A stretch of 64,000 nucleotides of DNA, from the NCBI GenBank assembly GCA_030248135.1, contig JASANC010000913.1, forward strand, positions 1-64,000, read 5' to 3'. The notes under the pieces are model-generated. The model was not told the origin of the DNA, made no database searches, and saw only the letters and a program-made list of their open reading frames with translations. The position numbers and the translations under genes are program-made. Position 1 is the first letter of the stretch. Every line of letters begins with the position of its first letter. The DNA comes from Theristus sp. LFF4_11. Its lineage: Eukaryota; Nematoda; Chromadorea; Monhysterida; Xyalidae. Below are positions 1-64,000 of this stretch, one piece after another.

Positions 1-699
1 AGATAATTTATACTTAAGACAGTAGGCAAACTTTCTGATAACCGTCTGTTTTTACAGAAAAGAATGGTAAACAAAAAAATAAAAGCGTCAAGTTTTCACA
101 CTGCTTACAGCTAGGCCTATGTTAATCACACCACTTCAAAAGCTTGACCAGAACAAGTAGTATTATAAACAGGTAAAGTGGTGAATCGATTCGACTGTCA
201 ATTTGCACCTTTCGGGTAACCGGGATAAATTATGCTTAGAACGCTTTTCGAGTGCAGAGGTGCATGCGTAACCTTTGATTGATTTTTTCATATGAACTAT
301 ATGAAGCGCGCTTGGTTGTTTTCAGTTTCGTTTAAATCCTGTTCGGCAAAAAATTGCTCTTATCTTTCTTATCGACCGTGTTGCAACGCAATATGCATTT
401 GCACGGACAAATAGAAAAAACGCCATTTGAATTCATAAAAATCGAGCACAATCTAAAGGCAGAAATTGAAAAAACTAATCAGACTCTGTATCATGAACTG
501 AAACTACTTTAATTCATATAAGGACAATTTTCGAGCACGAGACAGCGCGTTCAGGCTTTTCAAACTGTGGGGCTTTTCCACACATCATTCAACATTACTA
601 CTCTGCCTCCTTCGTTCGACAAGATAATATTGTGTTTTGTAATACACTCAGATAAAGGATGACTTGCATATTTAGAACGGTTGAGATTTTCATAGGTAC

Positions 700-1319
700 T
701 ACAGTCGCACTCAATAAAATGTGGAATCAGCTGATTGGTCGGCCGAGGGGAGGCTGCTCACACTCCGCATCCTTCTTTTTTCGTGGATTTGGACTGGATT
801 CTATTGAAACGTGTTTCTTTTGAATGAATGTGAATTTCCAGCACCCTTTTCATGCTAAAAATTAACTCAAAGGGTTGGAGACTAAGAAATTCAGATTTTT
901 TATTCAACATCTCAAAATGCATTTTTTATTGACGACGACGACGGCGTCGCTTAATTTTTGCGTGTGAACAAGTGGTTTTTGGTAAGCTGTTGTGTTCATT
1001 TACTTGGTGCACGCAGCAAACCATACACAGCGCACTCCTTTCAGGCTTTTGTCTTCCAGTTCACACGCAAAAATTAAGCGACGACGTCGTCGTCGTCATC
1101 AAACAAAAACTACAGTTGAGCTGTTGATTCTGAATTTTGCAATCTCTAATATTTTCAGTTTATTTTTAGCGTGAAAAGGGTGCTGGTAATTCACACTCAT
1201 TCAAAAGAAACACGTTTCAATAGAATCCAGATTTACGAAAAAAGAAGGGTGCGGAGTGTGAGCAGCCTCCCCTCGGCCGACCAATCAGCTGATTTCACAT
1301 TTTATTGAGTTCGACTGTA
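700..1319. mobile_element. Fold-back MITE, family A, copy 1
   Basis: The ends are inverted repeats: TACAGTCGCACTCAATAAAA on the left matches the reverse complement of the right end, which finishes TTGAGTTCGACTGTA. The complementarity continues inward through AATCAGCTGATTGGTCGGCCGA and the block around TTAATTTTTGCGTG next to a GACGAC run, so most of the element could fold into a hairpin. TA flanks both ends, the target duplication expected for Tc1/mariner/pogo-type elements, whose termini often begin CAGT. It encodes nothing. The same sequence recurs at 14530-15351, where the left arm is longer. Confidence 0.85.
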
Positions 1320-4300
1320 CTTGCAGGTCATATCAAGGGCACTTCGGTCAGGTAAGCACAATTTGTTTGCAATTTCACGATTTTCAATCGACCATTTAAC
1401 GAAGTTTTAAAGTGAGCTGCTGCATATAAAAACACGCATTGTTAACTTAACATTAAAAATGTTAATGAAGGAATTGCATGTGAAAAATAGGGAATAAATG
1501 TTACACTGCCGAACATAAATGAGGAAACTGTAGAAAACAAACCTAAATTCCAAAAGATGAACAACACTGCAAAAAAACACGATGAACGAACTGCAATGCA
1601 ACGTATCTACTTGCAATGCAATGATGTTGAATATGCTTACATTGTGTTTGTCAAATAAAAACTCTGAAATAGTGACAAAACGGTATCAAAATTCAAGTGA
1701 TTTAAAGTTGTGAGAAAGCTGCTTTCAAATTTGTAACGTGTCAAAATATCCATGAACAAATATTATTGTGAACAAAGAAGCGAAATTACAGTGTTGAACC
1801 TCGCTCGTCGCCCTAAATAATCTGAAGTATTAACTGATTGGTTGCCTGAAAATCAGGTTGAAAAAACATTTTCGATTTATGAGATGAACACAAATCAAAA
1901 GCAGCAGTTTTCTTTGCAAAAAAACTTTGTTTTGTTTAAAAAAAGAACGTCGGCGACGGCGAGAATGGAACCTGAATTCGCAGTCAAATATTTGCTGCTT
2001 TAATTTTTTTGATTCAGAAAAAGCTTTGGAAGTTTTGTGTGCCGTACATTTTGTAAAAAGCGGACGTGTTTTGCTGTCAATTCTTTTTTACAGGAAGAAC
2101 GACGACAGCAACGACGACGTTCGTTGTTCGTTTTTTTGGCAAACTGGCATTTCGTTTTGAAAACTATTTCTTTTGAATTATAATTTCTGTTTTAACTTCA
2201 ACGTTTGTTTGTAAAAATTTAGAGCGACCTTCAGCACCTTTTTCCCCGAAGGGAAACGTCGTCGTCAGTCATCGAGCCTTTTTTTGGAACAAAAGAGAAT
2301 TGCTTCGCCATGAAAATTGCTGCTTTTGATTTGTCTGCAACTCACAAATCATAAACAAGATTTTTCCATAAAAAATCTCACTGTTTGCCCACGCAAAATG
2401 AACGCACAGAAATCACAATATTCAAAAAATTATCCATTCCAATTTCTTTTTTAAACATGATGTTTAGGCAACCAATCAGCTAATACTACAATTAGAAAAG
2501 TACAGCAAAAAGTACAGAATAAGCACGCATGACAAGTGCGACTGTTTCCGTGGATACGAACCACAGATAGTTTGTTTGTCTGACAGAATACATAACGACT
2601 GTTTTTCTGCGTGTATTACGCATAGTCAAATGATACCGGCCGATGTGAAATTTTATAGCTTTATGCATTATGTTAGTCTGTGCTATGTTTTTTGAGCTAA
2701 CAGACTCATGTATTTTCACAATGTTATGCTCTGGAAAGGTGTTAAAATTGTTAAAAACTCACAGAAACATTTGTTTGCAGCACGAAATCGCACATAAAGT
2801 TTCGGCTATGCTTAGCAACAACATTTCATCATCACAGAAAAGGTACACCAGTATAAAGTAAAGGCTAGCAACGTCCAAAAAATACCGCAAAAATACTACA
2901 CAAATATGTGACCCATAGTCATCATAGGACAGGTACAGAATTTTTTGCACAAAATAATAAAAAAATATTCACGTGTATGGTTGGTTTGGTCGCGCACATG
3001 TGTGTGCTAATAAAATGGTATGTATGTTTTACAACAATATTCGTACTGTTGTGTGCGCTTGTACATGAGCTAGACATGGCCAGACTAAAATTGTAGGAAA
3101 ACGTAGTGCTTTAACCCGTAGCGCAATATTTAAGATGATAAAATAACGAACAACTTATTGAAGTCCCACCGGTATATATTTTTTTCGTTCAAATAAAGTA
3201 CAATGTTTTCAAAACATTTTAGTGGTCTGACGGTTTTGAAAATCGATTGCTTACTACAATTTACAGGCTGTAGATCTTCAGGCTGTCACAACGAGTGAAA
3301 AGATGTTGTACAAGACGTATAGAGACAATTTTTTATACACTGCTTCCAGTAAACTAGTTTTTGTATTTTTAAGCAAATTCAGCGAACCTTTTGTGCACGA
3401 CTATTGATTATGTGCGTGCAAAATTCAATGGATTGCCAGATACAGTTGTATCGAAGTAAAACAACGTGCAAAATAAGCTTCTTTCGAAACTGCAATGCTT
3501 GATACATATAACTGATACCAGAACTGCACTTTGAAATCAATAATAATATTAGTCAATAATAATAATAAGGTAATAAACAGAAAGAACAAAAAATTGAACT
3601 CAACCAATGCCTCTACTTTTTCAAACTCAAAACTTCGTCAGTGGCTAGCTACATCTGTACATGTGTGTACAACAATTTTTATTCAGCCTAAAACCGTACC
3701 ACTGGCGAAGCACAAAAGTGTGAAAACACCACTTCACTTGCCGCAGCAAAACCGCAGCAATGCGACGAACTTTATAAAAAGACCTTGATACATGTATTTT
3801 CGTGGAGAGTTTTGTGTGCACCAGAACCAGACAATTATTATATTATAGAAACTAAAAACCCACACAGATTAAAAAAATACAATAGTTTAAAACTGCAAAA
3901 AAACGCACATTTGCCTCGCACTCTTTCTGACACTTGTGTGGCAGGGCAATTTGGGAATTTTAGTAGGGAGGAATAGTCAGCGAATTTCATAAGCGCGGTA
4001 TTGTTTGCTGTCGATGTGGAATGATTTAGTGTGACATGTTTTCTCTCCATGCATGTATGGCTGTCTGTTTTGTGATGATCCACTGGTGGTGACTGGTTTC
4101 TGGTGAAAAGCATGTAACTAACTGCATGCACGCATGTGCAAGCTGGAGCTGTCTCATAAAAGATAAAATAGAAGCGCACTGCATGTACACATGTGGTTTT
4201 CAATAAAATTTAAAAATCGGGAGAAGTTTTGTTCACGAATACTTTCGAAGGTGGTTTCATTTCAAAAAAGTGAAAACGAATACAACAATTGAGGTTGAAT

Positions 4301-7300
4301 TTTGAAAGAGTTTTACCATGACGGAATTTGTTTCATGCGGCTTTCTGCCAGACGACACTACACTGACATATGCATGAAAATGAATTGTCAAGTGCTTTTA
4401 TTTATTTTCCTTGACTCACAATTGTAGAATATGTGTGTACCGAACATCATTACGGAAATATGCATCCAGAAACATTGTGCACATGACGCGCAGACAGACT
4501 AATTTGAAAATTGTAGTCTGTATGAGTTCATTACATGTGTGTACATAGTATAACATGGTTTTTCGCTTCTCTGTGCATGTCCCACGTTGATATGTCTAAC
4601 AGTGGAGACGCATTTTCTGAAATACCAGATTAAACACTGTGCGTAGTATTTTCCTACATATTTTCTCAAATAATGGACGGGCTGCGTCGGTCAGCTATTG
4701 AAATACTCCAGAAATTAAAACAGAAATGGGGTAAAACAATACGTGGTGACAATTGATATTGTTTCAGTAAGTTTCAACGAGAAACAATCAATCTGACTGT
4801 CAAAAATTTAAACTTTCAGAAAAATTAGCTGCACTGAATTGATTGTTGAATGTCGCTCACAAAATGTGGTAGTTGGATTAATTGGCACTAACTTTCAAAA
4901 AAATTTGTTTCGGTTCAAATATCTTATGATTTTTGTACGTATTCTGAAATTATCATTTTTGACGTAAGCTGTAATTTTTTCTGCAGTCCACAATGCATTA
5001 GAACAAAACAAAAATTACATGTAAATCAATTTCATTATATATTTTAGTTAGTGTACAATACGCAATTGACACAACAATGGTGTGCAACGGATTGCTGGTG
5101 GTGATGTCTTTTCTCCAAGATACCAAATGGTGACAAGTTAGATCAAGAAATAAGTTATCCTAGATTTCCTTGAAAGAATTATAAACAGTGATTTGTAAGT
5201 ATGTTTAGCGAGGACATCGTCCAAAGAACTTGAAAGCTGTAGGCCCACAAAACTTGACAAAAAATGAGTAAACATACATAAGTAACGGGGAAAACTGGCA
5301 TTTGTGAGAAACAGTTAGTTGTAGTGATCGGGTGGTTTTTAGAAGATGATAAGAAAGCTAAAAAATTTAAAAAAAGCTGCAAACATTTTCAAAACTAAAA
5401 AAAGTGTCTAGCTAGACGTGCAAGACGCTGAAACTACGTAACGTACACGTTTAATGTACAATAATGTACGTAATAAGCACATGTTAGACGTGCATATAAT
5501 GTGTGCGTAAACTGATGAACAATGAAAGATAAGAAAACCACGTTGTGAATTTTGCAAATGGACACGTTATCAGAGGCGTGCCAAAAAAGTTGACCCTGAG
5601 TTCCACAAAAAAACAGGAAGAATGCATGTGAAGATCATTACTGAGACAGTGGTTGTTTTGATGTGAAGCTGTTGAACGTAAATACTGACTTACGTAAATA
5701 TTGAATTGAGCCTTTGAACAATCTGACTCAATACACAAACGTACTTGAGACGGAAAAAACTATTGTTTCTTCTTTTAAAGGTGAAAAATTGTGGAATCTT
5801 ATAGAAGCAAGAAGGTTGTTTATTATGTACCCAGGAAATATTTTGGAAAGTAACAATAGAAGCGTGTAAGAGTGTCTTCAGGCTTCAACATTTCTTAACC
5901 AAGGTCAAAAATACATACAGTTTGCCTCTCAAAGTTTTTTGTGTTGACGGCAAGATGTGTAGCCATCGATTGTGTGATATTGCAAAAACCAATTACAATA
6001 TGCACAACAATTTACTCAGGACAAAATAAAATCCTGAAAATCTAATGTACAATAGAACACAATGCATATCAGGCGTTGGCGTTGGTTTTAGTAAAAACAG
6101 TTTGAAATTGAAGAACAATTTTGCAGACAATTTGCGAAATGTACGCAAAAATGGTGACTTTTCTCAAGCAAATCAGTTTTTGCTATTCACGCTTGTCTGT
6201 CAAAGAGAATCAGTCAAACTCAAAATTGACAACATGCAAGTATGAAACAAGTTGTGCTCAACCAGGGGTTTTGCACGTGACTTTGAATTACTGTTCAGGC
6301 AGAGGTGCAGGTGGTCCAAAAATGGTGGGTCAGCTTTTGATTTCTTGTAAGTTATCAAACCTTTTTGTACAACTTAAAAAAATTTTTTACAAAATGAATT
6401 TGACAACAATGTTACAATGTTCGATGTGTGCTAAATATCACTTCGAGACACACAGTTTGCACAGCACAATCCCACAATTTTGGCAGATCGTTAGTTTTAA
6501 AGCAAAATTATAAAAAATTAGGGAAACAACAAAATTTTCCCTGTTTTTATGTAAGATCTTGATTTCAACTGTGAGACAATTTCAGTTTGAACAGCAAACA
6601 ATCAATCTCTTCAAAGGCTTGCTTTTTATTTGGAGCTTGTCACAAACATCATCAAACATCCGCAGCGAACTCATTCGTACCGTCATCGGTTCTACGCTGA
6701 AAGAACTAAAACAGATGTTATCAATTGCAAAATGCGGTTTTGGAAAAAAGTTGCAGGGAGAGCAAAACACGACAAAAACATGTCGTGGCTGAAAAACGCA
6801 ATTGTCAATCGGACCGTTCGTCTCATGTTTCCAACCGATTTCGACAAAGTTTGAGCACAACAAAAATATGTTCAAACGTTCACAGATAAAAAACATTAAG
6901 TGTACCTTCAAGCAACAAGACAAATTTTTTTAATCGTTTTGTCAATTACTATCTGAGAACAAATTTGCGAAAACGGTTTTTTTAATTTTCCTGTTAAATG
7001 TGCTTTTCTAAAGAACTAAGCTGAAATTTATTGCGCATCATAAGTAAGGCCTGGCCCGGTTAGCATTCAAATTTCATCGAAAATGGTAAAGTGGTTAGCG
7101 ATTTACGAGCAATCAAAAGGTGACCCACTATTGAAAACCACCCAGCACAAACTGTATTGTTTTTTTCAACCTAAAGCCTCAATGGCGAATAACCGGAGGA
7201 TTGTACAATTCTCAGTGAGCATTCTCCTTTTATTTCGCTTGTTTCTTTTTGTTTTCTGTTCATCCCTTTTGAAGCTTACCGCGACTCGCGAACACGGTGG

Positions 7301-8159
7301 TCATGCATTAGCGAAAAAAGGTTAAAAATTTGTAATCGGCAGTTTCCGTTTTCTCAGCGTTTAGAGCGTTGAACCCTTAATACACTGTCCTGTCCACCAT
7401 TCGTCACACGATCTGCATCATTTGAAATTTTAGACAACAGCGCTGCGGAATTCTCGGTTTCGGTGAGACAGAAATAAGATGATAGAAAATATGTATCTTA
7501 ATTCAAATCAGCTTGCTAACGAGCCTCGCCATCCAATGCTGTAATGCTGTACTTCTTCAAGATTTGCCATTTTTATTATATCACTGACTATATCAGTCTC
7601 GTCAGTCCATAACAGGTAGAAAATGAATACTATAGGTTTCAAGAAGTCATCTCTTGCAGACAGAACGATACAATGTTTGTGTCGAACGTCTTGTTCACAC
7701 ATATTCGTTCATACTTCCGCATGCATGCAATAATCTTTACCTCTGTGGTGCTCACCGTTTCTTTTTTCTGAAGAGTATGCTTACGTGGTTTTATTTTTCA
7801 CCGAAGTGAAAGGTCAATCCGTCAAGACAGAGAAATTATTTTATTCATCCATTGTACAATATATGTTGGTTCTTATCCAGGTAACAAAAACCGTCAAATA
7901 CACAAAATAAACGTGGGAGATGTGTGATCCACAGAAATTGCTGCCCCGATGTTTTTTGCCGTGTTGCCAGTTTTATTGGAAAGACACACCACAACGTACA
8001 TCATACATCAATGTAGTTTTTCGCAGAACAGCGCTCAGTAATAATTTCAAAAAAAAATTCAAAAACGTTGGATAAGAAGTGTTGAAATGTGCAATAAAAA
8101 AAATGAACAGTAAATCCGAAAATAAGTTGCACAATGTGTTCGTTTCGTTATTTGTTTGT

Positions 8160-8945
8160 GCATAGGGTTGGTAAAAAACCGGTTTTTTATATTGCCAGGA
8201 AAAAAACGGTTTCTTTTTCGTTTTAAAACCGTTTTAAAACCATAAAAAAACCGAATGCTTCCCAGCTCCTAAACTTTCCAGAACTTGGCATCTTGAACTC
8301 AAATTGGGAAATACATCAAAATTAGTGATTTTGAGCAGCATGAAATGCTGTTTTCGGGCATACAATCGACCCAATTTGTTATTTTTGCCACCCAATGCTA
8401 CCCAATTTTTTGTTCCAAATCAAATCAATTTCGCTTTTATTGGTTTCCAGGGCAGCACGTTCAATAAATTGAAAACAAAGACTGGGCAGTGACCGTGTAG
8501 GTGTGGGAAGCAGAAAGCGACGGTTGCAAGAAGACCGGATAGCTGACCCCGATTAGGGGGCGAGATTTGCAGAACTGCAAAGTGAAACCGGTAGCGGATT
8601 GCGTTCGAAAAATAACATTTCATCAGTTACCCTTTGCAAATCGACAACATCGTCAGTCAGTCTGCATATGCACTTAGTTTAGCAATCACCTTGTCTTCAT
8701 CGTATTTATCTTGACCGTTGCCACAAAAGCTTCCGCAAAATGATGCTTCACCAGTTCAGTTCGACACAGTTTACTTCACCGTTTTTTCAAAAATATAATT
8801 TTACATTTTATCAATCAAACGAAGAATTTTTGACCACGAAGTTAGAAAATTTTTAAGGTAAAAAACCGGTTCTTTATTTTTTCAAGAAAAAAAACTGGAA
8901 AAACGGTTTTAAAACGGAAAAGAAACCGGCTTTTCTATTTTTTCT
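8160..8945. mobile_element. Inverted-repeat element with AAACCGGTTTT-type ends (hAT-like?)
   Basis: The left end carries ACCGGTTTTTTATATTGCC followed by TTCGTTTTAAAACCGTTTT. The right end carries AACGGTTTTAAAACGGAAAA and AAGAAACCGG, which is the left motif in reverse complement. The 600 bp between has no coding potential. The left boundary reads CATAGGGTTGG, reminiscent of hAT termini, but no clear 8-bp target duplication was seen, so the class is a guess. Confidence 0.5.
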
Positions 8946-9060
8946 ATAATTTTTTTATAATTTTCTATAATTATAAAATATTAATTTTAATAAAATATTA
9001 ATATTTTTATAAAAGATAATTTTCTATAATTTTTAGTAGTTCACTGTAAAGTGGGTTAAG

Positions 9061-9516
9061 TACCGTATTACCTCTATTAAACCCCCCCCCCCCCAAAATT
9101 AAACCCCCCCAAATTAAACCCCCACCCCCTCGACAAGTTTCCAAATAATCCCCCCCCCCAAAAATAATCCCCCATGGGGGATTATTGAAACCTGTTTGAA
9201 ACACATACCCAGCGAATTCAGTGGCTGGTTGCAGTGAAAATGATGAAATTGTGCTACCAAAGGCCCCAAATGGATGAGTTAATGGTAATTTCATTACAAA
9301 AGGCTGTTGTAAAAGGAAATTTCTATGTAGAATAGAAGTTTCTGCGACTTCCTTCCTGCCATGGAAGGTATTTTTGCCATTTTGTCCACTCCTAAAAATG
9401 GTTTCCAAATAAACCCCCCCCCCCAAAAGTAAACCCCCCCCAAAAAATAAACCCCCACCCCCAGAAGTCGCTGAAGAAATAAACCCCCATGGGGGTTTAT
9501 TAGAGGTAATACGGTA
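9061..9516. mobile_element. MITE with poly-C-bearing inverted ends
   Basis: The left end TACCGTATTACCTCTATTAA and the right end TTATTAGAGGTAATACGGTA are near-perfect inverted repeats with a TA at each boundary. Just inside both ends are runs of C next to TAAA/AAAT, and two short palindromes of the form AATAAACCCCCATGGGGGTT. A 184-residue open frame crosses the element on the minus strand but is rich in Gly from the C runs and is not a gene. Confidence 0.75.
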
Positions 9517-10151
9517 TTCATCACATGTTAGCGTGTGGAATAATGTATTTAAAACCGGCACTGCAATTTTTGAAGAACAACGCTAAATAAGTTATGCTCT
9601 AAATTTTTGACTTCAACATTTTCAAACGTGCACCCAGCACACGGGAGACAGGGGTCATTCATGTAGTCATTCGCGCACGTCGCCGTTTGTCGTGATATGA
9701 TTTATGGACGGTGTATGCAAGAATGCGTGTTCGTTAACGATATACGTGACTTCACGTCATGCTGTTTCTTTGCTCCATATGGACGAGACATTTGTGACGT
9801 GCGGCGGAAGCCGAATGTGTACTTCTCCATGAACGACCCTTGGAGCTACTGTACATGTAGAAAATAAAATTTAGTTACTCAGAATAGAATGGTGTTCTTG
9901 AAGTGGGAATAAAATGTGGAGCTGTCTGAATATCATTGAAATCGTGATACTGCTTTACTGGCCACAAGAAGTAACTCCCTTTAACCGAAAATATTACACT
10001 CGTCTTAAAAATTCAAAAGAACAAAAGTAACTTTAATCTGAACTCTGACAACTTTGCGTTTTTTCTGCATGTGACGTGCGGTGCAGCGCTTTTATTCCAA
10101 AAATGTAGAGCTCGCTTTTCAGAGGCTGATCATTGTATTTTTGGTGTTTCG

Positions 10152-11734
10152 TCAGTGACTGATGGTCCCGAACAGTCCGTTTCCTTTTGCTTTTTTGTTT
10201 GTTGACGAGAAAAACTCACTCCAAAATTTGTTGAATGTTGCTCGCTCGATTGGGTTCTGAAAGAGCAGCTAAGTTCACAAACAACAACTTTAAATTACCG
10301 AAATACAAGTTTTATTGAAGCATTCAGCGCAACGCACGCCTCCCGACAGACTGTCGTACGCCATCTTTGCATCTTCTGGCGGCACGTTGAAGTATCCCAT
10401 TGCTGTCATGTAGTCTGTCCGATTTACGACACCATCAGCTGAAAAGGTTCTTTTGAACATACCAAAAAACACTGTCGAAATCAGAAAAACGAAATTGAAA
10501 TCGAAACAATGTTACCATCGACGTCGAATAGTTTGAACATGAATTCCAGATAGCTCTCCTGCCAATCGCACGCAGCCGGCCGTCCATCCATAAAAGCTTG
10601 CCACATCATTTTCCATTCATCTTTGCTAACCTGTATCAGTTGCAAAAACTCTTCTTCTCTTCTTTTGTTACATTTTTTGTCAATCAACAGGCGAAATTGA
10701 AGCCAGAGATACCACACACGAACTTCCGCATCGCCATCCGTATCATAAGCAATCAACCCCTCCCAGACGGCTTTCAGTGCCGCCTCCGCCTCTTTGTACG
10801 GTTTGCTGTCGGCACCGTGATGCTCTTCGATTTTCTGATGATCAGAACAGCATAGATTTGATTTGCGGTATTTTTCAAATGCGCGCAAAGAGTTGGAATG
10901 AATATGATCATTGGAAAAGCCGCACAGCTGAAAACTGAACGCGCTGAACTGAAAACCCAACTGAACTCGTGAAACAAAATTCTGATTAGTTTCGTTTTTT
11001 GTTATTTTGAGCACAAAACTGCCGTCCGATACGTTGTTCTGTTGCCGCGCACCCACCCGTGCGACATTTTTTTCTGTGCGTACATTGAGGAGTTAAGACA
11101 CGTTTAATAAGAAAGATAATACCTTTAACAAAATCAGCATGTCGTCCCATTCTACCGTTTTACTGCCATCGAGGTCTGAAAGAAATCGTTGCACAACTAA
11201 ACTTCACACACGCTAAAAAATACTATACTTGATATCATAACTGATGCGCAAGTGTTCATTCTCTAAGAGCGCGAAATCTGAGCGCCAGACGCGCCGCAGA
11301 AGCTTCGGCCAATGAGAATATCGCCGGAGAAGGACTGTTACTGATTTCCGGGATGGCTCTGACCGATTAGCGTACAGCACGAAAAAAATGGTATTGCTGT
11401 TATAAAAAAAACAAAAAATGCTATTGCCATTAGCAGAAAGAGGCTTCTCAAAGCTTCTGCTGTCAGTCTTGTGCCCAAAAACGTTCACTTTTTAATGTTG
11501 CTAAATTTTACGCTCTATCATTTGTGATTGTATTATCACAATCACTTGTATTATCACTTATGGTATCACTTATAACATGAAGCATGGTATCTTATTAGCG
11601 TGTATCACCTACATGTAATTTTGAAAAATCCGTTTTCTTAGCTACAAATGATGATGTATACATGACGCATGACATCGCTAACCAAAAAAACCATCAAAGA
11701 CGTGATGCCACTTTTGTTCGAGAAAGTCGTCCAT
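10152..11734 (-). CDS. Calexcitin-like sarcoplasmic Ca-binding EF-hand protein
   Basis: Six exons (11683-11734, 11123-11175, 10724-10834, 10516-10630, 10338-10438, 10152-10256) sum to 537 nt, giving 178 residues, close to the usual 180-195 of the family. Three EF-hand loops are visible: residues 18-29 (D-L-D-G-S... with Asp at position 12), 66-77 (D-T-D-G-D-A..E, canonical) and 108-119 (D-V-D-A-D-G..D). The start MDDFLEQKWHHVFDGFF and the C-terminal FWSEFFSSTN...GNGLFG pattern fit the sarcoplasmic calcium-binding/calexcitin group, cytosolic Ca/Mg buffers or sensors of invertebrate muscle and neurons. The fourth EF-hand is degenerate, as is common in the family. Asp at position 12 of loops 1 and 3 suggests weaker or Mg-tolerant binding (inference). 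An earlier in-frame stop after exon 5 would give a shorter form; splicing to 10256 restores the conserved tail, so I prefer it. Confidence 0.88.
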
Positions 11735-13526
11735 GGTCCGTGGTAATTGGGAGTGACCAACTTTGGTTTTCTGAAAGGTCAGTAATTGAAAACAATAGTT
11801 TTTTGATTGTTCGCAATGAGGAATGTCGCTTTCTGTTAAAGTTTGGTTAAAAATCACCAAATGACTTAAAAGATAAATTAATTTCAGAAACCTGTATTGT
11901 ATTACAGAAACTGTGGCCTGGTGGTAGTGCGTTAGACTACAGTCTGTGCGCTCGGGGGATCGAGCCCCGCCGAGGGGTGTATAGGCACTTAATGACAGAG
12001 AAAACACGATGGGCGCCCTACTCAATGGCGTTCTGTACGCTTCTCTGGGTTAGCCCTGGCTAAAAACATCGCCTAAAAATCCCAACAACAACAAAAAAAT
12101 TGACAAAAGGAAATTTGTCTTTGAATTAAATAATAATATAAAGAAGTAAAATCTGAAATAGCTACATTTCACAACGTTATCTATGTATGTAGTTTTTATA
12201 TGGACCGGTTATATCACGAGAACAACGTGATCGTTTAGCCAGACCACCTGGCGTATTTTGATTTACGTTTAGCGTAGAAAATTTCCGTTTCTTGTTCGAT
12301 TGTGTATTTCTAGAGCTGTCAACCGCGGTTAAACGGACACTTACAATGCAATTTCAGTGGCTGAAATCGGAGCAGGTGACTTTGGTTCAAAGAGTTTGAG
12401 TAAATCGTGATAAATTAACCTGTCAAACCGGTCAGAACGCCAGAGAGCCCCCAATGTCAGGAATACTTTAGTGCAGTGTCCGGAGCGGCCTATTGTCAGT
12501 TATCACAGCGCCAGTCGTTTTGGTGCCTAAAAGTGCATGCACGTTTCAAAGAGCGTTTTTGGTCTGCGTTGGTCCTTATTGCTTTTCTCTTGCTCTATTC
12601 ATAATGATTATTGCATGTTAGCTTAACTGCTAAATCTGTATACCAAATGTCAATAGAACCGCCACCTACTGACCGGGTACAAGTTTGAACTTATATAACT
12701 AAAAAACCAGGAAAAATGGTGTAAGCCTAAAATATGTCTGGTCGCAAGCACCATTTTCGGCTTGCTGAATTTCCTGTACTGCAGAGTTCTTGAAAATTAT
12801 GTAGCCAGTCGGCTCTTTAACGATATACCACCAATAACGCTGTTTCAGAGAACACACCTAAAGATGACGGCACACACATTGATTTTTCAGCCGTATTTTT
12901 AAATGTACCACCGATTTTTTGAACGGAAGCGTCTGATCAGAAATTTCCGGCGGGACAATTCTGCTGGCACCTTATAAAACGAATTCACAAAACATGCTAC
13001 CTACCTTACAAATCCAACATTCCGGTGAGAAATTCTGATCACTTTTTGAGGTTCCACTTTAAAATGAACTATTTGGTATTGATTAACAGGAAACGGCTCG
13101 AAATTAATGGAGGCCAACTTTTCATGGAAAATATAAGATTGAATCACAGAGCCATAGTACATGCTGTACAGTGTAGCTGTCTGCAGTACTCGCTGTATTT
13201 TTCAAAAATGAGATAAGTAACGTGTGAAATTTTTGTTCGTTTTTCCAAGTAAATTTGCGTACAATAGTAGTAATAGTAGCTGTAGCACCACTTTGTAAAA
13301 CAGAGGGCTGCACGTAAATTTATAAAAGTACATACCCACCTTAATTCAAGTGATGATGGTGTTTATAAAAATACGGTGTTATTTGCAAAACAAACAAACA
13401 AAAAAATTTCAGTTCTCAATACGAAAAACAAAAAAAAATTGAATTGAGCCCATATAACAGAGAATCAAGAAAACGCAGAAATATATTTCCGGAATAACGT
13501 CAATTAGTGGAGATGAAGGTATGCAA
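11735..13526. other. Spacer between EF-hand gene and kelch gene
   Basis: AT-rich sequence with a SINE copy (11911-12099). I see no coding exon. Confidence 0.5.
11911..12099 (+). mobile_element. tRNA-derived SINE, copy 1
   Basis: The head TGGCCTGGTGGTAGTGCGTT resembles a tRNA box A region. About 35 bp on, GGGGGATCGAGCCC resembles box B. The body contains GGGTGTATAGGCACTTAATG, GGCGTTCTGTACGCTTCTCT and GGGTTAGCCCTGGCTAA, and it ends in a CAACAACAAC/A-rich tail. Two further copies, at 20211-20332 and 29571-29750, share all these blocks, which shows a dispersed RNA polymerase III-type retroposon rather than a tRNA gene. Confidence 0.85.
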
Positions 13527-16265
13527 TCAATAGCAAAGACTGGCAGCGGAAAAATAGTCACGATTGAAGCGGTCAGCCATGGCGCCGCGGTCGACGCTTG
13601 CCCATTCTTTAGCACCGAGTTCCCATTTCACAATATCCAGCTGTTCGCTATAATCCTTGAACATCTTGCCAATGGCGTACACCACCGTTTGCTTGTTGCG
13701 ATTGACGTTGTTGGACTGTGCCAGTTGAATTGGACCAACCGGATTCGGCAGTGACGGCATCGCAATCCATTTGTGATAGTTAGGGTGAATCGGAACCAGG
13801 GCAATCTTGTAACATCGACCGTCCCAGTCGCCAGCGCAGATAATGGCGCTAGCAAAACTGCACAAGTTGACAAAATAAAGCCAGGAGCAAATGAGACACA
13901 GGTACATACATACAGATGAGCACCCAATTTGTATAACTTGGTTGGTTGGTATAACTGAACAGTGGCGCGTGACTAACTCACACGACTGTGCCAGCGAGCG
14001 TTCCACCGAACGGCATGTCGTCCAATTGCGTCCACTGTTTTGTTGTTGTATCGTAGACTTCTGCCGACTGCAGCCGCGGATGCGTGTCATTGGCACCTCC
14101 GAAAATGTACATTTTGCTGCCGTAAACCAATGCAACGTGATTCAGTCTGACAGAGAGAAACTTTACATTTTAGAATATATTGTTGCTGCAGTGGTGTGGC
14201 GCTACACTGAATACAACATAGACAAACGATTGAACAATGCTAACCGTCTTTTGCTCATGCTTGGCATGCTCTCGAACGTGTTCGTGTTTGTGTTCAACAC
14301 TAGGCATGTTTGTAACGGGCTTTTATCGAGTCCCCCACCGCAGATGAGTACGTTTTCGCCGACAGCAACCGCAGACGCACCACGACGCCCCTCCTGCATG
14401 TCCAGCTGGCGATCGCGACAGATGAACTCGCTTGATGTGACCTGCGCGCAATGTAGCCAGAGCTTGTACACCTGATTGCTTTGCACTGACTGCACATAAC
14501 ATGACGTCAGCGTGACGTTATTCATACCGTACAGTCGAACTCAATAAAATGTGGAATCAGCTGATTGGTCGGCCGAGAAGAGGCTGCTCAAACTCCGCAC
14601 CCTTCTTTTTTGTGGATCTGGATTCTATTGAAACGTTTTTCTTTTGAATGAGTGTGAATTTCCAGTACCCTTTTCATGCTAAAATAAACTCAAAGGGTTG
14701 GCGAACTGCGAAATTCAGATTTTTTTATTCAACAGCTCAAAATGCATTTTTTATTGACGACGACGACGTCGTCGCTTAATTTTTGCGTGGGAACTGAAAG
14801 ACAAAAGCCTGAAATGAGTGCGCTGTGTAGCCAGCTGAAGGGGGTTTGATTCCTAGCTGACCGATCGACATGCGTCCGCAATTAAAAAAAATGCGTTCCG
14901 ACTTCGCGGACGACGACGACACGATGACGGCTTTGCTTTCCTTTCCATCCTTCATTCCCACCGTTTACTGAAACTTGTTTACTTCATTCCCACCTTCATT
15001 GGTAAGCTGCTGTGTTCATTTACTTGGTGCACGCAGCAAACCATGCACAGTGCACTCCTTTCCGGCTTTTGTCTTTCAGTTCACACGCAAAAATTAAGCG
15101 ACGACGTCGTCGTCGTCATCTAACAAAAAATACATTTTGAGCTGTTGATTTAAAGAAATTCTGAATTTTGCAGTCTCTAACATTTTCAGTTTATTTTTAG
15201 CGTGAAAAGGGTGCTGGAAATTCACACTCATTCAAAAGAAACACGTTTCAATTGAATCCAGATCCACGAAAAAAAGAAGGGTGCGGAGTGTGAGCAGACT
15301 CCCCTCGGCCCACCAATCAGCTGATTCCACATTTTATTGAGTTCGACTGTAAATTCTTACATATAAGACCTCTCTGTTTATAAGGTCCCCCCGCCCAAAG
15401 TGGGGGAATGTCACACGGCGAGAAACCAAAAAATTGAAATTTTTGATTTGAACAAAATCCCACTCCCATTAATAAGCTCGAACTTTGTGAGGTCTTTTTG
15501 TTTTGCTTCGTTTTTTGCTGCGGAAACCGTTGGAGACGTTGGTGAAACCACAAAGTTTGAAACATTGACTTTTCAGCCAAAAAAGTGCTGAAAAGTTATT
15601 TTGAATTTTAGGGCGAAGTCGTTGAAAACGATCGATCTAAAAGGAACGTCATCGTCGTCGCATTTTATTATAGTTACAATGCCACAGAGAAATGGGCATA
15701 AACAATGGACAATTATTTAAACAGCGAAACCGCAACTTATGAGCACTAAAAAGGGAAGCACAACAACGACCACGGCGACAACAACAACGACATCGTCGTA
15801 CGAGTTTTTACTGAAAAACGACGAACTCTTTCGTCCGTTCCTAAATCTTTTTATAAAACCTCCTCCTGCTTATGGGTGTGTCAAATAAAATTGTATTTTT
15901 TTAATTTTCGAATTTTTAAGGGCGCGTTATATGCAGGACTTCACGGTATATGGTTGGTTTTCGTTTGTGCCCGATGAAATAAGAGAAATGTCGCCTCATT
16001 TTAGCTGCTCCACTGTACAATGTACCTCACAATCATCAATGTAGTTGCTGCCGACTTGTCTGTTGCCGCGGTCCCAACCGCCAACGACATAAATACGCTG
16101 CTGTCGCGTTTTCCCTTCCACCTTTTCCACTCGTGCTGTCGCAGTCGCAGCGCGTGCAACAAAATTTTTCACCTGGTCATTGAAATTTGTCTCACAGCAA
16201 TATCTAACATGTGCATGCGCAAATGGAGTGGGCCAGAAATAGTTGGTCACCTTTTGATGGCCCAC
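13527..16265 (-). CDS. Kelch-repeat protein, N-terminus uncertain
   Basis: Exons 16026-(up to 16265), 14245-14489, 13982-14146 and 13527-13857 join in phase and end in TGA. Kelch blades are visible: RIYVVGGWDRGN in the first exon, NVLICGGG..., then MYIFGGAND followed by a typical Trp-containing KQWTQLDDMP strand, and a last degenerate blade AIICAGDWDGRC. At least 247 residues precede the stop in the three downstream exons. No BTB or BACK domain was found upstream before the next gene (which ends at 16747). Either the N-terminal exons are short and unrecognised, or the gene is a truncated kelch copy. The 1.5-kb intron between 14490 and 16025 holds two transposons end to end. The role is unknown; kelch propellers usually mediate protein binding, often in ubiquitin ligase adaptors. 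Confidence 0.7.
14530..15351. mobile_element. Fold-back MITE, family A, copy 2
   Basis: The termini CAGTCGAACTCAATAAAATG and CATTTTATTGAGTTCGACTG are perfect inverted repeats flanked by TA. The arms are longer than in the copy at 700-1319: the block around CTTAATTTTTGCGTG plus a GACAAAAGCCTGAAA segment on the left pairs with its complement near 15050-15110. Unique sequence lies only in the loop (about 14830-15000). The element sits in the kelch intron and directly abuts a family B element. Confidence 0.85.
15345..15953. mobile_element. MITE family B, long form, copy 1
   Basis: The left end reads ACATATAAGACC... with a diagnostic block GTCACACGGCGAGAAACC; the right end reads ATGCAGGACTTCACGGTA, the inverse of the family terminus TACCGTAAAGTCTTGCA. 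The interior has a (GAC/GTC)-rich stretch and TTATGAGCACTAAAA, both shared with the element at 42803-43350. It appears to have inserted at, or next to, the right TA of the family A element. Confidence 0.65.
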
Positions 16266-16746
16266 AGCTGTTTAACCGCTTCATCAATTAAGTTGATATT
16301 TGAAATTCACATATCGCGTTTTTTATTAGTTGTAGCATGATTTATATGAAAAGTAAGCTGCATAACAATCGCGGATGTGTGAGTTCAGTTGAGTACCAAT
16401 CCAAAGTCGCGTACTTATAACCCATGAGACAAACAATTATCACTACAGAAACAGGTTGTGGTTAAAAGACACAAAAATGCCTTTGTTAAGCAGCACGCTA
16501 CCAGCCGCGTTGAAGAGTTTTAACTAAGCAATCAAAATGTGACTCACTACTTCTGACCCTTGCTGTGTAATTTGCTTTTTCGAACGTGTCGGACCAGAAT
16601 GAAGTCATTAGCTTTAACAGCTTTAACGTTTCGCCAAGCACAGGCAACAGAGATTTTTTTGTTTGGTTTGCCCCTTCACATATTTTTCACGTGAAAGGCC
16701 AAACCTAAAAATTCAGGTTCGGGTTGCTGTGCATCGCAAGCGCATG

Positions 16747-18608
16747 TTAGAGCACAAGACATAACTTCGATACGGTTGAGTAAATGTGCCATACTTTTAA
16801 AGGCCGCGTTCGTTGTGGTGCGCTGGGATAGACCAATTCAACGGCTGGTTCGTTTTGAGAGATGACAACGACTGGCTTGTCGGGGCACTGCGTTGACGAA
16901 CATATTTCCTCACCCATTGATTGACACTCGCTTTGAATGCTGCACTTTGGCTCGTAGATTTTGCTCGACTTACTCAGGCACTCCGATTCATATCTTTTTG
17001 CTTCCGGGCATCTGTGAAGATGTCAAAAATTATGAAGGATTATTCGTATCGTCGGTTATCGTTGACTTCAAACCAAATCTTTGAATTTACATAAACAATC
17101 GATTTATACGCAGCAAGTCACACGAAGAAAAGCCTTTTCTTTGACCGATGAACTCTTGAGTGGTGGCGTTCTTCATCTGTACTGTTAAGTCTTGACCGTT
17201 TTTCACCTAAAACAACCGTTTAACAACCACTTTCCTCTGATGGCTTGCTGACTTGAGTAAATATATTCAAGTTTTAATCGATAGATTTACTTTTGCAAAC
17301 TGGTATGGACCAAAGTGCATGACGCTGTGCGGATCGTAAGAAATGTTTTGTGTTCGCGTTTCTGGCACAAGCAGTCGCAGCTCCAATGATCGCTTATATT
17401 GCTCCTGTATTGTTCAAATCTTGATCGAGGTTTTTCAAGAGTTTTTACCAGAAAGGAAAGTCAAATGTGATCGATTGTCTATTTGTGAAGGGAGGTGAAC
17501 GTTTGAGTCTCTGTTCCGGTTGCTTCGATAACGGTGTTCCATATTGTGACCATAAGTCGCAATGTATACCTTGCAGTTCTCCAGCCAAATGTCCACGTAT
17601 TGTTCACGGTCATGGCGCGACGTTTCGTGGTAGAAGCCAAGCATATGCATGAACTGATGTACCACGTGACCAATCTCGGCAAACGCTGTGCTAGAAAACA
17701 AATCATCTCGAACAATATGAAAACAACCCAATTATTATTTTGTGTTCCTGACCCTGGAATATTCATCTCTTGCGGGCCATTTTCTTTCAGGTCCTTTTTT
17801 CGTCCAATTGGTGAGTTACCGCAACCGTCGACTTTCTTGATAATGACGTAATCCTTATCACGCGGTTGTCCTTTGATCTCGTCCAGTTGTACGCAAGTCC
17901 ATTCTTTCAGAGACTCGACTACACCACGGATACACTGGCGTTCGTGCGAAGTGAATGCAGCTACAATGCTTGCAGCAATGGTAGAAAACCTTTTTTGTGT
18001 TCATGGACTACTACATGTACCTCTGCAAAAACTAGAAAAATAAAAAAAATAAATGTTGTAACTTTGACAATAGCATACCGTCAATTTTAAACTTGATGGT
18101 ATCGCGTTGTCTCCACTGAATTGATGGATCAACAGGAACACCAAGACAAACAATGTCAGGTGGACACGGGTTGCATCTAGCGTTGGCCGGGCAGTCGAAC
18201 CGCACCTCCTTGTTGTGCCGCTCGAGTTCGGTGACGTTCACACCGGTGATGTCGCCTGCGAGTCAGGCATTCAGTGGTTAATCCAAGGAAATTTTTGTGA
18301 CCACCAGAAGAACTTCACCAAACAACCTTCGATAATGTGTGTGTTCGCCCAAGCAGCTTCTTCCACTGCATACTGAAAAAAATAGCAAGAAATACGGGAA
18401 AAAATAGCATGAAATACGGAACGAACGGTTTTTTACAAATTCTATGTATTATCATTTTTTTTAGATTCTGCGACTCCATGCGCGCATTCAGTCGCGGGAC
18501 CAAAATAAAAGATCATAGTTGAAAAAACAACAATTCTTTTCTTACATTTATAGCCGTAACCGATCCGAGCAGAGAACATACAGTCGCAAGAAGAAGTTTG
18601 GTCGTCAT
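16747..18608 (-). CDS. Astacin-family protein lacking catalytic residues (probable pseudoprotease)
   Basis: Eight exons (18546-18608, 18327-18372, 18079-18255, 17753-17960, 17570-17690, 17291-17404, 17091-17206, 16747-17011) give 369 residues. A signal peptide (1-19) is followed by a propeptide containing EGDI at 36-39, the aspartate-switch motif of astacins. The domain has FKID, the ERQ...L helix and TCVQL, the zinc motif HQFMHMLGFYHE at 176-187 and the Met-turn SVMHF at 232-236. All three zinc histidines are present, but the general-base Glu is Gln177 and the Met-turn Tyr is Phe236. A Cys normally just before the zinc helix is also missing. After FIGQRKGF...INRLF follows a tail with six Cys. 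The fold is probably kept and secreted; hydrolysis is probably lost (inference from known astacin chemistry). Confidence 0.85.
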
Positions 18609-19410
18609 TTTATAGGTATTTCGATTAAACAAAAAGGTTGCTTAAAAGAATTGTTTAAAAACTGTTTTCAACCAAGAAAACTGCGAAATAAAGGTAACGG
18701 ACAAAAACTACACTGTCTACAATGTTTTACCAGTTGAAAAAAAACAAGTTTCAAAAATTAATGTGTCGAAATAAACGTGTGTTATATATTTTCACAGTGA
18801 TGACTTCTTTGCTGACAAACTCGCCGATTTGGCTAAAAATATGCTGATTACTGGTGATTGGAAAACATCAAGCATTGACGTACAAGGAAAACCGTTTCTT
18901 GCCCAGAAAAGTGTATGCATTCAGTCGCCAACATAATTTTATTTCTCCTTTTAAAGTTTCATAAATTTACAAAACACAATGAACAACTCGATGTTACAAA
19001 TTATTTTTTTCACATCTGCAATCAGAAAGCACTGGATAACTTTTTTGAAAAATCGTCACGGTTTTATTAGCACATAAAATAAAGCAAATTGTAGTCGAAA
19101 TACTGTTCGAAAACTTCTGCACCTTCAATGCACATGTGCAAAGCCAAAAACTACAAAAAATATGCTCGAATGGAATTTTGTTTGGAAGGATATGAACAAA
19201 TTAACCGGCAGTGATTTATGGATCAACAGCAAGACAGCAAACAGGGTGTGCAAAAACCATAGCAAAAGTAAACGGCTCGCACGGCCGACTAGTTGCACGT
19301 AAAGTCTTGAAATTTGAAACACACTTTTGTTATGTTTTTTGGCACACTGTGTAGATTGCTCAAGCGGGCCTAAGTTGCACTCGACAGATACAGTATTGCA
19401 TCAATATGAG

Positions 19411-22400
19411 TCAGTGAGTAGATCGCATTGTGTGCACTGCGCCCGGATGATGAGGGGGCATGATCACAGCTGGCGGCAAACCTCGGTGTACCTGAATGTG
19501 CTGAATGGGCAACACCCCACCGATGCCAGGAGGTCGTGCCTTCATGCGACGACTGCGCGACTTCTTGCGAACGACAGCCTGCAGGACAAAAACATTCATC
19601 TAATTTTTATAGGTGATTTTAGCCGAAGTTATCTGAAAAATAGCTGATCCACAACTACAGGTGTATGTGTGTATTTTTTTCAAAATGTGTCTCACTGAAA
19701 TTACGTCATGTGCCGCCAAACCTACGCTTGCCGTTCACAGCAAATTAGACTTTCCGTTTAGCCGATTTCTTCTCGTAAACAAATAGTGAATGTCGAATCA
19801 GTCACAGCAAACTGACACTTTAGTGCCTGTACTTTGACAAACGTGCGTTTTTAAAGCAAATGACGTCATTTTAGTCCGGCACGTTTGAATAAATCCACAA
19901 TACACTGATGATTCGTGTCAGTCAACCTGCAGCACCGGTGAATCATCGGGGCTGCTTCCCCGCAGATCAGTGTGGTTCGTGGTTGCGTGACTGACTGCCG
20001 TTGAGCGTGTGCTTGCCGCGCTGTTACTGCCGGGGCTTGTTGAGCGCTCCTCAGCTCCAATGGCGCCGTTGTTGTTTTGCTCATACTCAGCCATGATGTC
20101 TGTAACATTTCGCAGCTGACGCTTGCTAGCTAACTAACAACTAACTGTTAAAAATAACTATTGATTGATATCAGATATACAATATAATCAATCAAGAACG
20201 ATTGCTTGCTCGTGGCCTTGGTGATAGCGCGTTACACTCTTGTCTGAGCGTTCAGGGAATCGAGCGAACTTCGCCGAGGGCGGCGTTCTGCACGCTTTTC
20301 TGGGTTAGCCCTGGCTAACAACATCGCCTAAATTAATGTTCGTTCGTTCCGCTAAATGTAGTGAAGGCAAACGAACCTTTGTCGTAGAAATCAAATGTTG
20401 CGTTGTACAGCATCGATGGTTTGTCAATGTTGTCGTCGTTGTCAGACTCGTTCAACTTATATCCGGACGGAAACTCGACCAAAACCGGCTCGTAGACCAA
20501 CAGAATGTAGACTTTCGGGCCAAACATGAAACAGAGCACCGTCGTGGCGCAGCAGATCAATTCGACCGCAATCGCGACGTCGCCGAGTTCCTGTGGCAGG
20601 GCGAGCACGGCGGCCAGCCAGGCGAACCACATTGGCACACACAGAAGTGCGGTGACGAGCAGCCTGAAGAGTTTTTGAACAGTAAATGATGAGTGTCTGA
20701 CTCTGAGCATGCCACCACAGCTCATTATTCCAGTTTTCCAGTTGTGTTCACTATTCGCAACAACGGACCATCTCGTTTCTTTGTAGTTGCGTTTCACGTT
20801 GCGATTGAGCACCGACACGAACAACACCAACGCAAGCAGCACGCACACGTAGCCTTGCGCGAACACGAAGTCGCTCGACTTCCATGCACAGCGCGCAACT
20901 GAAACATGATCGGTTCAGTTTGAGTGAAAAAAATAGCATCATCTTCGAGAATTTTAAAGCGATAGAAAAAAAACTGGACCTTCGTCGTCGTAGACGCTGC
21001 TCTGTATGCCGAGAATCCATTGCAGGTTCAGGGCCACTTGCACGGCCACGATGAAGGTCAACAGCAGCCAGTAGTTCCAGTAGCTGATGTGAGGCCCGTT
21101 GACGCCGAGTGTTTCGCGGTTCCGCAGTTGGGTCGCTTTGGCGATCATTACGCCTGTTTGTAGTTTGTAAGGATCACTCGGCTCATGACAGATTTCCAGC
21201 ACAAGTCTCGGCCGTTTTTGAATCCGAATGTATTTGGCTCACCAAAACACAAGGCGTAGGAGAGCGTGTGACAGATCCACCGTAATCTACAGATACACGG
21301 TGTCGCGTCAATTACGAATAAATAGGCGGTGACGTACAGAAGAATGACGCTGACGAGCAGACATATGCCGAGGCTTTGGTTGCCCTTCACGACGCGCATG
21401 TACCTGTGCAGCAGTTGCAGTTCGAAAACAATCGTTTCGATTCGGTTTTACGGAAACGGGTGGCGACCATTTTTTTGTTCAAAAAGTAAAGGTTAACTAA
21501 AGTGAAAAACAGAAGAGCTCACAATTTCACACAAACGAGCACTAAAACAGCGAGCGCCAATAACAGCAGCAGCGAAATGACGACCACAAAAACGTAAGCC
21601 AATGTTCGCGACGGCCAACTGTCCATGGTCAACGTTGATGTTGGTTGCTGTTTCGTGACGTAGTCCAAGTTGTTTAGGCGATTCCCTGTTGACTGGTCTG
21701 CAACTTTCTTATTGAGCAAGTCAAAATTTTCGAGTTTTGGTGCTGTTCGTCGAACACTCGGCACTGCAGAAGGATTCGGCAGTTGATTTGTCTGAAAAAC
21801 AATGTTCAAAAGGAAATTTTCATGTCATGTTAAAAGTGTAATTCAATTTCAAACTTTTTGACATGAAAACTGCTGCGACCAAAAGCCGACACAAAAATCA
21901 AGAACCGACTAACCCAAACATGGTCTCATACCTGTAACGGTTTCAAGAAAAAGTCTGCCTCTAAGCTGCATCGGCACAGTGGTGGTTGACAAGTTGATTT
22001 CGGGGGCTGACTGTTGCTCAACTGGCGTCCATTGTGGTCGTACGACAAAAATTCGTGAAAGAAATGAAACGATGCCGATTGGCGCGCAGTGTAGTTGGCG
22101 ATCTAAAAACAGTAGTTTTATAGAAATGTTTTGTTTTACTTTTTGATGTTGGTTTTCAATGCAAAGAAAACAATTCGGGAAAACGTTGGAAACATTTTAT
22201 ATGCTGGTGTTGAACGGTAAGAATTCCTAATGTGACGGAGAACTGAAAGGTGTGCTGACATCGTTGTCTTCATCTTGTAGGAAAACTACCAATGAACAAG
22301 GCGAAACTTAAATAAAACCTACAGCAAACGTGAAAGACAGACCGATTATAACAATCGACGTGTTTTTTTCTCAGCAAAACATTCAATAGAAAGATGCGCG

Positions 22401-25400
22401 TGAAATCCACTTGACACTTTATTGTTCGACTAAGAAAACAATTTTTTAACAACAGATAAACACCTTCAGTTATCTTCGTTAGAATACAATGTAAAAATAA
22501 AACTGGATTATTTTAAAGTTGTTGAAAATAAGACCGATGTTAGATCTTAGAGTTTATGCCCAATCTTTAGAAGCATACATTCGCCCATATTTCTTTCATA
22601 CCTGACTAATGCGTGAAGCAGACCTGAAAATTTGTCTTATTCACATAAAAGCAAAACGGAAATAAATTGTATCCTATTTACTGTAAAGTCTTGCATCTTC
22701 TACTTATAAGGCCCCCACCCAAAAGTGGGCGGAGTGTCACACGGCGGGAAAACAGAAAATTCAAAATTTTGACTTGTTCTAAATCCCACCCCGTTCATAA
22801 GGCCCGGATTTTCTAATCTTTGCTTTATATAAAGACCTCCTCCCACTTAATATAAGGTTGTCACAACTTTTTCAGAAATTTTTGATTTTCAAATTTATGT
22901 AAGGAGACTTTTTTGCAAGACTTTACGGTGGATGGATTGCCGAACTGACACCACATTCGTAAGAAGTGAAATGTAAAATTTTGCTGAATCAGACCTTTTC
23001 CAAGTGTACATCTAAAGTGGCAAAAGTCGATAAAATATAGCTCAGGATAAAATACAGTTCAGATAAGTGTAAAAAGTGACCATTAGCAAAAAATATACAA
23101 ACATAGTGTACATATACAAAAGGATTTTTTCAAAAGCAATTTGTGAATAGATTGCTAGCAGTCGAAGGAACGACATCTGCATTTTATGTAATCAACAAAA
23201 CAACGCTGTTTGCACGTGTGAATTAAAAAACACATTAGAGGTGTGTACATATTTCTTGACATGCAGCGCCCGAATAATATATCTGCAAAATTCGCTGATT
23301 TATTGGACTTGAACGTGCGTTGTTTTTTAACATCAAACAAAGGCGATTTTCCGGTCACTTGCAAGAACAACAAATCATAGTTTTGAAAATATTTTTATGT
23401 ATCGTGAGGACGGCATTGCGAAACTGTCATATTTTGTAATCACACTGATCATCAAAAATGGACATGAAGGAAAACTTCTGAGTTCCTAGGTTATGTATGA
23501 TAAAAACGCTTTCTTTTCAGTCGGTACCAGCATTTTTATAGTTAGGAACTTTTTTCGCGTCTGCACGAAAACTGGGCATATTTGTTGATTATGCAAAGTT
23601 GAGCATGCACAAAAAGATACAACATGTAAAAATACGGAAATCCCAAGGTGCATTCGATGTTTACCACTTGACAGTGCAGAATATGTAGGGCACTCATAAT
23701 GTTTGACAAGAAACAACATAACATTGTACATGCGTACAAATTATGTTACACCAGGGACTATATAACTTTTCGCATGTTGCGCCGCTGCATCGGACGAGAA
23801 TAGATTGGCAAATGAGATTAAGTTAGGATGAATTATACATGTAGTTTGAAGAATAATATGCAAAACGGTCCCAACGGTAACAGTGTTTTTGTTTCTTGAA
23901 CAGAATTTGAGTGTAACACAGTTTTTTTAGCAATTTTTAACAAACTGAACCGAACGTAACGGTGAGTGGGACGCATTTGAGGCAGAACTTAGTGGAGTTG
24001 TAGATCAAAATGTTAAAAAGGATCTCAATCTACATGGATTTTTTGTTAAAAAGTTCCAAAAGATTGCCAACATTGCCAAAAGAAAGACACTTTTCGCAAG
24101 AAATTCACCGAAAAACTGTTTGCATTAGTGAGCAGTTTCAAAAACTGAGAATTATATAATCAGATAAGACAAAACTTCTGCGTGCTTTGCAAGTTTTACA
24201 AATACTGCGAATCATTTTGAAAAATAAACGCGAACACAAAGGAGAGAGGGAAAAACTTCGGAAAAAAATTCGTGACCATAATTAGAACGAAATGTTGTTA
24301 CATTCACGTTAGACACACAGTCATGATTTTGCCTGGAAAGATAACGTGATGTAATGACATTTTCTGGCAAAAATTTCTCACTGCGCTGTTTCATTAAAGT
24401 TGAACATGAATTTAAGCAGCGAACCTTGACGAAGTCGGCGCCGTGCTTAAAGTTGGCCGTGGTAGTATCCGGTCGATACTGCCACAACTCAAACACGGTC
24501 TGTCGCTTCACAGTCGCGAGCGTTTTACGGATCTCATTGCGTCCATCCCGTTGAAAGGCCGCACAAAATGGCCTTGGTGCGTCCGGACACAGTTTGCGGT
24601 TGGCGCCGTCGACGGCAAACACAAGCGACTCTAACGTCTCAATGAAGTAGCCGATTGTTGACAAACTTCCGTAGTCGTCCAACGTCAGTCGTTCTCGTCC
24701 ACTACATAACTTTCCGCCGAAATACAACTGTCGCTCCGGTTTTAAAGCACAGTGAAAGTAGCGCTCGTGGAAATCGGAGAACCAAGGCTCCGGGAGGTTT
24801 GCAGGGCTGATGTTCTCAAGCCACGTGTGAAAGTCGGCCCTGTGCAGCGCCTGTGGCTGCATCGACAGTGCTCCATACATCAGACGGTGGTGCGACGAGT
24901 CGACGGCGAATCTGCAAAAGTCACAATAAAAGCGCTGATTTTGTTAATACATTAGCTCAAAACTTTCGTTTCCTGTATTCATTTTCCATAATTTGTCGGA
25001 AACGTTTGTGTTTTCTTCTGTTCCTATGCCCTCACCGTCGCCAGTCGTGCGCGGCCGCACCAATGAGCACCTTTGCAGCGGTCGGCGGGATCTGATACGC
25101 CGCTAACGCGGTGTCCTCCGGCGCCGTGAACATCAGCAGCACGTCGGTCGACATCTGCTCCGCCAGATTGTACGTCTCGTTCGCACGGATCCAGATCACC
25201 TCGGCCACGCAGACGCCGATGGTCGGCGCGAGTCGCTCAAACTCGTGAAAACTGGCGCGCGCCTCCGGACTCGACGTCGACACCAACGCGGACACCCACG
25301 TCCAGCGGTAGTGCTGCAGCAGCTTCGCGATCGCTCGCGACTCTGCGCGAAAACTCGGCGCCAGACTGAACTCCGGTTGCGCTTCTGTGCGATCGATGTG

Positions 25401-28400
25401 CTCGTGTTCGTTCGGACGTCCTTCGGAGCGACGTGACACGATTGGCGGCGTGGAGGAGAGCGAGCTGGCGCTGCGGTCGCTGTCGAACAAAGACAACAGC
25501 GCCCGGTGAATGTGGTGGTCGCCGCCTGAGGCGACGCCGAGCAGTTGCTCCGGTGTTACGGTTAATTGAGCTCGTTCGTGCTCCTGCAAACCGAAAAAAT
25601 GAACGATTATCTGATTTTTTCACCGGCACTGAATTAATTGAGAAAGCTTTGCGTAAAGTTCAAGTTTCCAGCCACACCACACATTACTTTTCATTACTGG
25701 CACAAAGCATAAAATTTTGTGGCAGTGCACCGCAAAGCCTGCGTTACCTCTTCAAACAAATAGACCTGCGAAAGAAATTGCGAATATTATCGAAGTTGGC
25801 AAATATTTTTTTAGCTTTGATATTTGCACAGACGTTTACCTGTTGCACCGGTATGCTGGTGCATCGTTCCAACAATCCGGCAAGCGCTGCCGTCGCCGTG
25901 CTAGTCCGCGACCCGGTATCCATCACTAAACTACCAATGTTGCCTTGTTGCGTGAGCGTCAAATGCGGATATCTCGCTGCGACCGTATGTAGGGTGTGCA
26001 CAAAAGCCAACGGGTACAACAACTCCCGTGGATTCGGAATCATCCTTTTTTTGCCGTTATCAGATGAGGTGAGATCGAAGACACCCAGTATGAAGGCGTC
26101 GTATGGCGTGGTCGGCAGTGAAACCGAGAATCGACCGTGCTCTGCCGGTACAGGGTGCGCGCATTGAGAACACGTCGGAATCTCAGGGTGACACCGCGAA
26201 TGCACCTGTGGCACACCGGGTGCCCATTGGAATCGGTCGCCGACAATCCGAGGGCGGGTTGCAGTGACGTACTCAAGCACCTGCAACAGTTTTGTTCACA
26301 GACATGTTCACTCATTTATTTTTTAATACACTTTGAATTTAACGAAAATTATACCATTTTCTGTTGGGTGCCCAAGTTCGGTTCCGCACTGACGTGGGTG
26401 CCTTTGAGGAATATCGACTTCGTCACCAACGTTCGTTCGTCCAGTTGTTCAAACTGCAGTCTGAAGCCCTCGAACGCTTGCGGATCATATTGGCCGAATT
26501 CGTAGTCCATTTTCGACAGTATCTCTTTCATGGTACGCGCGCATGCAACGCCGAGTTGAGTGCTGTGACGAGAAAACAAAAATAAATGACTTCAATTTGT
26601 GCGTTTCGTTTGTTGGGAATGAAATTGTGAGTAGTGGAAAATCATTTCTTCAGTTGTAAAACCAGAAAGAAACAATCAGCCTGCTGTTGTTACTCACCAT
26701 TGGCGCTTCGCGCTCGGATGCTGTTGAATGCGAGCGGCCAGCGCTGCGAGCGCGTACGTTGCGAGCACCGCCGGCTCGACGTTGTCCGCCTGTTGGAACT
26801 GTGCCGCCATGTACTCAGTGCTGAGGTCGGCACAATCCACAAAGCCGGGCGTGCCGACCAGCGAGCAGTTGTACACCTGCGTTGCACACGACTGTTGTTG
26901 TTACACCGCATAGATTTGCATACATTCTTGAAAGTGATTTGTTTTTTTTTGATTTTTGATCAGATTTTGCTTGCAATGGTTCGTCATAGGTTTCTAATCC
27001 TAAACCTAATCCTAATCCTAATCCTAAGCTAAGCCTTTTTGATAAGGTGAAAAAAGTTTTTGACTTTTTCTTTCCTATGTTATAACAGGAGCAACAGAAC
27101 ATCAGATGCAGCGGTTTCAATAATGATGCATCACGCACCGCATAAGGTGTTCCGTTAAATACGCCATCGCAATTCCCGAAAACCGACAATACCTGCTGCA
27201 TGTACGTCGCCAGCAGCGAGTACGACGGATAGTTGTTCTTGACGACTCCAACGAAATAGTCCTTGAAGTCGTCAAAGTCGACAGCATGCCTTTGTAGCAC
27301 CACCAGTTGCAACTGAACAGCGCCGCTGGTGGAGCGCAGCAAACGCTGCATCTGGTAGTCGCTCAGTACAACGCCGTCAATTGAAATCGACACCCACAAT
27401 TTCGGTGCGCTCAAGAGTCCGACCACCCGGCCGACCGTGTTCCTCAGATCAGCCGAGTTCACCAGCGACACAGTGACGTTCGACGACTGTGACGCGAAGA
27501 TCTCCGCAAAGTTCGGCTCGTACGCAAACAGCTCTGCTTCGATTGTGATGTCGGCTGCGGAGAACGCCTTTCGAGTCTCTGGCAGGGCACCCTTGTAGTC
27601 CTCAGAAAGCACCAAACTTATCAGGTTCACGTCCATTGCTGTCAGTAGCTCAATAGTAGCCTGAAAATGGTTTCAACGATTTTCGCAAAAACGGTCTGTA
27701 AGCATAAGAAAATGAACGAATTGTATTTGTCGATTGTCAACCGTCGAAGGATCTGATCTTTTTTTTCTCCACGTGGAACAAACGAACCTCAAGGTACTGT
27801 TGCAGGTCAGGCGCTGCAGCAATGATCAGTTTCGAGTCGAGACCAAAATCCAAGTTCAACGCTTGGGAATCACCATTGTTGGAATTTTGTCGCATCGCCA
27901 GTAGCGACGACGTTGAATAAGCGACCATCGGTAGAGCGGTGTTCTCCAACAGGCGCGTCACACGACTGGCACTCTCGAAATCGATCGGTCCCATGAAACC
28001 TGAAAAAAAACAAAAAGTTTGTGTTTAAATTCGTGCGAATTGCGAGCTTTGTGAGCTTGATATGTTTTTCAGCGTCTCCAGTTACTTCGTGTTGACCACG
28101 TCCACGTGCTGAACAGTTGTTGTGATTATTAGCGTTTCTGTTTTGCATTTGTTTGCATTATCCTTGCAGCGTGACCATAAAATCACCAATGCCTTTTCGC
28201 TCAACCGAATGGAGTGCGAATTGTCTGTGCGAACCGAATGGTTTGAGGGCCCGTACTTTTCTAGTTCAGGGCATTGTCTTGCTTCGACTTCAAGAGCTCT
28301 TTTTGGACACGGAATTTCTTATTTTATTGTTCAAAATTACCCAGACATATCCAGTCAAAAAAAAACACTCACTATTTCATCAAGCTTTCACTCGTTTCAC

Positions 28401-30219
28401 AATAGAAGCAAGAAAAAGTGCCACTAGTCAACATTTTGTTTGATTGTGTATTATTTTGTCACGTCATTGTCAAGTAATAAGAAAAGTTTTTTCTTTCATC
28501 AATTTGTTTGAATAAACACTTTTGGCCAGACTTACACCTCCACACACACAACATCCTCCGAAAATTATTCCCAGTCCAACTCTTCTCTTGTAATCCCATT
28601 CGTTCAATTGAACAAAATCATCTTGCCAAATGAAATGGAAACGTTATTGAAGGTTCATCCAACAATATTTTGTTCTCATTGTAACGTTAAGAAACGAACA
28701 AAGTTTACTTTGTGACCTTCGAAAATCCTTCATACATGTATCTACTAGCGCAATTATTTTTTAATAAAAAAGTTCTTCGTTTGGAGCAACAAAAAATCGT
28801 GGATATTTAACTGGACGTGGCAGCATAATTGAGTTGTTCTCATTTTTTCACCGGTTGTAACTTTATAGGAAGTAAAAAACCACACGCAAACATGCAGTGT
28901 TTTTAAAAACTGTGCGTGTTCATCTAGTTCACATATGTATCTAATCAACCGAAACTTTTATTTTACCTATTGCGCACCAATGTACAAGTCTTACACTGAA
29001 CAACAAGTTGAAAATCCAGTCAAAGAGTAATGCGTGTCCGAGACATGACACACGGAATACTATGAGAGTCGCAATTTACGACAAAATTTTTCGGGTTACA
29101 AAATGCCCGGTATACAATTTCATCCTCCGGCGGAAATAAGAAAATAAGAAAATGACAATAATTGGTTAAACAGTGGTTTTTGTTGTTGCAAAAAGTTATG
29201 AGAACTTGAACGACCCGTTCAAAGCACAAAAGAGGGATCTGGTGTTGTAAAATATGGCACAAAAACCACATACTCTGTAACTAACCAAGCAGCTGCGGTT
29301 TCTGCACCAACAAATCATGTGCTGGATTCTTGCACTCGGCCGGCTCGAAAATCCCAGCTGATTGGAGGAACTCCAGAGCCATCGAGACCGCCTGCTCTGG
29401 GCGTGAGCACGTGTCCCCGGCGTACATCGCTGCAAAATCAGAGAGGGGATCGTTGGGAAGCGGTCGGCAAATTCAGAGTCAGATAAATATGAATCCTGAC
29501 GGCAACAAAGATGCTGCATGCGTCAGACAGAAATGGAAAAAGGATCAAACCGAAAAAAAACTGTCACCCTCGTGGCCTGGTGGTAGTGCGTTGGACTATT
29601 TTCTGTGCGCTCGGGGGATCGAGCCCAGCCGAGGGGTGTATAGGCACTTAATGACAGAACAACTCGATGGCTCCCTAGTCAATGGCGTTCTGTACGCTTC
29701 TCTGGGTTAGCCCCGGCTAAAAACATCGTCTAAAAATTCCAACAAACAGCAAAACAAATCAAAAAGTCAAATTCACACGTTGCTAACCAAGTTTATTATC
29801 AGCATTCGCAGGGTTCTGGTTCCAGTGCGTCAAGGCCCATTGCACTGCAACCAATTCTTGTACACTGGACGGGTTCACGAAAATACAATCTGGCTCATGC
29901 AACGCAAATGGTCCGCCAATCTGGTACTGGAAAACGAAAATACAAGTGAACATTTTTGCAATTCAGCAGTATTCTCGGTTGAAAAACGGCAAAAAAATAA
30001 ACATGTTAAGCTGAATTCAACCTTTGAGTTGTCCGGCTGCACTTTGAACGGCGTGAACACACTGCAGAGTCCGTTTGGCCTGAATGTCAAGGGCGGTTCT
30101 GTGGACTGGACTGATGGCACAACAATAATTGCTAATAATGCCAACACATGTACTGGATTTAAACCAGTTCCCTGATTATGATTCGTGGATAACTTTACTG
30201 GCCCACCCGTTGGAGCCAT
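19411..30219 (-). CDS. Class C GPCR with two tandem Venus-flytrap domains
   Basis: Eighteen exons give 1,536 residues: 30022-30219, 29788-29926, 29286-29429, 27788-27999, 27139-27660, 26698-26876, 26355-26562, 25840-26280, 25036-25583, 24425-24911, 21932-22102, 21523-21791, 21243-21403, 20980-21153, 20769-20898, 20377-20663, 19927-20099, 19411-19578. An N-terminal hydrophobic leader ends near VVPSVQS. Flytrap A (about 67-570) starts YQIGGPFALH, has GDTC, LLGFMGP and DVNLISLVLSEDYKG. Flytrap B (about 582-1060) starts YDAFILGVFDL, has VMDTGSRT, QLLGVASGG and YRWTWVSALVS. Seven membrane segments follow (about 1147-1420); TM3 has CFGVMIAK and TM7 FGPKVYILL, the class C signature. A Ser/Asn-rich tail of 110 residues is presumably cytosolic. 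No nine-Cys domain lies between flytrap B and TM1. The fold resembles mGluR/orphan class C receptors; the ligand is unknown. Confidence 0.85.
19684..19890. mobile_element. MITE family F, copy 1
   Basis: About 205 bp, closely matching 59921-60122. Shared blocks include GACTTTCCGTTTAGCCGATT and GAATGTCGAATCAGTCACA. In both copies a TACGTCA/TGACGTCA motif lies just inside each end. The ends (GTGTCTCACTGAAAT and the complement of TTTTAGTCCGGCACGTTTG) are imperfect inverted repeats. It lies in the last intron of the class C GPCR. Confidence 0.7.
20211..20332 (+). mobile_element. tRNA-derived SINE, copy 2 (internally deleted)
   Basis: The head TCGTGGCCTTGGTGATAGCG and box B-like GGGAATCGAGC are kept. 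The segment carrying TATAGGCACTTAATGACAG is deleted, so the tRNA-like part runs straight into GGCGTTCTGCACGCTTTTCT and GGGTTAGCCCTGGCTAA. It lies in an intron of the class C GPCR, antisense to the gene. Confidence 0.8.
22679..22930 (+). mobile_element. MITE family B, short form, copy 1
   Basis: The left end TACTGTAAAGTCTTGCATC and right end TTGCAAGACTTTACGGTG are inverted repeats. Internal hallmarks are CCCACCCAAAAGTGGGCGGA, GTCACACGGCGGGAAAAC and CTCCTCCCACTTAATATAAG. The copy at 33597-33860 is the same element in the opposite orientation. It sits in the 2.3-kb intron between the second flytrap domain and the juxtamembrane exon of the GPCR; the rest of that intron shows nothing recognisable. 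Confidence 0.8.
26993..27030 (+). repeat. Short (CCTAAT)n tandem repeat
   Basis: Four to five units of CCTAAT/CCTAAA lie in an intron of the class C GPCR. The unit TTAGGA (reverse) is not a canonical telomere hexamer, and the tract is under 40 bp. Confidence 0.7.
29571..29750 (+). mobile_element. tRNA-derived SINE, copy 3
   Basis: A nearly full copy: head TCGTGGCCTGGTGGTAGTGC, box B-like GGGGGATCGAGCCC, the GGGTGTATAGGCACTTAATG block, GGGTTAGCCCCGGCTAAAAA and an A/C-rich tail with CAACAAACAGC. It lies in the intron between the second and third coding exons of the class C GPCR, antisense to it. Confidence 0.85.
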
Positions 30220-33200
30220 GGTTGTGTGACAGCTGAAAAAAACGTTTTTTTGTAATCGGATAACTTTTGCCGGTGAAGTCAGATATAAGAACTAAGAACT
30301 GATAATGAAGCTACTATTTGAAGTGTAATGGAAATGGAAACAGCACGTTCTTTGCAACCACAGCGACAACTTCCCGCACTCGAAATGTGAAAGTTCTATG
30401 AACTATAAGTGTTTTTGCGGTGAAGTTTGTGTTTCCAAAAAAACGCACGACACAATCGATATTATGCGCGCAGAATGAACTGCAATCGCCGGTGACACGG
30501 TTCGAAAAATTTCAAGTAAAACCCTGAAAACTTGCACACAAAAATTTTTGCGCGAAAACGATGCACACGTACTTGATATCAAGAACACATTGCGCGATTT
30601 GTATTATTCATTATCATTTGACCTGTAAGCGGCAGATTTGCCGGCGCACACAATAATAACTTGTTTCCAACCACCCAAAAAACATTTATCCTTCACAATG
30701 AAAAAAAACGCTAGCAAACTGAATAGGACTAGTTCGCTGCTTGGTTTCTTTCATCCTTGTGGCCCGATTTTTTCGACAACACCCATTGGATTATAGAGTT
30801 TCGCTGTCTGTACAAATAAAAGTATGCAGATTTTATATCTGACGTTTCAAAAAAGCTGGCAGCATTAAAAATTGTTGTCAAAGAGCAACACACACAGACA
30901 AATACACCGAGTGATGTGGATAAACTTATTTTTGTATCGTAACGTTGCAATAACAGAGATATATGTTACCTGTTCGCTATTTGCACTTTCAAACAAACAA
31001 AAACCAACACTCTTGAGGAAAAGGGCAAAAAGCCACACATGTCGTTCGTTGTGTTTTCGATTTTTCGCGCCGCAAAACTGCATAAAACGCGAATATGAGT
31101 CGATTTTTCACAGCGTCACCTCGAATACAACTGAAACGCATACTATTCGCATCTATAGATATTCAAGGTACTCAGCAAAAAAACTACTTCGGATAGTAAA
31201 AATACTCATGACAAAAGAGTTTACAAAAACATGCATAATTCGGCCATGAGTAAGAATTACCGGCGGAATGAATGAACATCTTGTTGGCGTTTCACACAGA
31301 ATATATATACAGGACGAAGAACTTAGTAAAACGAAACAAACTGTCTGGAAGTTTCGAAAGTTTAAGTTGAACATATTAGCCCTGTTGAAAACTTATCGAC
31401 TTGTTATTTCCAAAAAAGTTTTTTTAAATGGGCTGCAATTGTGTCCCGATACAGAAATAATGACAAATCGCATCCACGGTAAATTTCTAAACTATAAAAA
31501 CTATACACTGGTGCAGGTGCGGAGAAACGACATGTTTTCGGGAGCCTGTCAATTTAATTTTTGTCTTACGTTTGGGATACTTTTAAACTTTGATATACGG
31601 AAGTGGGCTATGCATCTTTATGGTGCTGAACAAAAAAAAATTAGCCCGACGTTTGCACAAATTACTCACTTGGTAAAATGAGCAACAAAAAAGAGATAAA
31701 ATTTTTATCGCGACAAATAATACCCCACCGATCGACAACCGAAAAACAAATAAACTAAAGCCGAGCCATAATTTTGTGTGTTCGACCTGCACTTTAATGT
31801 TTGCTAGCACGATGCCCTAGAAACCGAAAAGTTCACATCACGCGAGCACGTGCGTTTTCGATTTTTGGATTGTGATCAAAGAAAATGTATGATCATAACA
31901 CGAAAATAAATTGTGATATCACTTTGGCGAACAAAAGACAACCGAAAAAACCAAGCCAAAAACAGCTTGGTTTTCTGTTGAAATTTTTGTTGACTGAAGG
32001 CTACTAATGTCAGATGAACAAGCAAAACGAAATACATATAAACATGAATCAATAGAATTTTGACATCCGAAGGTTGCAGTTTTCTACAAAATGTACTGTT
32101 CGTAATGCTTGCAATTATCAATTTTTAATATAAGACCGTATCTTTTCTGCACTTGAAACTTTAAAAAAGAAACAAATAAAGCGTTTTGGTAATTGAGAAA
32201 TACGCATTACACGCCAACTTTTGAAAATCAGCCGTTTCCCACAAAAAACATAAATGAATGAAACTACGAAACTAAATGCGATCAACAGCCACACAATCCG
32301 AGTCCAACCACACAACTTAACACTACAACACAAACTATTATCCTCATTGTACAATAATGAAGTGAGATGAACGTTCAGGTTTTTACCTGTGACCGATTTA
32401 TTTTCTCTTTTATCTGGGTACGTTTGTTAGGCAGGCATGATTTTATTCTTTGAAAAAGAGCACGACGGATGGGTAAGTGCAGCAAAATACAACGTCGCAC
32501 GCACAATAACATTGAACATGACGACACAGTATGCATGTAAAACCTTGCAGGTGCACAACAAAGTACTCGGGATACAATCCAAATGTGCCATTTTCGCGTG
32601 TTTATTTTCTAATCTAAAAAAATAAATTGGAAATAAAATCGTCAAAGTCTGAAATTCAAGTTTACAACCATTAAAACAGCGCACGCAGGTAACAGACAAA
32701 AAGCAAAATGCTTTCAAAGTTTCCCACGTTTTGATTTTCAAATTCTAAAACGTTTTACAAAGATTCATGTGTGACAAATCCTGATAACCATCAAAAAAAG
32801 TTTCACCACGCTCGAAACTACCAGATACAGACATGCAACAAAAATATAGAGATTTACATTGCGTTCACATAATGATAATACACAACATGGTGCAGAAATA
32901 AAGTTTACACTGATCTTATTCAAGATGATGTGTGTAATATTTGAGCGATTCTATTTTTAAAGTGTAGGCCTTACACATGCCGCATGTTATAGATAGTGTA
33001 TTTCATAAACATCTGTTTCGTTCATCAAAAGAGTTATAGAATGGGAAACAATCAATAATTGTCACTATTAAACCGTGCGTTTATAAGTACGTGAGGGTTG
33101 TTCTCAATAGCGCAATCTGTATACTACACATATGATGGGAGAATAGGGTTATGATATTTGAAAAAAGACGATGGGAAAAATTGAAAAAAGCCCTGTTGCC

Positions 33201-33596
33201 TTACCGCAAGAATCAATATCGTCTTTTAATTTTTTTCTCGTTTATCTTCACTTTATCTCACATAAAAACCAGTACTGTTGAAATGTTTTGATCAACTGAA
33301 AAATCAAAAACTCAGGTGAAAACTTAACAACACATTACACACAGTCTTTGTTCATGGTAGCACACTCACTCGGCGACAGCCGGCGGTTGATCACCAGAAA
33401 AAAACAACATTGTACACTGCCCATTAAAAAAACCAAATATGCACTGTATGATTCAAAAAAGTTTCTGCGTAGTTACAAACGCGCCGAAATTGATTTTTTG
33501 CAAATATTTTTGTGCGCAGTCGGTAAAGTGCATTGCCCTTTACGCGTGAACAATTTTGCGGGAACAAGAAATGGTTTAAAAAGTTAAGAATTTGCG

Positions 33597-33860
33597 TACC
33601 GTAAAATCTTGCATATAAGGTCTCCTTATGTAAAATTGAAAATCAAAAATTTCTGAAAAAAGTGGATTTTTTGTGACACCCTTATAAGTGGGAGGAGGTC
33701 TTATAAAGCAAAGATTAGGAAGTCCGGGTCTCATAAACGGGGTGGGATTTCAACCAAGTCAAAATTTTGAATTTTTTAGTTTCCCGCCGTGTGACACTCC
33801 GCCCACTTGTGGGTGGGGACCTTATAATAGGAGGAATCTTACATGCAAGACTTTACGGTA
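33597..33860 (-). mobile_element. MITE family B, short form, copy 2
   Basis: Reverse-orientation copy of 22679-22930. The ends are TACCGTAAAATCTTGCATAT and TGCAAGACTTTACGGTA; the interior carries AAGTGGGAGGAGGTCTTATA and GCCGTGTGACACTCCGCCCA. No coding capacity. Confidence 0.8.
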
Positions 33861-34024
33861 TTTGTTTCTGGATCCACACGTACGTAACTTCGTGAAACAC
33901 CGGTACGTTCTTTCATGTAACATTACGTTATATCATGCAAGCCAACAGCTTCAATGCAAAATGACTCAACTTTGCTGTTTTTACGCACTTCATTCAACAA
34001 CTTCCCAGTGAAATTAGCAATTTC

Positions 34025-34241
34025 AGTATGACCGAATAAATAAAGCAGTCCTATAATGCCAAGATAATTCACAAACCTTGTGTGTGAGCGGGAGAAAAAA
34101 CGAACAGAACAGCACGAAGTTTAAAAACCCTCACATTTGACACACCATTGGGCTTCTGAGCGTCTTTTTTCTTTCATTTTAATTTCGCGCGCTCCCTGCA
34201 CCCTGAAAAATCATTGGCCATGTTTACTCGGCCATTCCATG
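34025..34241. mobile_element. MITE family E, copy 1
   Basis: It starts CAGTATGACCGAATAAATAA and ends CCATGTTTACTCGGCCATTC, inverted versions of each other in the GGCCGA(A/G)TAAA core. The interior includes CGAACAGAACAGCACGAAG and TTTCGCGCGCTCCCTGCACC. Two other copies are at 34327-34604 and 51999-52271. Confidence 0.75.
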
Positions 34242-34326
34242 GCATAAAGTATGATAGGTATCCAAGTCGAAAAAACAGAGATTGGTGCTTTTTCTTTTGA
34301 CCCTCCTCTTATCCACAAATGGATGA

Positions 34327-34604
34327 TACAGTATGGCCGAATAAATAAGACAGTCTTTGTAGTCTCCATCAAGGCGGGATCAATCGCAGACTAGGAGTTG
34401 TGTTTTTTAAGAAGTTTAAGATAATTTCCAATCGTGTGTGTGCAGGGGGAAAACCGAACAGAATAGCACGAAGACTCAATTAGTTAAAAAACACGTCAAA
34501 TTTGACACACAGTTGTGCTTTTGAACGTCTTTCTTCTTTCATTCAAATTTCGCGCTCTCCTTGCACCCTGAAAAAAGCTGCCATGTTTAAACGGCCATTC
34601 CGTA
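34327..34604. mobile_element. MITE family E, copy 2
   Basis: It starts TACAGTATGGCCGAATAAAT and ends CGGCCATTCCGTA. The interior has CAAGGCGGGATCAATCGCAG, CCGAACAGAATAGCACGAAG and CGCGCTCTCCTTGCACCCTG. It lies 85 bp right of copy 1, same orientation, about 360 bp before the P450 start codon, so it may be part of that gene's upstream region. Confidence 0.8.
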
Positions 34605-34960
34605 CTCTATCTCACATGAAGAAAATGATGAGTTTGCCGTGTGCGTTGCCTGTAACACACATTGTTTCGCAACACACTCAGTGTGTCCAACAAGTCACTA
34701 TCAGCAAAAAACGGGCACTTTCGGTTTAAGCAAGTATTTATAGAAAATCAGTTGTGAACTTCGTGCCAATGGTAAACAAGAGCAGTTCTGCAGCCAAAGG
34801 CAACATCGAATTTTGTATGTTAGAAAGATACATGTGTGCGTGTATGTGTAGCTGTAAATTGAAAAACTGGTTTTTAAAACTATTTTCCCCCTTACGTTTG
34901 ACTTTTTTAAAACTATTAACAGATTGAACGAAACGTATTTTTTGCAGCTCTCTACTAACG

Positions 34961-37453
34961 ATGTTGCTGGGTGTGCTGATGGTCGTGTTGTTCGCGGTGC
35001 TTGCCTATATGCTCTATAAGTGCCACTACCCGGAACACTACCGCGACATGCAGTCCATTCCTGGACCAAGCCCATTTCCGATTGTGGGCAACTTTCTGCC
35101 CACTGACAACGAAGGTGCATGAGCGCCCTGTCTTGTTTGAACTTTATTTGAACTTGCCAAACGGTACAATTTGTGCTGCAGGCCAAACAAAATGTTTCAT
35201 CGATTTATGGTCGAGCGGAAGCCCCACAAAATTGAAGACGCTCAACAAATACTGGGTGTTTTTGTCAACAGCTGATCACGTTGAGGTACATAGAATGTAT
35301 TCCGTCTCCATTTCAAGTGTAACAAGCAGATAAAATCAAAATGAAACATATCTCTTTATTTACTTTATTAAATGATGAAACCATGTGAAGTGCGGCAGTT
35401 TACAGAAACTGCTGACCGACACGAACAATATCTCAAAAGGCTTCTTTTACACAATCGCTCACCCCTGGCTCGGCTGTCACAATTTACTGACCAGGTGAGC
35501 TGAGGCGTCTTGAATTATTGGTCTTTTTTAGATGTCGATTGTGTTCACGTATTTTAGCACCGGAGCCGAATGGCACAGGCAGCGTCGTCTGCTGACACCT
35601 TCGTTTCATTTCGCCATCTTGAACGACATGGCACCCGCAATGAACGCTCATGTATCGCCATATAATTTTTCCCCAATCAATAATGATTTAGAGTCATCGC
35701 AAGAACTCTACAATTTCTACTCTACCTTTGAATGACACATTTTATTTTATTAGTTCATTTACTTTATGGTTTTTATAATAATTTATTAACAATGTTATTT
35801 CTCCAGGCATTGATTTTGCTGGATAAGTTCCGCGAATCAGTGAAAGTAGCCCGAGGTGCCAGTTTCGACGTGGTTCGCCACATAACCCTGTGCACTTTAG
35901 ATCTACTCTGCGAAACTGTGATGGGCATGTTCGTGCAATCGATTCCATGTGAAGTATGATCTATGTAAAAAAATTCAAATCTAATATAATTTCCAGCCAT
36001 TTGAACTCACAACACCTTCCGGAGCATCCGTACGCGCTGGCACTTGAGCAACACCAAGCTGCGGCCATGCTACGCGTGAGCAGTTTTGTAAGCATGATCG
36101 AGCCGCTCTACAAGTTGCTGCCGCGCTCGAGAACGTTCTATGAATCGATGCATGTCTTGCACAAGTTCACGCGAAATGTGCATACCGTTGCGATCATCGT
36201 TCTAAACGATTTTTTTAAGATTTTTTATCGTTTATTTGTAAGCAGCTGAGGACGGACCAAAACTGCGTATGAAACAGGTGATTCGCGAACGACTGGAGGA
36301 AGCGGAGCCTCGAACGAATGAACAAACTGATTGCAGTCCAGGCATCAATGATCGTGGAATTTCTACTGGAGTGTATGATGAACCGAAGAAACGGCCCGCG
36401 TTTCTTGACCTGTTGCTGCAGCTATACCGCGAAGGTCAACTCAGCCTGGAGGAAGTTCGACAACAAACAGACACGTTCATGTTTGAGGTGCGCATATGTA
36501 CACTATGCTCAGTGCAGAAATACCATACTTTTTAAAAGCTGCAAGTCATTGTAGGCCAAACTAGAGTCGCTGAAAAGCCGCTCTAATTGATGCGAACTGA
36601 AGTCAATTTTAAGGGACACGACACAACGATGATCGCAATCTCATGGGCGTTGTATTGTCTCGGGCGTCATCAGCAGCACCAGCAGCGATGTCAACAAGAA
36701 ATTGAAGAAGTCATTGGTTGGCAGCTTTGAGAGGAGATCTTTCAAAATTCAGGTCCTGTCCCGTTGTACACACACATTTAGCGCATCGGACTAATTGATC
36801 AGGCTCAAAAACATCAGTTGATCCAAGTGACTTAGCGCGCTTGAAACACTTGGAATGCTGCATAAAGGAGTCGCAACGATTGTACGCCACTGTGCCGCAA
36901 ATTGGCCGAACATTAACACAGCCTCTCAAACTTGGTAATAGAACGTTTTTGAAAAGCGCAATAGTTTGCGGGAGACAACGAATCAGCAGTGATGTGGTGA
37001 CACATGGCACATGCTGACGTTGCAGATGACAGCTGCACCCTGCCGGCTGGTGTCACCGTGAGCATTGCGTCCTTCGCGTTGCACCGTGATCCGCAGCAGT
37101 TCACGGATCCGTTGCACTACGATCCGGCTCGATTCAGCGCCGAAAACACAACGAGGCAGCATCCATTCGCGTTTGTGCCGTTTTCGGCGGGACCGAGAAA
37201 TTGCATCGGTTTGGTGGTTTCGATGAATTTTTGTATTGTCCAGGTCATTACGCCGCATTTGTTAAATCTGTCAGCAAAACAGAAGCTTTCAGCGCAAAAA
37301 TTCGCCATGATGGAGATGAAAATTGTGTTGGCTCATATTCTGAAGAGCTTCACGATCACGAGCACGCAAACAGCCGACGAGATGAAGCCGTTGTTTTTGT
37401 TTATTAACCGTCCGATGAATGGCGTTCACTTGATAATGGAACCCCGCAACTGA
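34961..37453 (+). CDS. CYP4: Cytochrome P450, CYP4 type
   Basis: Eleven exons (34961-35114, 35182-35285, 35406-35494, 35558-35651, 35807-35928, 35997-36177, 36251-36487, 36614-36716, 36803-36934, 37026-37208, 37293-37453) give 519 residues. An N-terminal membrane anchor precedes the hinge [16 protein letters not shown]4 landmarks follow: [33 protein letters not shown], the I-helix EGHDTT (near 328), the K-helix ESQR (ExxR) and the heme-binding FSAGPRNC (Cys near 465), ending KFAMMEMK. Such enzymes are ER monooxygenases, often of fatty acids or hormones. A splice acceptor 13 nt before the ATG points to a 5' UTR intron or leader trans-splicing. Two doubtful points: joining exons 1 and 2 drops a helix that is readable in another frame, and the exon 10/11 junction gives CIA instead of CIG, which the family tolerates. 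The exon 6/7 junction is approximate. Confidence 0.88.
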
Positions 37454-38348
37454 ACTCAATCACTTGTACATTTGCGCTTTTTGGGTTACTTTGTACTGAA
37501 ATACATGATTGTATAGCTGAGATCATCTTGAAGTTTTTTTAAAGCACTTGATCAACAAAGAAAACATCAAAGCTCAAACGGTACACGGCTCTGGTGGATA
37601 ATAGAGGCAAATTGGGGCTGACCGGACGTTGCCCTCCGCCCAATAGTCGCACGCGCAAAAGTTTTTCTGATACGAAATGCAATGCAGGGCTTCATTTTCG
37701 GTGCATTCTGCAACAAAGGTGGAGTAAGTTTCTAAATACTAGAAAACAATCTCCTGAGAATCCCAACAGAACAAACCGCAGCATTCGATTCGACGCTTTG
37801 TCAGACGGCCAATGAGAATTCCACTGTCAGCAAATGATATAAAGATCAAGTTAACCATAATAAACGCTGTGCAGTACTTCATTTTTGTGACTTCGTTCTT
37901 ACGGTTTTTAAAAGTGAAAAATATAGTAGGTGATATGAGGGGCTTTTGATTCTTTTATGTTCAGTTTTTACTTTTAGAAATGTTAAACTCTGCCTTTTAT
38001 CAGTTTGCCAACAAAGACATAAATTAGACCAAATTTACGTATTCTTTCTTTTTGTACAAAATAAATGTATTTCCACCGCAGGCAGAGTGAAAATTAAACA
38101 GTCGTCGTGCATGTTTGTAGTGAGACACCATGTGAAACGCTACATGTGTGTCAACCATCGTACTGTTGCGCTCCAAAAAGGCTGCTCCGCTCGAAAAGCA
38201 AAAATGGGAAAAACGAAAACGCTTCGCTTCGTCGGCATTTAATTGTATTCAAACATTTGCGTGTGTTTTGAAAATACAGCAAATGGCAAAATTGTTTTCC
38301 AAACAAAAAAATACAAAAACATTGATATGTACTTTCATAAAAGAAGCA

Positions 38349-40212
38349 TTATCGTCGTAAGCCATGTTCCAGTTTTCTATACAGAATGTTTTCGGCAAAG
38401 CTTCCGGTCACCGTTCGATCGGGCAGCGTGTATGGCAGAAAGTGATGCTTCCAGATGACATACGAGAACGAGATCTGGTCATTGCCGGAGTATTGCTCCA
38501 AGTTTGCAGTCCAGTCGTCCATCAGCCGATGTACTCTGGTGTCTCTGACGACGTTGCTCCAGTTGCGTCGGTTGTCGAACGCAAAGAAGCAGGTCACCCA
38601 GACGCCGTAGTTGTGGATGCCGCTGACGTTCTGACGGATTCGCTTCATCTCACGCAGCCACCATTGTTTCTCAACTAAATGGATCAAATAAATGGACGAA
38701 ACTAATTAATGTCAGAAACCTTTCTCAGTGATCAGAACCACAACTAGGCAAGGCCAAAAGCTGCAAAAATTTATTTCCACCCAGCAATCACTCGGTATGC
38801 CTGCTTGGAGCCAGTATTTCTCGACGAATCCACTCGCGAGATACGCCTGATATTGGGCGGTTGCATTTTGTAGCGGTTGCGGTTGGCCCAAGTAGTTGGT
38901 GGTGCCGAATCTAGCCACGAAATTTGTGGTTGCTTGCACTTCGTTCAATAGCTGGTCACGATTGTGCTGAAAATTTAAAAAAAACGTTACTGTCTCTGAG
39001 AGTGAGCAGCCGAACGATGTAAAGAAAACTTGTTTAAGGCAGCTTCTTGCTTTGCATTACCAACCTGAAACACGATAAACGTACGATTTTGCTCGATCAC
39101 GTACGAGTGAACAATTTGCGCGAATCTGCGGTTCTTGATGAAGACAGTTCCGTCGACCCAGACGAGCACGTCGTAGCACTGGAGCAGTGGCATTCGATGC
39201 AGCTGCAGTTTGACGTGCGCCGCCAGATTGCGCGTGTGGTTGTTGTTGTGTAGGCCGTTCACTGCGTGCGCGTTCGATGCAGCCAACAACACGTCCCACA
39301 TGCCTGACTCGTACAAGTCGACTATCTGACGGAGAACATGTTGACAATGAAAATAATGCACGTTGCTCGCGGTTAATTGAAAAAAAATATTAAAAAACAT
39401 ATTGATCAGCCTAGTCATGCCACAGATTATTGAATATTTAAAAGTGTGAAAAAGCGTGGTCGAGCTGTCGAGCAAAAAATACACACTCCTCGTGTTTTTT
39501 CTGTTGTCCAGAGCAAAAAAACCGCTAAGACACAGTTGTCAGCTTGTACATTTGCTAGTATTTATCGTTTCAAATGCAATTGCATTGTCCACCTGCCACT
39601 TCGATGTCTTGTTCAGGTCGTGTCGATCGGTTATAACGAAAAAGTCTGCCCTTATGCCGTCCACTGGCTCCTTCAAGTTGCGTTCGTAGGTGCCCATAAA
39701 ACTGGTCACGATCGCAACTCGGTGTTTCAGCAGACCTGTTGAAAAAAAAACATTTTAAAGCTGGATGTAGCGCCATGTGGACGGCCGTTAATTTTGGTTG
39801 CTCTGACTAGATTTCATCTAGTTGTAGTTTAAAAACTTTGAAACTACCATCTGAAGTGTTTTGAAGCGCAGCGCTGCTGTTAGCGAGATCGAGAACAAAA
39901 GCGACCGAGCAGTACGATTCAGAGTTTGTCCCGTTCTTCTTTCGCCATTTCGCCAATTGCAGAACTCAAATTTACAATGAAAAACACTGACTGATTTTGA
40001 GTTCGAGTATTGGATTTAAGGAGAGATTTTAGGTTCGAGTTTTCCCTTGCCTTTTCGGTGTCCGAAGAAACAACAAACAAACCTTTGAAACAGAACAGAC
40101 CGAGTTCATGGCGGTTTTGGTAGAGTGAAAACGACGTCAGCAACGCACCAACAAGCACCAACAACAAAACGACCGATCGAAAATTTGCACCGTGCAACTT
40201 TCTGCTAGCCAT
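38349..40212 (-). CDS. DUF616-type predicted glycosyltransferase (type II membrane)
   Basis: Five exons (40083-40212, 39593-39735, 39065-39325, 38720-38966, 38349-38674) give 368 residues. A short basic N-terminus is followed by one hydrophobic anchor (about 13-31), the layout of Golgi type II enzymes. Exon 2 has VAIVTSFMGTYERNLKEP and ADFFVITD, where this family places its nucleotide-sugar fold. Then come HRMPLLQCYDVLVWVDGTV, the conserved metal/sugar-binding strand of DUF616, an HNRDQLLNEV segment, WWLREMKRI and DQISFSYVIWKH. The substrate is unknown. Exon 4 reads through a stretch (SDCWVEINFCSFWPC) that could contain a mini-intron, but the open form keeps phase. Best guess: a Golgi glycan-modifying enzyme. 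Confidence 0.75.
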
Positions 40213-41056
40213 AAAACCAAACTGGTAGTGGAAAATTCGTTTTTTTTGAAAGTGCTTGTTTTGGATTATGAGAAAGTCAGCTAAATTTATCTGCTAACAA
40301 TTTCCCATGGTCATAAAGTGAAAAATAACGTAAACTGACTGCTTTTCACAAACACCGTTGTGCTGCTGCGCGCTCCAATGCTCGCTTTTTGGTGTTTCGG
40401 AGGTTTCCATTTTTAAATTTGTGCATTTCCGCGTCAGTTGCGAAATAAAATAAAGCTTAGGTGCAGTGACGCTTGGAAAATTCGTTAAGCTGTTTCACCA
40501 TTTCAACGACTGCGCTTTCTTCAAGCACTCCACCACACAATTATGCAAATCATAATAATTTTTAGGTTGAGTTCATGCCATTTGCCATTATTTCTGATAA
40601 AAAGTTTTTAACTTCATTTCGAACGTTTGTTCTGCTTAGATTAAAGATTGTACTTTTCATTGAGGTTCAAAAGTGTGAAAGCTTTTCTAACAAAACAGGA
40701 GAACAATCAATATTTTTCAACACCGTCACAGTTGTAAGCGAGCGAAAAAACAATAGCAGTTTGCTTGCACATGTATGTTACAAGTAACAACTTTGAGGTT
40801 TTTGGCCGCGGGTTAAGCAGAATTGTCCCCCGCTTGATTTTGGTCTAATATTAGCGACGCGGAATTGAGTCGCATCCACATGGTTGTTGTATTTGGATAA
40901 TAAAAGTAACACCGTCAAATTTTATGACATAAATGATACGCTAAACTTTCAACGGTTTTTCATTCACAAAAAGCATCATTCGCTCATACGGCACGCAACA
41001 AAAGGAAGATATACTCTTAATGTCAAGCAGATCGGATGGTTTCAAATTTCATCACT
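40213..41056. other. Spacer without recognised gene
   Basis: AT-rich sequence downstream of the precursor gene at 41057 and upstream of the glycosyltransferase start. Nothing further is supported. Confidence 0.5.
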
Positions 41057-41406
41057 TCAGAATCGTACACGTTGACTGAACATGTCATCGGCGAAGTCCT
41101 GACGTTTCTGACCAGCCAACGGAAACGGGTACACAAAACTGAGTCGACGCCGACCACTGCTTGCTTCGTCTGTGCCGTCCACATGGCCGTCTTGTATCCT
41201 TTTGCCTAGTCCCATTGTCATTAACCACCGATGCTTCGGAGGGCTGTTGTCACTGGAACGATTTGAAGTCCAAGCATGTACAGCATAACATACGTACAAG
41301 TGTGCATAGAACTCAAGCTTGGAACCTACCGTTTTACATTGGAACAACGACTAACAAATATTGAAGCAGTCAGAAGAACCAGCATAATATGGAGCTTTGC
41401 GGCCAT
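41057..41406 (-). CDS. Putative neuropeptide precursor D (Gly-Leu-amide type)
   Basis: Two exons (41330-41406, 41057-41252), joined in phase 2, give 90 residues. Residues 1-21 form a clear signal peptide (MAAKLHIMLVLLTASIFVSR then Cys). Basic cleavage sites lie at KR25-26, GKR42-44, GRRR59-62 and KR75-76. Expected products are a peptide 27-41 ending WLMTMGL-amide, a spacer 45-58 with a possible amide, a 63-74 peptide LSFVYPFPLAGQ, and a C-terminal 77-90 peptide beginning Gln and ending QRVRF at the stop. Signal peptide, spaced dibasic sites and Gly before basic pairs are the classic layout of neuropeptide precursors. I recognise no named family. Confidence 0.72.
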
Positions 41407-42271
41407 TTTTGTGGACTGTAGCCGTGCTATTGCATGAATGTCGGTTTTTGTTTTGATATCCTTAATGGTAGAAATTGTCAAAAAACAAGAATATAAAACC
41501 TAGAAAAAAAATCAAAATTTCGGCACATAACTTTAAGCAACCAGTTTGATTGAATTTCACTAAACTAAAGAGTTCCCTGAGATGTAATTCATTCTCCCAG
41601 CCTCATCACCTGGGTTTTAACGGCCCCACAGTCCACACACAGAGCACAACACAGCAACAGCACAAAATACGCTGAAATGACACAGGTTCTATCATCTGCT
41701 TTTTGCCGGAAGTGTTTTCTGACTGAAATATACATGTGGTTCAACTTGACTTCGTGCTGAGGTTTGAATGTGACTAATGGATCCCAACACGAGCAAATTA
41801 CGTCTGGGTAGCGGAGTACAGAGGACATGAAGGTAACCAAACCAACAACATGTACGTGTATCACGGCCACCCTGGAGAAACTGAATTTTTTTTGTACATA
41901 TTTTTATACAATTAGAGATAGAGATAAAACCTCCTACTTATTCAAAAATCAATGTATTCATTAAGCCATTCTTTATTAATTAATGCCATCCTTCATTGGT
42001 TCACTTTATGTATGTATGAAGTGGATTCAATGTATGGATTCGCCAAATCTCAATAAATATCAATTGGATCGCAGAACGTTCGGGAAACTCATATATAATC
42101 AAAAAAATTGTCATGGTCAAAAGCGAAGATAATAAGCAGTAGCTAAATCGTGCCATTTTGGAGTCAGTCGAGCAGCCGCAGGATTAGACATTTGAATTTG
42201 ACGAATCAACTGGCGTGCTCGGGCTGCGTTTCTATGCGGGGAAAACACAAAAAAATGTGAGGAAAATTAAA

Positions 42272-42763
42272 TACGGTACAGTCTGGCATATAAAACGCCG
42301 TACAGCCGAGCGAATAAAAATTTGTTTTTATGGGTGAAATTTCTGCAGACACCGTCAAATGACTACCCACCCACCCTCATTAACAGCTTTGTGTGGCCGC
42401 CATAGTGTTCCTCTTTTTCAGTTTCTCGCACATTGTGATTTGCTTTTCAAATAGTTTTGGTTCGCTTCCCCGATTTTTTGCATTGTATTCGACATTCGAC
42501 AACGACGCTTCTGAATCCCAACGACGTCGCCATGAAATGAAACAAAAGTTTTGAGACGTTTTGTAATTGACATTCATCGCCCTTTTATAAACGTCTTCTG
42601 TCGTTCCACGGCAAGAAATGGGGCAAAAACAAAACAACGGTCTGGTTTTTGACAGTTGTAGGATTTTTTAAAAAAACGTTTTGGCTTCTTGCCCGTAGAC
42701 ACTCCACCCTTTTCGTTGGGGGCGGGCTTATAAAGCGCCTTATTTGCAAGTCTTTACGGTACG
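42272..42763 (-). mobile_element. MITE family B, diverged copy
   Basis: The right end TTTGCAAGTCTTTACGGTA with CCCTTTTCGTTGGGGGCGGG is the family B terminus in reverse orientation. The left end TACGGTACAGTCTGGCATAT is a degraded partner. It is followed 40 bp on by another family B start. Confidence 0.6.
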
Positions 42764-42802
42764 TGCAAATGGAAATTGCGATTTTGAATGAATAGCTATA
42801 CC

Positions 42803-43350
42803 ATACCGTAAAGTCTTGCAAGTTCTTTCCACTGATAAAACCCTCCCCCAAAAGTGAACAGACTGTCATACGGCGTGAAATTAAAAAATTCAAAATTTTG
42901 ACTTTGTCAAAATCCCACCACTGGGGTTACGTCGTCGTGTCTTGTTCATTATGGTTACAATGCCACAGAAAAATTGGAATAAACTGAAGAAAATTATCTG
43001 AACAGCAAATCTCAACTTATGAGCACTAAAATCAAAAGCACGACCACAACGAGTCGTTTTTCGTCGTCGGACAAACGGAGGGAGCGGAGGGGAGACCCGC
43101 GATCAAAGGTGACTTAAGTTATGAGCACTAAAAAATCTGAAACACAACGACGACGGCGACAACAACGACGACGACATCGTCGTCTACATGGGGTACGGGG
43201 GCGGGGGCAGCAGAAAATTTGACGGTGAACCGACAGCTAAAACGGTGGTTGAAGCTCAAGGTTCCACCCTGTCAAAATCTGGACAGAAAACACGAATTTT
43301 TGCTAAAAAACGACACTATGCAAGTGAAAAAATTAAAAACAACAACAAAA
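42803..43350 (+). mobile_element. MITE family B, long form, copy 2 (right end unclear)
   Basis: It starts TACCGTAAAGTCTTGCAAG, then GTCATACGGCGTGAAATT. From about 42940 it matches the interior of 15345-15953 (GTTACAATGCCACAG, TTATGAGCACTAAAA, a GAC-rich tract), partly duplicated. I could not place a clean right terminus. Confidence 0.55.
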
Positions 43351-43359
43351 GTTAGAACA

Positions 43360-44204
43360 AACGAGTTGTAACGTGGCCAAGCGCCTGACGCAGGGTTACT
43401 CCAGATTCTAAAATAAGTCCATTAAAACAAGATTTAAAAAATCGTGCAAGAAAATTGAATTCAGCAACTTGCTGGGGAAAGAAATTCGCGTTGAAGAAAA
43501 CTGATCGTTTATTTAGCCCTTCGTTATTCGATGGCTTGATTCTCGCACTGAAAAAAAAGTCGAAATGTATAATTTATTTAAATTTTTTACAATCGTTTGA
43601 GCATGGAAAATTTTGCTAAAAAAGGAAAACTTACCGGCTTTGCTGCCGCACTGCAGTGGTCGTTTGCAAAAAGCAAATTACAATCACAGCCACAAATAAT
43701 GACAATCTTGATGACATCATGAATTTATAACGTTTCATTCATACCTTGTTGGCCGGTGTCATGCCGGCATCTGCAAGGAGGTTTTATTGCTCATTATTCC
43801 TTTTGTTCATTTCATGGCTTTTCTTTTTGTTTCATTGGAAGAAAGGTTCAACGCAGATTTTTCATTTTTTCAGCTGTTTTTTTTACATAGTGTAGCTTGA
43901 TTTTGTGTCCGGAACGTTAAAGTTTGGTTTTTTGGTCACGATCTGGCAATAATCCACTGCATTATTAACCCATTATAAGATAAGCCGTCTAGTAATTTTG
44001 AAAAACGCTATATTTTGCCGAATATTCAGTGTGATTGCACAAATTTATCTGTTTCCTATTTCTATGAGTACTCTCTTGTCTTGAAAGATTTGCCACATTG
44101 TATGAAATGACGCAACATTTACAACCGAAGATACTGCTGAAGGGAACCTTGTAAGGCCAAAGAAGCCGCAAAGTTGTAAGTTCCTGCAATGCGTCTATCA
44201 GCAT
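43360..44204 (-). CDS. Possible small gene or precursor, exons uncertain
   Basis: Several short minus-strand segments sit between good splice signals: ELTTLRLLWPYK before a GT donor (near 44150-44185), a 26-nt piece at about 43745-43770, a 16-nt piece near 43644-43659, and a final open stretch from about 43545 to 43363 of some 60 codons containing NEGLNKRSVFFNANFFP. The last frame has a dibasic site, as in the neighbouring precursors, but I found no signal peptide or start that joins in phase. This may be a decayed or unrelated gene, or chance. Confidence 0.25.
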
Positions 44205-44437
44205 CCTTTATGAAGTATGATATTTCAGCAATTTTCTGTGCCAAATCAAGTAAACATGCGCGTGCTTTATTAACAGCTGTATTTGCTGTAGTTAAAAACT
44301 TTGTGGATTTTCACTTTGCGGAACAGCACATCAGAATGTAAGGACATATTAGCCTAGTGCAATAGATCTTTTGTGTTATACTGTATCGCAAAAAGCCACA
44401 CACACACAACCATCGATTAGTCGATATCAATGTCTGA

Positions 44438-45843
44438 TCAAACATTTCTATCCGTGACCCAACCGATACGCAGCTCTCGTTGCGGCATCGGAAACGGCGA
44501 CACAAACGTCAACTTCATCAGTTTGTTTGCGTGCGCCTTGCGGAAACGAAACAATTCGCTGGCGCGCTTCCGCGGATGCTCGATTGCCAGCATTCGACCG
44601 TTGCGCTCAGCCGCGGCGCTGGACTTGCTGAAATGAAATTCATTGGTTTTACTGGATGTAATCACAAAACGACATGCTACAGGGCACGCCGAAAAAATTC
44701 ACAAATTTAGAGAGAGTGTGTCATCAACCAACTTGTTCGGCTTTAGTGCCATCAGCAGACGCTTGTATTTCCAGTTGCTTGTTGTTCCCAATTTTTTTGT
44801 GCTGAAAAACATTGACATAAAACCTGAAAAAAGGTGTTCACATTTCTAGAATTGAGTGGTCTTACCCTAAATCGTTCGTAATAGCTGGTAACAAATAGAA
44901 CAGCCCGGTATGTACGCTAGAGCTGAAAGTAGTAAAAGTATAGTGAAATTTCCAAAGCTAGACGTGCTGTATTGTCGTTGCTTTTAGTTTTCTTTGATTC
45001 AATGCGTTAGCAAACGTCCAAGGGAATCAGTTTCATGCTTGATGCGGAAATTCAAAACGACCCTAGTGACTCAACCGTATCTGAGGACACGGGCCACTTC
45101 ACCAATTTTGAATTCCCGCGTCAAGCATGAAACTGCTTTTTTTATCTCAATGCGTGCATTGAGTCGCAAACCAATACAAAAGAGAAAGCGAATGGATTCT
45201 CAAACTCGTCATGTGAGTAGCGCACCGTTTTGCCGATCGATCGAAGTCAACCGGTACAAACCACACGTCGTGGCCGTCACGAATCACGCCTCGTTTGCCG
45301 AAACGCAGCTGCCGAAACGAAGGAAAGCTGCTCGGAAAAGAGGCTGCATAACAATATTGACTTGACAACGATCTGTGTTTCATCCAAGGTGAATCCTTCA
45401 AGGCATAAATCTTGAAGCGGTTTACCAAAATCGAGAAATAACCACGTGACGTTGATGTATACATGATGACCACATCAGATCTTCGTTTCATCCTTTCCTA
45501 AGCCGGTGCCTGTTCGACTAACCTCCTGTTCAGCCGATGTTTTCCGTCATACGGAAACACGACTTTTCCGTCATACGGAAACACGACACTCAGCCGGGGC
45601 ATCGACGCCAAGTAGCCGAAGCGAGTGGATGCGGCGCGTTTGCCGCTCGCGACGGTGTGCTCAATCGGGGAGGCCTGCTCGTCACTGAAGTGAAACGAAC
45701 GTTCTCAGTCGTCAAAGACATTTGCAGAATGAACACACTGTTCCTTGATGGAAGCCACCACACCTGACAAAAATCGGCGTTGGAAAACCGCTACACGTCG
45801 CCAAGGTTGCCACGAACGTGACAACCCAGTTTAGTGAGCACAT
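44438..45843 (-). CDS. Putative RF-amide neuropeptide precursor A
   Basis: Six exons (45764-45843, 45523-45684, 45226-45327, 44866-44922, 44729-44801, 44438-44623) give 219 residues. Residues 1-19 are a signal peptide (MCSLNWVVTFVATLATCSG). Basic sites: GKR41-43, GKR91-93, KR114-115, KR147-148, RKR176-178. The best product is SFPSFRQLRF-amide (81-90; preceded by a single Arg). Others are a 44-90 extended form, 94-113 (GVIRDGH...DRSA) and 116-146. Near the C-terminus ELFRF is followed by Arg-Lys with no amidating Gly. The exon with QLRFGKR starts and ends in phase 2, exactly like the corresponding exons of the genes at 50.6 and 51.9 kb. A 24-bp duplication repeats VVFPYDGK in frame. This looks like a brain or endocrine secreted peptide source; the receptor is unknown. 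Confidence 0.75.
44993..45172. mobile_element. Inverted-repeat element, family G, copy 1
   Basis: The outer ends TTTGATTCAATGCGTTAG and GTGCATTGAGTCGCAAA are inverted repeats. Inside, AATCAGTTTCATGCTTGATG pairs with TCAAGCATGAAACTG. It lies in the third intron of precursor A. A related element is at 48034-48215. Confidence 0.65.
45537..45588. repeat. 24-bp in-frame tandem duplication in precursor A
   Basis: The unit TTTTCCGTCATACGGAAACA(CGAC) occurs twice head to tail, adding eight codons (VVFPYDGK) in frame. The unit itself holds a TTTCCGTNNTACGGAAA palindrome. Confidence 0.9.
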
Positions 45844-46002
45844 CAATGGCGGTTGTTAGATGTTCGTATATCCGATTACACTGAAAAATATTTTGACGAT
45901 TTTGAGACAAAAATTGGGGGAGCAGGCCGCAAAAATCGGTCGGAACCGAAATCATCAAATTATCTGTCCGGATCGTTTGTTTCTGACGTGAAGACTATGG
46001 GT

Positions 46003-46065
46003 CTCCGTATTGCACGCTGTTCTAACAGTTTTATCGGAGTTTCATGCGTTTTCCAAAGTAAATGC
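46003..46065. repeat. Diverged copy of the CGGAGTTT/AATGGATGG retroposon tail
   Basis: GGGTCTCCGTATTGCACGCT...TTTTATCGGAGTTTCATGCG matches the block at 53936-54016 (GGGTCTCCGAATTTTCATGC...CTTTATCGGAGTTTCCTGC). The ATGGATGG end is lost. It lies between precursor A and the EB protein gene. Confidence 0.6.
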
Positions 46066-46853
46066 ATATCAATGAAAGAGAACAAACAATCACCAAATCA
46101 TACGCCAATCATAATTTTATTCAAAAATTTAAAGCTGCACTCTGATTGATTATTGTACAACAAAACATATATACACACTGCGTGAACGTCACAACTGACG
46201 CAGGTTATCTTCTAAATCTCTAAATCTCTGATAAATATCTGATTCATAAAACAAAAACTTTTTGTTAAAAATACAGTAGATGATGCTGGGTTTGTTGACG
46301 CTTGACGCAATTCGGTCCTTCCGGTTTTCTTTTGCTGCGCCATCTGTGAAGGTGCCCCGGAAACCACTTTCACCTTACAGACATTTACCAACAGGCTTTT
46401 AACAGAATCTTTATATCGTTGTACAGGGTGTCTTGAAATACAGGGTGGCTAATTTGCGTAGATACACATTATGCATGTATGTATTTTCAACAATTTACAC
46501 AACACGCGCACGTTCACAACCGCATTTCACAGGATATGGCTAAATGCGTTGGCAAAAACATTTTTATAAAAAACATTTTGAACGAAAATTTTTTTTTCTT
46601 CAGCTATTTTTTACAGATGAAACCGTTCAGGTTCAAATATGATTGTGGAATTCGCTGTTCACAATCAAACACTCACAATTCAATGCAAATGTCAAGTCAC
46701 CGTCATGAAGCTGCACAGACACAGATGCTTTTTAATCAATCGCAACACGACTGTTCAGTTGATGAATAATTTCCCCAATGGCATTGTAAAAAGCGGTGCG
46801 GAGCGCAACCGAGTAGCATTATCAATGCACACATTTCACAAACGTCGGTAGTT

Positions 46854-46860
46854 TATAAAA
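46854..46860 (+). promoter_or_regulatory. Candidate TATA box of the EB-domain gene
   Basis: TATAAAA stands 60 bp before the start codon at 46920, on the correct strand. The distance allows a 5' UTR of about 30 nt. The sequence alone cannot prove use. Confidence 0.35.
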
Positions 46861-46919
46861 AATTCATACGAAGTAAGCATAAAGCCGTTGGCTTTCTTGT
46901 GTCTTAGTCTGCAACAATA

Positions 46920-49292
46920 ATGCCCTCATTGTTGCTCGCGCTCTTCCTCTTGATCATCACTATCAACCGTTCAATTTCGGAGCCGACTGGTGAGTTTACA
47001 AAACCCTCTGTCAAGCGAAAAGCTGCACAAAAAAACACAGTTTTAGATGAAACTTAACGTTTTCAAAGAAACACTTTAAAACTTGATTCTATTGCAGATG
47101 CATGTAAAAATCGGACGTTTGAATTGATAGAACCGTCGAAATGCCGCCAGAATTACACGGTGCAGCCGATGGAGTATGACTTCTATCGGCTCGTGCGTAA
47201 CCGGTCCAGCGGCGACTGTTTGACTGAGTGGGAATACTGCGTCATTGAGCCCGCCGACCCAAAAAACGGTGTGCTCCTACTTTTTGGCGTTTTTTATGAT
47301 CAACCTGCAGGTTGTATGTGTTGTCCTGGAAAAGAAAACATGTCCTTGAGCCTGTCCATCTCTGTTCATGTTCTGCCGTTTTCACGTCCCAAAAATGGTA
47401 AAAAAACGTGGTGATGACGGCTGTCCAGCTTTGATTTTGAAAACACTTTTTGCGACAGGAAATGATAAGGGACAAGCTTGCGCACATTTTTTATTCCCGT
47501 GTCCATGTGTATTTTATTAAAACTTCAACAGAAAGCCTAACACAACCTGTTAAAAAACACTGGTGGGACTAAACTGCCAATGCAATGAGCATGCATTCAC
47601 CACGCAGGCGTCATACCTAACAGTTGCCCAGAAGAAGACTTTAACTACTGTGTTGGTGGTTGCACGTGCACTTATCTTAATCGGGCCGGATTCCGACAAA
47701 TTACATGTTGTTTTGGTTTGTTCTCCAGTAACGTTTTTTATTTGCATCAGGAAAAATTATGGAATTTGAGAAAAACTTGAACAATGATGCATAATATTTC
47801 ATAAAAACGCACAGAAAGTCAAGATGCTCGATGTTCCGGACTTGTTTCAGGCGAACCAGAGCAAGCAAACTCGTGCGTCTACAAAGGCAAGTCGTGTTAC
47901 GAGCCGAGTGGCAGCGAATGCAATGCAACCAGCCGCGTTTGTCAGTGTCCGGCTGGCACACGAGCCGAGCGCCGTGCGCCGCCACTGTTCAGCGTTTGTG
48001 CCGGTCGGTTCTGGCACCATGCCTTTTTGATCCCGAGACTCGATGCGCGCACAGATAGGTAAAAAGTGTCTCGCATGCCGCGGGAATTCAAACTTGGCAA
48101 AGTGACCCGAGTCCCCTAAATAGGGCCGAGTCACTTCGGCGAGTTTGAATTGCCACATAAAATTTTTTAAACAAGTTCCTCTTCTACGTCTGCATACGCA
48201 TTGAGTCGCAAAATCTAAAAAAATTGATCATATAGCTTCAGTTCATTTTCATGTGTTGAAATCGATAAAACAATTTGAAACTTATTCAGCGTTTACGAAA
48301 GCTGCAGCGGCATTTTTTAGTGAAAGCCGGCGGTGAATGCGGCAGTGAACAGGCGCACAAGTGTAACTGCACGCGCAAGAGCAAATGCGTCAACGGAATT
48401 TGCAAATGTGACAATGGATTAATTGCCGATTCAAGCGACGGTCTTTGCAAAGGTACAACAACATCACTAATTTACAGAATTACTAATTCGTCATTTTTGC
48501 CATGTCATTCGTCATTTTTCATGAATTTGGTGGTTGTCGTTGGGTTTGTCGATTTGTTTGTCATTTCCGGTTATTTCAATTGTTATTCGTTTTTTTATTC
48601 GTCATTTGCTTCGTCATTTCATGCGTCGTCTTTTTGTCATTTCATTCATCATTTGTTTTTCATTAGATATGTCAGTTAGTTTGTTGTTTGGTTTGTTCAC
48701 AGTTAGTTTGTTGTTTGGTTTGTTCATTCGTTATTTTGTTTGTCGTTTCATGAATCACTTGTATCATTTCTCTGTTATTTCATTCGTTATTTTGGATTTC
48801 ATTTGATTCCTCTTCGTCACTGTGCCTGTTTTCCGGTCTTTTCATTTGTTATTTTTTGAAATTATTTGTCATGCAATTCGTTATTTTGTCGGTCACTTAT
48901 TCGTCCTTTTGTTGGTCATTTCATTTCGTTCGTTATTTCGGCTCTTTTTACTTGTCAGTGCGTTTGTCTTTTCATTCCTCATTTTGTTTGTCATCTAATC
49001 CACCAAACCATTCTGCACAGTCCAGTGAAAAACTAAGACGTGTGCAAAATCAAACCAAATTTCTTCAATTTCAGTTGCGGTCGGGGGTCGATGCAACTTT
49101 GCCAAGTACGATCGCGACATCTGCTACGGCTACAAGGAAACATATGAGAAGTACAACTATGTTTCGGTGGACTCCATTTGTCGCAAGCAAACGCCGGCGG
49201 CATCTGAGGGTATCTGTGAATGTAGACCGGCAAGAATGGCGGTACATGGCCGGTGCAAATGGAAGTCATTGCATCAAATCATGAGGATCTAA
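46920..49292 (+). CDS. Secreted Cys-rich protein with EB/EGF-like modules
   Basis: Five exons (46920-46989, 47098-47268, 47851-48003, 48321-48452, 49075-49292) give 247 residues. Signal peptide MPSLLLALFLLIITINRSIS. Exon 3 has an EB-like module, SCVYKGKSCYEPSGSECN then RVCQCPAGT; exon 4 has HKCNCTRKSKCV then ICKCDNGLI; exon 5 has GRCNFAKYDRDICYGY and ICECRPARM. The repeated C-x-C-x(6-8)-G pattern is that of EB and EGF-like modules in nematode and arthropod extracellular proteins. Predicted N-glycosylation sites occur early (KNRT, QNYT). Every exon boundary is in phase 1, as is usual for extracellular module shuffling. Function unknown; probably extracellular matrix or cuticle-associated, or a binding protein. 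Confidence 0.83.
48034..48215. mobile_element. Inverted-repeat element, family G, copy 2
   Basis: It starts CCGAGACTCGATGCGCGC and ends GCATACGCATTGAGTCGCAA. Internal arms GAATTCAAACTTGGCAAAGTG and CACTTCGGCGAGTTTGAATT are complementary. It lies in the third intron of the EB-domain gene. Confidence 0.65.
48500..49010 (+). repeat. Low-complexity TCATTTNGTT tract in an intron
   Basis: The fourth intron of the EB gene is made of degenerate repeats around TCGTCATTT, TTTGTTTGTCAT and TTCATTCGTTATTTT. It gives long open frames rich in Phe/Ser/Val that are not coding. Confidence 0.7.
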
Positions 49293-49690
49293 TCACAAAC
49301 TCTCAACACATTGATCAACAAAACAGCGACTACTGTCAGTGAATGGTGCTGGAACCGAGTGACGAGTTCAAGAGGTTGATCTGAAAAATAAATTATACAG
49401 AACCCTTCGTGATTTAAGACTGGCTTGTATACAATATACGGTACATTCTTTTTCCAGTGTCAAATCTAGTAGTGCGCTGTTAGGAGCCTACAAATATACC
49501 AACAGTACGATAAAAACTCATTGGATCGTTCATTTGAATAGTTTCCATGTTACTGCTGCAGCTACATATGTTTTGGTTGCTATCCCAAATCATCGAACAG
49601 TATCAAAACCGCACGTATCAGTCAATCTATCCAAACATTGTATGTACTTATTGCTCTGTGTGCTCACGCACCGCAGGTGGCATGTTCATC

Positions 49691-50872
49691 TCAGACGGCC
49701 AGAGATTGCTGCAAGTTTAATGATTTTTAAGTGGTTGAAAACTGCTTGTAACCAATCAACGTTCAACATAAAAAACAATCACGAAGCGGCCACAAGTAAA
49801 AGCAACAATGAAGGGAAGCAAGCTCTGTTTTGTGTGATTAAAAAACGCAAGCACCAGTACCTGAGCGTCGGCGAACGTTTGCGAACGTTTGAACATTCTC
49901 ATCGGTCGTAGCATGTTGCGAAGCATTGCCAGTGTCTTCCTGCAAGTCAGGAGTATTGTTGAGGGTGGAAATGACACTTGCATGAAAATATGAAATTATA
50001 CAATATGGAATTTTAAATCAGTATTTACTCGTTCAGTTGCGGTGAATCGGCGCGTCGATTGAACGGATTCGGGCGCAAGACGTCGGCCGAATTGAAACCA
50101 AACAGCCTGCATTATAGTTTCAATATTTGCAAACTTTCATCTTCATGTACATGACTCTCAATCTGAGAGAACACAAACGCGCACGTGTTGTAAGTGTATC
50201 GCGGTGGCAGCTCTGGGAAACTCGAGAACGGGCTTCGCTTCTGCACTGCATTGTTCATTCGGTACAGCACTTTGCTGCAAAGCAATCATATTTTACGTAC
50301 TTGTTGTATGAATGTTTGAAAATGATTTCGAATGGAACCATTTCGATTGGAAAAAAAACACGTTCGAATGGAACCAGTTCTTTTCACATACAATCGAACA
50401 ATACAAACAGATACACATACACAAAAAACAAAATACACAAAAACAAACACAATAAAAATAAATCATAGGGAATTGGTTAGTAATCGTGATGCATGCATTC
50501 TGTGCAAACCAAATTCCGCCTCCCCACGCCAACACATGCACAGAAAGCATGCGTCACGTTAGCACCCCACCAACCAATCAGCTGATTCCCTATAATTTAC
50601 AGTTCGACGGTACTGTACCTCGGAATCTGCATCGGTATGAACGAGAAGCGCTTTCCAAAGTGGAATAACGCGTGTTCGACACTGAAAGTACATATGAGAA
50701 AGGGTTATGAAAAGTAAGATGAAAACGACAACATGATCACAATCAACCGTAGTGGGCTTGCCGCCAGCCCCTGTTCAGACTGTCTTCGTTTTGAAATGCC
50801 TGCTTCCGGGTGTGCGAAGCAAACAGCGAACATCGTGACGCTCAGCACGACTAAACGCACGCTGTACATCAT
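49691..50872 (-). CDS. Putative RF-amide-like neuropeptide precursor B
   Basis: Exons 50748-50872, 50619-50681, 50185-50274 and 50025-50106 give a 119-residue protein ending NPFNRRADSPQLNE. Residues 1-20 are a signal peptide (MMYSVRLVVLSVTMFAVCFA). KRR at 28-30 and GKR at 51-53 bracket a peptide of 20 residues that begins with Gln (possible pyroglutamate) and ends HALFHF-amide. Further sites: KR before SPFSSFPELPP and RR before ADSPQLNE. The amidated motif is on a small phase 2-2 exon as in precursors A and C. The stop TAA overlaps a good donor (GA|GTAAAT). If it is spliced, exons 49861-49939 and 49691-49708 extend the protein in frame to 150 residues with KTLAMLRN...MFKRSQTFADAQ, adding another KR. 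Both ends are possible. I know no named family with this peptide. Confidence 0.74.
50466..50622. mobile_element. Degenerate fold-back with a family A-like terminus
   Basis: The right part, CCAACCAATCAGCTGATT...AGTTCGACGGTA, resembles the family A end. AGGGAATTGGTTAGTAATCG on the left pairs loosely with CAACCAATCAGCTGATTCCCT. It occupies most of intron 2 of precursor B and reaches the splice donor of exon 2 (GTACAG is within the TIR-like end). Confidence 0.5.
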
Positions 50873-51403
50873 GTTCAACAATTGTGGCCGTTCAGTTTTG
50901 ATTAGGTCTTGAAAAGAAAGTTAATAACAAATAAATATTATGTTTCTGTTTGTCTGATTCCATAACTACGTGATTTTAAGAGCAAAAATCACCACTGGCT
51001 GATTCTTTGAATAAACACACATTTCACGTTTCCCATTGAAGCCTTTCACAACAACGTGTGTGCCGGAAACTGATGTTGTTGTTCAGTACAACAACCTTTT
51101 GTCATTAATGGACTTTTCTTGCCACAGTTGCTTATTATTATCTTATCCGGTGATGAATTAGGCAGTACTTTTAAAAATGATCTCTAAAACGGCTGGTCAA
51201 AATTCAGGAGAGCCAGTCAAAAGCAAATAGATAATTAAGGGCAAAGTTCTATCTGTTGAGCACTTAAACACACATTCAAACTTTTTTCATCATAACCAAA
51301 TAAACAGAGACACTGTGCGCATATTAGCATTTTAGGTCGTTGTTTTCCTGATGTTGTTTAATTGCTACCACACGGCGGATGGGTGTTGCGCCAATTTTGC
51401 GTC

Positions 51404-51446
51404 GGAGATTCCTGCTTTTTCGCGCAATAAAATGGATGGATGGACA
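51404..51446. repeat. Retroposon 3' tail ending in (ATGG)n
   Basis: CGGAGATTCCTGCTTTTTCG then AATAAAATGGATGGATGG, matching the end of the block at 53936-54016. It looks like the 3' end of a non-LTR element with a short tandem tail. Confidence 0.6.
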
Positions 51447-51752
51447 CACGGTGCACATGAGCGATGCTTGTGAGCACATCTGCTGAATGCGTGGGCTCGC
51501 TCGGACGCTGGTCCACTGCAGCGCTCCTAATTCACCATTCCAGAGCCCAGACTTCAAGCTTTAAAATTGCAACCGGTTTCATCTTTTTATTAACATTATT
51601 GTAACATTGTATAATGAACTAATGTACATGCAAATCTCTTTTCTATTTTATGTTAATGTCATTTCTTATTATTCAAACCATAATTTTTCAATAAGATATC
51701 ACAAGTACAGTAAGTAAGTACGTATTACGGAACTTCTTTCTAAAAAAAGCAA

Positions 51753-52495
51753 TCACTCATTGCCGTATGCCCCGTTTTCTGAGTTAGCACGATCGAGCCT
51801 TTAAAAATGAAGAGAAAACGATTACAAAGAAATTGTAGATCTAAAGAATTTTTTACTTATATGTAGTCAACAAGGATATTTTTGCTGTAACCATCAATAA
51901 AACTAACCATGGGTGAATGTTCTTCGTTTTTGGCAAGTGCCAGGAACGTTTGCCGAAACGAAACAGCGAACTTTCATCGCTGAAAGAAACCGGTCACGTA
52001 CAGAATGGCCGAGTAAACATGGCAGTTTTTTTCAGGGTGCAAGGAGCGCGCGAAATTTGAATGCAAGATAAAAGGCATTCAGAAACCTGATCGTGTGTCA
52101 AATTTGACGTGTTTTTTATACTACGTACCATTAATTCTTCGTGCTATTCTGTTCATTCTATCTCCTTTGCACAAACAATTGGGAACAACCTTGAAATTCT
52201 TGACAAGACAATTCCTAGTCTGCGACTGATCCCGCCTTGAAGGACTGCCTTATTTATTCGGCCACACTGTAGTTGAAAAAAAAATTCACACGACACCAAG
52301 ACATATACGGTTTTTTAAAATGGAACAACACACACACGAGCCACCAAAGCAAACTAATTTTGTCATCACCAACTTTATCGGGTGGTAAGCACGCCGCTGA
52401 GGCAACTGCTGCGGTCGTCGATAATGTTGCCGATATGCGCAAACGTCCACGGCAAGCAACCCGGCAGCAACCACCAGCAACAAGGTTGTCAGCAT
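51753..52495 (-). CDS. Putative LFRF-amide neuropeptide precursor C
   Basis: Exons 52338-52495, 51908-51979 and 51753-51798 give 91 residues. Residues 1-20 form a signal peptide (MLTTLLLVVAAGLLAVDVCA). RR pairs occur at 26-27 and 34-35. Residues 54-64 read DESSLFRFGKR, an amidation and cleavage signal for a ...SSLFRF-amide. A C-terminal part SWHLPKTKNIHPWLDRA... ends GNE. The exon with LFRFGKR begins with one base of a split codon and ends with two, as in precursor B, where VEHALFHFGKR lines up residue for residue. This supports local duplication. The donor of exon 1 (GT after GGCTC) is the least sure point. The end GA|GTGATT could also be a donor. LFRF-amides are known in molluscs and other protostomes; membership is inferred from the motif only. 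Confidence 0.74.
51999..52271. mobile_element. MITE family E, copy 3
   Basis: The ends TACAGAATGGCCGAGTAAAC and TTATTTATTCGGCCACACTGTA are inverted repeats with TA at each border. The interior has TGCAAGGAGCGCGCGAAATT and CGACTGATCCCGCCTTGAAG. Opposite orientation to the copies at 34 kb. It lies entirely in intron 1 of precursor C. Confidence 0.8.
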
Positions 52496-53398
52496 GATTT
52501 TGGTATTTGGCTATGTTTTTTTAATGGCCTGCAAACACAAACAACTGTTATATGGTTTTGACCAAAAGAATGTATACACGAAAGAATACGTGTCGTTTGA
52601 GGTGACGCTACTAACTCACAAAACTTATTGTTATTCTTAATCTTCTATGGTGTACTTGTTGTAATCCTCACTCAGCTACTGTATCTAAGAATGTGTTGCT
52701 TTGCGTTTTTCATTTAGCTAAACATGTGCGTCATCATGTGATAAGTGGCTCATTGTTTTTAACTGTCCGTCGCAATTTGTTCTAATGCGAGTGGGTGAAG
52801 GTTCTCAGTTCTCACCATTTCAACTTCAAGATACATTAATTTAGATAACCACACGACATGAGCATAAACGATCACAAAACTATATGCACCTGCTTGTCAA
52901 CGTTGCTGTTAATAGCGAACTTTAATCTCTTAAAGCGGATTGTTCTAAAGAAAATACTGTAGTACCGTACGTCTGCATGTGTGTGGTTCGCGTAATGTAA
53001 CGTGGTGGACAATCGAGATACATACATCAACAAACAATGTGTGCAAACGCATTAGTTTCTGGGGGAAATGATTTTGAAGTTCACATTCGTCCGATTTTTC
53101 GTTGGGAGTTTATTGACTCAAAAAATGAATCATTCGTTCAAGCAACGAGACTCACAATCACGAATCAGGAACGCACACAGTCACGATGCAAATATTTCAT
53201 AAAAAATCGCAATCGGAAAGCGTGGAGCGTAAGGTACAAAAGATAAGCAATTCGCGAACTTTTACGATATTTTAAGTGGATTCACAGAAAAGATTCTAAA
53301 AATGTAACTGTGATTCAAAATATAGTGGCCCTGGAAGATCGCAGCAATATCCGTCAAAATTCAAAGTAAAAGCAGTTCGTTTTCTTCAAAATGACTAA

Positions 53399-56300
53399 TC
53401 AAGCTTTACAACACTTTCTGCGTTTTTCAACGGTCATCTCAAGTTTCAAAGCGTTCTCCAAATGTTGATCCTCTCGTTCTTGCAAGTGGCTTAAACAAAA
53501 CCATGTAGCTTGAAATCGCTATGTTTATTAAATGTCGTGTATTATTGCACAATGAGCCGATACTTACACAGCCATCGCCTTCATACACTCCACAATGCCG
53601 TCGCCGCTCGAGGCACTTGTTTCAAAGAACAGGCATTGAAATTCCTGAAAGCAGTTGGTGAAAAAAAGCTCAAGGTTCCAGAGCTGCGTTGAGGCTATTA
53701 AGTAGCTGGAATGGCTGGACCGCCTGATTTTCAAAGCATCATACGAGAAACTAACGTTCCTCCTTGACAATCAGGCAGCGTATCAGCTAAAGCCATTCCA
53801 AATGACGTGGAGCTCGGCTTGCTGCCGTTGTTTGGTGTTGCAAACTGTCTCCGAATTTCATTGGGTCTCCGAATTTCATTGGGTCTCCGAATTTCATTGG
53901 GTCTCCGAATTTCATTGGGTCTCCGAATTTCATTGGGTCTCCGAATTTTCATGCTGTTCATACAGCTTTATCGGAGTTTCCTGCTTTTTCGCGGAATAAA
54001 ATGGATGGATGGATGGTCAACAACAACGACAAAAGCCTACTAACATCAGCCAGACGCTCTCCGTCCTTGAATCGAACCGCGCGACTGTCCTCGTCCTCGC
54101 AAACGTCCACTTTGTTGCCGACCATGCAAACGACGCAGTTCTCTTCGACGCCCTCCTGCGAAACAAAAACTGCTCTAGATTTTGTTTCTGCAACAATTCA
54201 AGAAAACACCGCGCAGACAGCAGACCTTGACGCTGTTCATCCAGTTCCGGATGTTCACAAACGACAACTCTGAGGTGACGTCGTACATCATCACGACGCC
54301 GTCCGCTTTCCGAAAGTACTGCTTTGTGATGCTACGAAATCTTGGAGCAAACACAAACGGAATTCCGCTTGAAAGGTTCAGAAATCAATTGAAAACAGTG
54401 TGAAACAAGAGCGTGAGCCTGACCGTTCTTGTCCGGCGGTATCCCACAGTTGCAACGCTATCACACGGTCGCCAACACGGATTGATTTCACGGTGAAGTC
54501 AACTCCTGAAAGTATCGTTTTTTTTTGCGTCTTTCTCTGCATTTTTCTGTCAATGTCAATTTTAAAATTACCCTCAATAACGTAGCATATTTTCGTGACC
54601 TACCAATGGTCGCGCTGAACGTGGGCTTGAATCGATTGTAACAGAAGCGATGTAAGAAGCAGGTTTTGCCAACCCCTGAATCCCCAACGAACACCACCTT
54701 GAATATCCGATCGGGCGTCGCATAGTCAGCCTTGCAAGAAACTTTTAAAATTACATAAACTAAAACAACTACAAGTTGGAAAACTTTGTAACTTTGTGAA
54801 AAAAAAACAACGTGAACGTACAGCGTCGCTTTCAGAGTCCGTTGTCACGCCGAATGCTTGCATCTGACCGGATTGCCTGCAATTTTGCAGCCCGCTGTCT
54901 TATTTCCACTGATTTCAATTCGCATTCACCCTGTCCTGGTTTGCAGTTGTTGCACATTTTACCTATAAATTGGTGCAGCTGCACCTCCAGCACCGGCTTG
55001 CTGCAGTTCGGCTGCTAGCGAATGATTCGGACGAGGCAGGACAGTGGCGATGCGGTCATGGTGAGCGTTCGGCATCAGAATCTACAAACATCTATGAGCT
55101 CCGTTCAATTATACGACAAAGCGTATACGTGAATGCACAGCACATGAACGATGTCGGGCACCTCGTCCTCTTCCACATCATCATCCTCAATGCCACGGCT
55201 CAGATCGTGACCCGCCGAATGCTGTGCGCCCACTTGCAACGGATCGCTACCGGACATTGCTAAACCGCCGGCGAATTGTAGATTCGGTGAGTTCGATTCC
55301 CTCTGTCGTTGACTTAAAGTGGAAGTTGACATTATAAAATGCAACTGGAAAATTGTCAATAACAAGCTTTGACAGTGACGAAAAATCTCCACTGGAGAAT
55401 TTGCTTACTGTCCCATCTCATCCATCAAATTTAGTTGTCCACTGCTGCTTGAACCACCTAGTACTTTGATTTCATCTCGCTCATCTTGCAGTTGTTTGTT
55501 TCGTTGTCTGAAAAACGAACCGCCGAGAATGCTATGTATTCACAGTACAGTCTATTTCTGCTAAACTTCAACTGATCAAATCTGAAAACCAACCGCAGAC
55601 TATCGAGGGTCTGAACCAAGTCCTCGCGTTCGGAGGCAATGTTCTGCGACACCGCAAACGTCTGCTGTGCTCGTTTTCGCTTCTCTTCTAACGTTTTCTG
55701 TCGCATCAGTTCCAGTTGCTCTCTGTATTCTTCATAAGACTTTCGTGTACCTTCGAGGTCCCGTTCCATTTTTGCTTTTTCGCGCAAAAACGATTCGCGT
55801 TCCTACAATGATGTACACGTTCAAAGGTGTGACTGTTGGCAACACCGATATTCAAACAAAAAAACTGATCAGCCATTCGATACTGAGAACAGCTTGCGTG
55901 CGAAATATGATATCAGCTTTGTTCCAATACTGAATAAAAAAATGTTTCGTACCTTTTGCAACGAATCATTTTCTTGCTCTGTCATTGCTTTCACTGAGTC
56001 CAGTTCCTCCAATTTCTTTTCAAGCTGAAATCACTTTCATGTACTATTGGCTTTCGAGAATTGTTTGGTTATTTTTTATTTTATTTGGTTAGATTTCGAG
56101 AATTGTGAAACCGAATTTGTTTCACACCAGATGTACCTCGCCGTGTTTCTTCAATATTTCTTGTATCTGACCGTCGCGTTCACTGATTTCGCGTTCCAAC
56201 TCCTCTCGCAATCGTTCTGCTCGTTCTCGCTCCTAAACACATTCTGCATTGATGGTCTTGCAAATCAATAATAGTTCACAGCGAAACTAAGCAACAGAGA

Positions 56301-57801
56301 GTCTTGCACTGTTTCGTCCAGTTGTGCGTGTTTTTGGTGATTGATGACCTACTTCTTTGGCAACCCGTTCGCGTTCCTCCTTGATCTGCTGCTCCATTTC
56401 CTCGTACAGTTTCTCGATCTGTTTCTCGTGCGACGTGTTCCGCTGATCGATCGCCGACTCGAGCGACGTGAAATCGTCCTTTTTCTTGCGCAGTTCACTC
56501 GAGACGCTGCACAGGAAGCCCTCGAAGTTCGTGAGCAACTCTGGGTCGTCGTGTCGCAGTTTGCTCCACATGTCGCGCACTGTGTCTTGGCTGCACGTTT
56601 TGAATCAGGATGACCCTTTTTGTGATAATCCTTGACGAACGTCCAGTGAACGCTTGTTATTTGCTTTTTTTGGCTCGCTGCTTTTTGGGGATATTAGCGG
56701 CCGTTGAACGCGGCCGAAATCGAAATAGGGACTTGGACCACTTGTGTCCCGAGGACTAAGAGGGATTCAGGCACTGTCCCTGACATTAGTCCACGGGACG
56801 CTCAGCTTCCGATTCACCTGCACACGCCACACCTCCAGAGTTTGGTATCTTACGGTTTCTGGAACCGGTTGGGGAAAATGGAAATTAAGAATTAAAAAGT
56901 AACCACCAACTCATTCAACACATCCTTTGCGCCGATTCGGTCCATCAGTTGATCAAAGTACTCCTGTTCAACGGCGACGTTTGCTTCAGCGCCTTCTAGC
57001 TCGTCCGCCAGTGAGCCTAACTCGCGTGCAGGCCCGGAAGGAGCGACGTCTTTATGCTTATTGGTCACCCTGCCACCGTTGCTTTCATCGTCGTCATCAG
57101 GAAGTTGCAAGCCAATGAAAGCAGCTGTAAAGAAGGTGTATAGGTTTCATATGTCCATGAATATTATGGAGTAGAGAGGTTACTTCTCGAAATTAAGTGA
57201 AATAGGTGTGGGCGTAGCAAATTATCAGCGGACGTGCAGAAGAAACACTCATAAAACTTGACTTTACCGCTTCATAACCGCTCACGTACTAGAACGCAAC
57301 AAACTAAACCAAACCAAAAACATGTTTTTTTTAATTTATCCCAAGACCATCTGGCATTGTACCTGCGCTGGGGGCTAATGCTTTGCGATAAAAACACCCG
57401 CTAAGAACTGTCATCCTTGGATTGCAACATTGCGAGAAAGAGAAACGAACCAAATCCTCTGACGAACTCGTCCATTGTCAGGTATCCATTGCGATCCTGA
57501 TCCAAGCTGTCGAACACTTCTTCAAGTTGGTCGGGCGACAGCATTGGCATGTCGTTCTGCAAGTTATAGAAATGAATAAAGAAAACAATGGAATATCAGA
57601 ATGCAGTATAAAATTGATTTTGTGAGCAAATCGAAATAACAATAAATAATTGAAAATGTTCTAGCCACATACCTTTAATCTCTGCATGTCGCGTTTAATG
57701 ATGAACCCCTTGTCCTCAGTGTCACAAACACTGAACAACTCCTTCGCCTTATCAACGGCCGCCTGGCCGATTTCATCGTTTTGGTCGGAGTCGGAGAGCA
57801 T
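53399..57801 (-). CDS. RASEF: EF-hand / coiled-coil / Rab GTPase (RASEF-CRACR2A type)
   Basis: Seventeen exons give 703 residues, near the 730-740 of vertebrate RASEF and CRACR2A: 57673-57801, 57451-57556, 56911-57124, 56353-56590, 56137-56232, 55953-56024, 55594-55802, 55409-55507, 55129-55300, 54963-55081, 54822-54876, 54604-54730, 54424-54505, 54226-54340, 54045-54155, 53568-53644, 53399-53489. EF-hand 1 is degenerate ([12 protein letters not shown]); EF-hand 2 is canonical (D62-E73, [12 protein letters not shown]). Residues about 150-390 are a Glu/Arg/Lys-rich coiled coil. The Rab domain has GDSGVGKT (about 518), [13 protein letters not shown] (about 625) and ETSA (about 656). The end KRRKCCKA is a dual-Cys prenylation motif. 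Large Rabs of this kind couple Ca2+ to vesicle traffic. Confidence 0.93.
53850..53940. repeat. 18-bp tandem repeat, about five copies
   Basis: TCCGAATTTCATTGGGTC is repeated with no change in an intron of the RASEF-like gene, and runs into the retroposon tail that begins with the same TCCGAATTT motif. It probably arose by slippage from that element. Confidence 0.9.
53936..54016. repeat. Retroposon 3' tail with (ATGG)n end
   Basis: GGGTCTCCGAATTTTCATGC, TTATCGGAGTTTCCTGC, then AATAAAATGGATGGATGG. Related blocks at 51404 and 46003 show it is dispersed. TCCGAAT... and ...ATTCGGA-type pairing could form a small hairpin, as in the 3' ends of some LINEs. It sits in the intron before the last-but-one exon of the RASEF-like gene. 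Confidence 0.6.
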
Positions 57802-59076
57802 TGTATTCACCTGTTTTTGCAAGGGCCAAGCGTCACATGAACACTGTAAAAAGCTTCGTGCTCTTTAGTCTTTACCCGGTTTTTAAAAATTGCAATCGCT
57901 TTTGTCTTTGTGTGATTTTAATACCAGAAGCCTGAAATACCGGTATAAAGCAGATTTTGTTGACAAAAAGCGAAAATTAACCGAAGCACTCCTACAGCGC
58001 CGCAACATGTGTCACTTTGAATAGAAATTCAAATATAACAAAAATGGTACCGCAGTTTTTGAAATAAATGTAGAAACCACCAATGGTGATTTAGCTGTTA
58101 CGAACTGTTATTGCTCTTACACGGGAACACAACAGAGACAGCGCACAAGCGCCGTTTGAAGTGTATTAATTTTATTTTCGATATAAAGCGAAGCGATTGT
58201 ATGGACATTGTACCTGGCGTAAGCATGTGCCTGAGACAGTTCTCTCTATGGGCAGTTTGGTGTTAGCTTTTGATTTCGTTGATCCAAATGTTCTGTTTAA
58301 AAATATGAAATTTTATTTGAAAAAAAAACGATCCCGAACGAAAAAGCTACAGTGCATTCCTGTGTACTGTAACGCACCATCGCTGTGCTGTCCACATGTG
58401 TATGCCAATAAAACACCGCACTGAAGGTTTATTCAGCTTTCCCCACACGAAGGAAATTTCGGTGTATTTCCATATTGTGAAACGCGCAACAGCTAACGTT
58501 GCGTGGGATTTAGCTTTTTATTGCCAGTGGCAGCATGTTTTCTGTTCATACATACCTACACAGTTTCAAACACCAGCAGGTTGAAGTTGAAAACGCTTGT
58601 TTGTTTCTTTTGTATCTGTGCTCGCTTGGATTTTTGAAAATAGGGAATAAACTACATATATTGGTCAGTGAGTGTTCTGTGATTGCTATTTCTGTGTCAT
58701 TTAATACGAGTTGGGTGGGGTGCGTTGTCATACATGTAGGGTATGTGTGTCTTGTTCAGGCTCAGGTGAGGTGTGATACAAATCGAGATGATGGTCAGGT
58801 CAGATAATGTTGTTCACTTCTTCACACAGTTTACAATGTAAAGCATATGGCTCTTAAAAACACAACACGCATTCGTAACGTTGACAACAGCATATACACA
58901 AACAGCCTTATTGATTTTTTTGCACCCAAACGCATTTTACAGCACGCATTTCAGTTCTACCACTTTCTACCAGTGATAAAAACCTCTCGTTTGATTTTTT
59001 CTCGTTTTCCTTGCAGAAAGAGCTTTCCCATTTTCAGCGTATAACGTGCGTGTTTCTTCTACTGTTAGTTGAAACG
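57802..59076. other. Divergent promoter region of RASEF-like and XK-related genes
   Basis: 1.3 kb between the two start codons. AT-rich, with no coding exon I can support on either strand. The promoters of both genes should lie here, but I see no distinct motif. Confidence 0.5.
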
Positions 59077-61816
59077 ATGCCAGAGTGCGGTCGTGAGACA
59101 CTGACGTACACAGGCAGCGGACTTTTGGAGCAACAGAGTCAACATCGACAGCATTCCGTGGAAGAACTGAGAGCATTTGAGGCGTCGATCACTGTTTCCA
59201 CGGTTGACTATGTGTTCGTGGCGTATGGCACGCTGATGTACTACGTTGATGTGATCTCCGATGTTGTGGTCGCCGTGCTGAACTTCACCGATGGAAACGT
59301 CAGTCAGTGTACCGCAAACGCGCTCGGTGTCGTCTCTGTGGCGTCATCAATTGTTTTTTATGTCGAAAGCGTTTTTTCTACCTTTCCACCAAACATTGTC
59401 AACCCTGTTCTGTTCTGTTCAGACAGTTGCCGGTTTGCTGGTAACCTCGTTTGTGTTTCTGCCGACCGTCGTGATGGCCGTGCGTCGTCTGTGCCCGCTC
59501 GGAGCCCGTGACGTCGCCATCGACGGAGTCATCGCGCTCGTTCGTCGATCGTGGCTGCCTGCCTGTCCGTCGGCTGTGCGCCAGTTCATGGTCTACAACG
59601 ACCGCAGTTCACCGGCTGGCGTCTGTTTTGCTGCGTTCATTCTGCTTGTCGGACCGGCACCGCTCAGCTATTACTGGTGGGAGATGACACTTTCTGAAGA
59701 CACGTACTGGACAGCAATGTTGCACAGTTACAAACAAACACACACATGCGCACACACGACGGCACGCGCGCTGCTGTGACAGCGTCACTGAGAATCCGTG
59801 TGACACGCAAAGTGAATGCACTAACGGTATCACTTCACAACACGTAAACTGAGTTTTGGTGGTGAAATTTGAAGTTCCATTAGTGTGAGTGAAGTTAGTA
59901 TGGCCTATTTTTTTAAACGTGTCCCACTGAAATGACGTCATGTGCCACAAAACATGCGCTTGTCGTTCACAGCAAACCAGACTTTCCGTTTAGCCGATTT
60001 CTTCCCGTAAACAAATGGTGAATGTCGAATCAGTCACACCAAACTGAAATTTTAATGCCTGTACTTTGACAAACGGGCATTTTGAAATAAAATGACGTCA
60101 CGTTAGTCCGGACACGTTTGAATAAATCCACAATAGTAAGTGACGGTTTCAAACTGGTTAGCTTTGCGCGCGTGTTTATTTGTTACTGTGCAACATTATT
60201 GCTGTGAACGGTCTACGGTGTTTTGGGCTGAAAAAAACTTTTTATGATATGCAACCGATTCTATCATTAAAACTGACGAAACTGCGAATTGTACCGACAA
60301 ACGTACAAACGTTCAGGTATCAAACCAGTAAAAAGCTGGACCAGCGTCACATGCGCAGCTTCAACGAGCGCCGCCGTGACCTCGCGATGGTCGTGCAGTA
60401 CGAGCACGCGGCGAAGACGACGGCGATGTTCCACGCACTGCTGGAGTCTGCGCCGCAACTGCTCGTTCAGATGTACCTTCTGTTGCACGCGCTCGTGCTG
60501 CCGCTCAAACTGTTCGATCACCACGGTGAGTTAAGAACATGCTGTTGGTTCTCCAATACTTTTCTGTCGGCTTTTGACAGTTTTACATTCGAAGTCGTGT
60601 TCTGTGTAAGTGTAACGTGTAAGCTTCCATTGAAACGTTTCAGATGCTTTCAAACTTTTCTCGGTTCTGATCTCGGTGTCGTCATGTGCCACGCCGTTGG
60701 TGTCCTTCAATCAAGCTCTGAGACGGCAAGCGTACAATAAACTCGATGAGAAACACTCGAGTTTTGGTTGGATTGGTTCAAAGGAGAATCAGTTGATGCC
60801 AACTGTGTAAGTCGCACAGAGAATTTGGAAAACGTCGGTTTCCATTCGTTCATTCGTTAATTCGCTCAAAATGAACATTCGCAAATTGGTGCGCTTATCG
60901 TTCACAGTGAAGCAGACGTGACGCGGTCGGAGCGCTTCAAAATTTCCTACGTCGGAATGGCACTGCAAATCGGCTGGCTGTCTTGCACACTTGGCGTCCG
61001 TGTGTTTTGTGTGGCACTCTGCGCTGCCACGATGCCTTGGTTCTACACCTTGGCGTTTCTAGTGGCTGACTTCAACATTCGACTGGCAGTCGCTGCTGTT
61101 ATGGTCAGTTACTTCTTGTTTTCAATTATGTTCGGTTTTATTTAGCGCTCAAATGTTACAACTTGCATTGTCAGAATTTTCCTTTGGCACAACTGGCAAG
61201 GTTGCCGCTGTTTTTTTCAGCAAAAGTGTTTATATGCTTCATAATTTCTCGTGTTCAGGTTTACCACCGCCGCAGAAAAACGACCTCAGCGCATCACAAA
61301 ACATGTACGACAACGCTCTTCACCACAGTCTGGCAATCGTTGAAGCATTTCTTCACTCCGTTCATATACGGTCGACCGAACACACGGCGACACTACGCGC
61401 TCTGGTATTCGCTCGAGGCCGCTGAAAACCTGACGTTGCTCACGTTGATAGTGCTGCATCAATATTTCGTCTATAGTGAGCGCAATGAAGCGAGAAGCGT
61501 TTTGTGCTGGATGTCGACGGGCGCCATTGCCAGTTACATTCTGGGCCTGTCTATGATGGCCTTGTATTTCACAGTCGCTCATCCCACACAGACCCGTAAC
61601 AAACGACAAGTTCGCAATTGTTGTCCCGGATTCACTGCGAGACTCCGGAACTGCTGTAAAAATAATGACACCGAAATTCTGGAAACCTCAGCACAAGTGA
61701 GTACGATGTCTGAAGGAAGAAATAACACTGCGACCGTTGTAGGCAACTCTGAACTTAAACATTTTGGTGGCAGCCTAAATTTGCCATTCATAGATGATGA
61801 AGCGAATGAATCTTGA
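59077..61816 (+). CDS. XK-related (XKR/CED-8 family) membrane protein
   Basis: Six exons (59077-59298, 59423-59703, 60317-60525, 60644-60806, 60908-61103, 61259-61816) give 542 residues. Features of the family: the first membrane helix LMYYVDVISDVVVAV, the conserved ALLESAPQLLVQMYLLLHA, a loop then DAFKLFSVLISVSSCATPLVSF, a helix rich in aromatic residues (CALCAATMPWFYTLAFLVAD), and YSLEAAENLTLL near the end. About eight to ten membrane segments are likely. The N-terminal 40 residues and the C-terminal 80 (with Cys-rich RNCCPGF...LRNCC and an acidic end FIDDEANES) are hydrophilic. Family members include phospholipid scramblases activated in apoptosis (Xkr8, CED-8) and others of unknown role; I cannot tell which applies. 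No clear caspase site was identified. It converges on the MFSD8-like gene, 244 bp apart. Confidence 0.88.
59921..60122. mobile_element. MITE family F, copy 2
   Basis: Matches 19684-19890 over its whole length. The ends TTTAAACGTGTCCCACTGAA and the complement of TTAGTCCGGACACGTTTGAA are inverted repeats, each with a TGACGTCA palindrome inside. It lies in intron 2 of the XK-related gene. Its A-rich border and sharp ends with no open frame argue for a non-autonomous DNA element. Confidence 0.75.
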
Positions 61817-62060
61817 AACAAAAAGTTTGAAGAAAACAAGATTATGACGAAAATGATGGCGTGTACAAAACAGAAAATGCCACAGTCAATTCTGATCTCA
61901 CAAACTTTGTATTTTTTGCATAGTTTTCGTGGATTATTACCATACCAGTTACAAATGTCGAAACTGTGCAATTGCGGTTTGTGGAATATTTGTATCAGCA
62001 AAGATACCTCATTTAACAGGTCTGTTCTGACATTTTCATTATAAAAAATAAAAAATAATG

Positions 62061-63999
62061 TCACAGTTTGTACAGCACGCCACGTTTATAACTGACAGTT
62101 TGCCCGTACTGTAGTGCTTGCACCGATTTCAATGGCACTAGCCGTCGGTAAAACAGCAGCACTGCCAAAAACGAAAGCGACAACAAGACAATTTCGAAGC
62201 CCCATGCCAACCGTGGCCCGAATTCACTGAACAACCACGTCATCAGCAAAGGCGCAATTGTGCGTGCGATATTGCCTGACTGCAGCATCAGGCCTTGCAT
62301 GGTGCCCTGAAAAACTAGCTTTATAGCTACAAATACGCATGAAAGTCACTGATCGTGTGATTTTTTCGCCCGTCAAAAACTTATCGTTACCGATAAAAAA
62401 CTTGGGCTTGCAAAGTGGAAACGTTGAAAATTTGTTGGTGGTCAAAATGATAGGAAGCCATGCATCACACAACCCATGCCAAATCACTTGCATTTTTATA
62501 CTTCACTCAACTCAGTTAAAAATTTTGAAAGCTCTACTGGATATCACCTGCATTCTGGGGCCGAGTATTTTTGAGTAGAGAACGCTGAGTGGCACCATGA
62601 GTGGCACCCAACCGAACGCGATCAGGGTGTCGTAGCAGACGAACAAAAGCGCCATGGGCACCTGCGGCGTCGTGGCACACCACGAGTAGAAACTGCTGTT
62701 GCAGCCGATGTGGCCCGAGTCAGACGGTGCAGACACGTTGAACTGGCGAGAAGCACGCTCAGTGGCGATGGTGGGGGCAGCCGTTGAATTGTGGTAATTT
62801 GGAGCTGAAATGAGTCAAAAACTTTCAGGAAAACAACTAGAAAACGTTTGAGATTGGGGTAAAACAACGGCACGGTTGCTTTTTGGTTTTTGTCATGTTT
62901 CAGACCCAATAAAACAATATCGTACCATTTTGTTGATTCATTGATGCCAATGGTCCAGGAAAGAACGGCCATGGAAACGTGATAACATGAAATGCCAAGA
63001 ACGAGAAAAGACCAATGAGCGTGCAAATGCGTTCGTCGCTATGAAATGAAGAACGTTTTCACATTCAAGCAAGGCAAAAAAACAAAACTGCGGTTTCATT
63101 CTACTGACAGGTTTCGGACGCGCGTGAATGCATAGATCAGATAGTAAACAGTGGACAGACTGCCCGAGATCAATATCAAATAGCCCGTGTTTCGCATTGC
63201 CGTCTCGTAGTCCCACGAGTACATGATCATTGTGTACGGCATCAGAATGCTGCAAACTCTAATTGAAGTGTCTGGTTGAAATTGCACCTTCATTGGAGAT
63301 GCAGCAGTGTTGCTTACACTTCAGTGTTTGTGGCGACGATCATCAGTGTGCACCAGAGCAGCAGGCACACCGCGACAGCCAACCAATCGAATTTTGGCAG
63401 CACGAAATACTTGTCTGTGAGAGCGTGGGAAACGGAAACGTGCAAATCGCAAATGGCGCCTCGTTAAACAAATGAGTCACCTCGTTTCACGTGTTCGTCG
63501 ACGACCCCAGCGTAATGCTCCTTGAACACAGTGAACACGGCAAGGATACTAAGCGCTGAGCCAACCAAACCGATCAGTGCCGGTGCAGTGTACATGTTGA
63601 CACGGAAGATGCCAAACACCAGCACGCCCGGGTAGGACAGCACCGTGAACAGCACTTGGAAACCTGCGCAGAGACTTTCATTGGAGTCAAACAATTATTG
63701 GAAAGTTTTAACAAATAAAAGGCAAATTGAAGTGTTACTGGTGTTTGAACACCATAAATTGAAACAAATTTTTTTCTCAAATACACACTCCTACCGGGTC
63801 CCATTGCAACCCCGGCTGAGCCGCATGCGGTCACGAGGGCCACCGCTCTTGCTTTGTCTTTCGGTTCACAGGCCGTTGCGACATAACTGCTGATAACTGA
63901 TCCTGAGCCTGAGCCAAGATGACCGCATGATAAATTAGTTGAGCTTTTTACATGCGAAGTGAAAAGCAGAATCCCATTCCCGTCAAAAACATCGGACAT
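62061..63999 (-). CDS. MFSD8: MFSD8/CLN7-like major facilitator, 5' end beyond window
   Basis: Seven exons are visible (63795-63908, 63481-63663, 63318-63414, 63109-63249, 62926-63038, 62548-62804, 62061-62306), all in phase, about 384 residues ending SYKRGVLYKL. Family landmarks: GSVISSYVATACEPKDKARA and GSAGVAMGPGFQ, the RVNMYTAPALIGLVGSALSI helix, ILMPYTMIMYSWDYE, VITFPWPFFPGPLA, a lumenal loop with CNSSFYSWC and N-glycosylation sites, then VLYSKILGPRMQ and GTMQGLMLQSGNIARTIAPLL. These fit the lysosomal MFSD8/CLN7 group, chloride/metabolite transporters of lysosomes. The first five or so membrane segments are missing because the gene runs off the window; part of the next exon may lie in 63909-64000. 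Confidence 0.88.
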
Positions 64000-64000
64000 C

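What the first reader, a model, noticed from the sequence alone, without database searches (positions are those of the whole stretch)
41057..52495. Cluster of four short secreted precursors with amidation signals, three apparently duplicated in place
In 11.5 kb, four minus-strand genes each encode a signal peptide, dibasic sites and at least one Gly-Lys-Arg. In three (45.3, 50.65 and 51.9 kb) the amidated motif lies on a small exon bounded by phase-2 introns: QLRFGKR, HALFHFGKR and SSLFRFGKR. The last two align residue for residue (VEHALFHFGKR, DESSLFRFGKR). Precursors with these traits usually yield neuropeptides. I recognise no described family for the set as a whole, so this may be a local, lineage-specific expansion.
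Basis: partly seen in the sequence, partly recalled or inferred. Interest (0 to 1): 0.92.

Follow-up and report, generated by a model that had tools for sequence, protein, structure and literature searches.

The report
Nematode cluster of new neuropeptide genes
Five neighbouring genes on one strand of a nematode contig are predicted to make short secreted precursors that would be cut into neuropeptide-like signals; the first two share sequence and an intron at the same spot, so they are likely tandem copies, and searches found no relatives elsewhere in this genome or, for the two longest, in a very large protein collection.

Summary
A whole-window scan finds 3 phase-2 joins of leader to G[KR][KR] exon (G1, G2, G3) against 0.17 expected. 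Coding scores favour the claimed frame in 13 of 19 exons and in each gene's total. The 159-Mb genome is a nematode's: it holds flp-1-, -6-, -8-, -14-, -17-, -18- and -22-type genes. The precursors find only themselves in it; G2 and G3 have no relative at E<=1 among 5.8 billion proteins, while a flp-1-type control found 57. Duplication is supported for G1/G2 (p=0.0017, same intron position); for G3 it rests on exon architecture. A second motif, [KR]L[ST]FVxPFP, links G3 and G5. Best reading: a lineage-specific cluster of FLP/NLP-like neuropeptide genes, comparable to the flp-2/-3/-28 cluster but placed in no described family. Expression and processing are untested.

The parts
51753..52495 (-). 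G1: 3-exon precursor, 79 aa; exons 52495-52374, 51979-51908 (SSLFRFGKR), 51798-51753
   Evidence: GT/AG, both introns phase 2; found by the window scan; claimed frame best in total, by a small margin: 14.3 against 11.1 bits
51908..51979 (-). G1 exon 2, amidation exon (N)DESSLFRFGKRSWHLPKTKNIHPW
49691..50872 (-). G2: 6-exon precursor, 150 aa; exons 50872-50748, 50681-50619 (HALFHFGKR), 50274-50185, 50106-50029, 49939-49861, 49708-49691
   Evidence: first four introns phase 2, last phase 0
50619..50681 (-). G2 exon 2, amidation exon VEHALFHFGKRFSFIPMQIP
44438..45843 (-). G3: 6-exon precursor, 219 aa; exons 45843-45764, 45684-45523 (ASGKR, STRFGYLASMPRLSVVFPYDGK), 45327-45226 (QLRFGKR), 44922-44866, 44801-44733, 44627-44438 (SELFRFRKA...KLTFVSPFPMPQ)
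   Evidence: all five introns phase 2
45226..45327 (-). G3 exon 3, amidation exon (S)FPSFRQLRFGKRGVIRDGHDVWFVPVDFDRSAK
   Evidence: another frame of this exon scores slightly higher (0.42 against 0.36)
43352..43738 (-).
   Evidence: phase 2; claimed frame best for both exons
41057..41406 (-). G5: 2-exon precursor, 90 aa; DNSPPKHRWLMTMGLGKR and RRRLSFVYPFPLAGQKR
   Evidence: phase 2
44490..44512 (-). second shared motif, copy in G3 exon 6 (LTFVSPFP)
   Evidence: one of 6 matches in the 159-Mb genome
41121..41143 (-). second shared motif, copy in G5 exon 2 (LSFVYPFP)
   Evidence: one of 6 matches in the 159-Mb genome
45540..45587 (-). perfect 24-nt tandem duplication in G3 exon 2, doubling VVFPYDGK
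   Evidence: family D7, 100%

Best explanation
This is a local cluster of five minus-strand gene models in a nematode genome that are predicted to encode secreted precursors, likely processed into short neuropeptides and likely grown in part by tandem gene duplication. Shown by sequence and calls: five leader-plus-propeptide models joined by 14 GT/AG introns, 13 of them phase 2; glycine-dibasic sites in four of the five; ungapped similarity and an identical intron position between G1 and G2; no second copy found in the genome. Inferred, not tested: the leaders route the chains into the secretory pathway; a PC2-type convertase cuts at KR/RR; a carboxypeptidase trims the basic residues; an amidating enzyme turns the exposed glycine into an amide. 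Cutting at dibasic sites alone would give AYHPINDESSLFRF-NH2 (G1), QSEQGLAASPLRVEHALFHF-NH2 (G2) and DNSPPKHRWLMTMGL-NH2 (G5), with LSFVYPFPLAGQ as companion; G3's QLRF-NH2 would end a 47-residue chain unless a single arginine is also cut, which would give SFPSFRQLRF-NH2 or shorter. The products would be released from dense-core vesicles and act on G-protein-coupled receptors. Symmetric phase-2 exons can be copied or swapped without breaking the frame, which would explain how the cluster grew and diverged.
For: Gene models and phases. Whole-window scan: 3 phase-2 sites against 0.17 expected, max 1 in 30 controls. Claimed frame is the best of six in 13 of 19 exons and in the total of all 5 genes. 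G1/G2 p=0.0017 over 29 ungapped residues across the same phase-2 intron column. The [LF]-x-FVxPFP DNA pattern occurs 6 times in 159 Mb, 2 of them in this cluster; none of the other 4 has dibasic sites on both sides in the stretch read. Host has classical flp genes and part of a copper type II monooxygenase domain above the Pfam cut-off, a family that holds the amidating enzyme but also dopamine beta-hydroxylase (recalled). The five precursors match only their own exons in the genome, 17 matches.
Against: No transcript, peptide or receptor data. Similarity beyond G1/G2 is weak: 6 of 78 exon pairs have p<=0.05, about 4 expected; over whole propeptides only G1/G2 of 10 pairs is below 0.05, and the sum over all pairs, G1/G2 included, gives p=0.041. 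The five gene regions share a single 14-nt nucleotide match at E<=0.1, G1/G3, and the FGKR codons concerned recur in this genome's other flp genes. Six of 19 exons do not score best in the claimed frame: G1 exons 1 and 3, G2 exons 5 and 6, G3 exon 3 (the QLRFGKR exon) and G5 exon 1. The nine classical flp-type loci read all repeat their peptide, whereas each cluster gene has its amidated peptide once. G4 has no GKR. G1, G4 and G5 were not searched in the large protein collection.
Confidence: 0.7

Rival explanations
1. Neighbouring but unrelated neuropeptide genes: G1 and G2 are a duplicate pair, while G3, G4 and G5 arose separately and share only generic features (leader, dibasic sites, amidation).
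For: Only G1/G2 is below 0.05; G4 matches nothing; G5 ends in GLamide, not RFamide; one search finds one 14-nt match only.
Against: 13 of 14 phase-2 introns; G3 exon 3 has its GKR 9 residues after a phase-2 junction codon, against 8 in G1 and G2; rare FVxPFP motif shared by G3 and G5; all five on one strand in 11.5 kb.
Confidence: 0.35
2. The cluster makes secreted antimicrobial or other effector-like peptides rather than neuropeptides, as the C. elegans nlp-29-type arrays do (recalled).
For: Clustered, diverged, secreted short precursors without detected relatives.
Against: C-terminal LFRF/LFHF/LRF plus G-K-R on small exons is the anatomy of neuropeptide precursors; no glycine/aromatic-rich array; no cysteine-rich predicted product.
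Confidence: 0.12
3. G1 is a nematode orthologue of the molluscan LFRFamide (short-NPF-like) gene, and the others derive from it.
For: G1's product would end in SSLFRFamide, a peptide listed for Fusinus ferrugineus and Crassostrea gigas in PMC4208409 (passages).
Against: The Aplysia, Sepia and Crassostrea precursors described there carry several LFRFamide-type peptides; G1 carries one. So short a motif can converge. G1 itself was not searched in the protein collection.
Confidence: 0.07
4. The models are artefacts: chance open frames and splice sites strung together by eye.
For: No expression data; 6 of 19 exons do not score best in the claimed frame.
Against: as a whole; GT/AG sites at all 14 introns.
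Confidence: 0.05

Closest known systems
Nematode flp-2/flp-3/flp-28 gene cluster (PMC4405611 passages; PMC11658156 section 11)
   Same: Neighbouring nematode neuropeptide genes, inferred duplicates whose motifs have diverged until little more than the C-terminal end is shared
   Different: [quoted passage not shown] here no glutamate synthase domain was seen in the 20 ORF stretches scanned, the termini are RF, HF and GL amides, and the internal exons are mostly phase-2 symmetric
Nematode FLP (FMRFamide-like) precursors
   Same: Leader, dibasic sites, RFG-KR in G1 and G3; C. elegans flp genes have 2 to 6 exons (PMC4196577, passage), as here
   Different: One amidated RF peptide per gene; no FARP domain hit; G2, G4 and G5 have no RFG-KR
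Molluscan LFRFamide / short-NPF-related gene (PMC4208409 passages)
   Same: G1 product would end in SSLFRFamide
   Different: Single copy, different phylum; precursor relationship not tested
C. elegans nlp-5/nlp-6 (MGLamide/MGFamide; PMC3414713 passage)
   Same: G5 contains MGLGKR
   Different: G5 has one copy and no GGMG context; a query of nlp-5/-6 peptides matched C1658 and C3671, not G5, though C1658 reads GGMSMGKR and C3671 was not read
C. elegans RPamide cluster nlp-2/-22/-23 (PMC8764417 Results section)
   Same: Clustered neuropeptide genes with related products
   Different: RPamides; no such terminus here

Membership tests
Nematode FLP gene | N-terminal signal peptide | tested here: met
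   Hydrophobic leader in 5 of 5 models by reading; hydropathy scans list G1, G2, G4, G5 and G1, G2, G3; no SignalP
Nematode FLP gene | Peptide ending RFG before a basic cleavage site | tested here: not met
   Met in G1 and G3; G2 has HFGKR, G5 GLGKR, G4 none: 2 of 5
Nematode FLP gene | Sequence relationship to a described flp gene or the FARP domain (PF01581) | tested here: not met
   No PF01581 reported in 5 of 5 with E<=10 (weak matches are mostly filtered); G2 and G3 no hits at E<=1 while a flp-1-type control gave 57. G1, G4, G5 not searched there
flp-2/-3/-28-type cluster | Neighbouring duplicated neuropeptide genes with diverged motifs | tested here: met
   G1/G2 p=0.0017 with shared intron position; cluster within 11.5 kb
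flp-2/-3/-28-type cluster | Location in a glutamate synthase intron | tested here: inconclusive
   No glutamate synthase domain among 20 ORF stretches of the window scanned with Pfam; scan not exhaustive
Molluscan LFRFamide/sNPF | Amidated LFRF terminus | tested here: met
   G1 SSLFRFGKR only; G3 exon 6 has LFRF but no glycine
Molluscan LFRFamide/sNPF | Several LFRFamide-type peptides in one precursor (Aplysia, Sepia, Crassostrea) | tested here: not met
   One copy in G1
Molluscan LFRFamide/sNPF | Activation of an sNPF-type receptor | not testable with these tools
   Needs a receptor assay
nlp-5/nlp-6 | Repeated MGL/MGF amides in one precursor (recalled) | tested here: not met
   G5 has one MGLGKR; not among the 9 matches to an nlp-5/-6 peptide query
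Neuropeptide precursor (general) | Transcript joining leader and peptide exons; mature peptide in neural tissue | not testable with these tools
   No RNA or mass data

The most novel reading that the evidence does not exclude
One symmetric phase-2 exon module, carrying an amidated LFxF peptide followed by an unamidated FVxPFP companion, was copied between and within genes to found a private neuropeptide family of this nematode lineage, in which the amidated end has switched from RF to HF and GL, and with it probably the receptor.
Probability: 0.22. Interest if true: 0.62.

Novelty: new member of a known kind. Interest (0 to 1): 0.45.

Why it matters
Neuropeptide genes can diverge so fast that their duplication history is masked, as PMC11658156 says of the flp-2/-3/-28 group. 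A cluster in which two copies are still alignable across a shared intron, and neighbours show graded loss of similarity, would let one watch new peptide ligands arise and test whether receptors follow. It would also add unlisted peptides (LFHFamide; FVxPFP companions) to nematode ligand libraries.

Tried and rejected
COX1 for naming the species: no match in the assembly. Trans-splice leader SL1: no match with up to 1 mismatch and no SL1 family match (where no control rang, so uninformative); the clade stays open. Rfam at gathering score and ARAGORN: nothing in the window. Pfam: only sub-cut-off matches for three of the precursors. PDB by sequence for G2: one match at E=0.27. Search for further [LF]F-x-FG-x-R exons: 65 pattern matches against 37 for the reversed control; I fetched 40 of the 65 and saw the motif in a printed frame for 27 of them (20, 7); by my reading, besides the two cluster exons only C922 lies in a precursor-like frame; 38 of 65 were not read. 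G5 as the nlp-5/6 orthologue: not supported. One operon for all five: unlikely, a plus-strand gene lies between G2 and G3 (by reading). DNA identity between the G1 and G3 amidation codons as proof of duplication: rejected, the same codons recur in the genome's other flp genes. An alternative frame in G2 exon 4 (AVWFQFGRR) needs another donor and scores below the chosen frame (0.20 against 0.53); in exon 5 the two frames tie (0.24 against 0.23). Papers: searches; LFHFamide and LFRFGKR occur in no paper held, ALFHFG once in an unrelated plant paper. The first codon-score run had one training fragment in a wrong frame and was replaced.
Full report
What was checked. The window is nearly all of contig C585 (64,984 bases) of a 159-Mb assembly held as G000. 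I read the minus strand from 52.6 to 41.0 kb and built gene models whose junctions were verified by script. G4 is a fifth, with a leader and dibasic site but no GKR. All 14 introns are GT/AG; 13 are phase 2, the last one of G2 is phase 0.

More than chance. A scan of both strands of the whole window for a hydrophobic leader, a donor, a pyrimidine-backed acceptor and an in-frame G[KR][KR] soon after it, with criteria set after the genes were known, gave 7 leader sites, all on the minus strand; 3 are phase 2, namely G1, G2 and G3. Thirty first-order Markov controls gave 0.53 sites on average (range 0-4), 0.17 for phase 2 (at most 1). The scan missed G5 by its pyrimidine rule and listed four sites outside the models. 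A codon score trained on 1,235 codons of other open frames in the window prefers the claimed frame over the five others in 13 of 19 exons and in the sum for each of the five genes. The exceptions are G1 exons 1 and 3, G2 exons 5 and 6, G3 exon 3 and G5 exon 1; the margin for G1 as a whole is small (14.3 against 11.1 bits), and G4 and G5 have low totals (2.5 and 3.1).

The host. A search with repeated KHEYLRFGKR brought loci whose frames read KHEYLRFGKR (C2411), KNEFIRFGKR in three neighbouring blocks (C3373), KPNFLRFGKR (C2310), KSAFVRFGKR (C3303) and KSAYFRFGKR (C3441); a second search brought PGMMRFG/GVLRFG (C3352) and DMKWVRFG/STKWVRFG (C544, C1063) precursors. These are the nematode flp-14, -8, -1, -17, -6, -18 and -22 types (names recalled). 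The flp-1-type protein finds 57 proteins at E<=0.001; those that carry a species name are nematodes (Elaeophora, Panagrellus, Trichinella, Trichuris, Soboliphyme and others, identity at most 58%), and the two best are unnamed JGI proteins at 63 and 69% identity. So the animal is a nematode; its species and clade are open.

Is the set known or repeated? The five precursors as one query matched only their own exons in the genome, 17 matches, all on C585. G3 and G2 found nothing at E<=1 among 5.8 billion proteins; the flp-1-type query is the positive control. The limits are that candidates must share 5-residue words, that unannotated genomes are not covered, and that G1, G4 and G5 were not searched. 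Pfam gave no family above its cut-off for any of the five.

Relationships inside the cluster. G1 and G2 align over 29 residues without a gap, QQLPQRRAYHPINDESSLFRFGKRSWHLP with RQSEQGLAASPLRVEHALFHFGKRFSFIP, p=0.0017 with dibasic and GKR sites held fixed (0.017 after allowing for ten gene pairs); the phase-2 intron falls at the same column. That is good evidence of duplication. G3's QLRFGKR exon has the same design, GKR 9 rather than 8 residues after a phase-2 junction codon, but no significant sequence match; G1 with G3's last exon (SELFRFRK, no glycine) is p=0.051, and G3 with G5 is p=0.072. Across exons, 6 of 78 pairs reach 0.05 where about 4 would by chance. The sum over all ten gene pairs, G1/G2 included, gives p=0.041. 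The five gene regions share one 14-nt match and no more at E<=0.1. A second motif supports G3/G5: the DNA pattern for [LF]-x-FVxPFP occurs 6 times in the genome (reversed control 1), 2 of them here, in KLTFVSPFPM and RLSFVYPFPL; none of the other four has dibasic sites on both sides in the stretch read, though two have one on one side. The pattern was drawn from these two copies, so only their closeness, not their existence, is evidence. G3 exon 2 holds RLSVVFPYDGK with VVFPYDGK doubled by a perfect 24-nt repeat, an event of the kind that makes peptide copies.

How it likely works. Leader, dibasic sites and Gly-Lys-Arg predict secretion, cleavage and amidation. Part of a copper type II monooxygenase domain is in the genome above the Pfam cut-off; that family holds the amidating enzyme and also dopamine beta-hydroxylase (recalled), so this only makes the enzyme plausible. 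Cutting at dibasic sites alone gives the products listed; for G3 this leaves QLRF-amide at the end of a 47-residue chain, so a cut at a single arginine would be needed for a short peptide. Receptors are unknown. G1's product would end in SSLFRFamide, a peptide listed for Fusinus and Crassostrea in a review of molluscan RFamides (PMC4208409, passages); convergence is the simpler view, since G1 has one copy and the host is a nematode.

Compared with what is known. [quoted passage not shown] The present set resembles that cluster in kind but is not shown to be it: mixed RF/HF/GL termini, phase-2 exon modules, and no glutamate synthase domain in the 20 stretches scanned. PMC8764417 (abstract and Results section) reports novel nematode nlp genes, none with these motifs in the text read; supplements were not read. 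LFHFamide and LFRFGKR occur in no paper of the library.

Verdict. Novel as a set, ordinary in kind.

Noticed in passing
G000 C3373:24387-26046 (L003, L009, L011): Three successive coding blocks of KNEFIRFG peptides (flp-8 type), apparently a tandem triplication of that gene or of its exons.
   Followed up: partly
G000 C922:47782-47801 (L048): A frame reading FFRFGKRDVPDGLPRFGRMMPDGLPRFG, with SGPPRFGKR on a nearby frame: a possible further RFamide precursor of no type that I recognise.
   Followed up: no
G000 C1658:14880-15500 (L093): Fourteen head-to-tail copies of [AP]HFDSLGGMSMGKR (one reads LSGM) in 621 bases, a long neuropeptide-like array.
   Followed up: partly
G000 C3075:58142-58456 (L079): Ten copies of a xxIKPMRFGK[KR]-type peptide, the first ending in PIRFG.
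   Followed up: no
window 50029-50106, minus strand: G2 exon 4 is also open in another frame reading AVWFQFGRR, an amidation-like motif similar to those of G1 and G2; alternative splicing could use it, though the chosen frame scores better.
   Followed up: partly
window 46920-49284, plus strand: A likely secreted, cysteine-containing protein gene (leader MPSLLLALFLLIITINRSISEP) lies between G2 and G3 on the other strand; a degenerate repeat lies within its span at about 48.5-49.0 kb.
   Followed up: no
window 45025-45138 and 48082-48154; about 50460-50595: Fold-back elements: two related inverted repeats and, in a G2 intron, another palindromic, mobile-element-like stretch seen by eye.
   Followed up: no
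window 41629-41735, minus strand: A further leader-like open frame (MYISV... or MIEPV...) upstream of G5 with a GT donor in phase 1 or 0; no peptide exon was assigned to it.
   Followed up: no
window 20333-27672, minus; 34961-37453, plus; 54488-54844, minus; 58915-61816, plus: Other genes of the window: a class C receptor (ANF_receptor and 7tm_3 hits), a CYP4-like cytochrome P450 (by motifs, recalled), a Ras-family GTPase and an XK-related protein.
   Followed up: partly
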